Source: Chondrosia reniformis
Lineage: Eukaryota > Porifera > Demospongiae > Chondrillida > Chondrillidae
Direction: 5' to 3'
DNA length: 64,000 nucleotides
Assembly (NCBI GenBank): GCA_947172415.1
Contig: OX359195.1
Span: 1,178,001 to 1,242,000, forward strand
In this document: one piece after another, positions 1 through 64,000 of the stretch
Layout: each line of letters opens with the position of its first letter
How positions within the stretch are numbered: the stretch's first letter is position 1
Notes under the pieces: generated by a model
Databases searched by the model: none
Told to the model about the DNA's origin: nothing
What the model saw: the letters and a program-made list of their open reading frames with translations, nothing else
Position numbers and translations under genes: made by a program

Positions 1-281
1 TATACTACTATACTACTATACTATATACTACTATACTACTATACTACTATATTACTATACTACTATACTACTATACTACTATACTACTATACTACTATAC
101 TACTATACTACTATACTACTATACTACTATACTACTATACTACTATACTGCTATACTGCTATACTGCTATACTGCTATACTACTATACTACTATACTACT
201 ATACTACTATACTACTATACTACTATACTACTATACTACTATACTACTATACTACTATACTATTATACTATACTTGTGGTG
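1..281. repeat. TACTACTA 8-bp microsatellite, intron 1 of FNBP4 copy 1
   Basis: Nearly pure repeat of TACTACTA with some TACTGCTA variants. It ends at the same flank (CTATACTTGTGGTGG) as tracts in the other three FNBP4 copies, so it is an ancestral part of the duplicated unit that has changed length. It may extend beyond the window. Confidence 0.9.
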
Positions 282-3200
282 GAATGTGAATCTGTTTGAT
301 ACATTTCTGATACATTTCTGTTAATCAAGTGCTAGATTTTATGAATAATGGATTTTTATGTCTTCCTGTGTATATAATTTATTAAATGTACAATTGCTTT
401 TTAAATTTATTCTTTGTCTTGTTGTCTGTGGTCTTGTGTGATGATTTGGCCATGCCATCTGTAACTGGCCAGGAGACAGTTATTACAGCTTCTGTCTCAT
501 TGGACCCCAGTTATGGCTTTATCGGAAATGATTCGGAATTCCTCTCCCGATACAAATGTGAACTTTCAGCCGTTTAATCTCTCCATCTCTCCATGGAGAC
601 CACCAGTTTGGTCAAGAATGAACTTTTCCTGTACATGATTGGATCCGTGGTTACCTGGCAACGGCCACCTCTACAAGTGGCCTCAAAGACCAGTGGTGCC
701 CTTTGAAACATTTGAAATATTTCCTCATGAAGATGCTTGGATGAAAGTGTGGCCATGTCTTGTGAACGTACATAAATTTAGGTAGTACTAGAGGGTCACA
801 AAAAGATGGAGAATCCATAAATGTGTTTCTCTCACTCTACCAGACTCTGATTTTCAACATGAGAACACTTGTGGTTAAAGTATCCAGTTAATGTCTGGCA
901 GCTTTTCCATGATCTAATTGGATTATCATCATTCAATCACATCCAGTATTATATAATTTAAAAAACTCATCATCCCAGGAGGGAAATGGAAGCTAATGTT
1001 TTATTGTATTGGAGGTAGAGTATCTAGATTGGCTATCCTTACCTCTAGGTTGTACAGTTTAAGAATGGTATTTAGCTTAGGGCAAATGTCTCCCAAACTG
1101 CACCCCTTGATATCATTGTTAAGTCAGTGAGTGGATTGTCATATGTGTCATGTGACTGTCAGCTGACTCTCCATGGCTACATTGCTCAAAAAGGACTAGT
1201 TAAGTAACTTGTGATGCCACCATTTTTATTTTAGTACATCATTATGATTGTTGTGGTTCCAATCACTTAGACCATCTTGTTTGGAATTTCCAGCAATCTT
1301 GTTTATTTTTGCCTACTTTATGACCACCTGATTGAGCAATTGTTCATTTAATGTGAATGAAATATAGAAATGATTCTTTTCATGTTACTTCTCCTCAGGC
1401 TATCAGCACACTGGAGTCTGACAATGCTCCGCCCTCCTCCCCAGTCAGGGAGACCTCTGACGACAAGAGGGAGGAGAGGGAGGAGAGGGACCACATGAGA
1501 ACTGAAGGAGAATCTACTGAAAACATTCCTGTTAATTCCAACCAAATGGAGGTATCCTCAAGGTACATATATGTACGTATATTATCAAAAATATTGTAAT
1601 TTTGCAGGACCTGCTCAAAACTCCATGTCTGTTTTAAAATATCCTTTTTATATGTCTGTCTGTCCATCCATCTGTCTTTCTCTTAGTTCTTACAACACAT
1701 AATCTCCAATCTTTATCAAGATGAATACTAATATAGTTGTGGCTGGCATATCTTTATTACCTGTATATAGTCAAGATGAATATTAATATAGTTGTGGTTG
1801 GCATATCTTATTACCTGTAGTCAAGATGAATGGCAGGTGTGCACTGATCAAAACTCTGGCTATACCTATTACTGGAATACTGTCACTAACAATGTATCCT
1901 GGACACTCCCACAAGGGCTCACGCCCACCAACCTACAGGACAAGGACACTTCTAACATTGATATGAGTGTGAGTGAAGAGAACACTGGTGAAGTTGTGTA
2001 TGGCCCAACCATCCTGGAGGAGGCGGAGTCAGGTGTCCCCTCCCCCTCCCCATGCACGGCAGAGATACAGGAGGAGGCTGATCTCCAGGAGAATGTAGAT
2101 CCTGAGGAAGCTGACAAGACTGGTACCACTCTGAAATTGGATATGCAAAATGGAAATGGGAATGAGGATTCAGAAGCCAATCAAGATGGAGTCAGTTTAG
2201 TGGGATATGTTCCTTCAGAATCAGACGAGTCGGACATTGATAACATGCTTGACAGTGCACTGGAGGCTATTCTGGAGGAGGGACCACGTAACGGAGACAC
2301 ACTGCCAACCAGTCAGAAACCAATCACAGAAGCTGGTCCAGATAGTCCTTTAGCTAAAGAGGCAAGAATAGCAGACAATTTAGAAGATGAAGAAAGTGTT
2401 ACTAGAGATGATAGCAGTAAAGATGATGTTGATGGTATGGAAGTGGGTGTGACTGGTGATAAAGAGGGAGTGGCTAACTTGAAACCCAACAATGGAAGTA
2501 ATCGGCCTCAACTGCAAGATTGTTCGGAGGAGGAGAACTTGTGTAATCCCAATCTTACTAAGGTATGCATTGATTGAGGTATGCATAGATAGTACACATT
2601 ATGTAATGGATTCATAAGATTGCGTAATTCTATATATTATAATACATATGTACACTGTCTTTGAGATGGTTCGTCTTTTAGTCTTTTGAATGTCTACAGA
2701 TGCAGTCAGTTCTTTTAGATTCAAACGGGGTTCTTCTTCAGTCACTTTCTGTTGAAATGTTTAAAAGACTAAAGATGGTCATATAGCAATAGCTTCTTCG
2801 TGTTTTTCCTCTCTACTGTATTAGGAGACTACAGAGCTCACTTGTAAAATGATTTTAAAGAGGCTAGCCCTATTAGGAGCTGTTACCATGGGAACACATC
2901 CACTTATTATAGAATTAATCAAGGTTGAGGTTTGTACATATATAATATATTGCACTGCTCTTCTCCACTATTGTCAGGTAGCATCTCATTTTACAGGTCA
3001 GAGTCAATGATTGGAGAGAGGGGGTGTTACCAACACAATATCTCTTGCAGAAATTAGAGGAAACTACCCTTGCCCTGAAAGAATATGAGACTCAAGTAGC
3101 TCCAACTGGATGGACTTTTGTTTGGGATAGGTGGGTGCTTTATGCATTTGGTATACCCACTTCAGATCACATGATAGTCACATGACATTTAAACTGACAA

Positions 3201-4911
3201 ACTGTGCTGTAATAAATCTTTGAAACTAAGCCTCTGAAAGTGTGGCTTGCACTAGTCTCCCTAGAGACATAGTAACTCGTTCAGTACACCAGAGGGAAGT
3301 TTGATTATAGGGATTTCCTCATGGCAGAGCAAGTTTGATGTAGTCAGTTAGGAGGTGTGAGTTGCTATGGTAATGAATAATTCGGATTGTTATCTTCTAA
3401 CATATGTACATGCATTTTACTGATCAAAGAATTATCTATATTTTCTTATTAAATTGTGTATCTAACATTTAAATATTTACATATATTCTATTTAGCTGCA
3501 ATTATTGAACATTTCTATATGCTTTTCAGTGCTTTTGTGCTAAACTCTATTCAGTTCCTCTAGTGACACAATATCACTTCTTCCATTGTAATGTAGTGAT
3601 TTTGAAAGGTATTACTACTATAATGCTGTCACTGATAAGGCTTCATGGGACTTTCCCTCTGATGACGTCATAGAGGGCGGGGCCATAGGACAGGGAAGAG
3701 AAGCTAGTGAGGAACAGACTCCAATCAAAATGCAGAAGAATGTACACACCTCCCACTCAAGAGAGACCACACCTCCACCAGGTATATAAGCTATATCAAG
3801 TAAAAATGAACAAATTGGAGACTTTCAGATCAAAACTGATCTTGGCTCCGATGTCTCATCAGCGGAGTCTGGAGTTCTGGAACTTCACTTAATGGGAACC
3901 AGAGTCTTCCTGGTTTCCATTAAGTGAACCTCTGTTTCACCCTGCATTGAACTTCTTATATACATTCTGTAGGTGTTGAAGAATTAATTGCTCTGCCTAC
4001 AGTTGAGGGGGTGTGGCAAGGTCCTCCTCCTCCCCCTCCCCCTCCCTTAGAAGAAGGGGAAATCCCTCCCTCTCCTCCAACTCCCCCGTCTCCTCCTCCA
4101 GATGAAGAAGCAGAGAAAGATGAAAGTGAGAGCGATCCTGAGGAATTTATAGTTAAAGCTGAGCCTCAAATTTATTATGGTCCAGTGGGTCCTCCCGGAA
4201 GATTGAGTGATGTAAGTCTACTCATGTGAACTGTACAGTACATATCACATAAACTGGTACCATAAAGTGGGATATTTTTGAGGATAGAAATTTTTGTGAA
4301 TCTTTGAAAAGGTCCGCAGAATAAATGTGATTCTTATTTGACTATTGCTGAGAGTGAGAGCTAATCATGTGAAACTCAAGAAAAATGGTGGAGGAAATTT
4401 TTATGATTTTGGGTTAGCTTGCAAATTAGAATAGTATAAAGCTAAACTAAAGATGTCATGTAGAGCCAATGAACTCCTCCCATATAAGGTGGCTAGAATC
4501 TAAGGATGCTGGGAAAACAAATAGTGTCAACGTCCCAATGTATGTGTCTGAAACATGAACACTCAAATGATCCATGTTCCTCACAATACGAGGGTACATT
4601 TCAAATTATGGTCCAGGGTGATCACTTTAGAGGGATCTCTCTATACTGAAATGGACATGTAACACCTGTAGGTGACCACTGAAGGTGCTGTGGGGTCAAG
4701 AGAAGGCAGTCCCAGTCTGGACAGTGATTCAGAACCAAAGAAGAAGAAATCAAAGAAGGTCTGCTACCGAGTAGTAGTCAATAGTGTTACTTGTAAATGA
4801 ATGATACCCTATGTACTTCCTCTGCAGGTTAAAGTTAGTGTACAGGGAAGGAAAGGAAAGACCATCACATCACTCTTACAGAAGTGGTCAGGACTACATC
4901 AGAACAATTAA
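1..4911 (+). CDS. FNBP4: FNBP4-like WW-domain protein, copy 1 (5' end outside window)
   Basis: Exons read from splice sites and frame: 1399-1562, 1821-2562, 2825-2929, 2997-3130, 3609-3781, 3973-4211, 4672-4758, 4828-4911 (TAA). The first coding exon seen in the other copies lies upstream of the window; bases 1-1398 are intron. Domains in order: acidic serine-rich segment; WW1 (EWQVCTDQNSGYTYYWN, then SWTLPQ) at the start of exon 1821; a long acidic region; a helical block matching the mid-region of animal FNBP4 (VNDWREG, LKEYETQVAPTGW); WW2 (YYYYNAVTDKASWDFP) at exon 3609; a proline stretch followed by EEGEIPPSPP; a basic KKKKSKK; and a C-terminal KTITSLLQKW. FNBP4 is a nuclear protein whose WW domains bind proline-rich formins and splicing factors; that role is family knowledge. 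All exon phases agree and I see no break. It converges on NLR1, with 374 bases between the stop codons. Confidence 0.85.
282..1398. other. FNBP4 copy 1 intron sequence, no gene seen
   Basis: Intron between the microsatellite and the 1399 exon. It aligns by eye with 18176-19371, 37289-38437 and 54309-55297. I see no coding exon and no RNA gene; short open frames here are broken or not conserved between copies. Confidence 0.6.
1719..1830 (+). repeat. 51-bp minisatellite across the WW1-exon acceptor, about 2 units (copy 1)
   Basis: Repeat of a unit made of TCAAGATGAATATTAATATAG, TTGTGGTTGGCATATC and TTTATTACCTGTAG. The last unit ends in the real 3' splice site at 1820 and the first bases of the WW1 exon, so earlier units carry decoy acceptors. 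The unit number differs between gene copies. Confidence 0.8.
2700..2790. repeat. Small inverted-repeat element in an FNBP4 intron (copy 1)
   Basis: Flanks read TAGTCTTTTGAA on the left and TTTAAAAGACTA on the right, an imperfect inverted repeat. Between them lies a block that on the - strand resembles CTGAAGAAGA followed by a small stem. Related blocks lie at about 20775-20890 (copy 2) and 39390-39460 (copy 3, right part). Probably a short non-autonomous element. Confidence 0.5.
3884..3928. repeat. Conserved 19-bp hairpin between FNBP4 exons 6 and 7
   Basis: TTCACTTAATGGGAACCAG is followed after AGTCTTC by its near-exact reverse complement. The same hairpin occurs at about 22003-22047, 40848-40892 and 57108-57152, with stem and loop kept. 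It could be an old foldback element or an intronic RNA structure. Confidence 0.65.
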
Positions 4912-5285
4912 CTTGTTATAATACTTGTGTATCTTGAATTGAACATTGAAAAATAATATTTCAATACATTTTGATCACGAGTCTATTGATAACATACGTA
5001 TATATATGATGATGAGTTTTATTCTTTAAAGTTACTGAGCAAGGTGGACCAGTGGGAGGCCATACAAGGTATTAATAGACAACTACCTTTACATGTGACT
5101 GGTTGCTAGGAGACTGAGGGGGAATTACTAAATATCAGACGTATATATCATTTCTCTTTACAACTGACTCTCTTCTCTGGTAATTATTGATATCTTATCT
5201 TGATATACAAAATATTTGTTTCAAACAAAAGGTTAATTGAGTCACGAGTTCAAACAATAACAGTTTTGAAGAATAACAATCTGTT
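4912..5285. other. Convergent 3' intergenic stretch, unit 1
   Basis: Short space between the FNBP4 and NLR1 stop codons. It holds AATAATATTTC-like A+T stretches suited to 3' end formation. A block at about 5032-5069, kept in all four units, would read LLSKVDQWEAIQ on the + strand between AG and GT dinucleotides. It could be an alternative FNBP4 C-terminal exon, because other animal FNBP4 proteins end with a KWQSIQ-like segment, but I cannot connect it in frame. Confidence 0.45.
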
Positions 5286-8200
5286 TCAAAAGTAATCAAT
5301 TAGCCCTGGAACAAAAAGAGAAGAATTACATATTCACAAGTTACATATATAATGTATTCCTATAAATAACACAGTCCACATGTGACACTATTTGGATTGA
5401 AATTAGTAAATCTACTGTTAACCAAACTACCTATTACATGTACAAACAGATGATGAAAGACATTCACTTACCTGACTGAACAATGAGTCTCAATTTCCTG
5501 TTGAGTTTTCTTACATTATCAATCACTTCCTGTTTAGGAGCATATTCTTTGTATTTCTCATTCATCACCAGTTGCAACACTCTGAGATTCTGATTGGCTG
5601 CTGCTCCCTTTAGAATGCTCTCTGCAACATTCCTCCAGTTCATTGCACTCTCACGACTATTTCTCACTACCAACCTCTCTAGTGTAGTGTTCTCCTTGAC
5701 AGCTTGTTCAACTGATGTCAAGACATCTTTTTCAGTGACATCCTGGATATTCTGTACAAGTGTATCCAGTACAATTAAATACATGCACTACAATATGAAG
5801 TGATTACCTAATCTAAAACACTCAGAGGCCATAGACTGGAACAATATTTAAAAAAGCTAGTCAAATAAACCTAAACTTTATAATAAGCAGACTGGATATA
5901 CCTTTAGTAAGTAAGGGAAAGTAATATTTACTAGTGATAGGCAGTCAAGTGTACCTCAGACTGGTCTGTGCCAGTACTGATGGTGAGTTCTTTCAATGAA
6001 GTGTTGTCACTTAGACATCCAATAGCATTAGCAATGTCCCTCGCTGTGATGTTGTAACAGGGTTGATCAAATCTAACACTATTTAATCCATTTTTTCTCT
6101 CTATCAGTTCCAATAATAATGCTCCATTTCCTGTCAGTTGAAGGAACCAATGAGATTATAGAACATTAACACACTGTGAATTTATATTTAATGCTTATGT
6201 AATAGTTTGAAATGTTGCAGAGAGAGGCTAGACATTGGCTACTAATCACTTGAAAGGGACACTTTACTGAACACAACCATTCTATTGAGATGACTGTATA
6301 GAGTACATGATCCTCATAGTTGATGAAACTTATTAAGTCCATAGGCAATACATTCTGTACATAAAGTTATAAAACCTACCTTCAAAGTCACAACTCCACA
6401 GAACAACTTGTTCCAATGAAGGATTCTGGATCATTCCCTTCAATATACTGGAGGTCAGTGTTTGATGTTCACCAGCTCTCATGGTGACCTTCCTGAGTGT
6501 CCTGCACTGTCCAACTCCACATTCAACAAGATCAGTGAAACCTTCCTGTATACACCACACATGACAGAGATGTGATATACACATGGGAATACACTATACA
6601 AAATTGTTAACTGAAATATCACATCACAATTGAGTGGATATAACAATAAAATGTCTTCTGCTCAGAACAAGGTCAGCTGACATGATATAAACATTGTGTG
6701 GATGGAATAACTACATGGAAATGAGACAGTACTTCCAGTCTCTACATACCAGTTGATCTGAGAGAACAGTGAATGAGCAGAGAACTCTCTAATAATCAAA
6801 TGGATTGGACTGGTCACAAGGATTGACCATTTGAACTAATTTGCACCACACAAGTCACACCTCTTTCTTCTCAAATGAACACTTTCACTGATAAACAAGA
6901 CAGTTATTACCTAACTATTGTATAAGAATATTATTTGGACCAACTATGGGATAGCCATAAGACTGCTACACATTATCAATTAAACAGGAGTAACAGAGTG
7001 AACCCTCTAAAGATAAATTAGTTATGTCCATATACTTGAGAAGCAATACTAGTCAGTAGCTTCTGCACAGCCTTTCACAGATCCTGTCTACATACACTTG
7101 GAACTCATTTCAGATACACATACAAGGGCTATATAGCTATGAGGGGATATAGTGTTAGGTGTGTATGGGCCAGAGTGGTGAATGGGGAGAGTGAAGTGGA
7201 GAAGATAATATTCTATATATCATCATCACACTCACAGGTAATGAAGTTCTGGGCTTCAGTCCAAACTGAAACTCTTCTATTTCACTGCTTCTAAGACAGT
7301 CAAACACTTTACAACATTGCGGCACTCCTTCCATCTCCCTGAGACAAAGTGTCTTTAGTGAGCTCTTCTTCATACAACTCACAACACATGGTAGTAACTC
7401 TACCCTATCAGCATCTACAAAAGTTACAAAATATACTATGTACAATCACACACCACCAGGTTATCAGGACTAGACCTCATATTGACAAGTTAACAAGTTA
7501 TAACAACTTTACTATAATATTCACACAAAATGTATAAAAACATTCATAAGAGATCAATAAATTTGAGTATTTTGATAACAATACACTTACATGAGCATTC
7601 AGAAAAGTTAACATTTACTTTCTTCATGTTTAGTTTGTCTTTGATACCAAACAAGAACACTTTCATCAAATTCACACTACACCTCCAACCTAATGTCACA
7701 TCTTCCAGACTGGGGTGCCTCCTAACGCACTAGAGTATAAAGATGTTGATGGATCACTCAAGAATAACAATATATACAAGTGCTTATCTAAATAGAGAAT
7801 TACCACACATAAAGACATATCTCAACATTCACACTTAACACTGCACACAAGTGTCACACAGTGAGATCTCATGTGACCAGCAACCAATCACATGTAGTGA
7901 CTACAGCTGATTATAGAGTTGTCCCATAGCTGCATTCACTGGTTTGTATCACATACATGATACACTATATAGCTTGATAGAATATGAACACATTTCAGTG
8001 GAATGGAACAAATATAAAGTGACCACTGACCAAATACAATATTTACTATTAATAGACTAAATACCTGTCCTTATATAAGATTCACTTTCTCAACTAAAAT
8101 ATTATCTCTTCTGTATAGAGGTTTTACTGTTCTTTACATTTGTATGTATTCCACAACTCACATTGACACTGGCATCAATATCACCATCTTCGTATTTGCA

Positions 8201-11200
8201 ATGTTTCATCTCCATGGTAACCAATTGTGACAGGTTGTCAAGTAAGACCTGTAAGTCTTCATGTGTAAAGTTGACACTCCCCCGACTAAGAGATTTCAAC
8301 TGACGACAAGTAACTACTGAGCTCATTAGCTCATTTGCCTTCACCTTCTCATAAAGAACTACATAGCAACAAGAAAGGATATAGTTTGTGGTATCATTTC
8401 AAGTTAGCAACTTCACAACTCATGACTTGTGCAGTGAATGACAACACAAGTGACTCAGACTTGTGCAGTATGTACACACACTAGTGACTGTCACATGTGA
8501 CTATATTTAGATGATCACTTTCGAAATCTATTGCAAGGTGTTCAAGTCTCTTTGAATGAAATGAAACAATGTCAGACATCACTGAAATGTTATCTCCTCT
8601 CTCTGAAGGAAGCAACTGTAGAGATGTAAAATGTACCATTGTATATATAATATACTGTATATAAGTTTCGAATACATTTATAAAACAGTTAACACATTTA
8701 AAGAAGCCATAAAACTACACTTCAGGTTGGACTGCAAACATACTTCATTAAAAGTCAGTTTATTTAGTGAACTTTGCAACTTTAGAAAGTCTTGAAGTAC
8801 AACAGACTTTATCAGTCTCACTGAGTAATCTATAGAAGGAAAGTGATGAGTATAACATGTCAACAGTCTACAAAAGTGTTTTATTCACACATCTCAACTT
8901 ACAATATCAACTCACCTTTAATTGTCACTTCTTCCAAGTATGTCACCTTTCCAGATATTTGCTGAATAAAGGAATCAAAATCAGATGTATCAATTGGAAT
9001 CCAAACTGAAAGTCGTTTGATGTGTCTGCTGATGGTCATCAGGTAAGCTAAACTGTTGAGCTGATGGAGACTGAGACAATAAATGTTAGTATCACTGCAA
9101 TACTCCATGACCCTTTGACACAGCTCTTCATTTCTGCTCTCTGCTACTGCTGTAGCAATCTCAGGGAAAGGGGTCCCACTAGCAAACCTGCGATCATTGG
9201 TAAACGCAAGAGGCTCAAACAAGAGGTCTCTCACAGCATCATTCTCTAGTCCTCCAATGCCGCAGAAGAAAAGGAATGGCATCTCGTAGTTGGAGTCTGA
9301 TAAGACAAACTCTCCTCTCTTGTTGTACCCAAGAACAAGTCTCTCTTTCCAGAACTTTCCCTGTTCCTCAGCAGGTAACTGCTTGACTGCACAAGCTGCA
9401 AGGAACTCTTGTACTGTTCTGTGAAGAAAGTGGTACGATCCAGTGACTCCACCAAAGGCACTTCGATAAGAGATGCAGTTCATTAGACCAAAATGATCAT
9501 CCTCTGACAGCTCCAGATTGTGGAAAATGATGACATCTCTCTTCACTCCAAACAAAGCAAGTTGACTCAGTTCGATCAAACGGGGACAGAGTTGAAGGAC
9601 ATCCTCAAAACTGCCAATTTCCATTTCCACTCCATTCTTCTCAAAGTGTCGCTTCACAGTGAGGCAGATGATGCTTTTAAATAGACCACTGATTGTATCG
9701 GGAGGGACATCAAGGACATCATTGACATAACATGTCATCAGCAGGATCAGAGGGATGAAGCACATGGCTTTGATTCGAGGCATGGTAGAGTTCAGCCTTG
9801 CTAGTAAAGCATCAGCTACAGAACTAGATGACTCTCCGTAGTACTTTCTTATGAACTGCTCAATCTCTTTCTCTCCAAATCCACTCACCTCGATGCGTCT
9901 GTCTATTTTGTCGTGTAGAGGGGCTGATGCTCGTGGTCGGGATGTGATGATGAACGATGACTGGGGGAGGGTCTTGCCATTTAGAATGTCTGCAACCAGA
10001 GATTTCTCCTGTAGCTTTTCAGGGAACTCATCGTAGCCATCCATGATGAACAGTGTGTCCTTTCCCTTGTTGGCTGTGATGTACTGACTCAAAGTGGACA
10101 CATCTTCTTCATCAAGACTTGCCCCAACATCACTGGTACAGCTACGAACTAGGTCCTCTACACTCAGTGTGGTATTGGAAGGGAGACCTCGGAGTACTAC
10201 TCGGATGACTAGCTTGTATTCACTGGCAAATGTACCCTCAGCAAACTTGTAGCACAGCTGTTTGGTCAGAGTGGACTTGCCTATACCAGGCTCTCCTTCC
10301 AGCAGGATGCGTTTCCTTGGAGGTCGCACAGGTTCGTACTCCAAGATCTCCTGAAGGCCGATTGGTCCTCCCTTGAAAGGTTCTCTTCTGTGTGGTGTGG
10401 AAGAGGCAAGTTTCACAGCTGCAGCATCCTCTGCTCTTCTTGGTTTCAGATCAGAGGGATTGACCAAGTGAAGTCTAACAAACCCCATCTCAGCTAGTTT
10501 CAGTAGCCAGTGGTCAGCTATGACGGGACCTCTGTAGAGTGATTTGAGGCTCTGAATGGCTTTCTCCTATAAAGTATTACAGTAAAAAATGTATATAATA
10601 TAACAAGAAATTCTCCTGTTTGGATGGCAGATATACGTAATTACAAGTTACATACATACCACATGTAATAAACTAATTAACAGGTACAAGTAAACATACA
10701 ATGTTGGAGGTCTGGTTAGTGCCTGTAGTCGTTGAATCTTTGGACTGACTGGTGGATGGACCTACCAACCACATGTAGAACAGAAAGTGATTGAGACATG
10801 AAAAACATTTAATAAAATATATATCATGAGATGAGAATGAATACTTGTGGTTTATGATATCATAAATTTTCGGCATAGATAATAGTAATACTAAATATAT
10901 ACATATATATCTTCTAAAGATAGTTATTTGATATATAAATGACCACACCCACACCTATATCCTAACTTTGTAGAAACTGGTCAATCAGTTGAGCTAGTTC
11001 TTGATGTCCGTCATGTGTAGTGTCATCCTTCAGTGCTGCAGAGAGAGCTCCAAGTTTCCTTGTAGAAGGGTCTCCATCCAAGAGACTGTACAGGAACCTG
11101 TTAGCATCCTCCAACTGGGGACAAGCTTGAAGTCTCTGGAACTCTCCAACTGAAATGACATTAGCTGCTCTCAGAGAAGCACCAACTCTTTTGAAATCAC

Positions 11201-12928
11201 ATCTCCCAAGAAATGAATGGACAGTCTCACTGAGGAACTCTCTAACAACACCTACATACATACATTGGTAAATAAATAAATATATTCATTGACCAGAACC
11301 TGAACATTTTAATAAGTTATACAACTGTTTGACTCTTGCTAATGTACTACTAAACCCCATCAGCTTCCTAAGTGCTCTCTCTGTGCTTTACTCTGGTTGG
11401 ACTTGGGCTTGTGATCCACCCTGTGTTCCAACAGAAGACAACGCTATCGGGTCTACTTACAAGAGTGAAGGGACAGCAGAAGCACATGGACAAGGGTGTG
11501 GTGTACCAGATTGCTTGTTCACAGTGTGATGAGGTTTACATCGGTGAAACAGGACGACCTTTGAAGAGCAGGATCAGTAAACACAAAAGAGCAGTGGCCA
11601 CGGGTGATGTACGAAACGCCAACGCTGCCCATTGGATGAAGACAAGCCACAACATGGACTGGGGGTCAGCACACGTGGTGGACAGGTCAAATTGGTGGAG
11701 GGAGAGGAAGATCAAGGAGAGTGTGTACATAAGGACCAGGAAGACGTACAATCTGGACTCAGGGTCTTCTCTAAGCCCAGTGTGGAACTCCCTGATTGGT
11801 CATCTCAGGGTCTTCTCTAAGCCCAGTGTGGAACTCCCTGATTGGTCATCTCAGGGTCTTCTCTAAGCCCAGTGTGGAACTCCCTGATTGGTCATCGACA
11901 GGTGTAACGTGATGTATGATTGGTTCACATTGTGTACTATTGTACTGTACTGTATTGTACTGTGTACTATTCTATTCACTTCCTACCTCATTAGTTGTGT
12001 ACGACACACGTATGCCACCCTGACACAATTCATTGCCGTTGCATGCATGAGTATATAAGTTGACATTTTCTCTTTTTGTACTGTATGCCTGATGAAGCCC
12101 GTGAAGGGCGAAACGTTGCATTAAAGTGATCTATACGTGATTTGTTGGCATGCTTGATCGTCCAAAGAAAACGTTCTACTATTAATTTCAGCATGCTGGA
12201 TAACTTCCATTACACTCTCTCTCTATTCTCTGAGCATTTTAGAGAATACTGCCTAGGTATATATAGGGTTTTAATGCCTTTTGGATAGTCAAAAACACAC
12301 TAGAAGTCCTAGATAGTCCTAGGTCTTCACATGCACTGTAAAAAGGTGGTTGGCATAACCCGCCATAGTGCTGGTGCTGGCTTCCCACTACTGCTAAATT
12401 ACCACTGCATGGTATAATAGTGTGTTTAGGCTATAGACACTCAAAATAATGGTGTTGCAGAGGTGTGTCCTATTTAAAAAAGAATGTAAACACCCTATAT
12501 AGTTTTAACAGTTCCCTCTCTTGCTATATCAGATTTTGAAGGGAATGTGCTTGCTGCATATATTTAGGTGCATGAGCTTTTTACACAAATTATTGTTCAT
12601 GTTGCTCAATAAGGTTGTGTGCAATTTGATTAATGTTATTAGTATAGTTATAGAATTACATAATTATATTAACGTAAGATATAAAGTTCCACCGATGGAC
12701 CTTCAAAACTATTAATATTGCATTATATAGTTCCACTGATTGGGGCAATCAGGGTGGAGGCACAACTGGCAGTCTAGATATATTCTTTCTCTGCCTCTCG
12801 TAAAGAAAGTAATGGTATTAGATTACTCGTGTTAATCACTCACTTCCAGTTTGCTCCTCTTCTAAACGACGTGTCCTGTCCTGATGTGCCCTTTGTGAAG
12901 CAGTTCGACGACGAAACACATTTCCCAT
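5286..12928 (-). CDS. NLR1: CARD-NACHT-LRR receptor, complete
   Basis: Fourteen coding exons, in transcript order: 12928-12844, 11251-10967 (CARD), 10761-10700 (linker), 10566-8916 (NACHT), 8829-8744, 8615-8519, 8358-8162, 7729-7591, 7414-7236, 6788-6750, 6545-6380, 6130-5955, 5787-5472, 5305-5286. They sum to 3498 bases, 1165 residues plus stop, with every phase agreeing. The NACHT exon shows Walker A GEPGIGKST, Walker B LFIMDGYDEF and the sensor-1-like FIITSRPRA. The LRR exons show ribonuclease-inhibitor-like L..L.L patterns. NLRs are cytosolic sensors that oligomerise through NACHT after ligand binding by the LRRs and signal through CARD contacts (family knowledge). Odd points: the CARD-exon donor is GTTAGG rather than GTGAGG, and the donor at 8518 is a weak GTGATC. 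The 5787 acceptor is my choice; an AG at 5752 gives a shorter exon in the same frame, but NLR2 and NLR3 lack that site. Confidence 0.85.
8916..10566 (-). CDS. NLR1 NACHT exon
   Basis: Single 1651-base exon, phase 0 in and phase 1 out, encoding EKAIQSLKSLYRG, the whole NACHT NTPase with its winged-helix and superhelical parts (FLHRTVQEFLAACAVKQLPA near the end), and a first LRR-like segment (LEEVTI). Nearly identical to the NLR2 exon; NLR3 and NLR4 form a second, more diverged pair. Confidence 0.9.
10967..11251 (-). CDS. NLR1 CARD exon
   Basis: A 285-base symmetric phase 1-1 exon encoding about 95 residues with a CARD-like six-helix pattern: VVREFLSETV, LRAANVIS, EFQRLQ, DANRFLYSLLDGDP, LGALSAAL, LAQLIDQFL. 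A death-fold adaptor domain is expected at the N-terminus of a signalling NLR. CARD is preferred over DEATH because of the DANRFLYSLL helix followed by a small loop, but no profile search was run. Confidence 0.8.
11759..11896 (+). repeat. 46-bp unit repeated three times inside the Penelope-like fragment
   Basis: Unit beginning CTCAGGGTCTTCTCTAAGCC and ending GATTGGTCAT, three head-to-tail copies that look identical. It overlaps the end of the endonuclease reading frame. Confidence 0.9.
12085..12121 (+). ncRNA. Hammerhead-ribozyme-like motif at the Penelope 3' end
   Basis: CTGATGA at 12089-12095, then a GCCC/GGGC stem with loop GTGAA, then GAAA at 12110-12113 and CGTT. ATGC just before the core can pair with GCAT just after GTT (helix I). 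Helix III would be only AC/GT and could form between two copies. Penelope elements are known to carry hammerhead motifs of this compact kind; activity is not shown here. Confidence 0.6.
12126..12843. other. NLR1 intron, no gene seen
   Basis: Remainder of the intron between the MGNV and CARD exons of NLR1. It is AT-rich. A 64-codon open frame at 12521-12715 has no recognisable domain, and I found no matching stretch in the other units. I see no RNA gene. Confidence 0.5.
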
Positions 12929-12930
12929 AA
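12844..12930 (-). CDS. NLR1 first coding exon, MGNV N-terminus
   Basis: Exon bounded by CTATAG and GTGAGTG. The ATG at 12928-12926 opens a frame reading MGNVFRRRTASQRAH and ending in RRLEEEQTG; its phase-1 donor joins the CARD exon exactly in frame. The equivalent exon of NLR3 (49656-49751) reads MGNVLNCVRRRTAS and LRLEEEQAG. Two independent copies keep both the frame and the splice phase, which supports a real exon. Gly2 suggests possible N-myristoylation. Confidence 0.7.
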
Positions 12931-14061
12931 CTATAGCATAAAGAAGTGAGAACACGAGTAAAGTAAATAAAGATCAGGTTATCGCTACCACACTCTACTG
13001 AGTAGCACTCCATTCACAAACAGCCAGTTAGTCTCAGATTAGAACAGTTTGTCAAATAAACATTTAGAGATCGGTCGCGCAACTGGTGTAGCTACGTGTT
13101 ATGAATGGAACGTTTAGCTACTATTCCACTTACACGCAGGACTATCTATTAATTAAGCTTTGAAACCAATTGTTAACTGTCGAATGGAATGACAGTTAGA
13201 AATGGGGTATCAGTCTATCTGGTTTCAACAGTCAAAATGGCTACCTGATTGGACTAAAATGTACTTTATTCAACCACAGACTAACCACTAGTACTACATC
13301 TACATGTAATGGTTAATCTGTGATTCAACTAACCTCCAACTTAACCAAAACGAGGTCTCGTCCTTATGACCAGAGACACGTCAAAGTTTAGTTCAGGAAA
13401 TAAGAAGATAATGTCTTATAGAGTGTCAAGTCAGACCCCTTCGACGATCATACGTACATAGAGTCTACAGGCGGAAGGGCGTAGGCCTACTTGCGGATGG
13501 CGTAGACACGGGGATTCCCCTCGGCTGACCTCAAAGCATATAGGACAAGATGACGGGAGGTAGGAACAGACGTAAACATCAGAGTTTCCAAAAGTTCACA
13601 GACGAAGTTGGCGCTAGTGTTTGGTTTCGGGTCTTCTTCACTGAGGGCGGGATATGCTGGAAGAAGATATGCCTCAACAGTTAGCTACTCGCATTATTTA
13701 CATATATATGTCACGTGACTTGGAGCAATAGTGGCTGGTCTGAACCAAGTATACATTATGCACGAGTTCTCTTCTCCACAGTTATTTCTTTCTTTCTGTA
13801 ATGTATAATATTACTGTATTTATATGCTCTATGTAGACATATTACATATGGGTTGGTATGCTTAGGTATGTGTATACAAATATACTGTATTAGTCTTTAA
13901 GGGTTAAAGGTAATTGATGATAAATGTGGAAATGAGCTGGCTCTTCAGTATCGGCTTGTTCTGATAAGAGAATCACTAGTAATTAGTGAATGAAGATTAC
14001 AACTATTTTGTAGTTAGTATAAGAGGGGAAACATGAAGGAAGCATTACTATGACAATTGTA
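12931..14061. promoter_or_regulatory. Head-to-head intergenic region between NLR1 and FNBP4 copy 2
   Basis: This stretch is recognisable again at 32140-34085 and 49752-50865, in front of the next two gene pairs. It holds a block around 13328-13400 (AACCTCCAACTTAACC, then GAGGTCTCGTCC), a CCCTCGGCTGACCTCAA block near 13517-13535, and a palindromic E-box TCACGTGA at 13711-13718. No coding exon is kept between copies. A shared control region for both divergent genes is inferred. Confidence 0.5.
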
Positions 14062-14067
14062 GCTTAC

Positions 14068-14155
14068 CTTGTCCATGTAAGTGAAAAGTATATCCACTTT
14101 ATTCTTCAAAGAGCCAGTTACTAAGCAACCGTTGACGTGGAGCTTCTGAAAGTGT
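14068..14155 (-). other. Possible NLR1 5' non-coding exon
   Basis: On the - strand a block ends in TACATGGACAAG followed by GTAAGC, a strong 5' splice site, and it recurs at about 34087-34175 and 50873-50960. It contains a short open frame starting MTHFQKLHVNG in two copies, but that frame ends in phase 0 and cannot join the MGNV exon in frame, and the third copy carries a one-base length change. A 5' UTR exon for the NLR is the simplest reading. Confidence 0.35.
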
Positions 14156-14216
14156 GTCATTAAAATCATTATTTTTCTTATCGCCTAAGACTGTTAAGTG
14201 TGTATACTGGAGGGGA

Positions 14217-17200
14217 ATGACTCTGTATAGAGCAGAAATATCTATTCAAGCACCAATGCTCACTGCTACTTCTCTGAAGTGGAGCAGTAGTTGCTCCTTG
14301 ATATTTTTACTTGTTTGTTAAAGCAATTTTTCTCTTGTACGTATCTCAACTATAGAATCGGCTGTAGGAGGAAAATGGCAAAAACTTGAAAACCATCCTG
14401 CCAACCCACTTCTAGGAATGATGAGTGGTTACCATAGCGATGAGGAAGGGGAAGCTGTTCAAGAAGAGGTCAGTAATAGAGTGGCCGTGTCCAACAGTGA
14501 TCCCTCAAATGATACAAAACAAAAGTCGGTTGGAAAATCATTAACCTCAATGGACACACAAATGGAAGACTTTTTGAAGGTACTGCATTGTACTCTAGTG
14601 TTGTTTGTACTCGTAGCAATATATACAGTGGAATCTCATTATAGTGAAGCTAAACGGGGAACAAATTAAGTTCTTTATATTGAATATTCACTATATTGAA
14701 TGAATTGAGATTCTACTGTATACAAACAATGATTTTGCATTCTTATATTTGCAAATGGTTACAAGTATGTTATTAAATATAATACAGTATAGCCGGAAAT
14801 ATTGGTGGGAAGAATATTTGACGATTTTGGACAGATTTAAATATTGGTGGTTTTAATTTTGGTGGTTACCAACGTTACAATGGATAATGTCACTATGATG
14901 CAATAATATTGGTGGATCATAATTTGGCAATTTGTGTGAAAATCACCAAATCGTTAAAATAAATTCCCCGCCTATATTTCTGGCTATATGGTATACGTAC
15001 ATATAGTATATGCAAAGATAGGATATGTTTGCAATATATCATGCACCATATTCTATAGTCTGGGACATTTATATAAGTAAAGTTATTGTATGTTTTACGT
15101 ATTCATCCAGATTCTGACACTTTTAATACTTTCTCAGACTAGTTGTTTATTGAATTAACTCTAAAATGATAAATGCTAAAATTCTGTTAACCAAGCTATC
15201 GTAATCACTTTGTAAATTTGTTGTTGACGTATATATTTGATTCATGTGACTACCTATTTACTATTTTACAAGTGTCAAATGTGCAAAGATACGAATATAG
15301 TATTATAATATACAAGCTTATAAAGAATACCAATTATTTAGACATGTAGTAAGCAATTAAGAGCTATATAATCCATTACTATAATGTTATTGTTTAATCT
15401 GTTTCATAAGGTGTATGATTAATTGGTATTAACGTACATGATTTATTGAGCATGAAAAATCTAATACACCATTTCCCTACTTTCTATGCATACTCTATAA
15501 AAAAGCCTATGGGGAACTAAACCTAGAGAGAGCTTTAAAGTTTTTTTTTTTCCTTTTTCTTTTTTTCTTTTCCTTTTTCTGCTCCACTGGGCCAGACAGC
15601 ATAGATTCATTAAATTTGATGGATGTTACGACCCAGAGGTCTTCATCAGCAATATGATAAGGAGGGGTTACAAAGCTAATTTAAATGAGTACATTCAGTA
15701 TGCAGTTCAGTATGCTGCTGTACATACGTACATACAGTACAGCAGCAAATACTCCCTACCCTTCATACGTATATAATTAATAAACATTATTTGTACAGTA
15801 TACGTATAAGTATTGTAGAGCCCTTGAGGAAATATGTGGTTCACTTCCTAACAGCATTCACAATGATGGGTTTCTTTTTGAGCCATGAGCTGATGTGAAT
15901 CGGAAGGGTACATCAATTATAGTTTAGCAGCATTTACAAAGATGCATTGGTTTCTTTTTGTATTTGTCTTCGCTCCTTGAAAATGCCAAAAAATAAGAAA
16001 ATCAATAGCAAATTTGTAATAATAATAGTAGAAGTATTGAACTAGTTTGTCCTCTTATAATATCTCCCTTTGTGATATTCAGAAGAGAAAGCTTGTGAGG
16101 TTTATATCAAGTTAACTTCCTCAAATTGCAAGATTATTTCAGCACTGTATTAATGTAATATGTATACCATGATATACTTCTCACTTGCATTCTTTACGCC
16201 CCCAAAGAGCTGTTTCCAGGAATTATTTCACCAATGACCAGTGAGCACTGCAGTTTTCTGAATAATATTAGCTCATCTAATACATTGTTGATTGAAATCA
16301 CTAAATGTTTAGAAAACAAAGATTGTTGTAGCATGAATTACAAATTAACAAAAGGAATTTTAATAAATGTATCTTTTAGAACTATTGTTCTTATTGAAAA
16401 CATGAATAATTACTAGTTATTACACCTACAAGCCAAGTACCAAAGTCCTATCTTGGTTGGTGGACTGAAGTCCTATTAAAAGGCAGCCAGTGATCATGAA
16501 TCTCCAAGTCATCCAATATAGAAATAGTCTTAAAAACCACAGACATCTGTTTCTCCTTCATTGGATTCTTATTGTTGTGATAAAATTGGATTGTGTGTTC
16601 CTCTCTGTACCTCCCTTTACAGAATTTTAAGTAGTGTTATGTGCTGTGTGACAGCCAATGGTCATATGTGGATGTAACTGGCAGATGATATAATGAGTAG
16701 TAAATATTTGTGTAAATTGTACTCCACTTGTACTCTATTTGAATGACTACAGTGCTTACATAAGAGGAGGTGCAGGTGGTATTTCTATATCACATGATAA
16801 AGTTGTTGTTAATGTTGTGTATCCATCTGGTCAGATTATTTAATGGAACTGGTTCTCAGGAAGCTGTGTATAGTGCAGTAGCTGTACAGTTCTGTTTACA
16901 TCTGAGAGAGAAGCTATTAACAAAGATGAGTTAAGGAAGATTATAGAGAGGTGATGGATTGGAGAGGTGGTGGATTGGGGAGGTGATGGATTGGAGAGGT
17001 GGTGGATTGGAGAGGTGGTGGATTGGAGAGGTGGTGTTTCCATTTATCTTTGAAAATGTTCATCTTAAATTCCTTTTGAGCATCACCTTTTTGGAGTGAA
17101 CTTCTTGTTGGACCCAAGGGGTCGTCTTCAGCAATTGTCTTTAGATGTTCAAAAGAGATGGAAAGACCCTTTTAAGATAAGTTAGAAGAAACCTTATGTC

Positions 17201-20200
17201 TTCATTCATCCTACTCTACTTGATTGGAGATAAATGGTGGATTTTTAGAGTTAAATTGGGAAGGATTTGATAGTTAAGTTGTTGGATTATAGGTTAAAAC
17301 TAAATACGTCTCCATTCATCCTACTTTTGTCCTGAGGTGTACCTCAAACTTTCCTCCAAAACTCTCTTTTCCTCCAGGAGAGAGGTTTGGTCAAGAAATG
17401 TAAGACTAACTGTGTTAGCGTGCAGACATTTAGTGAGAAGGAAAAACAGAGCTAATTGGTCTGAGAAATGAATTAGCTCTTATTAATGAAGTTAGTATAA
17501 GGTCTAGTGCTGGTTGTAAAATGAAATAAAGATCAAGTAATCTAGAAAGAAAACTTGAGAACAATCCCATTGTATAGGATTAACCTGTGCCTCTGGTCCA
17601 TTAGGATACATATAGACATATAGCACTTCCTGTGACCTCTTACAGTCTCTGGTCCATTACCTGTGGTCTCTATGATTAAGTGTCAAGTGCAACTGCAGTG
17701 ATGAAGTGTGATTGTAATGATTATACTCCTACTGCTACTATATACTACTATACTACTATATTGCTATACTACTACTATATTACTATACTACTATACTACT
17801 ATACTACTATACTACTATACTACTACTATACTACTATAATACTATACTGCTATACTATACTACTATACTACTATACTACTACGTATATACTACTATACTA
17901 CTATACTGCTATACTACTACTATACTACTATACTACTATACTGCTTTACTGCTATACTACTATACTACTATACTACTATACTACTATACTACTATACTAC
18001 TATACTGCTATACTGCTATACTACTACTATACTACTATACTGCTATACTGCTATACTACTATACTACTATACTACTATACTACTATACTACTATACTACT
18101 ATATACTACTATACTATTATACTACTATACTACTATACTACTATACTACTATACTACTATACTACTATACTATACTTGTAGTGGAATGTGAATCTGTTTG
18201 ATACATTTCTGATACATTTCTGTTAATCAAGTGCTAGATTTTATGAATAATGGATTTTTATGTCTTCCTGTATATATTATTTTTAAATGTACAAATTGCT
18301 TTTTAAATTTATTCTTTGTCTTGTTGTCTGTGATCTTGTGTGATGATTTGGCCAGGTCATCTGTAACTGGCCAGGAGACAGTTATTACAGCTTCTGTTTC
18401 ATTGGACCCCAGTAATGGCTTTATCCAGAAATGATTCGGAATTTCCTCTCTAGATACAAATGTGAACTTTAAGCCGTTTAGTCTCTCCACCTCTCCACGG
18501 AGACCACCAGTTTGGTCACGAATGACATGTTCCTGTACATGATTGTATCCGTGGTTACCTAGCAACGGCCACCTCTACAAGTGACCTCAAAGACCAGTAG
18601 TGCCCTTTGAAACATTTGAAATATTTCCTCATGAAGATGCTTGGATGAAAGAGTGGCTATGTCTTGTGAGCGTACATAAATTTAGGTAGCACTAGAGGGT
18701 CACAAAGAGATGGAGAATCCATAAATGTGTTTCTCTCACTCTACCAGACTCTGATTTTCAACATGAGAACACTTGTGGTTAAAGTATCTGGTTAATGTCG
18801 GACAGCTTTCCCATAATCTAATTGGATTGCAACCCTGCCCCCATTGCTGTACAGCTATCATCATTCAATCACATCCAGTGTTATATAATTTGAAAACTCA
18901 TCATCCCAGGAGGGAAATGAGTTTCCAAGTAATATTGAAGGAAGTATGGAAGCTAATGTTTTATTGTATTGGAGGTAGAGTATCTAGATTGGCTATCCTT
19001 ACCTCTAGGTTGTACTATTTAAGAATGGTATTTAGCTTAGGGAAAATGTCTCCCAAGCTGTACCCCTTGATATCATTGTTAAGTCAGTGAGTGGATTGTC
19101 ATATTTTGTCATGTGACTGTTCATGTGACTGTCAGCTGACTCTCCATGGGTACATTGCTCAAAAAGGACTAGTTTCAGTAACTTGTGGTGCCACCATTTT
19201 ATTTCAGTACATCATTATGATTGTTGTGGTTCCAATCACTTGGACCATCTTGTTTAGAATTTCCAGCAATCTTGTTTACTTTTGCCTACTTTATGACCAC
19301 CTGATTGAGCAATTGTTCATTTAATGTGAATGAAATATTGCAATGATTCTTTTCATGTTTGTTCTCCTCAGGCTATCAGCACACTGGAGTCTGACAATGC
19401 TCCGCCCTCCTCCCCAGTCAGGGAGACCTCTGACGACAAGAGGGAGGAGAAGGACCACGTGAGAACTGAAAGAGAATCTACTGAAAACATTCCTGTTAAT
19501 TCCAACCAAATGGAGGAATCCTCAAGGTACATATACGTATATTATCAAAAATATTGTAATTTTGCAGGACCTGCTCACAAATCCATGTCTGTGGAAACAG
19601 CTATCCTTTTTAAAATAATTTTATGTCTGTCCGTCCGTCTGTCTATCCGTCTTTCCGTCTGTCTATTCGTCTGCTTGTCTCTCTCTCTGTCTGTCTGTCT
19701 GTCTGTCTATGATAGCTCTTAGTTCTTACAATTCATACTCGATCGCCCAAACATAGAAGTACCACTTCTGCAATGTTAGTTACTTTTTCTAGATGTGCCA
19801 ATCACTGTTATAGTGCCATCCCTACTTCTAACTTTGAATGTTTTTATTTAACTTCTGTATTACCTGTAGTCAAGATGAATATTAATATAGTTGTGGTTGG
19901 CATATCTTTATTACCTGTAGTCAAGATGAATGGCAGATGTGCACTGATCAAAACTCTGGCTATACCTATTACTGGAATACTGTCACTAACAATGTATCCT
20001 GGACACTCCCACAAGGGGTCACGCCCACCAACCTACAGGACAAGGACACTTCTAACATTGATATGAGTGTGAGTGAAGAGAACACTGGTGAAGTTGTGTA
20101 TGGCCCAACCATTCTGGAGGAGGCGGAGTCAGGTGTCCCCTCCCCCTCCCCATGCACGGCAGAGATACAGGAGGAGACTGATCTCCAGGAGAATGTAGAT

Positions 20201-23200
20201 CCTGAGGAAGATGACAAGACTGGTACCACTCTGAAATTGGATATGCAAAATGGAAATGGGAATGAGGATTCAGAAGCCAATCAAGATGGAGTCAGTTTAG
20301 TGGGATATGTTCCTTCAGAATCAGACGAGTCGGACATTGATAACATGCTTGACAGTGCACTGGAGGCTATCCTGGAGGAGGGACCACGTAACGGAGACAC
20401 ACTGCCAACCAGTCAGAAACCAATCACAGAAGCTGGTCCAGATAGTCCTTTAGCTAAAAAGACAAGAATAGCAGACAATTTAGAAGATGAAGAAAGTGTT
20501 ACTAGAGATGATAGCAGTAAAGATGATGTTGATGGTATGGAAGTGGGTGTCACTGGTGATAAAGAGGGAGTGGCTAACTTGAAACCCAACAATGGAAGTA
20601 ATCGGCCTCAACTGCAAGATTGTTCGGAGGAGGAGAACTTGTGTAATCCCAATCTTACTAAGGTATGCATTGATTGAGGTATGCATAGATAGTACACATT
20701 ATGTAATGGATTCATAAGATTGCATAATTCTATATATTATATATACGTATGTACACTGTCTTTGAGATGGTTCATCTTTTAGTCTTTTGAATGTCTAGAG
20801 ATGCAGTCAGTTCTTTTAGAATCAAACGTTTTTACCCTGGCGATCTTCTTCAGTCACTTTCTCTTGAAATGTTCAAAAGACTAAAGATGGTCATAAGATT
20901 CCTAGCAATTGCTTCTTCGTGTTATTCCTCTCTACTGTATTAGGAGACTACAGAGCTCACTTGTAAAATGATTTTAAAGAGGCTAGCCCTATTAGGAGCT
21001 GTTACCATGGGAACACATCCACTTATTATAGAATTAATCAAAGTTGAGGTTTGTACATATATAATATATTGCACTGCTCTTCTCCACTATTGTCAGGTAG
21101 CATCTCATTTTACAGGTCAGAGTCAATGATTGGAGAGAGGGGGTGTTACCAACACAATATCTCTTGCAGAAATTAGAGGAAACTACCCTTGCCCTGAAAG
21201 AATATGAGACTCAAGTAGCTCCAACTGGATGGACTTTTGTTTGGGATAGGTGGGTGCTTTATGCATTTGGTATACCCACTTCAGATCACATGATAGTCAC
21301 ATGACATTTAAACTGACAAACTGTGCTGTAATAAATCTTTGAAACTAAGCCTCTGAAAGTGTGGCTCACGCTAGTCTCCCTAGAGACATAGTAACTCGTT
21401 CAGTACACCAGAGGGAAGTTTGATTATAGGGATTTCCTCATGGCAGAGCAAGTTTGATGTAGTCAGTTAGGAGGTGTGAGTTGCCATGGTAATGAATAAT
21501 TCGGATTGTTATCTTCTAACATATGTACATGCATTTTACTGATCAAAGAATTATCTATATTTTCTTATTAAATTGTGTATCTAACATTTAAATATTTACA
21601 TATATTCTATTTAGCTGCAATTATTGAACATTTCTATATGCTTTTCAGTGCTTTTGTACTAAACTCTATTCAGTTCCTCTAGTGACACTATATCGCTTCT
21701 TCCATTGTAATGTAGTGATTTTGAAAGGTATTACTATTATAATGCTGTCACTGATAAGGCTTCATGGGACTTTCCCTCTGATGACGTCATAGAGGGCGGG
21801 GCCATAGGACAGGGAAGAGAAGCTAGTGAGGAACAGACTCCAATCAAAATGCAGAAGAATGTACACTCCTCCCACTCAAGAGAGACCACACCTCCACCAG
21901 GTATATAAGCTATATCAAGTAAAAATGAACAAATTAGAGACTTTCAGATCAAAACTGATCTTGGCTCCGATGTCTCATCAGCAGAGTCTGGAGTTCTGGA
22001 ACTTCACTTAATGGGAACCAGAGTCTTCCTGGTTTCCATTAAGTGAACCTCTGTTTCACCCTGCATTGAACTTCTTATATACATTCTGTAGGTGTTGAAG
22101 AATTAATTGCTCTACCTACAGTTGAGGGGGTGTGGCAAGGTCCTCCTCCTCCCCCTCCCCCTCCCTTAGAAGAAGGGGAAATCCCTCCCTCTCCTCCAAC
22201 TCCCCCGTCTCCTCCTCCAGATGAAGAAGCAGAGAAGGATGAAAGTGAGAGCGATCCTGAAGAATTTATAGTTAAAGCTGAGCCTCAAATTTATTATGGT
22301 CCAGTGGGTCCTCCCGGAAGATTGAGTGATGTAAGTCTGCTCGTGTGAACTGTACAGTACATATCACATAAACTGGTACCATAAAGTGGGATATTTTTGA
22401 GGATAGAATTTTTTGTGAATCTTTGAAAAGGTCCTCAGAATAAATGTGATTCTTATTTCACTATTGCTGAGAGTGAGAGCTAATCATGTGAAACTCAAGA
22501 AAAATGGCGGATCGAGGAAATTTTTATGATTTTGGGGTTAGCTTGCAAATTAGAATAGTATACAGCTAAACTAAAGATGTCATGTAGAGCCAATGAAATC
22601 CTCCCATATAAGGTGGCTAGAATCTAAGGATGCTGGGAAAACAAATAGTGTCAACGTCCCAATGTATGTGTCTGAAACATGAACACTCATTATAGAAAAC
22701 CTTATATATGGCCCATTATTGTATGTATGGAGAAGTTCTCATTACGTTTATATATATAGTTCCCTATAGACCTTTCAGATGTAGCATTATTCATATACAT
22801 GTACGTGTATCATTTAACGGAACTTTAAGAGGTGACCATAATAAGGAGGTGACTTGTCTATTAAGGTGACCTCTTTCACAGGATTTACTATAATTCCACC
22901 TTACCTATATATAGCTACCTGCCATGCATTGAACTTCTTATATACATTCTGTAGGTGTTGAAGAATTAATTGCTCTGCCTACAGTTGAGGGGGTGTGGCA
23001 AGGTCCCCTCCTCCCCCTCCCCCTCCCTTAGAAGAAGGGTAAATCCCTCCCTCTCCTCCAACTCCCCATCTCCTCCTCCAGATGAAGAAGCAGAGAAAGA
23101 TGAAAGTGAGAGTGATCCTGAAGAATTTATAGTTAAAGCTGAGCCTCAAATTTATTATAGTCCAGTGGGTCCTCCCACATCTAGAAGATTGAGTGATGTA

Positions 23201-24354
23201 AGTCTGCTTATTGAACTGTACGGTACATATCACATAAACTGGTAACATAAAGTGGGATATTTTTGAGGATAAAAATTTTTGTGAATCTTTGAAAAGGTCC
23301 TCAGAATAAATGTGATTCTTATTTCACTGTTTCTGAGAGTGAGAGCTAAAACACGTGAAACTCAAGAAAAATGGCGGAGGAATCAATTGAGGAAATTTTC
23401 ATGATTCATGATTTTGGTTTGCAAAAAAGGTGAAATATAGTCCGAGTTTGTGAAAATTTCCGCTATCACCTGATTTTAACTGCTTATGAATGTACTGACT
23501 AAACAATTATGACCAAGGATTTTCATTTTAGAAGAATCATTCTATAATAAAATAACCTTTTTTTTTCTGCATGCTTATAATAGAAATATATTTAATGTTA
23601 ATCACTACACAATTAATATTGTTGTAATGCCATGATTATAACTGTGAAGTTCATTTCTTTTCATAAAAATATTGTATACAGTAGTGATTAAAAGTGCTTA
23701 ACCATAAATCTGAGTTTTACACTAGTGTATGAAAAGTATATACACTTAGGAGGAGTAATATATTGACCACAACTTATTAACACTATACACTATAGCACTT
23801 TAATAATAAAATATTTTAAAATTGAAAAGTATCCAAGGCTATTACAAACATTAAAAGTGTAAAAGACAGCTGCAGTGTAAAAGCTAAACTAAAGATGCCA
23901 CATAGTCCAATGAAATCCTCCCATATAAGGTGGCTAGAATCTATAAGGATATTGGGAAAACAAATAGTGTCAACGTCCCAATGTACGTGTCTGAAACATG
24001 AACACTCAAATGATCCATGTTCCTCACAATACAAGGGTACATTTCAAACTATGGTCCAGGGTGATCACTTTAGAGGGATCTCTCTATACTGAAATGGACG
24101 TGTAACACTTGTAGGTGACCACTGAAGGTGCTGTGGGGTCAAGAGAAGGCAGTACGAGTCTGGACAGTGATTCAGAACCAAAGAAGAAGAAATCAAAGAA
24201 GGTCTGCTACCGAGTAGTAGTCAATAGTGTTACTTGTAAATGAATGATGCCCTACGTACTTCCTCTGCAGGTTAAAGTTAGTGTACAGGGAAGGAAAGGA
24301 AAGACCATCACATCACTCTTACAGAAGTGGTCAGGACTACATCAGAACAATTAA
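14217..24354 (+). CDS. FNBP4: FNBP4-like WW-domain protein, copy 2 (most complete)
   Basis: Exons: possible first exon 14217-14289 (weak GTTGCT donor), 14356-14579, 19372-19526, 19921-20662, 20944-21048, 21116-21249, 21728-21900, 22092-22330, 24115-24201, 24271-24354. The nine firm exons give about 646 residues in one frame; the tentative first exon also keeps the frame (671 residues). Human FNBP4 is about 1000 residues, so this is a short member. Exon 14356 encodes VGGKWQKLE, PLLGMMSGYHSDEEGE and MEDFLK, matching the N-terminal LLGAYADSDDD and FLAEID region of vertebrate FNBP4. Then come WW1, an acidic stretch, the VNDWREG helical block, WW2, the proline tract and a basic tail. Exon 22092 has a second, damaged copy at 22942-23198 within the same gene. 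No break in the main reading path. The N-terminal start is the least certain part. Confidence 0.8.
14626..14718. mobile_element. pogo/Tigger-like MITE in FNBP4 copy 2 intron 1
   Basis: Ends CAGTGGAATCTC and, inverted, CAGTAGAATCTC, flanked by TA on both sides as expected for pogo/Tc1 target sites. 93 bases, no coding. The unit 3 copy (34645-34738) is the same short form; unit 4 (52857-53030) is a longer 174-base form. Confidence 0.7.
14783..14993. mobile_element. MITE with CCATATAGCC-type inverted ends, copy 2 intron 1
   Basis: About 210 bases with terminal inverted repeats of the form TATAGCCGGAAATATTGG, a possible TA target, and T-rich TTGGTGG motifs inside. The ends match imperfectly here and perfectly over about 18 bases in the unit 3 copy. 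Confidence 0.7.
14994..17729. other. FNBP4 copy 2 intron 1, no gene seen
   Basis: Mostly shared with 35010-37077. It contains a pyrimidine-rich tract at about 15539-15580, a hammerhead-like remnant at 15625-15650, a block containing CTTGGTTGG at about 16425-16480 that recurs at 36010-36070, and a 16-bp minisatellite at 16950-17040. Open frames here are not conserved between copies. Confidence 0.6.
16950..17040. repeat. 16-bp minisatellite (GGTGGTGGATTGGAGA)
   Basis: About five diverged units; the same tract is at 53135-53218 in unit 4 and is collapsed in unit 3 (near 36540). Its length varies between duplicated units. Confidence 0.75.
17731..18175. repeat. TACTACTA 8-bp microsatellite, FNBP4 copy 2 intron 1
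   Basis: About 445 bases of the 8-bp unit with TACTGCTA and TACTACGTATA interruptions. It yields long open frames of Tyr, Thr, Ile and Leu only because an 8-bp unit lacks stops in some frames; these are not genes. Confidence 0.95.
19620..19712. repeat. TGTC/CCGT-rich simple repeat
   Basis: Run of TGTCTGTC, CCGTCCGT and similar units in the intron before the WW1 exon; shorter versions occur at about 1650-1685, 38695-38725 and 55557-55595. Confidence 0.8.
19740..19855. mobile_element. Partial copy of the foldback element found at 43503
   Basis: Carries GCCCAAACATAGAAGT, CCACTTCTGCAATGTTAG and TTCTAGATGTGCCAATCACT in the same order as 43629-43800, but lacks the left arm and internal pieces of the palindrome. 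This shows that the element is dispersed. Confidence 0.7.
19858..19930 (+). repeat. 51-bp minisatellite at the WW1-exon acceptor (copy 2)
   Basis: One complete extra unit upstream of the acceptor at 19920, so two CTGTAG/TCAAGATGAAT sites lie about 54 bases apart. Same unit as at 1719, 39046 and 55810. Confidence 0.8.
22942..23198 (+). pseudogene. Duplicated, defective proline-rich exon of FNBP4 copy 2
   Basis: Second copy of the exon at 22092-22330 with its acceptor CTGTAG and donor GTAAGT, about 0.87 kb downstream. The proline tract is one base shorter, which puts a TAG in frame after PLLPLPLP. The exon is phase 1 to 0, so adding it after the first copy would also shift the frame; it can only be skipped or used instead of the first. 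It also has an extra TS before RRLSD. Confidence 0.75.
23380..23885. other. About 505-bp intron segment shared only by FNBP4 copies 2 and 4
   Basis: Very similar to 57637-58145 and absent from the same intron of copies 1 and 3. AT-rich, no coding. Either it was inserted before these copies split, or copies 1 and 3 share a deletion. Confidence 0.65.
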
Positions 24355-24728
24355 CTTGTTATAATACTTGTGTATCTTGAATTGAACATTGAAAAATAAT
24401 ATTTCAATACATTTTGATCACGAGTCTATTGATAACATACGTATATATATGATAATGAGTTTTATTCTTTAAAGTTACTGAGCAAGGTGGACCAGTGGGA
24501 GGCCATACAAGGTATAAATAGACAACTACCTTTACATGTGACTGGTTGCTAGGAGACTGAGGGGAAATTACTAAATATCAGACGTATATATCATTTCTCT
24601 TTACAACTGACTCTCTTCTCTGGTAATTATTGATATCTTATCTTGATATACCAAATATTTGTTTCAAACAAAAGGTTAATTGAGTCACGAGTTCAAACAA
24701 AAACAGTTTTGAAGAATAACAAACTGTT

Positions 24729-27700
24729 TCACAAGTAATCATCTTCAATTGGCCCTGGAACAAAAAGAAAAGAATTACATATTCACAAGTTACATAATAT
24801 AATGTATTCCTATTAATAACACAGTCCACATGTGACACTATTTGGATTGAAATTAGTAAATCTACTGTTAACCAAACTACCTATTACATGTACAAACAGA
24901 TGATGAAAGACATTCACTTACCTAACTCAACAGTGAGTCTCAATTCCTTGTTGACTTTTCTTACATTATCAATCACTTCCTGTTTAGGAGCATATTCTTT
25001 GTATTTCTCATTCATCACCAGTTCCAACTCTCTGAGATTCTGATTGACTGCTGCTCCCTTTAGAATGCTCTCTGCAACATTCCTCCAGTCCATTTTACCC
25101 AATTCACTATTCACTTCCAACCTCTCTAGTGTAGTGTTCTCCTTGACAGCTTGTTCAACTGATGTCAAGATATCTTCTTCAGTGACATCCTGGATATTCA
25201 GTACAAGTGTATCCAGTACAATTAAATACATGCACTACAATATGAAGTGATTACCTAATCTAAAACACTCAGAGGACATAGACTGGAACAAACTAGTCAA
25301 ATAAACCTAAACCTTGTAATAAGCAGACTGGATATATCTTTAAAAAGTAGGGGAAAGTAATATTTACTAGTGATAGGCAGTCAAGTGTACCTCAGACTGG
25401 TCTGTGTCAGTACTGATGGTGAGTTCTTTCAATGAAGTGTTGTCATGTAGACATCCAATAGCATTGGCAATGTCCCTCGGTGTGATGTTGTAAGAGTTTC
25501 CTAGTGTATTATAGAGTTGACCAATTGTAACACTCTTCAATCCACTTTGTAGTAGTTGCACAAGTAATGCTCCATTTTCTGTGAGTTGAAGGAACCAATC
25601 AGATTACAGAACATTAACACATTGCAAATATATATTTAATATTAATTATATATTATTTATACATATTAATATATAATTAAATACTTATGTAATAATTTGA
25701 AATGTTGCAGAGAGAGGATATACATTGGCTACTAATCACTTGAAAGGGACACTTTACTGAACACAACCATTCTATTGAGATGACTGTATAGAGTACATGA
25801 TCCTCATAGTTGATGGAAACTATTAAGTCCATAGGTAATACATTCTGTACATAAAGTTATAAAACCTACCTTTAAAGTCATAGCTCCACAGATGAACTTG
25901 TTCCAATGAAGGATTCTGGATCATTCCCTTCAATATACTGGAGGTCAGTGTTTGATGTCTACCAACTTCCATGGTGACCTTCCTGAGTGTCCTGCACTGT
26001 CCAACTCCACATTCAACAAGATCAGTGAGACCTTCCTGTATACACCACACATAACAGAGATGTGATATACACATGGGAATACACTATACAAAAGTGTCAA
26101 CTGAAATATCCCCTCACAATTGAGTGGATATAACAATAAAATGTCTTCTGCTCAGAACAAGGTTAGCTGACATGATGTAAACATTGTGTGGATGAAATAA
26201 TTACATGGAAATGAGACAGCACTGCCAGTCTCTACATACCAGTTGATCTGAGAGAACAGTGAATGAGCAGAGCACTCTCTAATAATCAAATGGATTGGAC
26301 TGGTCAGAAGAATGACCATTTGAACTAATTTGCACCACACAAGACACATCTCTCTTCTCAATTGAACACTTTCACTGATAAACAATACAGTTATTACATA
26401 ACTTTTCTATAAGAACATTATTTGGACCAACTATGGGATAGCCATAAGACTGCTACACATTATCAATTAAACAGGAGTAACAAAGTGAACCCTCTAAATA
26501 TAAGTTAGTTATGTCCATATACTTGAGAAGCAATACTAGTCAGTAGCTTCTGCACAGCCTTTCACAGATCCTGTCTACATACACTTGGAACTCATTTCAG
26601 ATACACATACAAGGGCTATATAGCTATGAGGAGATATAGTGTTAGGTGTGTATGGGCCAGAGTGGTGAATGGGGAGAGTGAAGTGGAGAAGATAATATTC
26701 TATATATCATCATCACACTCACAGGTAATGAGGTACTGTTCAGTTCAAACTCAAACTCTTCTATTTCACTGCTTCTAAGACAGTCAAACACTTCACAACA
26801 TTGTGGCACTCCTTCCATCAACCTGAGACAAAGTGTCTTTAGTGAGCTCTTCTTCATACAACTCACAACACATGGTAGTAACTCTACACAATCAGCATCT
26901 ACAAAAAGTTACAAAACATACTATGTACAATCACACACCACCAGGTTATCAGAACTAGACCTCATATTGACAAGTTAACAAGTTATAACAACTTTACTAC
27001 AATATTCACACAAAATGTATAAAAGAGTTTATAAGAGATCAATAGACTAGAGTACTTTGATAACAATACACTTACCTGAGCATTTAGAAAAGTCAACATT
27101 TACTTTCTTCATGTTTAGTTTGTCTTTGATACCAAACAAGAACACTTTCTTCAAATTCAAACTACACCACCGACCTAATGTCACATCTTCCAGACTGGGG
27201 TGCCTCCTAACGCACTAGAGTATAAAGACGTTGATGGATCACTCAAGAATAACAATATATACAAGTGCTTATCTAAATAGAGAATTACTATACATAAAGA
27301 CATATCTCAACATTCACACTTAACACTGCACACAAGTGTCATACAGTGAGATCTCATGTGACCAGCAACCAATCACATGTAGTGACTACAGCTGATTATA
27401 GAGTTGTCCCATAGCTGCATTCACTGGTTTGTGTCACATACATGATACACTATATAGCTGGATAGAATATGAACACATTTCAGTGGAATAGAACAAATAT
27501 AAAGTGACCACTGACCAAATACAATATTCACTATTAATAGACTAAATACCTGTCCATAAAGATTAACATTCATTCAACTAAAATATTAGCTGTTCTGTAG
27601 AGAGGTTTTACTGTTCTTCTTTACACTTGTATGTATTCCACAACTCACATTGACACTGGCATCAATAGCACCACCTTCATATTCACAATTCCTCATCTCC

Positions 27701-30700
27701 ATGGTAACCAATTGTGGTAAGCTGTCAAGTAAGACCTTTAAGTCTTCATGTGTAAAGTTGACCCAGCTCAGACTAAGAGATTTCAACTGATGACAAGTAA
27801 CTACTGAGCTCATTAGCACACTTGCCTTCACCTTCTGAAGAACTACATAGCAACAAGAAAGGATATAGTTTGTGGTATCATTTAAATTTAGCAACTTCAC
27901 AACTCATGACTTGTGCAGTGAATGACATCACAAGTGACTCAGACTTGTGCAGTATGTACACACACTAGTGACTGTCACATGTGACTATATTTAGATGTAC
28001 ACTTTCAATGATATTCACAATGCTAACAAGAAGATATTACATTCCATTGACATACACAGTTGACATGACTCACAACTAAAATGCATCGCAAGGTGTTCAA
28101 GTCTCTTTGAATGAAATGAAACAATGTCAGACATCGCTGAAAAGTCATTTTCCAACTGTACAGATGTAAAATGTACCATGTATATTAAACAGTACTATAT
28201 ACTTACATAAATGTACTTTATATAAGTTTGGTAAACATTTACAAAACAATACAAAGAAAGAAGCCATAAAACTACACTTCTGGGTTGGACTGCAAACATA
28301 CCCTATCTGTTTGAAAGGTCAGTTTATTTAGTGAACTTTGCAACAGTAGAAAGTCTTGAAGTAGAACAGACTCTAGTCTGAATGAGTAAGCTATAGTAGG
28401 AAAGTAATGAGTGTCATCAGTCAAGTTGAATATTCACACTTCAAAGATAATCACAAGCTTAAGGTATTAGGAGCAATCAATACACACTGGACTGGATCTA
28501 TAAATTTGTAACTTCTTCTATATATAACATGTCAACAGTCTACAAAAGTGTTTTATTCACACATCTCAACTTACAATATCAACTCACCTTTAATTGTCAC
28601 TTCTTCCAAGTATGTCACCTTTCCAGATATTTGCTGAATAAAGGAATCAAAATCAGATGTATCAATTGGAATCCAAACTGAAAGTCGTTTGATGTGTCTG
28701 CTGATGGTCATCAGGTAAGCTAAACTGTTGAGCTGATGGAGACTGAGACAATAAATGTCAGTATCACTGCAATACTCCATGACCCTTTGACACAGCTCTT
28801 CATTTCTGCTCTCTGCTACTGCTGTAGCAATCTCAGGGAAAGGGGTCCCTCTAGCAAACCTGCGATCATTGGTAAACGCAAGTGGCTCAAACAAGAGGTC
28901 TCTCACAGCATCATTCTCTAGTCCTCCAATGCCGCAGAAGAAAAGGAATGGCATCTCGTAGTTGGAGTCTGATAAGACATACTTTCCTCTCTTGTTGTAC
29001 CCAAGAACAAGTCTCTCTTTCCAGAACTTTCCCTGTTCCTCAGCAGGTAACTGCTTGACTGCACAAGCTGCAAGGAACTCTTGTACTGTTCTGTGAAGAA
29101 AGTGGTACGATCCAGTGACTCCACCAAAGGCACTTCGATAAGAGATGCAGTTCATTAGACCAAAATGATCATCCTCTGACAGCTCCAGATTGTGGAAAAT
29201 GATGACATCTCTCTTCACTCCAAACAAAGCAAGTTGACTCAGTTCGATCAAACGGGGACAGAGTTGAAGGACATCCTCAAAACTGCCAATTTCCATTTCC
29301 ACTCCATTCTTCTCAAAGTGTCGCTTCACAGTGAGGCAGATGATGTTTTTAAATAGACCACTGATTGTATCGGGAGGGATATCAAGGACATCATTGACAT
29401 AACATGTCATCAGCAGGATCAGAGGGATGAAGCACATGGCTTTGATTCGAGGCAGGGTAGAGTTCAGCCTTACTAGTAAAGCATCAGCTACAGAACTAGA
29501 TGACTCTCCGTAGTACTTTCTTATGAACTGCTCAATCTCTTTCTCTCCAAATCCACTCACCTCGATGCGTCTGTCTATTTTGTCGTGTAGAGGGGCTGAT
29601 GCTCGTGGTCGGGATGTGATGATGAACGATGACTGGGGGAGGGTCTTGCCATTTATAATGTCTGCAACTAGAGATTTCTTTTGTAGCTCTTCAGGGAACT
29701 CATCGTAGCCATCCATGATGAACAGTGTGTCCTTTCCCTTGTTGGCTGTGATGAACCGACTCAAAGTGGACACATCTTCTTCATCAAGACTTGCATCACT
29801 GGTACAGCTACGAACTAGGTCCTCTACACTCAGTGTGGTATCGGAAGGGAGACCTCGGAGTACTACGCGAATGACTAGCTTGTATTCACTGGCAAATGTA
29901 CCCTCAGCAAACTGGTAGCACAGCTGTTTGGTCAGAGTGGACTTGCCTATACCAGGCTCTCCTTCCAGCAGGATGCGTTTCCTTGGAGGTCGCACAGGCT
30001 TGTACTCCAAGATCTCCTGCAGGCCAATTGGTCCACCCTTGAAAGGTTCCCTTCTGTGTGATGTGGAAGAGGCAAGTTTCACAGCTGCAGCATCTTCTGC
30101 TCTTCTCGGTTTCAGATCAGAGGGATTGACCAAGTGAAGTCTAACAAACCCCATCTCAGCTAGTTTCAGTAGCCAGTGGTCAGCTATGACGGGACCTCTG
30201 TAGAGTGATTTGAGGCTCTGAATGGCTTTCTCCTATAAAGTATATAGTATATAAAAATGCATATAATATAACAAGAAATTCTCCTGTTTTGATATTAATT
30301 ACAAGTTACAGTACATACATACCATGTGTAATATTAATTAACAGTATACGTATAGCACATGTAATACGTATATGTACTAATTACATACATGTAAACGTAC
30401 AATGTTAGAGGTCTGGTTGGTGTCTGTAGTCATTGGATCTTTGGACTGACTGGTGGATGGACCTACAAACCACATGCAGAAGAGAAATTAAAGTGATTGA
30501 GTAAATATAAAACACTAATAAAATATATATTATGAGATGAGAATGAATACTTGTGGTTTAAATTTTCGGCATAGATAATAGTAATACTAAATACATGCAC
30601 ACATACATATCTTCTAAAGATTGTAATTTGATATATAAATGACCACACCCACACCTATATCCTCACCTTGTAGAAACTGGTCAATCAGTTGAGCTAGTTC

Positions 30701-32052
30701 TTGATGTCCGTCATTTGTAGTGTCATCCTTCAGTGCTGCAGAGAGAGCTCCAAGTTTCCTTGTAGAAGGGTCTCCATCCAAGAGACTGTACAGGAACCTG
30801 TTAGCATCCTCCAACTGGGGACAAGCTTGAAGTCTCTGGAACTCTCCAACTGAAATGACATTAGCTGCTCTCAGAGAAGCACCTACTCTTTTGAAATCAC
30901 ATCTCCCAAGAAATGAAGGGACAGTCTCACTGAGGAACTCTCTAACAACACCTACATACATACATTGGTAAATAAATAAATATATTCATTGACCAGAACT
31001 TGAACATTTTAATAAGTTTTGACTGACTTGTGATGGTTGCTGCAGTTTGACTGACTTGTGGTTCTGTTTGGTCTGCAGTTTGACTGACTTGTGGTTCTGT
31101 TTGGTCTGCAGTTTGACTGACTTGTGGTTCTGTTTGGTCTGCAGTTTGACTGACTTGTGGTTCTGTTTGGTCTGCAGTTTGACTGACTTGTGGTTCTGTT
31201 TGGGATAACTCTGATGACTCACATTCTCCTAATAAAGTAAATAACATTCTATTCATTTCACTTGCACTTCTCCTTTGTACATTCTCAAATAAATATGGTG
31301 GTTAGATGATCTGGCCTATGGAGAACCAACTCAGTATATAAGATCTATATAGTGGAACTAGCTCTATACTGACACTATTCAATACAGATTAGTGATCATG
31401 GTGTAGATTAAATCCACAAGTGATTTATGTGGACATTACTATAGAACCAACTGCTAACACTATTACATCTGACACTCACCATCAATGCATTTATTGTACT
31501 TTGATTTCTTAGAAAGTGGAACAGAGTCTTCTAAACAAGTGATTAAAAAGGAAGGAAATAAAGCCCCAAACATTCTCATGGAGTAATTTGAGTTATAATT
31601 AGACTATAAAAAGACTGTTTGGTCTAACAGATTGCCAATCCTTAAATCTTTCAATCACTGGAGAGATTGTCAATTCGTATTTATACAATGCACTGAATAA
31701 AACAGTTGTGGTTTAACATATCATCCAAGAAGGTTTACTGACCTGGTAGGAACTGTTTCACTAGTTCAGCCAGTCTCCTGTGACCTCTGTGAGTAGTGTC
31801 CTTCTGTAGTGCATCACAGAGAGCCTCCAGTTTGTCACAACAAGGATCTCCTTCAAGGAGACTGTACAGGAACCTGTTAGCATCCTCCCACCTCTGATGG
31901 TCCCTCAGAGTCTCACACTCGTCAGCTGAGATAACATTAGCTGCTCTCAGGTGATCTGCCACTCTTCTCACGTCACACCACTCGAGGGCTGGATGGAGAG
32001 ACTTCTGAAGGAACTCCCTCACTTCTCTGGGAGGTATCTCTGTGGAAGTCAT
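24729..32052 (-). CDS. NLR2: CARD-CARD-NACHT-LRR receptor, complete
   Basis: Exons in transcript order: 32052-31743 (CARD-a, ATG at its 5' end), 31228-31028 (repeat linker), 30951-30667 (CARD-b), 30462-30401, 30232-28588 (NACHT), 28390-28302, 28155-28074, 27842-27649, 27214-27076, 26898-26723, 26278-26240, 26035-25870, 25578-25391, 25234-24922, 24754-24729. Total 3915 bases, 1304 residues, all phases agreeing. Walker A GEPGIGKST and Walker B LFIMDGYDEF are intact. Double CARD followed by NACHT-LRR is the NOD2-like order. The exon upstream of 32054 is not found; CARD-a has an acceptor at its 5' side, so a 5' UTR exon near 34087 is likely. The protein ends GPIEDDYL. Confidence 0.83.
28588..30232 (-). 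CDS. NLR2 NACHT exon
   Basis: 1645-base exon, nearly the same protein as the NLR1 NACHT exon; it is two codons shorter (CTSDASL in place of CTSDVGASL). Whole Walker A, Walker B and arginine-rich SRPRA motifs. The strong similarity to NLR1 contrasts with the diverged LRR exons downstream. Confidence 0.9.
30667..30951 (-). CDS. NLR2 second CARD exon (CARD-b)
   Basis: Orthologous to the single CARD exon of NLR1 and NLR3, phase 1-1, with only a few changes (TVPSFLGR for TVHSFLGR, DDTTNDGH for DDTTHDGH). Confidence 0.85.
31028..31228 (-). CDS. NLR2 repeat-linker exon (SQTADQTEPQV repeats)
   Basis: 201-base phase 1-1 exon with acceptor TTATTAG and donor GTCAGT. It is built from a 33-bp tandem repeat encoding SQTADQTEPQV, four full units plus flanking partial units. 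It sits between the two CARD exons and reads in frame with both. Each repeat carries a CAAGTCAGT donor-like site, so the linker length could also vary by splicing. Confidence 0.75.
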
Positions 32053-32054
32053 AC
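31743..32054 (-). CDS. NLR2 first CARD exon (CARD-a)
   Basis: Phase 1 exon encoding MTSTEIPPREVREFLQKSLH, then LEWCDVRRVADHLRAANVIS, ECETLRDHQRWEDANRF, LYSLLEGDP, LEALCDALQ and LAELVKQFL. It has the same helix pattern as CARD-b but is clearly diverged, so it arose by an older exon duplication. I see no counterpart in NLR1 or NLR3. Confidence 0.82.
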
Positions 32055-34086
32055 CTACAGTAAAGTTATAGTATTAAGAGGTTGTCTGGTCTGATCAAGC
32101 AGTTGTACAACAACAGTCAGTTGATGGAAATAGACAATAGGAAATTTAAATTACAAATAATGTTGAATGGATCTTAGACCTGATTGAACTAACCTTCAAC
32201 TGAACCAAAATGAGGTCTCGTCCTTACGACCAGACACACGTCAACGCTTAGTCAGGATAAAAGACGATGTCTTAGAGAGAACTAGTACAAGCGGAAGAGA
32301 TCAATTGGTATGCAAACAGTAAAGCAAAAGTTTAAATTACATAAATTTAAATTACAAATAATGTTGAATGGATCTTAGACTTGATTCAACTAACTTTAAA
32401 CTCAACCAAAAAGAGGTCTCGTCCTTGTGATCAGAGACACGTCAACACTTAGTTAACGTTCAGGTAAAAAGAAAACGACGTCTTAGAGCGAAACAAGTAC
32501 AAGCGAAGAGCGTAGACCTACTTACGAGGGGCGTACTCACGGGGATTCCCCTCGGCTGACCTCAATTGGGACAGTGCGGCGGTAAGAACAGACTTTTACG
32601 GTAACTGGAACATTAGTGAAGAGTTGCGATATATGCGTTCACAGACGACAAGACGACAGTGTGTATGTACGGCGAAGGTATATAAGAACAGACGTATACA
32701 GTCACACAGTTACAGAAGAAGTTTGACTTCGATTCGGGTCTCCTACGTACTCTGATCATGAGGCTATGCTATGTAATGAAACTCTATATACGCTGGAGAA
32801 GAGATACTTGGCTACTCAATTTATATATATGTCACGTGACTTGCAATTGGAGCAGTGGTGGCTGTGAACCATGCATATAGGATGCACGAATTCTCTTCAC
32901 AATTATTGTATGTATGTACATTTCCTTTGCTTACGTATATATATACTGTATGTTTAACTGTAATACTTGTGGTTTGATTATCACATTATGTATGAAGAAG
33001 TCAAGCTAGCAAGTATACCAATTGCAATTTAGTCTTATCTTATTCATAACTTTCCATTTGCTAGAATATCAGTACCAAATGTACATCAAATTGTAGCACC
33101 CAAAATTAATGGTTAGAGATTGGTAATTTATATTCTCTATGGCTATGTAGATATATTACATATATATTATATTCTGCAATAGCAATCACTATACAAAAGA
33201 TGAAGAGAGTGTTTTAGCAAAATGTTCTGTCAGGCAAAGGTAAGGTAATATAGTTATGCATGTAGTAAGTCAGTCAAAATCAGTATCACTGAATGCCTAC
33301 AAAATGTAAGAGAATACATGTTAATTTATACATATGTATGTATGTTTTTATTAATTGCATACTATTAAAAAGGGATAACACAAAGTATACAACTACCTAA
33401 TCCCATATATACTCAATATATTATATCTATACATAAGTATAAATACACTTAATACATGTACCTATATATCAGATATGAACAGATACGTACTTCCATTAAA
33501 TTCTTAGGTGCCACTGTTAGAGACTTTTTCAATTCATTAGAACTTTCACTTGGTGTCTTGTTCAAGCTAATCTCTCTCTCAAACTGATGGGAGATGACGT
33601 ATCTCTAAAGTGCTCCGATCTGAATCTATAAAATCATTAAAACCAATAAAGAACATACATAAAGAAATATGTAAACTAGTGTGATAGAGATAATCACTTG
33701 GAGATATTACACCAACCAAGTGACTAAGTCACATCTTGGTTGGGAGACCAATGTCCTATTAAATGTGTACACATGCATACAAACGTATATAAATTATAGT
33801 GCAAAATGTTTGTCATTCTCTATGTACTTACATAGTAGAGAATATGTACATAGTAGAACATTCATTCTGTATATGTATAATAGTTCTGTATTTATATGCT
33901 CTATATGTATACAAATAGTCTTTAAGGGTTAAAGGTATAAATGTGGAAATGAGGTGGGTCTTGAGTATCGGCTTGTTCTGATAAGAGAATCGCTAGTAAT
34001 TAGTGAATGACGATTACAACTATTTTGTAGTTAGTATAAGAGGAGAAACATGAAGGAAGCATTACTATGACAATTTTAGCTTACCT
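32055..34086. promoter_or_regulatory. Head-to-head intergenic region between NLR2 and FNBP4 copy 3
   Basis: Contains a tandem duplication of about 200 bases (starting near 32140 and again near 32340, both with AATTTAAATTACAAATAATG), the GAGGTCTCGTCC block twice, the CCCTCGGCTGACCTCAA block near 32549, and TCACGTGA at 32832-32839. The MGNV exon found before NLR1 and NLR3 is not seen here. From 33000 to 33900 the sequence is AT-rich, without a supported gene. Confidence 0.5.
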
Positions 34087-34644
34087 TGTCCATGTAAGTG
34101 AAAAGTATATCCACTTTATTCTTCAAAGAGCCAGTTACTAAGCAACCGTTGATGTGGAGCTTCTGAAAGTGTGTCATTAAAATCATTATTTTTCTTATCG
34201 CCTGAGACTGTTAAGTATGTGTGTACTGGAGGGGAATGACTCTGTATAGAGCAGAATTATCTATTCAAGCACCAATGCTCGCTGCTACTTCTCTGAAGTG
34301 GAGCAGTAGTTGCTCCTTGATATTTTTACTTGTTTTTTAAAGCAATGTTTCTCTTGTACGTATCTCAACTATAGAATCGGCTGTAGGAGGAAAATGGCAA
34401 AAACTTGAAAGCCATCCTGCCAATCCACTTCTAGGAATGATGAGTGGTTACCATAGCGACGAGGAAGGGGAAGCTGTTCAAGAAGAGGTCAGTAATAGAG
34501 TGGGCGTGTCCAACAGTGATCCCTCAAATGATACGAAACAAAAGTTGGTTGGAAAATCATTAACCGCAATTGACACACAAATGGAAGACTTTTTGAAGGT
34601 ACTGTATTATACTCTAGTGTTGTTTGTACTCATAGCAATATATA

Positions 34645-34738
34645 CAGTGGAATCTCATTATAGTGAAGCTAAACGGGGAACAAATTAAGTTCCTTATATT
34701 GAATATTCACTATTATTGAATGAATTGAGATTCTACTG
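34645..34738. mobile_element. pogo/Tigger-like MITE, FNBP4 copy 3 intron 1
   Basis: Same short form as at 14626, at the same place in the intron, so it was present before the units were duplicated. Confidence 0.7.
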
Positions 34739-34804
34739 TATGCAAACAATGATTTTGCATTATTATATTTGCAAATAGTTACAAGTATGTTACTAAATAT
34801 AACA

Positions 34805-35009
34805 CCATATAGCCGGAAATATTGGTGGGAAGAATATTTGGCGATTTTAGACAGATTTAAATATTGGTGGTTTTAATTTTGGTGGTTACCAACGTTACAA
34901 TGGATAACGTCACTATGATGCAATAATATTGGTTGATCACAATTTGGAAATTCATGTGAAAATCACCAAATCGTTAAAATAAATTCCGCCTATATTTCCG
35001 GCTATATGG
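34805..35009. mobile_element. MITE with perfect CCATATAGCCGGAAATAT inverted ends
   Basis: The left end and the inverted right end match over about 18 bases. Non-coding, about 205 bases, at the same place as 14783. No transposase seen, so the family is not assigned. Confidence 0.75.
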
Positions 35010-37077
35010 TATATGTACGTATACATACAATATATAGGATATGTTTGCAATATATCATGTACCATATTCTATAGTCTGGGACATTTATATTAGTAAAGAT
35101 ATTCTATATTTTACGTATTCATCCAGATTCTGATACTTTTAATACTTTCTCTAGTTGTTTATTGAATTAACTCTAAAATGATAAATGTTAAAATTCTGTT
35201 AACCAAGCTATCGTAATCACTTTGTAAATTTGTTGTTGACGGATTTGATTCATGTGTCAAATGTGCAAAGATACGAATATAGTATTATAATATACAAGCT
35301 TATATAGAATACCAATTATTTAGACATGTACGTAGTAAGCAATTAAGAGCTATATAATCAATTACTATAATGTTATTGTTTAATCTGTCTCATAAGGTGT
35401 ACAATTAATTAGTATATACGTACATGATTTATTGAACATGAAAAATCTAATACACAATTTTCCTACATTCTATGCATACTCTATAAAAAAGCCTATACGG
35501 GAACTTAATCTGGAGAGAGCTTTGGATGAGGATACAGAAGTCTTTTCTTCCTTCTTTTCCCTTCTTTCATCTTCTTCTCCACTGGGTCAGACAGCTATTT
35601 CTGGGAATTCCACCCTTCATCAGTGACCCTGGGAATCTTTGTCTTTTCTTGATCTTTATGAATCCTGATTTTTTGGCATTAAGTTTGATGAATGTTACGA
35701 CCCGGAGGTCTTTATCAGCAATATGATAAGGAGAGCACTGTATTAATGTAATATGTATACCATGATATACTTCTCACTTGCTTTCTTTACGCCCCCAAAG
35801 AGCTGTTTCCAGGAATTATTTCACCAGTGACCAGTGAGCACCGCAGTTTTCTGAATAATATTAGCTCATCCAATACATTGTTGATTGAAATCACTAAATG
35901 TTTAGAAAACAAAAATTGTTGTAGCATGAATTACAAATTAACAAAGGAATTTTAATAAATATATCTTTTAGAACTGTTGTTCTTATTGAAAACATGAATA
36001 ATTACTAGTTATTACACCTACCAGCCAAGTGACCAAAGTCCTATCTTGGTTGGTGGACTAAAGTCCTATTAAAAGGCAGCCAGTGATCATGAATCTCCAA
36101 GTCATCCAATATAGAAATAGTCTTAAAAACCACAGACATCTGTTTCTCCTTCATTGGATTCTTATTGTTGTGATAAAATTGGATTGTGTGTTCCTCTCTG
36201 ACCTCCCTTTACAGAATTTTAAGTAGTGTTATGTGTTGTGTGACAGCCAATGGTCATATGTGGATGTAACTGGCAGATGATATAATGAGTAGTAAATATT
36301 TGTGTAAATTGCACTCCACTTGTACTCTATTTGAATGACTACAGTGCTTACATAGAAGAGGTGCAGGTGGTATTTCTATATCACATGATAAAGTTGTTGT
36401 TACTGTTGCGTATCCATCTGGTCAGATTGTGTAATGGAACTGGTTCTCAGGAAGTTGTGTAGGGTGCAGTAGCTGTACAGTTCTGTTTACAACTGAGAGA
36501 GAAGCTAGTAACAAAGATGAGTTAAGAATGATTATAGAGAGGTGATGGATTCATCCTACTCTACTTGATTGGAGATAAATGGTGGATTTTTAGAATTTAA
36601 TTGATAAGGATTTGATAGCTATGTTGGTGGATTAAAGGTTAAAACTAAATACGTCTCCATTCATCCTACTTTTGTCTTGAGGTGTACCTCAAACTTTCCT
36701 CTAAAGCTCTCTTTTCCTCCAGGAGAGAGGTTTGGTCAAGAAATGTAAGACTAACTGTGTTAGCATGCAGACATTTAGTGACAAGGAAAAACAGAGCTAA
36801 TTGGTCTGAGAAATGAATTAGCTCTTATTAATGAAGTTAGTATAAGGTGTAATGCTGGGTGTAAAATGAAATAAAGATCAAGTAATCTAGAAAGAAAACT
36901 TGAGAACAATCCCATTGTATAGAATTAACCTGTGCCTCTGGTCCATTAGAATACATATAGACATGTAGCACTTCCTGTGCCTCTTACAGTTTCTGGTCCA
37001 TTACCTGTAGCCTATGATTAAGTGTCAAGTGCATCTGCAGTGATGAAGTGTGATTGTAATGATTATACTCCTACTGC

Positions 37078-37288
37078 TACTATATACTACTATATACTAC
37101 TATACTACTATATATACTACTATACTACTATATACTACTATACTACTATACTACTATACTACTATACTGCTATACTGCTATACTACTATACTGCTATACT
37201 ACTATACTACTATATACTACTATACTACTATACTACTATATACTACTATACTACTATACTACTATACTACTATACTACTATACTATAC
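37078..37288. repeat. TACTACTA 8-bp microsatellite, FNBP4 copy 3 intron 1
   Basis: About 210 bases, the shortest of the three tracts whose both ends are in the window, with TATATACTAC interruptions. Confidence 0.95.
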
Positions 37289-39045
37289 TTGTGGTGGAAT
37301 GTGAATCTGTTTGATACATTTCTGATACATTTCTGTTAATCAAGTGCTAGATTTTATGAATAATGGATTTTTATGTCTTCCTGTGTATATAATTTATTAA
37401 ATGTACAATTGCTTTTTAAATTTATTCTTTGTCTTGTTGTCTGTGGTCTTGTGTGATGATTTGGCCATGCCATCTGTAACTGGCCAGGAGACAGTTATTA
37501 CAGCTTCTGTCTCATTGGACCCCAGTTATGGCTTTATCGGAAATGATTCGGAATTCCTCTCTAGATACAAATGTAAACTTTCAGCCGTTTAATCTCTCCA
37601 TCTCTCCATGGAGACCACCAGTTTGGTCAAGAATGACATATTCCTGTACATGATTGTATCCGTGGTTACCTGGCAACAGCCACCTCTACAAGTGGCCTCA
37701 AAGACCAGTAGTGTCCTTTGAAACATTTGAAATATTTCCTCATGAAGATGCAGTGGATGAAAGTGTGGCCATGTCTTGTGAACGTACATAAATTTAGGTA
37801 GTACTAGAGGGTCACAAAGAGATGGAGAATCCATAAATGTGTTTCTCTCACTCTACCAGACTCTGATTTTCAACATGAGAACACTTGTGGTTAAAGTATC
37901 CAGTTAATGTCTGGCAGCTTTTCCATGATCTAATTGGATTATCATCATTCAATCACATCCAGTATTATATAATTTAAAAAACTCATCATCCCAGGAGGGA
38001 AATGGAAGCTAATGTTTTATTGTATTGGAGGTGGAGTATCTAGATTGGCTATCCTTACCTCTAGGTTGTACAATTTAAGAATGGTATTTAGCTTAGGGAA
38101 AATGTCTCCCAAACTGCAACCCTTGATATCATTGTTAAGTCAGTGAGTGGATTGTCATATTGTGTCATGTGACTGCCAGGTGACTGTCCATGTGACTGTC
38201 AGGGGAATCCCCATGGCTACATCGTTATAATGACTAGTTTCAGTAACTTGTGGTGCCACCATTTTTATTTTAGTACATCATTATGATTGTTGTGGTTCCA
38301 ATCACTTGGACCATCTTGTTTGGAATTTCCAGCAATCTTGTTTACTTTTGCCTGCTTTATGACCACCTCATTGAGCAATTGTTCATTTAATGTGATTGAA
38401 ATATAGAAATGATTCTTTTCATGTTTGTTCTCCTCAGGCTATCAGCACACTGGAGTCTGACAATGCTCCGCCCTCCTCCCCAGTCAGGGAGACCTCTGAC
38501 GACAAGAGGGAGGAGAGGGAGGAGAGGGACCACGTGAGAACTGAAGGAGAATCTACTGAAAACATTCCTGTTAATTCCAACCAAATGGAGGAATCCTCAA
38601 GGTACATATATGTACTTATATTATCAAAAATATTTTGCAGGACCTGCTCAAAAATCCATGTCTGTGGAAATAGCTATCCTTTGTAAAGAAATTGTATGTC
38701 CGTCCGTCTGTCCGTCTGTCTGTCTCTTAGTTCTTACATCTCATAATGAAACTGCCAGTTTTCTTGTAACTTCATTTTGTAGACATGATGACTTTATTAA
38801 ACCATCTGACGATTAATCACAAAATACAGAAATTGTGTTTGCTTATCTTTTAGAAAAATAGTTGTGGTTGTCTTATATTAACTCTGTACATATACATATG
38901 TGTAGTTGCTATCAGTTAGTATTTCATGCAAGAATCACAAAATATGCTGATACAGCAAAATTTCTATACAAAACAAGCTGTGAATATACTCTTTTTTAAG
39001 ACCTTTTTCAGTAACTCTATAAAACTCGCTTTACAATTGTATACT

Positions 39046-39165
39046 AAACAAATGAATATTAATATAGTTGTGGTTGGCATATCTTTATTACCTGTAGTCA
39101 AGATGAATAATAGTTGTGGTTGGCATATCTTTATTACCTGTAGTCAAGATGAATATTAATATAGG
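39046..39165 (+). repeat. 51-bp minisatellite next to the WW1 deletion (copy 3)
   Basis: About two units, one shortened. The deletion that removed WW1 starts inside the last unit, right after AATATTAATATAG, which suggests that the repeat took part in the loss. Confidence 0.75.
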
Positions 39166-40407
39166 CAAGAATAGCAGACAAATTAGAAGATGAAGAAAGT
39201 GTTACTAGAGATGATAGCAGTAAAGATGATGTTGATGGTATGGAAGTGGGTGTCACTGGTGATAAAGAGGGAGTGGCTAACTTGAAGCCCAACAATGGAA
39301 GTAATCGGCCTCAACTGCAAGATTGTTCTGAGGAGGAGAACTTGTGTAATCCCAATCTTAATAAGGTATGCATTAATTGAGGTTAGGGTTAGATTCAAAC
39401 GTTTCGACCCTGGGGGTCTTCTTCAGTCACTATCTGTTGAAATGTTCAAAAGACTAAAGATGGTCATAAGATTCCTAGCAATTGCTTCTTTTGTGTTTTT
39501 CCTCTCTACTGTATTAGGAGACTACAGAGCTCACTTGTAAAATGATTTTAAAGAGGCTAGCCCTATTAGGAGCTGTTACCATGGGAACACATCCACTTAT
39601 TATAGAATTAATCAAGGTTGAGGTTTGTACATACAATATGTGCATTGCACTGCTCTTCTCCACTATTGTCAGGTAGCATCTCATTTTACAGGTCAGAGTC
39701 AATGATTGGAGAGAGGGGTGTTACCAACACAATATCTTTTGCAGAAATTAGAGGAAACTACCCTTGCCCTGCAAGAATATGAGACTCAAGTAGCTCCAAC
39801 TGGATGGACTTTTGTTTGGGATAGGTGGGTGCTTTATGCATTTGGTATACCCACTTCAGATCACATGATAGTCACATGACATTTAAACTGACAAACTGTG
39901 CTGTAATAAATCTTTGAAACTGTGGTTTACACTAGTCTCCCTAGAGACATAGTAACTCGTTCAGTACACCAGAAGGAAGTTTGATTATAGGGATTTCCTC
40001 ATGGCAGAACAAGTTTGATGTAGTCAGTTAGGAGGTGTGAGTTGCCGTGGTAATGAGTAATTTGGATTGTTATCTTCTAACATATGTACATTTTACTGAT
40101 CAAAGAATTATCTATATTTTCTTATTAAATTGTGTATCTAACATTTAAATATTTACATATATTCTATGTAGTTGCAATCATTGAACATTTCTATTGCTTT
40201 TCAGTGCTTTTGTACTAAACTCTATTCAGTTCCTCTAGTGACACTATATCACTTCTTCCATTGTAATGTAGTGATTTTGAAAGGTATTACTACTATAATG
40301 CTGTCACTGATAAGGCTTCATGGGACTTTCCCTCTGATGACGTCACAGAGGGCCGGGCCATAGGACAGGGAAGAGAAGCTACTGAGGAACAGACTCCAAT
40401 CAAAAGC

Positions 40408-40750
40408 CAGAAGAATGTACACTCCTCCCACTCAAGAGAGACCACACCTCCACCAGGTATATAATGTACACTCCTCCCACTCAAGAGAGACCACACCTCC
40501 ACCAGGTATATAATGTACACTCCTCCCACTCAAGAGAGACCACACCTCCACCAGGTATATAATGTACACTCCTCCCACTCAAGAGAGACCACACCTCCAC
40601 CAGGTATATAATGTACACTCCTCCCACTCAAGAGAGACCACACCTCCACCAGGTATATAATGTACACTCCTCCCACTCAAGAGAGACCATACCTCCACCA
40701 GGTATATAATGTACACTCCTCCCACTCAAGAGAGACCACACCTCCACCAG
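40408..40750 (+). repeat. 49-bp minisatellite that copies the WW2-exon donor, 7 units
   Basis: Seven units, each ending CACCTCCACCAG and followed by GTATATAATG, with donor sites at 40457, 40506, 40555, 40604, 40653, 40702 and 40751. The first unit is the true exon end. Reading through a unit meets a stop (G-I-stop), so only the first donor keeps the protein open. Copies 1 and 2 have one unit; copy 4 has three. Confidence 0.9.
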
Positions 40751-42498
40751 GTATATAAGCTATATCAAGTAAAGATGAACAAATTAGGGACTTTCAGATG
40801 AAAAGCTGATCTTAGGCTCCGATGTCTCATCAGCGGAGTTCTGGAACTTCACTTAATGGGAACCAGAGTCTTCCTGGTTTCCATTAAGTGAACTTCTGTT
40901 TCACCCATTATAGCTGCATTGAACTTCTTATATACATTCTGTAGGTGTTGAAGAATTAATTGCTCTACCTACAGTTGAGGGGGTGTGGCAAGGTCCTCCT
41001 CCCCCTCCCCCTCCCTTAGAAGAAGGGGAAATCCCTCCCTCTCCTCCAACTCCCCCGTCTCCTCCTCCAGATGAAGAAGCAGAGAAAGATGAAAGTGAGA
41101 GCGATCCTGAAGAATTTATAGTTAAAGCTGAGCCTCAAATTTATTATGGTCCAGTGGGTCCTCCCGGAAGATTGAGTGATGTAAGTCTGCTCGTGTGAAC
41201 TGTACAGTACATATCACATAAACTGGTACCATAAAGTGGGATATTTTTGTGGATAGAAATTTTTGTGAATCTTTGAAAAGGTCATCAGAATAAATGTGAT
41301 TCTTATTTCACTGTTACTGAGGGTGAGAGCTAGAACATGTGAAACTCAAGAAAAATTTTATGATTTTGGGTTAGATAATAGATAATAAAATATAAGGTAC
41401 TAAGTACTATAAAGATGCCACGTAGAGCCAATGATATCCTCCCATATAAGGTGGCTAGAATCTAAGGATGCTGGGAAAACAAATAGTGTCAACGTCCCAA
41501 TGTATGTGTCTGAAACATGAACACTCTAATGATCCATGTTCCTCACAATACAAGGGTACATTTCAAACTATGGTCCAGGGTGATCACTTTAGAGGGATCT
41601 CTCTATACTGAAATGGACATGTAACACCTGTAGGTGACCACTGAAGGTGCTGTGGGGTCAAGAGAAGGCAGTCCAAGTCTGGACAGTGATTCAGAACCAA
41701 AGAAGAAGAAATCAAAGAAGGTCTGCTACCAAGTAGTAGTCAATAGTGTTGCTTGTAAATGAATGATGCCCTACGTACTTCCTCTGCAGGTTAAAGTTAG
41801 TGTACAGGGAAGGAAAGGAAAGACCATCACATCACTCTTACAGAAGTGGTCAGGACTACATCAGAACAATTAACTTGTTATATACCTTGATTGAAAAGGA
41901 ATTGAACATTGAAAATATATTCAATACATTTTGATCATGAGTCTATTGATACGAGTATGATATGAGTTTTATCTATAATTCTTTAAAGTTACTGAGCAAG
42001 GTGGACCAGTGGGAGGCCATACAAGGTATAAATAGACAACTACCTCTACATGTGACTGGTTGCTAGGAGACTGAGGGGAAATTAGAAGGTAGACTCCACC
42101 CATATATGACTGGTTGCTAGGAGACTGAGGGAAAAATTACTAAATAGCAGACCTATATATCATTTCTCTTTACAACTGACTCTCTTCTCTGGTAATTATT
42201 ATCTTATACGAAATATTTGTTTCAAAAAAAGGTTAAGTGGTGACGAGTTCAAACAATAACAGTTTTGAAGAATAACAATTTGTTTCACAAGTAATCATCT
42301 TCATCTGTTTCACAATCACCAAATTGCTCTGGAACAAAAAGAGAAGAATTACATATTCACACGTTACATAATAATGTATTCCTATAAATAACACAGTTCA
42401 CATGTGACACTATTTGGATTGAAATTAGTAAATATACTGTTAACCAAACTACCTATTACATGTACAAATAGATGATGAAAGACATTCACTTACCTAAC

Positions 42499-45400
42499 TC
42501 AAACAATGAGTCTCAATTTCTGGTTGACTTTTTTTACATTATCAATCACTTCCTGTTTAGGAGCAAATTCTTGGTAGTTTATCAACAGTTTCAACTCTCT
42601 GAGATTCTGATTGGCTGCTGCTCCCTTTAGAATGCTCTCTGCAACATTCCTCCAGTTTATTGTACTCCGTTCACTGGAACAACTATTCACTTCCAACCTC
42701 TCTAGTGTAGTGTTCTCCTTGACAGCTTGTTCAACTGATGTCAAGACATCTTTTTCAGTGACATCCTGGATATTCAGTACAAGTGTATCCAGTACAATTA
42801 AATACATGTACTACAATATGAAGTGATTACCTAATCTAAAACACTCAGAGGCCATAGACTGGAACAAGCTAGTCAAATAAACCTAAACTTTGTAATAAGC
42901 AGACTGGATATACCTTTAATAAGTAAGTGAAAGTAATATTTACTAGTGATAGGCAGTCAAGTGTACCTCAGACAGGTCTGAATCAGTCCTGATGGTGAGT
43001 TCTTTCAATGAAGTGTTGTCACGTAGACATCCAATAGCATTAGCAATGTCCCTAGGGGTGATATCATAGGAGTAACCAATTGTAACACTCTTCAATCCAC
43101 TTTGTACCAGTTGCACAAGTAATGCTCCATTTCCTGTAAGATGAAGGAACCAATCAGATTATAGTACATTAACACACTGCAAATTGATATTTATATTTAT
43201 ATAAAGTTATAAAACCTACCTTCAAAGTCACAACTCCACAGAAGAACTTGTTCCAATGAAGGATTCTGGATCATTCCCTTCAATATACTGGAGGACAGTG
43301 TTTGATGTCTACCAGCTTCCATGGTGACCTTCCTGAGTGTCCTGCACTGTCCAACTCCACATTCAACAAGATCAGTGAGACCTTCCTGTATACACCACAC
43401 ATAACAGAGATGTGATATACACATGAGAATACTATACAAAAGTGTCAACTGAAATATCACATCACAATTGAGTGGATATAACAATAAAATGTCTTCTGTT
43501 CAGTAACGAAACAAGAAAGTGATCATCTGGTAAGGCTAACATTGCAGAAGTGGCATACTGAAACTTAACTATACACATCACTTCTATGTTTGGGCGCATC
43601 GATCCCTACTTCTAGTATATCCATGATGCGCCCAAACATAGAAGTGATGTGTATAGTTAAGTTTCAGTATGCCACTTCTGCAATGTTAGCCTTACCAGAT
43701 GATCACTTTCTTGTTTCGTTACTTTTTCTAGATGTGCCAATCACTGTTATAGTGCCATCCCTACTTTTAACTTCATTTTTGAATGTTTTTATTTAACTTT
43801 AAGAACATTATTTGGACCAACTATGGGATAGCCATAAGACTGCTACACATTATCAATTAAACAGGAGTAACAAAGTGAACCCTCTAAAGATAAGTTAGTT
43901 ATGTCCATATACTTGAGAAGCAATACTAGTCAGTAGCTTCTGCACAGCCTTTCACAGATCCTGTCTACATACACTTGGAACTCATTTCAGATACACATAC
44001 AGGGCTATATAGCTATGAGGGGATATAGTGTTAGGTGTGTATGGGCCAGAGTGGTGAATGGGGAGAGTGAAGTGGAGAAGACAATATTCTATATATCATC
44101 ATCACACTCACAGGTAATGAAGTACTGGGCTTCAGTTCAAACTCAAACTCTTCTATTTCACTGCTTCTAAGACAGTCAAACACTTCACAACATTGTGGCA
44201 CTCCTTCCATTAACCTGAGACAAAGTGTCTTTAGTGAGCTCTTCTTTATACAACTCACAACACATGGTAGTAACTCTACACAATCAGCATCTACAAAAAG
44301 TTACAAAATATACTACATACAATCACACACCACCAGGTTATCAGGACTAGACCTCATATTGACAAGTTAACAAGTTATAACAACTTTACTACAATATTCA
44401 CCCAGAAATGTATAAAAATGTTCTTAAGAGATCAATAGACTCGAGTAGTTTGATAACAATACACTTACATGAGCATTCAGAAAAGTCAACATTTACTTTC
44501 TTCATGTTTAGTTTGTCTTTGATACCAAACAAGAACACTTTTATCAAATTCACACTACACCTCCAACCTAATGTCACATCTTCCAGACTGGGGTGCCTCC
44601 TAATGCACTAGAGTATAAAGACGTTGATGGATCACTCAAGAATAACAATATATACAAGTGCTTATCTAAATAGAGAATTACTACACATGAAGACATATCT
44701 CAACATTCACACTTAACACTGCACACAAGTGTCATACAGTGAGATCTCATGTGACCAGCAACCAATCACATGTAGTGACTACAGCTGATTATAGAGTTGT
44801 CCCATAGCTGCATTCACTGGTTTGTGTCACATACATGATACACTATATAGCTGGATAGAATATGAACACATTTCAGTGGAATGGAACAAATATAAAGTGA
44901 CCACTGACCAAATACAATATTCACTATTAATAGACTAAATACCTGACCATAAAGATTAACATTCATTCAACTAAAATATTAGCTGTTCTGTAGAGAGGTT
45001 TTACTGTTCTTTACACTTGTATGTATTCCACAACTCACATTGACACTGGCATCAATATCACCACCTTCATAATCACATTCCTTCATCTCCATGGTAACCA
45101 ATTGTGGTAGGTTGTCCTTGTCAAGTAAGACCTTTAAGTCTTTATGTGTAAAGTCGACACTCAACAGACTAAGAGATTTCAACTGATGAAAAGTAAATTC
45201 TGAGCTCATTAGCTCACTTGCCTTCACCTTCTGACTAACTACATATAGCAAGGAGAAAGGATATAGTTTGTGGTATCATTTCAAGTTAGCAACTTCACAA
45301 CTCATGACTTGTGCAGTGAATGACAACACAAGTGACTCAGACTTGTGCAGTATGTACACATACTAGTGACTGTCACATGTGACTATTTAGTATGACTCAC

Positions 45401-48400
45401 ATCCGAAATGTATTGCAAGGTGTTCAAGTCTCTTTGAATGAAATGAAACAATGTCAGACATCACTGAAATGTAATCTCCTCTCTCTGAAGGACTAAACAA
45501 CTGTACAGATGTTAAATGTACCATGTATATATTAAACAGTACTATATACTTACATAAATGTACTTTATATAAGTTCGGTAAACATTTACGAAAGAACACA
45601 ATTAAAGAAGCCATAAAACTACACTTCTGGGTTGGACTGCAAACTTACCCTTACTCTTGCTCCTTCTTGAATGGTCAGTTTATTTAGTGAACTTTGCAAC
45701 TTTAGAAAGTCTTGAAGTACAACAGACATTAGTCTGAATGAGTAAGCTATAGTAGGAAAGTAATGAGTGTCATCAGTCAAGTTGAATATTCACACTTCAA
45801 AGATAATCACAAGCTTAAGGTATTAGGAGCAATCAATACACACTGTACTGGATCTATTATTTTGTCACTTCTTCTATATATGGCATGTCTACAGTCTACA
45901 AAAGTGTTTATTCACATATCTGAACTAACAATATCAACTCACTTGTAATTGTGACTTCTTCTAAATATGTTACCTTTCCAGATATTTGCTGAAAAAAGGA
46001 ATCAGTTGAATAATATGGAAATAAAACTGAAAGTCGTTTGATGTGTCTGCTGATGGTCATCAGGTACGCCAAACTGTTGAGCTGTTGGGGACTGAGACGA
46101 AAAATGTCAGCATCACTGCAATACTCCATGAACCTTTGACACAGCTCTTCATTTCTGCTCTCTGCTACTGCTGTAGCAATCTCAGATAAAGGGGTCCCTT
46201 TAGCAAACCTGTGATCATTGGTTAACGCAAGTGGCTCAAACAAGAGGTCTCTCACAGCATCATTCTCTAGTCCTCCAATGCCGCAGAAGAAAAGGAATGG
46301 CATCTCGTAGTTGGAGTCTGACAAGACAAAGTCTCCCTCCTTGTTGTACCCAAGAACAAGTCTCTCTTTCCAGAACTTTCCCTGTTCCTCGGCAGGTAAC
46401 TGTTTGACTGCACAAGCTGCAAGAAATTCTTGAACTGTTCTGTGAAGAAAGTGGTACGATCCAGTGACTCCACCAAAGGCACTTCGATAAGAGATGCAGT
46501 TCATTAGACCAAAATGATCATCTTCTGAGAGCTTCTGATTGTGGAAAATGATGTCATCTTTCTTCACACCTTCCAAGGCAAGTTGACTCAGTTTGATCAA
46601 ACGGGGACAGAGTCGCAAGACATCCTCAAAACTGCCAATTTCCTTTTCCACTCCATTCTTCTCAAAGTGTCGCTTCACAGTGAGGCAGATGATACTTTTA
46701 AATAGATCACTGATTGTATCGGGAGGGGCATCAAGGACATCATTGACATAACATGTCATCAGCAGGATCAGAGGGATGAAGCACATGGCTTTGATTCGAG
46801 GCAGGGTAGAGTTCAGCCTTGCTAGTAAAGCATCAGCTACAGAACTAGATGACTCTCCATAGTACTCTCTTATGAACTGCTCAATCTCTTCCTTTCCAAA
46901 TCCACTCACCTCGATGCGTCTTTCTATCTTGTTGTGTAGAGGGGCTGATGCTCGTGGTCGGGATGTGATGATGAAGGACGATTGGGGGAGGGTCTTGCCA
47001 TTTATAATGTCTGCAACCAGAGAATTCTTCTGTAGCTCTTCAGGGAACTCATCGTAGCCATCCATGATGAACAGCGTACCCTCTCCACCATTTGAAGAAA
47101 TGAACTGACTCAAGAGGGAAGGAATTTCTTTCTGCAGTGAAGTCCCAACATCACTGGTACAGCTGCGAACTAGGTCCTCTACACTCAGTGTGGTATCGGA
47201 AGGAAGACTTCGGAGTACTACTCTAATGACTAACTTGTATTCACTGGCAAATGTACCCTCAGTAAACTTGTAGCACAGCTGTTTGGTCAGAGTGGACTTG
47301 CCTATACCAGGCTCTCCTTCCAGCAGGATGCGTTTCCTTGGAGGTTGCACAGGCTTGTACTCCAAGATATCCAGGCAGATAATGGACTTTCCTTTGAAAT
47401 GAGGACGCTCATGTTCATAAGGATGATGGTATCTGGAATATTGGCTGATGGACCTTCCTTTGATGCCATGTGACTGACCAGTAGCTGATGCTAGAACTAC
47501 AGATGGAGCGCACTGTAGCTCAGCTTTTCTCACTTTCAATTCTGGTGATTCTACGAGTTGGAGTTTGACAAAGTCCATTATAGCTAGCTTCAGTAACCAG
47601 TGGTTTGATATGACTGGATTTTGGTACACCTCCTTAAGATTGGTCAGAGCATTCTGTATATTAGGAAGAAGAATATGTATTTCATTAACTATTGTATAAG
47701 TATTCAGGAAGTATAATAGCTCTATATTATATGACAACCTGAACACGTAACTTAGCTGCAAAGTTGTATTTAACATAAAACCTGGTTGGGTCACACACAT
47801 ACAGAGAATATACTTATATAAGATTAGTTATTGTTTCTATTTTCTGAAGAATTTAAAGGGTTGATCTACCAATTAAAGTTATAAATAAAAAGAACAATAT
47901 ACTCTAATAAAATGCAAGCTACGGTACCAGTCAATAAAAACTGAACAGTCAATACCCGTACCCGTCCTGGTGTAAACTGTTCAATAAACCTGTTCTAATC
48001 TTACAACAGTTTTATCTGTCTGTTGACGTCAAGTTGTTAAGGTGAGGGATGTTTATTCACGATATTTTTACACTACCCAACGATTGTAACACTTCTTGAA
48101 TTACGTACGTACATATTGAATACCTTTTGTTAATACGTTAGTAGAAACCGTAAAACCGTTCACTTTGCAAGTATTGCTATCCATTGTAAAACCGCTGGAA
48201 ACCAATGAGCAAACCGTACGAATACCTACAGGTACAACCCGTAAAATGTTCAGTTTTTACTGACTGGTACAGTATATGTATTAGTTATACCACGGCGCTG
48301 AGGTGTAAATGGGTTTTATACGTACGAGTCACGAGGGCACGTAGCGCCCGAGGGCAAGTACGTATATAAACCCATATACACCTCAGCGCCGTGGTATAAG

Positions 48401-49749
48401 TGATATATACTCCGTAGCTTCTTATCGTTATTTTGGCGGGACTTTCAGGATGGCTCATCTGGCGTCTGGTTAGTTTGGCTTAAACGCTGACGACTTTATA
48501 GAATGCTCTTGCCCTGACTACTACAACTGTCCTAAATGTAAGGAGAATTGTCCACCCTCCAAGTAGAAACGTCTTAATTTACCATATTTGGGCAGGGATA
48601 TAACAGGATTTAAGAAGCCAATGCAGTATATAGCTTCTTAAATCCTGTAATATCACGGTTACGAAATATATACACAGACAGTTGCCCCGGCAACGGGGTA
48701 TATGAAGTATTGTAAATGTACATTATAACTGTTGCTATGTGAATACACTCACTTCACTAAGACCAGGAGTAACATCACTGTGAGGAGAAGTGGAGATAGC
48801 AAGATGTATTCCCTGATCTGAAGAGAGAAATTGTGTCATCATTAATAATACATATATACATAACACTAAAACACTTGTAGTAGATAAATGTGGTTCAGGA
48901 CAAAGTAATTTGATATATAAATGACCACACCCACACCTGTATCCTCACCTTGTAGAAACTGGTCAATCAGTTGAGCTAGTTCTTGATGTCCGTCATGTGT
49001 AGTGTCATCCTTCAGTGCTGCAGAGAGAGCTCCAAGTTTCCTTGTAGAAGGGTCTCCATCCAAGAGACTGTACAGGAACCTGTTAGCATCCTCCAACTGG
49101 GGACAAGCTTGCAGTCTCTGGAATTCTCCAACTGAAATGACATTAGCTGCTCTCAGAGAAGCACCAACTCTTTTGAAATCACATCTCCCAAGAAATGAAT
49201 GGACAGTCTCACTGAGGAACTCTCTAACAACACCTACATACATATATTGGTAAAGAAAATAAATATATTCATTGACCAGAACCTGAACATTTTAATATAA
49301 TATACAACTGCATGTTTATCACTATATGTAGAGTGTGTATGTGTGTACGTAGCTATACGTACTGACATTACAGTGGTTAAATTGGTAAAACTGACATTCA
49401 CACTCACATTCTCATTGAACGTTTGGTTCCATAACTATTACATACACACATGAAGGAATGAACTGGACCAATTTGTATGCAAACAGTAAAGCCATAGTAT
49501 TATATACGTAAGAGGTTATCATAGTCAGTCCTATATCTGGTCAGTCGAACAGCACAATTCACAGTCTGTCGATGGCTATATCTTGACTAGAATGTACTTA
49601 ATGTAACTAGCCTTAGCCTCTTGATGTAGAAAAGTGGTGGATGTTAATCACTCACTTCCAGCTTGCTCCTCTTCTAAACGAAGTGTCCTGTCCTGACGTG
49701 TAAATGGTGAAGCAGTTCGACGACGCACACAATTCAACACATTTCCCAT
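42499..49749 (-). CDS. NLR3: CARD-NACHT-LRR receptor, one LRR exon lost
   Basis: Exons in transcript order: 49749-49656 (MGNV), 49233-48949 (CARD), 48817-48753 (linker), 47653-45943 (NACHT), 45746-45649, 45500-45401, 45238-45039, 44607-44469, 44290-44112, 43385-43220, 43133-42967, 42810-42499. Sum 3516 bases, 1171 residues, phases agreeing. The 39-base exon present in the other three NLRs (for example 6788-6750) is missing; its place is taken by a palindromic element, and because that exon is phase 0-0 the frame survives. A one-base difference near 42500 makes a stop (LRLIV then stop) three codons before the usual exon end, so the acidic tail is not made. The NACHT exon N-part differs from NLR1: it has an insert containing SQYSRYHHPYEHERPHFKGK. 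The linker exon (DQGIHLAISTSPHSDVTPGL) is unrelated to that of NLR1 and NLR2. Confidence 0.82.
43503..43800. mobile_element. Foldback element with perfect 98-bp inverted repeat, in NLR3
   Basis: 43503-43600 is the exact reverse complement of 43625-43722, with a 24-base loop. A tail (TTTTTCTAGATGTGCCAATC and on to TTTTATTTAACTTT) follows. It replaces about 270 bases found in NLR2 (26140-26410), including one LRR exon. A partial copy lies at 19740-19855. Confidence 0.85.
45943..47653 (-). CDS. NLR3 NACHT exon
   Basis: 1711-base exon from NALTNLKEVYQNP to VTIT. Walker A GEPGIGKST and Walker B LFIMDGYDEF are kept. Closer to NLR4 than to NLR1 and NLR2 in the downstream half (LEGVKKDDIIFHN against LFGVKRDVIIFHN). 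Upstream open frame beyond 47653 is intron read-through, not coding. Confidence 0.9.
47924..48270. mobile_element. MITE with GTACCAGTCA inverted ends, NLR3 intron
   Basis: Left end GTACCAGTCAATAAAAACTG, right end its near-exact inverse (GTACCAGTCAGTAAAAACTG on the - strand), about 24 bases in total. Non-coding, 347 bases, in the intron between linker and NACHT exons. Not found in the other units. Confidence 0.7.
48285..48399. repeat. Foldback palindrome with CCACGGCGCTGAGGTGTA arms
   Basis: TTATACCACGGCGCTGAGG and its exact inverse flank a GC-rich centre with GAGGGCACGTAGCGCCCGAG. It lies directly beside the 47924 MITE, outside which the intron resembles that of the other NLRs. Confidence 0.75.
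48450..48566 (+). other. Short cysteine-rich open stretch in the NLR3 intron
   Basis: The + strand frame reads LNADDFIECSCPDYYNCPKC then KENCPPSK and a stop. A candidate ATG upstream (MAHLASG) is separated from it by a TAG. No gene is recognised. It could be a captured gene fragment inside a mobile element, as it sits between two palindromes (48285-48399 and about 48598-48653). Confidence 0.3.
48598..48653. repeat. 21-bp hairpin (ATATAACAGGATTTAAGAAGC)
   Basis: Arms of about 21 bases separated by about 14 bases; one mismatch. Together with the foldback at 48285 it may mark the two ends of one composite element. Confidence 0.6.
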
Positions 49750-49751
49750 AT

Positions 49752-50865
49752 CTATAAAGAAGTGAGAACACGAGTAAAGTAAATAAAGATCAGGTTATCG
49801 TTACCACACTCTACTGAGTAGCACTCCATTCACATTACTTATATCCAAGCTTGTCTCAGATTAGAACAGTTTGTCAAATAAACATTTAGAGAGATCGGCC
49901 GCGCAGCTAGTGTAGCTACGTGTTATGAATGGAACGGTTAGCTACTATTCCACTTACACGCAGGATTATCTATTAAGCTTTGAAAGCAATTGTTAACTGT
50001 CGAATGGAATGACAGTTGGAAATGGGTCTAGTTCCACAACCTATCAGTCTATCTGGTTTCTACAGTCAAAATGGCTACCTGATTGGACTAGAATGTACTT
50101 TATTCAACTAACCTCCAACTCAACCAAAACGAGGTCTCATTCTTATGACCAGAGACACGTCAACGTTTAGTTAAGGATATAAGAAGATAATGTCTTATAG
50201 AGTGTCAAGTCAGCGACCTTATTCGACGATCATACGTACATACAGTCTACAGGCGGAAGGGCGTAGGCCAACTTGCGGAGGGCGTAGACACGGGGATGCC
50301 CCTCGGCTGACCTCAAAGCATATAGAGACAAGATGGAGGTAGGAACAGACGTAAACATCAGCAACTGGAGCATTAGTTGAGAGTTTCCTAAAGTTCACAG
50401 ACGAAGTTGGCGCTAGTGTTTGGTTTCGGGTCTTCCTCACTGAGGGCGGGATATGCTGGAAGAAGATATGCCTCAACAGTTAGCTACTCGCATTATTTAC
50501 ATATATATGTCACGTGACTTGGAGCAGTAGTGGCTGGTCTGAACCAAGTATACATTATGCACGAGTTCTCTTCTCCACAATTATTTCTTTCTTTATGTAA
50601 TATATAATATTACTGTATTTATACGCTCTATGTAGACATATTACATATGGGTTGGTATACTTGTGTGTATACAAATATACTGTATTAGTCTTTAAGGGTT
50701 AAAGGTAATTGATGATAAATGTGGAAACGAGTCTGGAAATGGGTCTTGAGTATCGGCTTGCTCTGATAAGAGAATCACTACTAATTAGTGAATGAAGATT
50801 ACAACTATTTTGTAGTTAGTATAAGAGGGGAAACATGAAGGAAGCATTACTATGACAAGTGTAGC
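49752..50865. promoter_or_regulatory. Head-to-head intergenic region between NLR3 and FNBP4 copy 4
   Basis: Closely matches 12931-14061, including the GAGGTCTC block near 50130, the CCCTCGGCTGACC block near 50299, the E-box TCACGTGA at 50510-50517, and the divergent 5' exon candidate near 50873-50960. No coding exon kept in frame. Confidence 0.5.
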
Positions 50866-51302
50866 TTACCTTGTCCTTGTAAGTGAAAACTATATCCACT
50901 TTATTCTTCAAAGAGCCAGTTACTAAGCAACCGTTGACATGGAAGCTTCTGAAAGTGTGTCATTGAAATCATTATTTTTCTTATCGCCTAAGACTGTTAA
51001 GTATGTGTGTACTGGAGGGGAATGACTCTGTATAGAGCAGAATTATCTATTCAAGCACCAATGCTCACTGCTACTTCTCTGAAGTGGAGCAGTAGTTGCT
51101 CCTTGATATTTTTACTTGTTTTTCAAAGCAATTTTCTCTTGTACATATCTCAACTATAGAATCGGCTGTAGGAGGAAAATGGCAAAAACTTGAAAGCCAT
51201 CCTGCCAATCCACTTCTAGGAATGATGAGTGGTTACCATAGCGATGAGGAAGGGGAAGCTGTTCAAGAAGAGGTCAGTAATAGAGTGGGCGTGTCCAACA
51301 GT

Positions 51303-52723
51303 AAAAGATCAGGTCACTGAACATCTTGACTCCAACAATCTACTCTACTCCTATCAATCTGGCTTCCGCTCCAGGCACTCAACTCAGTCCCTTCTTCTAC
51401 ACTGCACTAACAAATGGTACCAAGCACTTGACCAGAAGCAGTATGTCGCAGTCCTCTTTCTTGATGTTTCGAAGGCTTTTGACACCGTGAATCATCCACT
51501 TTTGCTCTCCAAGCTCCACTGCCTTGGTTTTGATCCTTCCAGTGTCACCTGGTTCAAATCCTACCTCTCTGGTCGCTCCCAAGTTACTCGTGTGTCTAAC
51601 TCCACATCTTCTCCAGGCTCTACAACCTCTGGTGTTCCGCAGGGCTCAATTCTTGGCCCCACTCTGTTCTCGCTTTTTATTAATGACTTGCCTAGTGTTC
51701 TCCCTCCTGACTCTACTGTCCTCTTTGCTGACGACACTACAATCTCTCTTGTCGGCAACAACTGCAGCCTCCTGAGCTCCTCACTTCAATCATGTCTTGA
51801 CATTGCCAGTAGCTGGATGACCAATAACGGGCTGAAGCTGAATGCTGATAAGACCAAGTGCATGCTCATTCGTTCCTCAAGAACCAGAGTTGATCCACCA
51901 CCCCTCCACATCCACCTCTCTGGCTCTGAAATTGAGCAGGTCTCCAGTTTCAAGCTTCTTGGAGTCCTTGTTAACGACACTCTGACCTGGACTGACCACA
52001 TCAACCACGTTGCTTCTAGGATGGGACGTGGTGTGAACCTCCTCAGGCGTTTATCCTGGTTTCTTCCCCAATCCCTCCTGGTCCTCTACCTCAAGTCCTA
52101 TATCTTGCCTTTGGTTGACTACTGCGATGTGGTATGGGACAACTGTACCCAACATGACTCTCATCATCTCCAGTCCCTTTTCAACTATGCTTGCTGTCTT
52201 GCCCTCCATCGCCCTCGTCTCTCATCTTCCTCTGCCCTCTGGAAGGAACTCGGTCTTACTTCACTGCACAACCGTAGGAGACTTCATCTTGCGGAGCTAA
52301 CTTACAAGTGTCTCAATTCACTTGCTCCTCCTTATCTCTCATCCCTCTTCCGTCTCCCCTCCCACCACCACAACACACGAAGGAATAACCTCATCAACCT
52401 TCCCGCAGTCAGGACGACATTTGGACAGCATGCAGTTTCATTTCGAGGTGCATCCCTGTGGCGGTCTCTACCTGCCTCACTACGTGATTCTGGATCACTA
52501 AAGAATTTCTCAAGGACTGCACACGATTATTTTGACTCACACACATGATCCTTTCCTTTTATATTTATTAAATCTGCATGACTCTTACTTATTTGAATCT
52601 CAGAACTGTTATGTTTTTGTCCTTTTGTATTACTGTATTTTACAGGGTGCCTAGAATAGTAGCCACTGGCTAAAGGCTTTCCCTGTTTAAATAAGCTTAC
52701 CAAACCAAACCAAACCAAACCAA
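51303..52723 (+). mobile_element. Non-LTR retrotransposon (Jockey/CR1-like LINE), 5' truncated
   Basis: Inserted in the first firm exon of FNBP4 copy 4, flanked by AACAGT target duplications (51297-51302 and 52724-52729). One open frame runs to 52548 and encodes a reverse transcriptase: fingers motif YQSGFRSRHST, motif A VLFLDVSKAFDTVNH, motif B SGVPQGSILGPTLFSLFIND, motif C FADD, then LKLNADKTK. The endonuclease half is absent. The 3' end is a (CCAAA)n tail without poly(A), as in several CR1/L2-type families. The uninterrupted frame suggests a recent insertion. Clade placement needs a tree; Jockey/CR1 is judged from motifs. Confidence 0.9.
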
Positions 52724-52856
52724 AACAGTGATCCCTCAAATGATACGAAACAAAAGTCAGTTGGAAAATCATTAACCTCAATGGACACACAAATGGAAGA
52801 CTTTTTGAAGGTACTGCATTATACTCTAGTGTTGTTTGTACTCGTAGCAATATATA

Positions 52857-53030
52857 CAGTGGAATCTCATTATAGTGAAGCTAAACGGGGAACAAATTAA
52901 GTTCTTTATACTGAATATTCACTATTATTGAATGTATATAATAGTATACAACTTTTGCTGGGGCTAGCAAAGTACTTCACTATACTGAGATATTCACTAT
53001 AAGCGATTTCGTTATTATGAGATTCTACTG
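52857..53030. mobile_element. pogo/Tigger-like MITE, long form, FNBP4 copy 4 intron 1
   Basis: 174 bases with CAGTGGAATCTC and inverted CAGTAGAATCTC ends, same site as 14626 and 34645. It keeps about 80 internal bases missing from those copies, so it is closer to the original insert. Confidence 0.7.
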
Positions 53031-53134
53031 TATACAAACAATGATTTTGCATTTTTATATTTGCAAGTGGTTCCAAGTATGTAGCTGAGAGAGAAGCTAT
53101 TAACAAAGATGAGTTAAGGATGATTATAGAGAGG

Positions 53135-53218
53135 TGATGGATTGGAGAGGTGGTGGATTGGAGAGGTGGTGGATTGGAGAGGTGGTGGATTGAAGAGGTG
53201 ATTGATTGGAGAGGTGGT
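53135..53218. repeat. 16-bp minisatellite (GGTGGTGGATTGGAGA), unit 4
   Basis: Same tract as 16950-17040. In this unit the roughly 2.1 kb between the MITE and this tract, present in unit 2, is missing. Confidence 0.7.
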
Positions 53219-53918
53219 GTTTCCATTTATCTTTGAAAGTGTTCATCTTAAATACCTTTTGAGCATCTACTTTTTTGTGTGAACTTCTTGTTGGATCCAG
53301 GGGGTCGTCTTCAGCAATTGTCTTTAGATGTTCAAAAGAGACGGAAAAATCCTTTCAAAATAAGTTAGAAGAAACCTCATGTCTTCATTCATCCTACTTT
53401 ACTTGATTGGAGATAATTGGTGGACTTTTAGAGTTAAATTGGGAAGGATTTGATAGCTACAGTAGGTTGGTGGATTAAAGGTTAAAATCAAATACGTCTC
53501 CATTCATCCTACTTTTGTCCTGAGGTGTACCTCAAACTTTCCTCCAAAACTCTCTTTTCCTCCAGGAGAGAGGTTTGGTCAAGAAATGTAAGACTAACTG
53601 TGTTAGCGTGCAGACATTTAGTGAGAAGGAAAAACAGAGCTAATTGGTCTGAGAAATGAATTAGCTCTTATTAATGAAGTTAGTATAAGGTCTAGTGCTG
53701 GTTGTAAAATGAAATAAAGATCAAGTAATCTATAGCTAGAAAGAAAACTTGAGAACAATCCCATTGTATAGGATTAACCTGTGCCTCTGGTCCATTAGGA
53801 TACATATAGGCATGTAGCACTTCCTGTGACCTCTTACAGTCTCTGGTCCATTACCTGTAGCCTATGATTGTGATGATGATGTCAAGTGATGAAATGTGAT
53901 TGTAATGATTATACTACT

Positions 53919-54308
53919 GCTGCTACTACGTATATACTGCTATACTACTATACTACTATACTACTATACTACTATACTACTATACTACTATACTACTATA
54001 CTACTATACTACTACGTATATACTACTATACTACTATACTGCTATACTACTACTATACTACTATACTACTATACTGCTATACTGCTATACTACTATACTA
54101 CTATACTACTATACTACTATACTACTATACTACTATACTGCTATACTGCTATACTACTACTATACTACTATACTGCTATACTGCTATACTACTATACTAC
54201 TATACTACTATACTACTATACTACTATACTACTATATACTACTATACTATTATACTACTATACTACTATACTACTATACTACTATACTACTATACTACTA
54301 TACTATAC
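53919..54308. repeat. TACTACTA 8-bp microsatellite, FNBP4 copy 4 intron 1
   Basis: About 390 bases, with the same order of TACTGCTA and TACGTATA variants as the unit 2 tract, which suggests that units 2 and 4 share this stretch more recently. Confidence 0.95.
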
Positions 54309-55809
54309 TTGTAGTGGAATGTGAATCTGTTTGATACATTTCTGTTTCATTGGACCCCAGTTATGGCTTTATCGGAAATGATTCGGAATTCCTCTCTAGA
54401 TACAAATGTAAACTTTCAGCCGTTTAATCTCTCCACCTCTCCATGGAGACCACCAGTTTGGTCAAGAATGACGTTTTCCTGTACATGATTGTATCCGTGA
54501 TTACCTGGCAACAGCCACCTCTACAAGTGCCCTCAAAGACCAGTAGTGTCCTTTGAAACATTTAAAATATTTCCTCATGAAGATGCATGGATGAAAGCGT
54601 GGCCATGTCTTGTGAGCGTACATAAATTTAGGTAGTACTAGAGGGTCACAAAGAGATGGAGAATCTATAAATGTGTTTCTCTCACTCTACCAGACTCTAA
54701 TTTTCAACATGAGAACACTTGTGGTTAAAGTATCTAGTTAATGTCTGGCAGCTTTTCCATAATCTAATTGGATTGCAACCCTGCCCCCATTGCTGTACAG
54801 CTATCATCATTCAATCACATCCAGTATTATATAATTTAAGAAACTCATCAAGGAGGAAAAAACTGAGAATATTGAAGGAAAAGTATGGAAGCTAATGTTT
54901 TATTGTATTGGAGGTAGAGTATTTAGATTGGCTATCCTTACCTCTAGGTTGTACAATTTAAGAATGGTATTTAGCTTAGGGAAAATATCTCCTAAACTGC
55001 ACCCCTTAATATCATTGTTAAGTCAGTGAGTAGATTGTCATATTGTGTCATGTGACTGTCAGGTGACTCTCCATGGCTACATCGCTAAAATGACTAATTT
55101 AAGTAACTTGTGGTGCCACCATTTTTATTTTAGTACATTATTATGATTGTTGTGGTTCCAATCACTTAGACCATCTTGTTTGGAATTTCCAGTAATCTTG
55201 TTTACTTTTGCCTGCTTTTTGACCACCTGATTGAGTAATTGTTCATTTAATGTGAATGAAATATAGAAATGATTCTTTTCATGTTTGTTCTCCTCAGGCT
55301 ATCAGCACACTGGAGTCTGACAATGCTCCGCCCTCCTCCCCAGTCAGGGAGACCTCTGACGACAAGAGGGAGGAGAGGGAGGAGAGGGACCACTTGAGAA
55401 CTGAAGGAGAATCTACTGAAAACATTCCTGTTAATTCCAACCAAATGGAGGAATCCTCAAGTTACATATATATATATTATCAAAAATATTGTAATTTTGC
55501 AGGACCTGCTCAAAAATCCATGTCTGTGGAAACAGCTATCCTTTTTAAAATAATTATATGTCTGTCTCTCTGTTTGTCTGTCCATCTATCTGTTAGTTCT
55601 TACAACTCATGAGTTTTCATTTTTAGTATAGTGATGACTTTAAAACTATCTGACGATTAATCACGAAGTACAGAAAATGTGTTTGCTTATCTTTTAAAAA
55701 ATAGTTGTGGTTGTCTTATTTTAACATTTTATCAGTTAGTTATTCATGTAAGAATCATGAAATATGCCGATTCAGCATATTTGTTTAGTATACTAAACAA
55801 AGAAAGTTA

Positions 55810-56290
55810 CTACAATCTTTATCAACATGAATATTGATATAGCTGTGGTTGGCATATCTTTATTACCTGCAGTCAAGGTGAAAATTAATATAGTTGTGGT
55901 TGGCATATCTTATTACCTGCAGTCAAGATGAATATTAATATAGTTGTGGTTGGCATATATTTATTACCTGTAGTCAAGATGAATATTAATATAGTTGTGG
56001 TAGGCATATCTGTATTACCTGTAGTCAAGATGAATATTAATATAGTTGTGGTTGGCATATCTTTATTACCTGCAGTTAAGATGAATATTAATGTAGTTGT
56101 GGTTGGCATATCTTTATTACCTGTAGTCAAGATGAATATTAATATAGTTGTGGTAGGCATATCTGTATTACCTGTAGTCAAGATGAATATTAATATAGTT
56201 GTGGTTGGTATATCTTTATTACCTGTAGTCAAGATGAATATTAATATAGTTGTGGTTGGCTTATCTTTATTACCTGCAGTCAAGATGAAT
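55810..56290 (+). repeat. 51-bp minisatellite at the WW1-exon acceptor, about 9 units (copy 4)
   Basis: About nine head-to-tail units, most with a CTGTAG or CTGCAG acceptor-like site followed by TCAAGATGAAT. The 51-base length keeps a frame open on both strands (MNINIVVVGI-type repeats), which is a by-product. The last unit runs into the WW1 exon at 56280. Confidence 0.9.
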
Positions 56291-56864
56291 GGCAGGTGTG
56301 CACTGATCAAAACTCTGGCTATACCTATTACTGGAATACTGTCACTAACAATGTATCCTGGACACTCCCACAAGGGGTCACGCCCACCAAGCCTCTGAAA
56401 GTGTGGCTTGCACTAGTCTCCCTAGAGACATAGTAACTCGTTCAGTACACCAGAGGGAAGTTTGATTATAGGGATTTCCTCATGGCAGAACAAGTTTGAT
56501 GTAGTCAGCTAGGAGGTGTGAGTTGCCATGGTAATGAATAATTCGGATTGTTTTCATCTAACATATGTACATTTTACTGATCAAAGAATTATTTATTTAT
56601 ATTAAATTGTGTATCTAACATTTAAATATTTACATATATTCTATGTAGTCGCAATTATTGAACATTTCTATATGTTTTTCAGTGCTTTGTACTAAACTCT
56701 ATTCAGTTCCTCTAGTGACACTATATCACTTCTTCCATTGTAATGTAGTGATTTTGAAAGGTATTACTACTATAATGCTGTCACTGATAAGGCTTCATGG
56801 GACTTTCCCTCTGATGACGTCATAGAGGGCGGGGTCATGGGACAGGGAAGAGAAGCTAGTGAGG

Positions 56865-57011
56865 AACAGACTCCAATCAAAAGGCAGAAGAATGTAGACC
56901 ACACCTCCACCAGGTATATAATGTACACTCCTCCCACTCAAGAGAGACCACACCTCCACCAGGTATATAATGTACACTCCTCCCACTCAAGAGAGACCAC
57001 ACCTCCACCAG
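56865..57011 (+). repeat. 49-bp minisatellite at the WW2-exon donor, 3 units (copy 4)
   Basis: Donor sites at 56914 and 56963 are GTATAT; the third at 57012 is GCTATAT. The first unit is shortened by 20 bases. Same unit as 40408-40750. Confidence 0.85.
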
Positions 57012-59036
57012 CTATATAAGCCATATCAAGTAAAGACGAACAAAATTAGGGACAAAAGCTGATCTTAGGCTCTGATGTCTCATCAGTGGACTCTGGAAGT
57101 TCTGGAACTTCACTTAATGGGAACCAGAGTCTTCCTGGTTTCCATTAAGTGAACTTCTGTTTCACCCATTATAGCTACCTGCCATGCATTGAACTTCTTA
57201 TATCTATACAAACTGTAGGTGTAGAAGAATTAATTGCTCTGCCAACAGTTGATCATGAGGGGGTGTGGCAAGGTCCTCCTCCTCCTCCCCCTCCCCCTCC
57301 CTTAGAAGAAGGGGAAATCCCTCCCTCTCCTCCAACTCCCCCGTCTCCTCCTCCAGATGAAGAAGCAGAGAAAGATGAAAGTGAGAGTGATCCTGAAGAA
57401 TTTATAGTTAAAGCTGAGCCTCAAATTTATTATGGTCCAGTGGGTCCTCCCAGAAGATTGAGTGATGTAAGTCTGCTCATGTGAACTGTACAGTATATAT
57501 CACATAAACTGGTAACATAAAGCGGGATATTTTTTGAGGATAGAAATTTTTGTGAATCTTTGAAAAGGTCCTCAGAATAAATGTGATTCATATTTTCACT
57601 GTTTGTGAGAGCTAAAACACGTGAAACTCAAGAAAAATGGCGGAGGAATCGATCGAGGAAATTTCATGATTCATGATTTTGGTTTGCAAAAAAGGTGAAA
57701 TATAGTCCGAGTTTGTGAAAATTTCCGCTATCACCTGCTTATGAATGTACTGACTAAACAATTATGACCAAGGATTTTCATTTTAGAAGAATCATTCTAT
57801 AATAAAATAACCTTGATTTTCTGCATGCTTATAATAGAAATATATTTAATGTTAATCACTACACAATTAATATTGTTGTAATGCCATGATTATAACTGTG
57901 AAGTTCATTTCTTTTCATAAAAATATTGTATACAGTAGTGATTAAAAGTGCTTAACCATTAATCTCAGTTTTACACTAGTGTATGATAAGTATATACACT
58001 TAGGAGGAGTAAAATATTGACCACAACTTATTAACACTATACACTATAGCACTTTAATAATAAAATATTTTAAAATTGAAAGGTATACAAGGCTATTACA
58101 AACATTAAAAGTGTAAAAGACAGCTGCAGTGTAAAAGCTAAACTAAAGATGCCACGTAGAGCCAATGAACTCCTCCCATATAAGGTGGCTAGAATCTAAG
58201 GATGCTGGGAAAACAAATAGTGTCAACGTCCCAATGTACGTGTCTGAAACATGAACACTCAAATGATCCATGTTCCTCACAATACAAGGGTACATTTATA
58301 ACTATGGTCCTGGGTGATCACTTTAGAGGGATCTCTATACTGAAATGGACGTGTAACACCTGTAGGTGACCACTGAAGGTGCTGTGGGGTCAAGAGAAGG
58401 CAGTCCCAGTCTGGACAGTGATTCAGAACCAAAGAAGAAGAAATCAAAGAAGGTCTGCTACCGAGTAGTAGTCAATAGTGTTACTTGTAAATGAATGATG
58501 CCCTACGTACTTCCTCTGCAGGTTAAAGTTAGTGTACAGGGAAGGAAAGGAAAGACCATCACATCACTCTTACAGAAGTGGTCAGGACTACATCAGAACA
58601 ATTAACTTGTTATAATACTTGTGTATCTTGAATTGAACATTGAAAAATAATATTTCAATACATTTTGATCACGAGTCTATTGATAACATACGTATATATA
58701 TGATGATGAGTTTTATTCTTTAAAGTTACTGAGCAAGGTGGACCAGTGGGAGGCCATACAAGGTATAAATAGACAACTACCTTTACATGTGACTGGTTGC
58801 TAGGAGACTGAGGGGAAATTAGAAGGTAGACTCCACCCATATGTGACAGGTTGCTAGGAGACTGAAGGGGAAATTACTAAAAATATCAGACGTATATATC
58901 ATTTCTCTTTACAACTGACTCTCTTCTCTGGTAATTATTGATATCTTATCTTGATATACAAAATATTTGTTTCAAACAAATGGTTAATTGAGTCACGAGT
59001 TCAAACAATATCAGTTTTGAAGAATAACAATCTGTT

Positions 59037-62000
59037 TCACAAATAATCATCTTCAAAATCATCGTCATAATAATCGTAACTAAATGAAACTAAAAGAGAA
59101 GAATTACATAATCACAAGTTACATAAAATATAATGTATTCCTATAAATAACACAGTCCACATGTGACACTATTTGGATTGAAATTAGTAAATCTACTGTT
59201 AACCAAACTACCTATTACATGTACAAACAGATGATGAAAGACATTCACTTACCTAACCAAACAATGAGTCTCAATTTCTGGTTGACTTTTCTTACATTAT
59301 CAATCACTTCCTGTTTAGGAGCATATTCTTTGTAGTCCTCATTCATCACCAGTTCCAACTCTCTGAGATTCTGATTGGCTGCTGCTCCCTTTAGAATGCT
59401 CTCTGCAACATTCCTCCAGTTCATTTTACCCATTTCACTATTCACTTCCAACCTCTCTAGTGTAGTGTTCTTCTTGACAGCTTGTTCAACTGATGTCAAG
59501 ACATCTTCTTCAGTGACATCCTGGATATTCTGTACAAGTGTATCCAGTACAATTAAATACTTGTACTACAATATCAAGTGATTACCTAATCTAAAACACT
59601 CAGAGGCCATAGACTGGAACAAGCTAGTCAAATAAACCTAAACTTTGTAATAATCAGACTGGATATACCTTTAATAAGTAAGGGAAAGTAATATTTACTA
59701 GTGATAGGCAGTCAAGTGTACCTCAAACTGGTCTCTGTAAGTCCTGATGGTGAGTTCTTTCAATGAAGTGTTGTCATGTAGACATCCAATAGCATTAGCA
59801 ATGTCCCTCGATGTGATGCTGTAACAGTCTCCCATGTTGATGGGACCAATTGCAACACTCTTCAATCCACATTGTAGTAGTTGCACAAGTAATGCTCCAT
59901 TTCCTGTCAGTTGAAGGAACCAATCAGATTACAATACATTAACACACTGCATATTTATATTTAATGCTTATGTGAAATGTTGCAGAGAGAGGCTATACAT
60001 TGGCTACTAATCACTTGAAAGGGACACTTTACTGAACACAACCATTCTATTGAGATGACTGTATAGAGTACATGATCTTCATAGCTGATGAAACTTATTA
60101 AGTCCATAGGCAATACATTCTGTACTTAAAGCTATAAAACCTACCTTTAAAGTCACATCCTAACAGTTCAACTTGTTCCAATGAAGGATTCTGGATCATT
60201 CCCTTAAATATACTGGAGGTCAGTGTTTGATATTCATCAGTTGCCATGGTTACCTTCCTGAGTGTTCTGCACTGTCCAACTCCACATTCCACAAGATCAG
60301 TGAGACCTTCCTGTATACACCACACATAACAGAGATGTGATATACTCAGAACAAAGTTACTGATATGTAAACATTGTATGGATGGAATAACTACATGGAA
60401 ATGAGACAGCACTTCCAGTCTCTACATACCAGTTGATCTGAGAGAACAGTGAATGAGCAGAGAACTCTCTAATAATCAAATGGATTGGACTGGTCAGAAA
60501 GATTGACCATTTGAACTAATTTGCACCACACAAGATATACATCTTTCTTCTCAAATGAACACTTTCACTGATAAACAATACAGTTATTACCTAACTTTTG
60601 TAGAAGAACATTATTTGGACCAACTATGGGATAGCCATAAGAGTGCTACACATTATCAATTAAACAGGAGTAACAGAGTGAACCCTCTAAAGATAAGTTA
60701 GTTATGTCCATATACTTGAGAAGCAATATTAGTCAGTAGCTTCTGCACAGCCTTTCATAGATCCTGTGTACATACACTTGGAACTCATTTCAGATACACA
60801 TACAGGGCTATATAGCTATGAGGGGATATAGTGTTAGGTGTGTATGGGCCAGAGTGGTGAATGGGGAGAGTGAAGTGGAGAAGATAATATTCTATACATC
60901 ACACTTACAGGTAATGAAGTACTGTAACACAGATCAAACTCAAACTCTTCTATTTCACTGCTTCTAAGACAGTCAAACATTTCACAACATTGTGGCACTC
61001 CTTCTATCCTCCTGAGACAAAGTGTCTTTAGTGAGCTCTTCTTCATACAACTCACAACACATGCTAGTAACTCTACACAATCAGCATCTACAAGAAGTTA
61101 CAAAATATACTATGTACAATCACACACCACCAGGTTATCAGGACTAGACTCATATTGACAAGTTAACAAGTTATAACAACTTTATTACAATTTTTACCCA
61201 AAATGTATAAAAACATTCTTAAGTGATCAAAAGACTTGAGTATTTTGATAACAATACACTTACCTGAGTATGAGCATTCAGTAAAGTCAACATTTACTTT
61301 CTTCATGTTTAGTTTGTCTTTGATACCAAACAAGAACACTTTTATCAAATTCACACAACGCAACCGATCTAATGTCACATCTTCCAGACTGGGGTGCCTC
61401 CTAATGCACTAGAGTATAAAGACATTGATGGATCACTCAAGAATAACAATATATACAAGTACTTATCTAAATAGAGAATTACTACACATAAAGACATATC
61501 TCAACATTCACACTTAACACTGCACACAAGTGTCATACAGTGAGATCTCATGTGACCAGCAACCAATCACATGTAGTGACTACAGCTGATTATAGAGTTG
61601 TCCCATAGCTGCATTCACTGGTTTGTGTCACATACATGATACACTATATAGCTGGATAGAATATGAACACATTTCAGTGGAATGGAACAAATATAAAGTG
61701 ACCATTGACCAAATACAATATTCACTATTAATAGATTAAATACCTGTCCATAAAGATTAACATTCTCAACTAAAATATTAGCTGTTCTGTATAGAGGTTT
61801 TACTGTTCTTTACACTTGTATGTATTCCACAACTCACATTGACACTGGCATCAATAGCACTACCTTCATATTCACATTGTTCCATCTCCATGGTAACCAA
61901 TTGTGGTAGGTTGTCAAGTAAGTCCTTTAAGTCTTCATGTGCAAAGTTGACATACCCCAGACTAAGAGATTTCAACTGAAGACAAGTAACTACTGAGCTC

Positions 62001-64000
62001 ATTAGCACACTTGCCTCCACATACTGACGATCTACATAGCAACAAGAAGGATATAGTTTGTGGTATCATTTAAAGCTAGCAACTTCACAACTCATGACTT
62101 GTGCAGTGAATGACAACACAAGTGACTCAGACTTGTGCAGTATGTATACACACTAGTGACTGTCACATGTGACTATATTTAGATGTACACTCTCAATGAT
62201 ATTCACACAAAACTAACAAGAAGATATTACATTCCATTGACATACACAGTTGACATGACTCACTATTGAAATGTATCGCAAGGTGTTCAAGTCTCTTTGA
62301 ATGAAATGAAACAATGTCAGACATCGCTGAAATGAAATGTTCTCTCACTTCAGGTTCAGGTTCCTGTACAGATGTAAAACGTATATTAAACAGTACAGTA
62401 TATTACATACATACATATATAAGTTTAAATGTACTTTATATAAGTTTGGTAAACATTTAGAACACAATGAAAGACTACACTTCTGGGTTGGACTGCAAAC
62501 ATACCCATTTATCCTCTTGTAGGGTCAGTTTATTTAGTGAACTTTGCAACTTTAGAAAGTCTTGATGTACAACAGACTTTAGCTCTCTCACTATAGAAGG
62601 AAAGTGATGAGTGTCATCAGTCAAGTTGAATATTCACACTTCAAAGATAATCACAAACTTAAGGTATTAGGAGTAATCAATACACACTGTACTGGATCTA
62701 TTAATTTATAACTTCTTCTATATATGGCATGTCTACAGTCTACAAAGGTGTTTTATTAACACAATATCAACTCACCTGTAATTGTGACTTCTTCCAAATA
62801 AGTCACTTTTTCAGATATTTGCTGAATAAAGGAATCAGTACGTTTTGTATCATAAAAAAGCCAAAAAATCTCAACTGGGTTTCTAACTGACAGTCGTTTG
62901 ATGTGTCTGCTGATGGTCATCAGGTATGCTAAACTGTTGAGCTGTTGGGAACTGAGATCGCTAATATCAGCATCACTGGAATACTCCATGAACCTTTGAC
63001 ACAGTTCTTCATTTCTGCTCTCTGCTACAACTGTACCAATCTCAGTGAAAGGGGTCCCTTTAGCAAACCTGTGATCATTGGTAAACTCAAGAGGCTCAAA
63101 CAAGAGGTCTCTCACAGCATCATTCTCTAGTCCTCCAATGCCGCAGAAGAAAAGGAATGGCATCTCGTAGTTGGAGTCTGATAAGACAAATTCTCCTCTT
63201 TTGTTGTACCCAAGAACAAGTCTCTCTTTCCAGAACTTTCCCTGTTCCTCGGCAGGTAACTGCTTGACTGCACAAGCTGCAAGAAATTCTTGAACTGTTC
63301 TGTGAAGAAAGTGGTACGATCCAGTGACTCCACCAAAGGCACTTCGATAAGAGATGCAGTTCATTAAACCAAAATGATCATCTTCTGACAGCTTCAGATT
63401 GTGGAAAATGATGTCATCTTTCTTCACACCATCCAAGGCAAGTTGACTCAGTTTGGTCAAACGGGGACAGAGTCGCAGGACATCCTCAAAACTGCCAATT
63501 TCCATTTTCACTCCATTCTTCTCAAAGTGTCGCTTCACAGTGAGGCAGATGATGCTTTTAAATAGATCACTGATTGTATCGGGAGGGGCATCAAGGACAT
63601 CATTGACATAACATGTCATCAGCAGGATCAGAGGGATGAAGCACATGGCTTTGATTCGAGGCATGGTAGAGTTCAGCCTTGCTAGTAAAGCATCAGCTAC
63701 AGAACTAGATGACTCTCCGTAGTACTTTCTAATGAACTGCTCAATCTCTTCCTCTTCAAATCCACTCACCTCAATGCGTCTGTCTATTTTGTCGTGTAGA
63801 GGGGCTGATGCTCGTGGTCGGGATGTGATGATGAAGGATGACTGGGGGAGGGTCTTGCCATTTAGAATGTCTGCAACCAGAGATATCTCCTGTAGCTCTT
63901 CAGGGAACTCATCGTAGCCATCCATGATGAACAGTGTGTCCTTTCCCTTGTTGGCTGTGATGTACCGACTCAAGGTGGACACATCTTCTTCATCAAAACT
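59037..64000 (-). CDS. NLR4: NACHT-LRR receptor, N-terminal part outside window
   Basis: Exons in transcript order: beyond 64000 to 62776 (NACHT), 62590-62505, 62363-62264, 62031-61838, 61408-61264, 61087-60909, 60468-60430, 60310-60145, 59903-59722, 59565-59253, 59089-59037. From the first Met in the visible NACHT part the exons sum to 2664 bases, in frame to the stop. The window shows Walker B LFIMDGYDEF and SRPRA; Walker A, linker and CARD lie past the edge. The tail ends with a tyrosine- and aspartate-rich VSFSYDYYDDDFEDDYL. A segment after IKRLSV (RNPVEIFWLFYDTKRTDSF) is longer than in the other copies. No breaks seen. Confidence 0.83.

Follow-up and report, generated by a model that had tools for sequence, protein, structure and literature searches.

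The predicted NLR genes on the minus strand of a 64-kb stretch of sponge DNA (the whole stretch analysed, hereafter the window) raise the question of how one of them, NLR2, came to carry two CARD-like domains joined by a repeat-encoding exon, and whether such N-terminal parts are inherited with their genes or exchanged between them.

The NLR2 gene model

All features given below lie on the minus strand. The predicted gene opens with the CARD1 exon (C1; 31743-32054), which has an ATG at 32052, is preceded by TGTAG and ends in phase 1 at the donor G/GTCAGT, the re-derived edges enclosing 312 bases. It is followed by a linker exon (31028-31228; 201 bases, phase 1-1; acceptor TTATTAG, donor ACAA/GTCAGT) and the CARD2 exon (C2; 30667-30951; 285 bases, phase 1-1; acceptor GTAG, donor GTGAGG), so that all three are multiples of three with phase-1 edges. 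A Ser/Thr-rich exon (30401-30462; 62 bases, phase 1-0) is, judging by its phases, an adapter from these modules to the phase-0 NACHT exon (28588-30232), which has a type A 5' end and matches PF05729 with 93.1 bits (E 2.2e-26, cut-off 26.7), giving NLR2 one of the domains expected of a bona fide NLR. The weakly LRR-like C-terminal exons (24729-28390, stop at 24729; LRR_2 17.9 bits against a cut-off of 20.9) form an open chain with mechanically placed, approximate edges. From CARD1 through linker, CARD2 and Ser/Thr exon to NACHT, the spliced frame predicted from the genome runs uninterrupted and thereby holds two N-terminal domains, CARD-like by fold, and a NACHT. The two CARD-like exons and the in-frame 201-base repeat exon of the earlier note were thus recovered with their edges and an open predicted frame.

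The linker is built from 33-bp repeats, as had been claimed: Tandem Repeats Finder (TRF) gives 5.0 copies with 100% match at 31040-31203, five identical units that encode SQTADQTEPQV. These units contain CACAA/GTCAGT, the letters of the real exon donor, but in phase 0. The exon was found in 23 of the 40 NLRs tabulated below, and nine of the 11 arrays measured run to a phase-1 donor, which lies at 78 to 276 bases. The Gln/Thr/Ser/Glu-rich product would act as a flexible tether whose length drifts by 11-residue steps with the frame kept. With length changes that mostly keep the frame and decoy donors inside the array, the linker could be scored for variation between individuals.

Homology between NLR2 and NLR1 begins at 31018-31027, just 3' of the linker donor, and continues downstream with 93.6% identity over 2055 columns; the NACHT domains are 97.7% identical and CARD1 and linker are present in NLR2 alone of the pair, a difference that either a loss in NLR1 or a gain in the ancestor of NLR2 could explain. 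A stretch of about 100 bases upstream of CARD1 (32183-32279) has counterparts, 83-85% alike, that lie upstream of the MGNV exon in both NLR1 and NLR3, and one may guess that it is perhaps a common promoter. NLR2 itself has approximately 98.5% identity over 3.2 kb to a second double-CARD gene, L018.

Fold of and selection on the two domains

The profile and structure checks that had been proposed for both domains gave a divided answer. CARD1 scores 19.1 bits against the Pfam CARD model (PF00619), under the cut-off of 23.9, and CARD2 has no CARD match in Pfam, its best being NRG2_N (E 0.041). In a hand-picked alignment of 33 family members, 20 rows of which came from 150 matches, CARD was matched by 11 of the 33 at E<=1 (best 9.6e-5) and the unrelated NRG2_N model by eight. 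Profile comparison placed CARD8 as the best CARD (E 0.065), the top-scoring match being ribosomal S12, which is not a CARD. AlphaFold (AF2) models, computed from input alignments of four window sequences, contain six helices each with a pLDDT of 80.6 for CARD1 and 91.6 for CARD2. Foldseek found APAF-1 and NLRC4 as their best matches, and the natural proteins among the best 20 matches of both models are all CARDs. The APAF-1 CARD aligns to CARD1 with TM 0.72 (2p1h, E 0.05) and 0.68 (1cy5), and to CARD2 with TM 0.80-0.81 (2p1h and 1cy5, E 0.23-0.36); neither model had a match at E <= 0.001. The APAF-1 CARD thus ranks with the best structural matches for either domain, at an identity of 12-16%, which together with E values of 0.05 to 0.36 indicates fold class and not close kinship. 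The resemblance to CARDs thus held in the predicted structures while both domains miss the Pfam cut-off, and a six-helix CARD-type death fold is supported for both exons by structure prediction. CARD1 and CARD2 are 54% identical to each other, which suggests a duplication of the lineage's own and therefore a likeness to NOD2 in layout alone.

The two exons appear to be under unequal constraint. In a set that omits L059 (3-base deletion), no stop was found in 17 copies of CARD1 (3.5 expected if neutral) or in 18 copies of CARD2 (1.4 expected). Nonsynonymous to synonymous change per site was 0.29 for CARD2 (p 0.0002) and 0.69 for CARD1 (p 0.09); separate pairwise figures (0.21 and 0.86) differ in size and agree in direction. 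Such weak constraint on CARD1 would be compatible with its decay or with its diversification. The CARD2 copy of L032 is broken by a stop, and the CARD1 fragment L084 has an internal deletion.

A kit of modules across the NLR family

NLR2 belongs to a large family of NACHT-bearing NLRs arranged in tandem. Our family table holds 40 NLRs from 44 NACHT places on C7, the contig of the window, the places starting at 120243, 394276, 403625 and 2152737 being left out. Two CARD-like domains were found in 11 of the 40, which rules out NLR2 as the sole double-CARD gene, and the exact order CARD1-linker-CARD2 in six. The "NOD2-like double CARD" of the earlier note stands as a CARD-CARD-NACHT layout, and this layout recurs in the family.

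The genes can be described as a series of slots. The first is filled by CARD1 (20 copies of the exon on C7 at 88-100% identity) or by the MGNV exon, the linker is optional, the second slot holds CARD2, CARD3 or a Death-like domain, and the adapter exon and a NACHT of type A or B follow. All six combinations of first and second slot are present: CARD1 is paired with a CARD2-type, CARD3 or Death-like module in 9, 2 and 5 genes, and MGNV in 10, 4 and 1, nine of the 40 NLRs having no assigned first exon. A Death-like second module occurs in eight of the 40, and L080 is the single gene with no second module assigned; a provisional class with "no second domain" was dropped after searches gave Death-like and further CARD3 modules. 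One CARD3 copy scanned by itself had no Pfam match. At left-cluster loci, CARD3 exons have phase-1 donors in 6/6 and phase-1 acceptors in 5/6 cases, and Death-like exons are phase 1-1 in 4/4. The symmetric phase 1 that the earlier note claimed for the N-terminal exons was supported; the 62-base exon that follows them is phase 1-0.

NLR1 and NLR3 do each combine a CARD2 exon with an MGNV exon, as had been stated; the coding part of CARD2 and the MGNV exon lie at 10968-11249 and 12845-12928 in NLR1, and at 48950-49231 and 49657-49749 in NLR3, both CARD2 exons having 97.9% protein identity to that of NLR2. An MGNV-like exon is also found 3 to 5 kb upstream of CARD1 in L013, L021, L025 (there with no MG start) and L072, so that CARD1 and MGNV are no strict alternatives. 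The start MGNVLNC fits the PROSITE N-myristoylation pattern; a role of the exon as a myristoylation anchor was not adopted, as the LDF, LEF and FRR variants are off-pattern.

Exons akin to these stand before the NACHT genes of two clusters on C7, and such modules also lie upstream of Roc-like frames on C7, where a Roc-like array with CARDs is placed at 374 kb, and on chromosome C1. Whether a single kit of symmetric phase-1 death-fold exons, with one repeat-expanding linker exon, has been traded both among NLR paralogs and across receptor classes (NACHT and Roc-like) we consider evenly balanced. If so, the input side of receptors and their death-fold output would be shuffled independently, like two decks of cards, a combinatorial germline wiring of the innate immune network that Pfam-based surveys would read as domain-less NLRX.

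Exchange between paralogs

The 5' part of NLR3 (MGNV-CARD2) is 98.0% identical to that of L030 over 1032 columns, and its NACHT core is 88.8% identical to L030 and 98.2% to L026, an MGNV-CARD3 gene. The change from type-A-like to type-B sequence lies in an intron, at 48838-48905 (7427-7494 of locus L027). L012 has the same CARD2-to-type-B junction, and its sister in the NACHT tree is L019, an MGNV-CARD3 gene (support 99/94). Further mosaics are L011, in which a type-B start becomes type A inside one exon, and L017 and L022, whose linker arrays continue into the 3' half of the MGNV exon to form hybrid exons. The NACHT tree is poorly resolved (8/37 branches starred, bootstrap not settled); on it, single clades of the 16 CARD1 genes (p-AU 7.6e-71) and of the 22 CARD2-type genes (p-AU 1.3e-6) are rejected, and a single clade of the six exact CARD1-linker-CARD2 genes is not (p 0.084), so that this architecture may have one origin. 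Symmetric phase-1 exons in different contexts thus occur together with chimeric genes, and exchange of modules between NLR paralogs is supported by these comparisons. Exon shuffling among neighbours was borne out by chimeras that switch within introns; its clearest case is NLR3 and not NLR2.

An ancestor with MGNV, CARD1, linker and a second domain, from which paralogs deleted modules with no exchange, could also leave such a pattern. The four CARD1 genes that retain an MGNV-like exon upstream would suit it, and so would the difference in CARD1 and linker between genes with NACHTs as close as those of NLR2 and NLR1. Yet no gene of the 40 has CARD2 beside a CARD3 or Death-like exon (judged by distance only for the second 20), the two parts of NLR3 have different nearest relatives at 98% each, and the mosaic exon start of L011 and the hybrid exons of L017 and L022 need recombination; we regard differential loss as unlikely. 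Slightly less likely still is that CARD1 and linker are alternative or decaying exon-scale duplicates, mostly not expressed as drawn, most NLR2 protein beginning elsewhere. The weak constraint on CARD1, the damaged copies in L032 and L084 and the phase-0 decoy donors, use of which would shift the frame, are consistent with this reading. However, none of the 20 CARD1 matches at >=88% identity has a stop, eight left-cluster CARD1 copies retain the same donor, and most arrays reach a phase-1 donor despite their different lengths.

That NLR2 is a true NOD2 ortholog with an ancient tandem CARD retained is very improbable. The order of CARD, CARD, NACHT and LRR-like parts is the same, but indirect evidence speaks against it, namely the identity between CARD1 and CARD2, best matches to CARD8 in profile and to APAF-1 and NLRC4 in fold, and similar CARD exons upstream of a Roc-like frame.

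We favour, as the probable account, that the N-termini of these NLRs are put together from interchangeable phase-1 exons swapped by recombination, with tandem CARDs as a signalling end. Unequal crossing-over or gene conversion at common intron sequence would swap the modules, and symmetric phase would keep the products open. Functionally, a ligand bound by the C-terminal part may cause the NACHT to oligomerise and gather several CARD1-CARD2 tandems, which could seed CARD assemblies with partners bearing the same CARD types. The tandem would raise valency or let a single receptor address two partners, as tandem CARDs do in NOD2 and RIG-I.

Comparison with known systems

Human NOD2 (NLRC2) has two N-terminal CARDs, then NACHT and LRRs, and signals with RIPK2 as its partner. 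To our knowledge it has no repeat linker exon of the NLR2 kind, and "NOD2-like" is a fair term for NLR2 as an analogy of layout alone.

In the sponge Dysidea avara, expanded NACHT-LRR genes were classified by Pfam and SMART into NLRC (CARD), NLRD (Death) and NLRX, in which the N-terminal domain was not identified (PMC12909245). Neither "tandem" nor "exon" nor "two CARD" appears in the main text of that survey (PMC12909245). In our genome PF00619 at E <= 0.001 matches 25 places, none of them in the two C7 NLR clusters; blind as the model is to these clusters, their CARD-like genes would probably be filed as NLRX. Sponge NLRX genes may thus carry CARD-fold domains under Pfam cut-offs, which should serve as a warning.

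The closest published precedent that we found is the zebrafish NLR-B30.2 family, whose nearly 400 NLRs lie mostly on one chromosome arm (PMC4852459). According to the text of that report, subsets carry death-fold domains and N-terminal peptide repeats, the repeat variants are not bound to a single NACHT group, and exon shuffling and gene conversion were inferred, with other immune families included (PMC4852459). Much of the exchange described there concerns the B30.2 recognition domain, with PYD in group 1 (PMC4852459), whereas the family of NLR2 appears to swap CARD-like domains of several types as well as a Death-like one, with one repeat linker exon as coupler and switch points located in introns. 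This family makes a compact system for following what seems to be exon-by-exon exchange at the output end of animal NLRs, at junctions recent enough to locate.

CARD-like exons and linker of NLR2

In NLR2 (24729-32052), a NACHT receptor gene with the neighboring paralogs NLR1 and NLR3, re-derived edges with GT-AG sites delimit the CARD1 exon (31743-32054), the linker exon (31028-31228), the CARD2 exon (30667-30951), a 62-base Ser/Thr exon (30401-30462) and the NACHT exon (28588-30232), all on the minus strand. The frame joined across these five exons by predicted splicing is open, which upholds the earlier note's claim of two CARD-like exons joined in frame; its description of the linker as 33-bp repeats is likewise borne out, by 5.0 copies at 100% match. 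Downstream exons can be chained to a stop at 24729, with approximate edges and LRR scores below the cut-off.

The CARD identity of both exons was favored by fold models and not by Pfam. CARD1 scored 19.1 bits against the Pfam CARD model (cut-off 23.9), and the Pfam scan of CARD2 gave no CARD match, its sole matches being NRG2_N (E 0.041) and FliX (E 0.08). In a 33-row family alignment, 11 members had a CARD match with an E-value of 1 or less, the best being 9.6e-5, and eight had one to NRG2_N; a sequence search of solved structures placed the best CARD, CARD8 (E 0.065), below a ribosomal protein. AlphaFold, given four window sequences, modeled six helices in each domain (pLDDT 80.6 for CARD1, 91.6 for CARD2). 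In the Foldseek lists for the two models no match reached E 0.001; among the first 20 matches per model, all natural proteins were CARDs and the remainder were artificial designs, some of which take the CARD of APAF-1 as their basis. APAF-1, NLRC4, CARD8 and ARC occurred among these for both models and other CARDs for one, and APAF-1 (2p1h) reached TM scores of 0.72 to CARD1 and 0.80 to CARD2. Because of the six-helix models and the natural CARD matches, both domains are read as probable, sequence-remote CARD folds. A third exon type, CARD3, is termed CARD-like solely because of its 26-29% identity to CARD1 (one copy scanned alone against Pfam gave no match), and the Death-like exon scored 21.9 bits (Pfam cut-off 22.6).

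A multi-gene exon kit

A NACHT profile search of the 117 Mb genome (15 contigs; best candidates scored) located at least 101 places, at least 44 of them on contig OX359195.1 (C7), where the window spans 1178001-1242000. Forty C7 NLRs were studied: 20 read in 10-kb loci and 20 on the other strand, placed by match coordinates and short stretches, with modules assigned by distance, up to ~8 kb (L004, L072). Linker matches were weak in L002 and L073 of the second set and L025 of the first. The first slot held CARD1 in 16 genes and MGNV, a short first exon, in 15 (the L028 copy broken), with nine not assigned; the second held CARD2-type exons in 22 (four of variant form: L004, L005, L077, L082), CARD3 in nine, Death-like exons in eight and none assigned in one. 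CARD1 accompanied CARD2-type, CARD3 and Death-like exons in 9, 2 and 5 genes, and MGNV did so in 10, 4 and 1. Two CARD-like domains occur in 11/40, eight with a linker, and the exact CARD1-linker-CARD2 order in six (L012, L013, L018, L023, which is NLR2, L024 and L075). The double-CARD layout is part of a multi-gene exon kit, not the trait of one gene. The phase 1-1 pattern noted earlier for N-terminal exons also fits the CARD3 and Death-like exons of the left-cluster loci, bar an ambiguous CARD3 acceptor in L029. A TAA stop lies inside the NACHT match of one right-cluster gene beyond the window (C7:2641556-2642029).

Eleven left-cluster linker arrays were measured, the diverged L025 array being excluded. 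Nine reach a phase-1 donor, giving exons of 78, 102, 141 or 174 (L018), 144, 144, 201, 210, 243 and 276 bases; the other two, L017 and L022, are hybrid exons with linker at the start and MGNV at the end. In L018 the last donor is out of frame and earlier donors are phase 1. Donor-like sites within the other arrays are phase 0, so use of one would shift the CARD2 frame; at a guess, it could give short CARD1-only products.

The MGNV exon reads MGNVFRR in NLR1 (12845-12928, minus) and MGNVLNC in NLR3 (49657-49749, minus); presumably the latter fits a myristoylation pattern and the former, with some further copies, does not. Between the MGNV and CARD2 exons of NLR1 lies a plus-strand open frame (11372-11866) that we take to resemble the GIY-YIG endonuclease of Penelope-like elements, and upstream of NLR3 a 439-residue plus-strand frame (51229-52548) presumably resembling reverse transcriptase. 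Two near-identical plus-strand frames (1792-2577, 19886-20677), whose starts we take to be WW-domain-like, were apparently duplicated together with NLR units. Arrays built from the 8-base unit TATACTAC, or from shifted versions of it, lie at 1-270, 17736-18172, 37064-37285 and 53933-54305, a spacing of roughly one per NLR unit.

Shuffling between paralogs

The exon shuffling put forward in the earlier note is supported by NLR3, which is 98.0% identical to L030 over 1032 columns spanning MGNV and CARD2, and whose NACHT core is 98.2% identical to L026 and 88.8% to L030. From 112 bases past CARD2, NLR3 matches genes with the type-B NACHT exon start, with no type-A match until the NACHT part (alignments >60 columns); the same junction is present in L012. 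Homology between NLR2 and NLR1 begins 10 bases past the linker exon (31018). The NACHT tree was mostly unresolved (8/37 branches starred, bootstrap not settled), with L018 sister to NLR2 (99/94), NLR1 next (83/87) and NLR3 grouped with three MGNV-CARD3 genes (100/98). On this tree, single clades were rejected for the 16 CARD1 genes (p-AU 7.6e-71) and the 22 CARD2-type genes (p-AU 1.3e-6), and not for the six exact CARD1-linker-CARD2 genes (p-AU 0.084). No association was found between first slot and second slot (9, 7, 10, 5; p 0.72) or NACHT type (8, 8, 7, 8; p 1), and CARD2 was associated with type A (15, 7, 2, 15; p 0.0008), the second slot being in an earlier two-class coding in both tests that involve it.

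Across 17 CARD1 copies, 55 changes are nonsynonymous and 24 are synonymous (per-site ratio 0.69, p 0.09), and there are no stops against 3.5 expected; across 18 CARD2 copies the counts are 17 and 19 (per-site ratio 0.29, p 0.0002), and there are no stops against 1.4 expected. By these counts CARD2 is constrained or homogenized, and CARD1 not clearly so.

Modules outside the NLR clusters and proposed working

CARD1 has 20 copies on C7 (88-100% identity): 16 assigned to the studied NLRs, two right-cluster copies to which no NACHT was assigned (starts 2669609, 2748126), and one each in two further loci. In the L031 array (C7:373823-380822), a CARD1-type exon (90% to that of NLR2), a frame resembling the Death domain (22.5 bits against a cut-off of 22.6) and two CARD2-type frames precede a Roc/COR-like frame; in L032 (C7:4778933-4783932), a CARD1-type exon adjoins a CARD2-type exon broken by a stop. 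Along the DNA, the linker also lies between a Death-like exon and CARD3 on contig C1 (L085, L087), with a Roc-like open frame ~2 kb beyond, and between a CARD1 fragment and CARD3 on contig C3 (L084); the pieces at each locus may belong to one gene. Both Roc matches (21.5 and 22.4 bits, cut-off 27) and the Death-like matches on contig C1 (14.8 and 12.8 bits, cut-off 22.6) fall below Pfam cut-offs. NACHT oligomerization would cluster the tandem CARDs, the linker serving as a flexible tether, and the cluster would seed CARD assembly with partners, possibly Roc-like proteins bearing similar CARDs.

Comparison with known NLRs

A recent sponge NLR survey assigned classes by domain models (PMC12909245). 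Our PF00619 profile search of the genome found 25 places at E <= 0.001, none in the C7 NLR clusters. Among the papers listed by literature searches, no title or abstract opening describes sponge NLRs that carry CARDs in tandem or share modules with Roc-like genes. Zebrafish NLRs follow a logic that matches that of the present family: subsets have death folds and N-terminal peptide repeats, the repeat variants are independent of NACHT group, and exon shuffling was inferred (PMC4852459).
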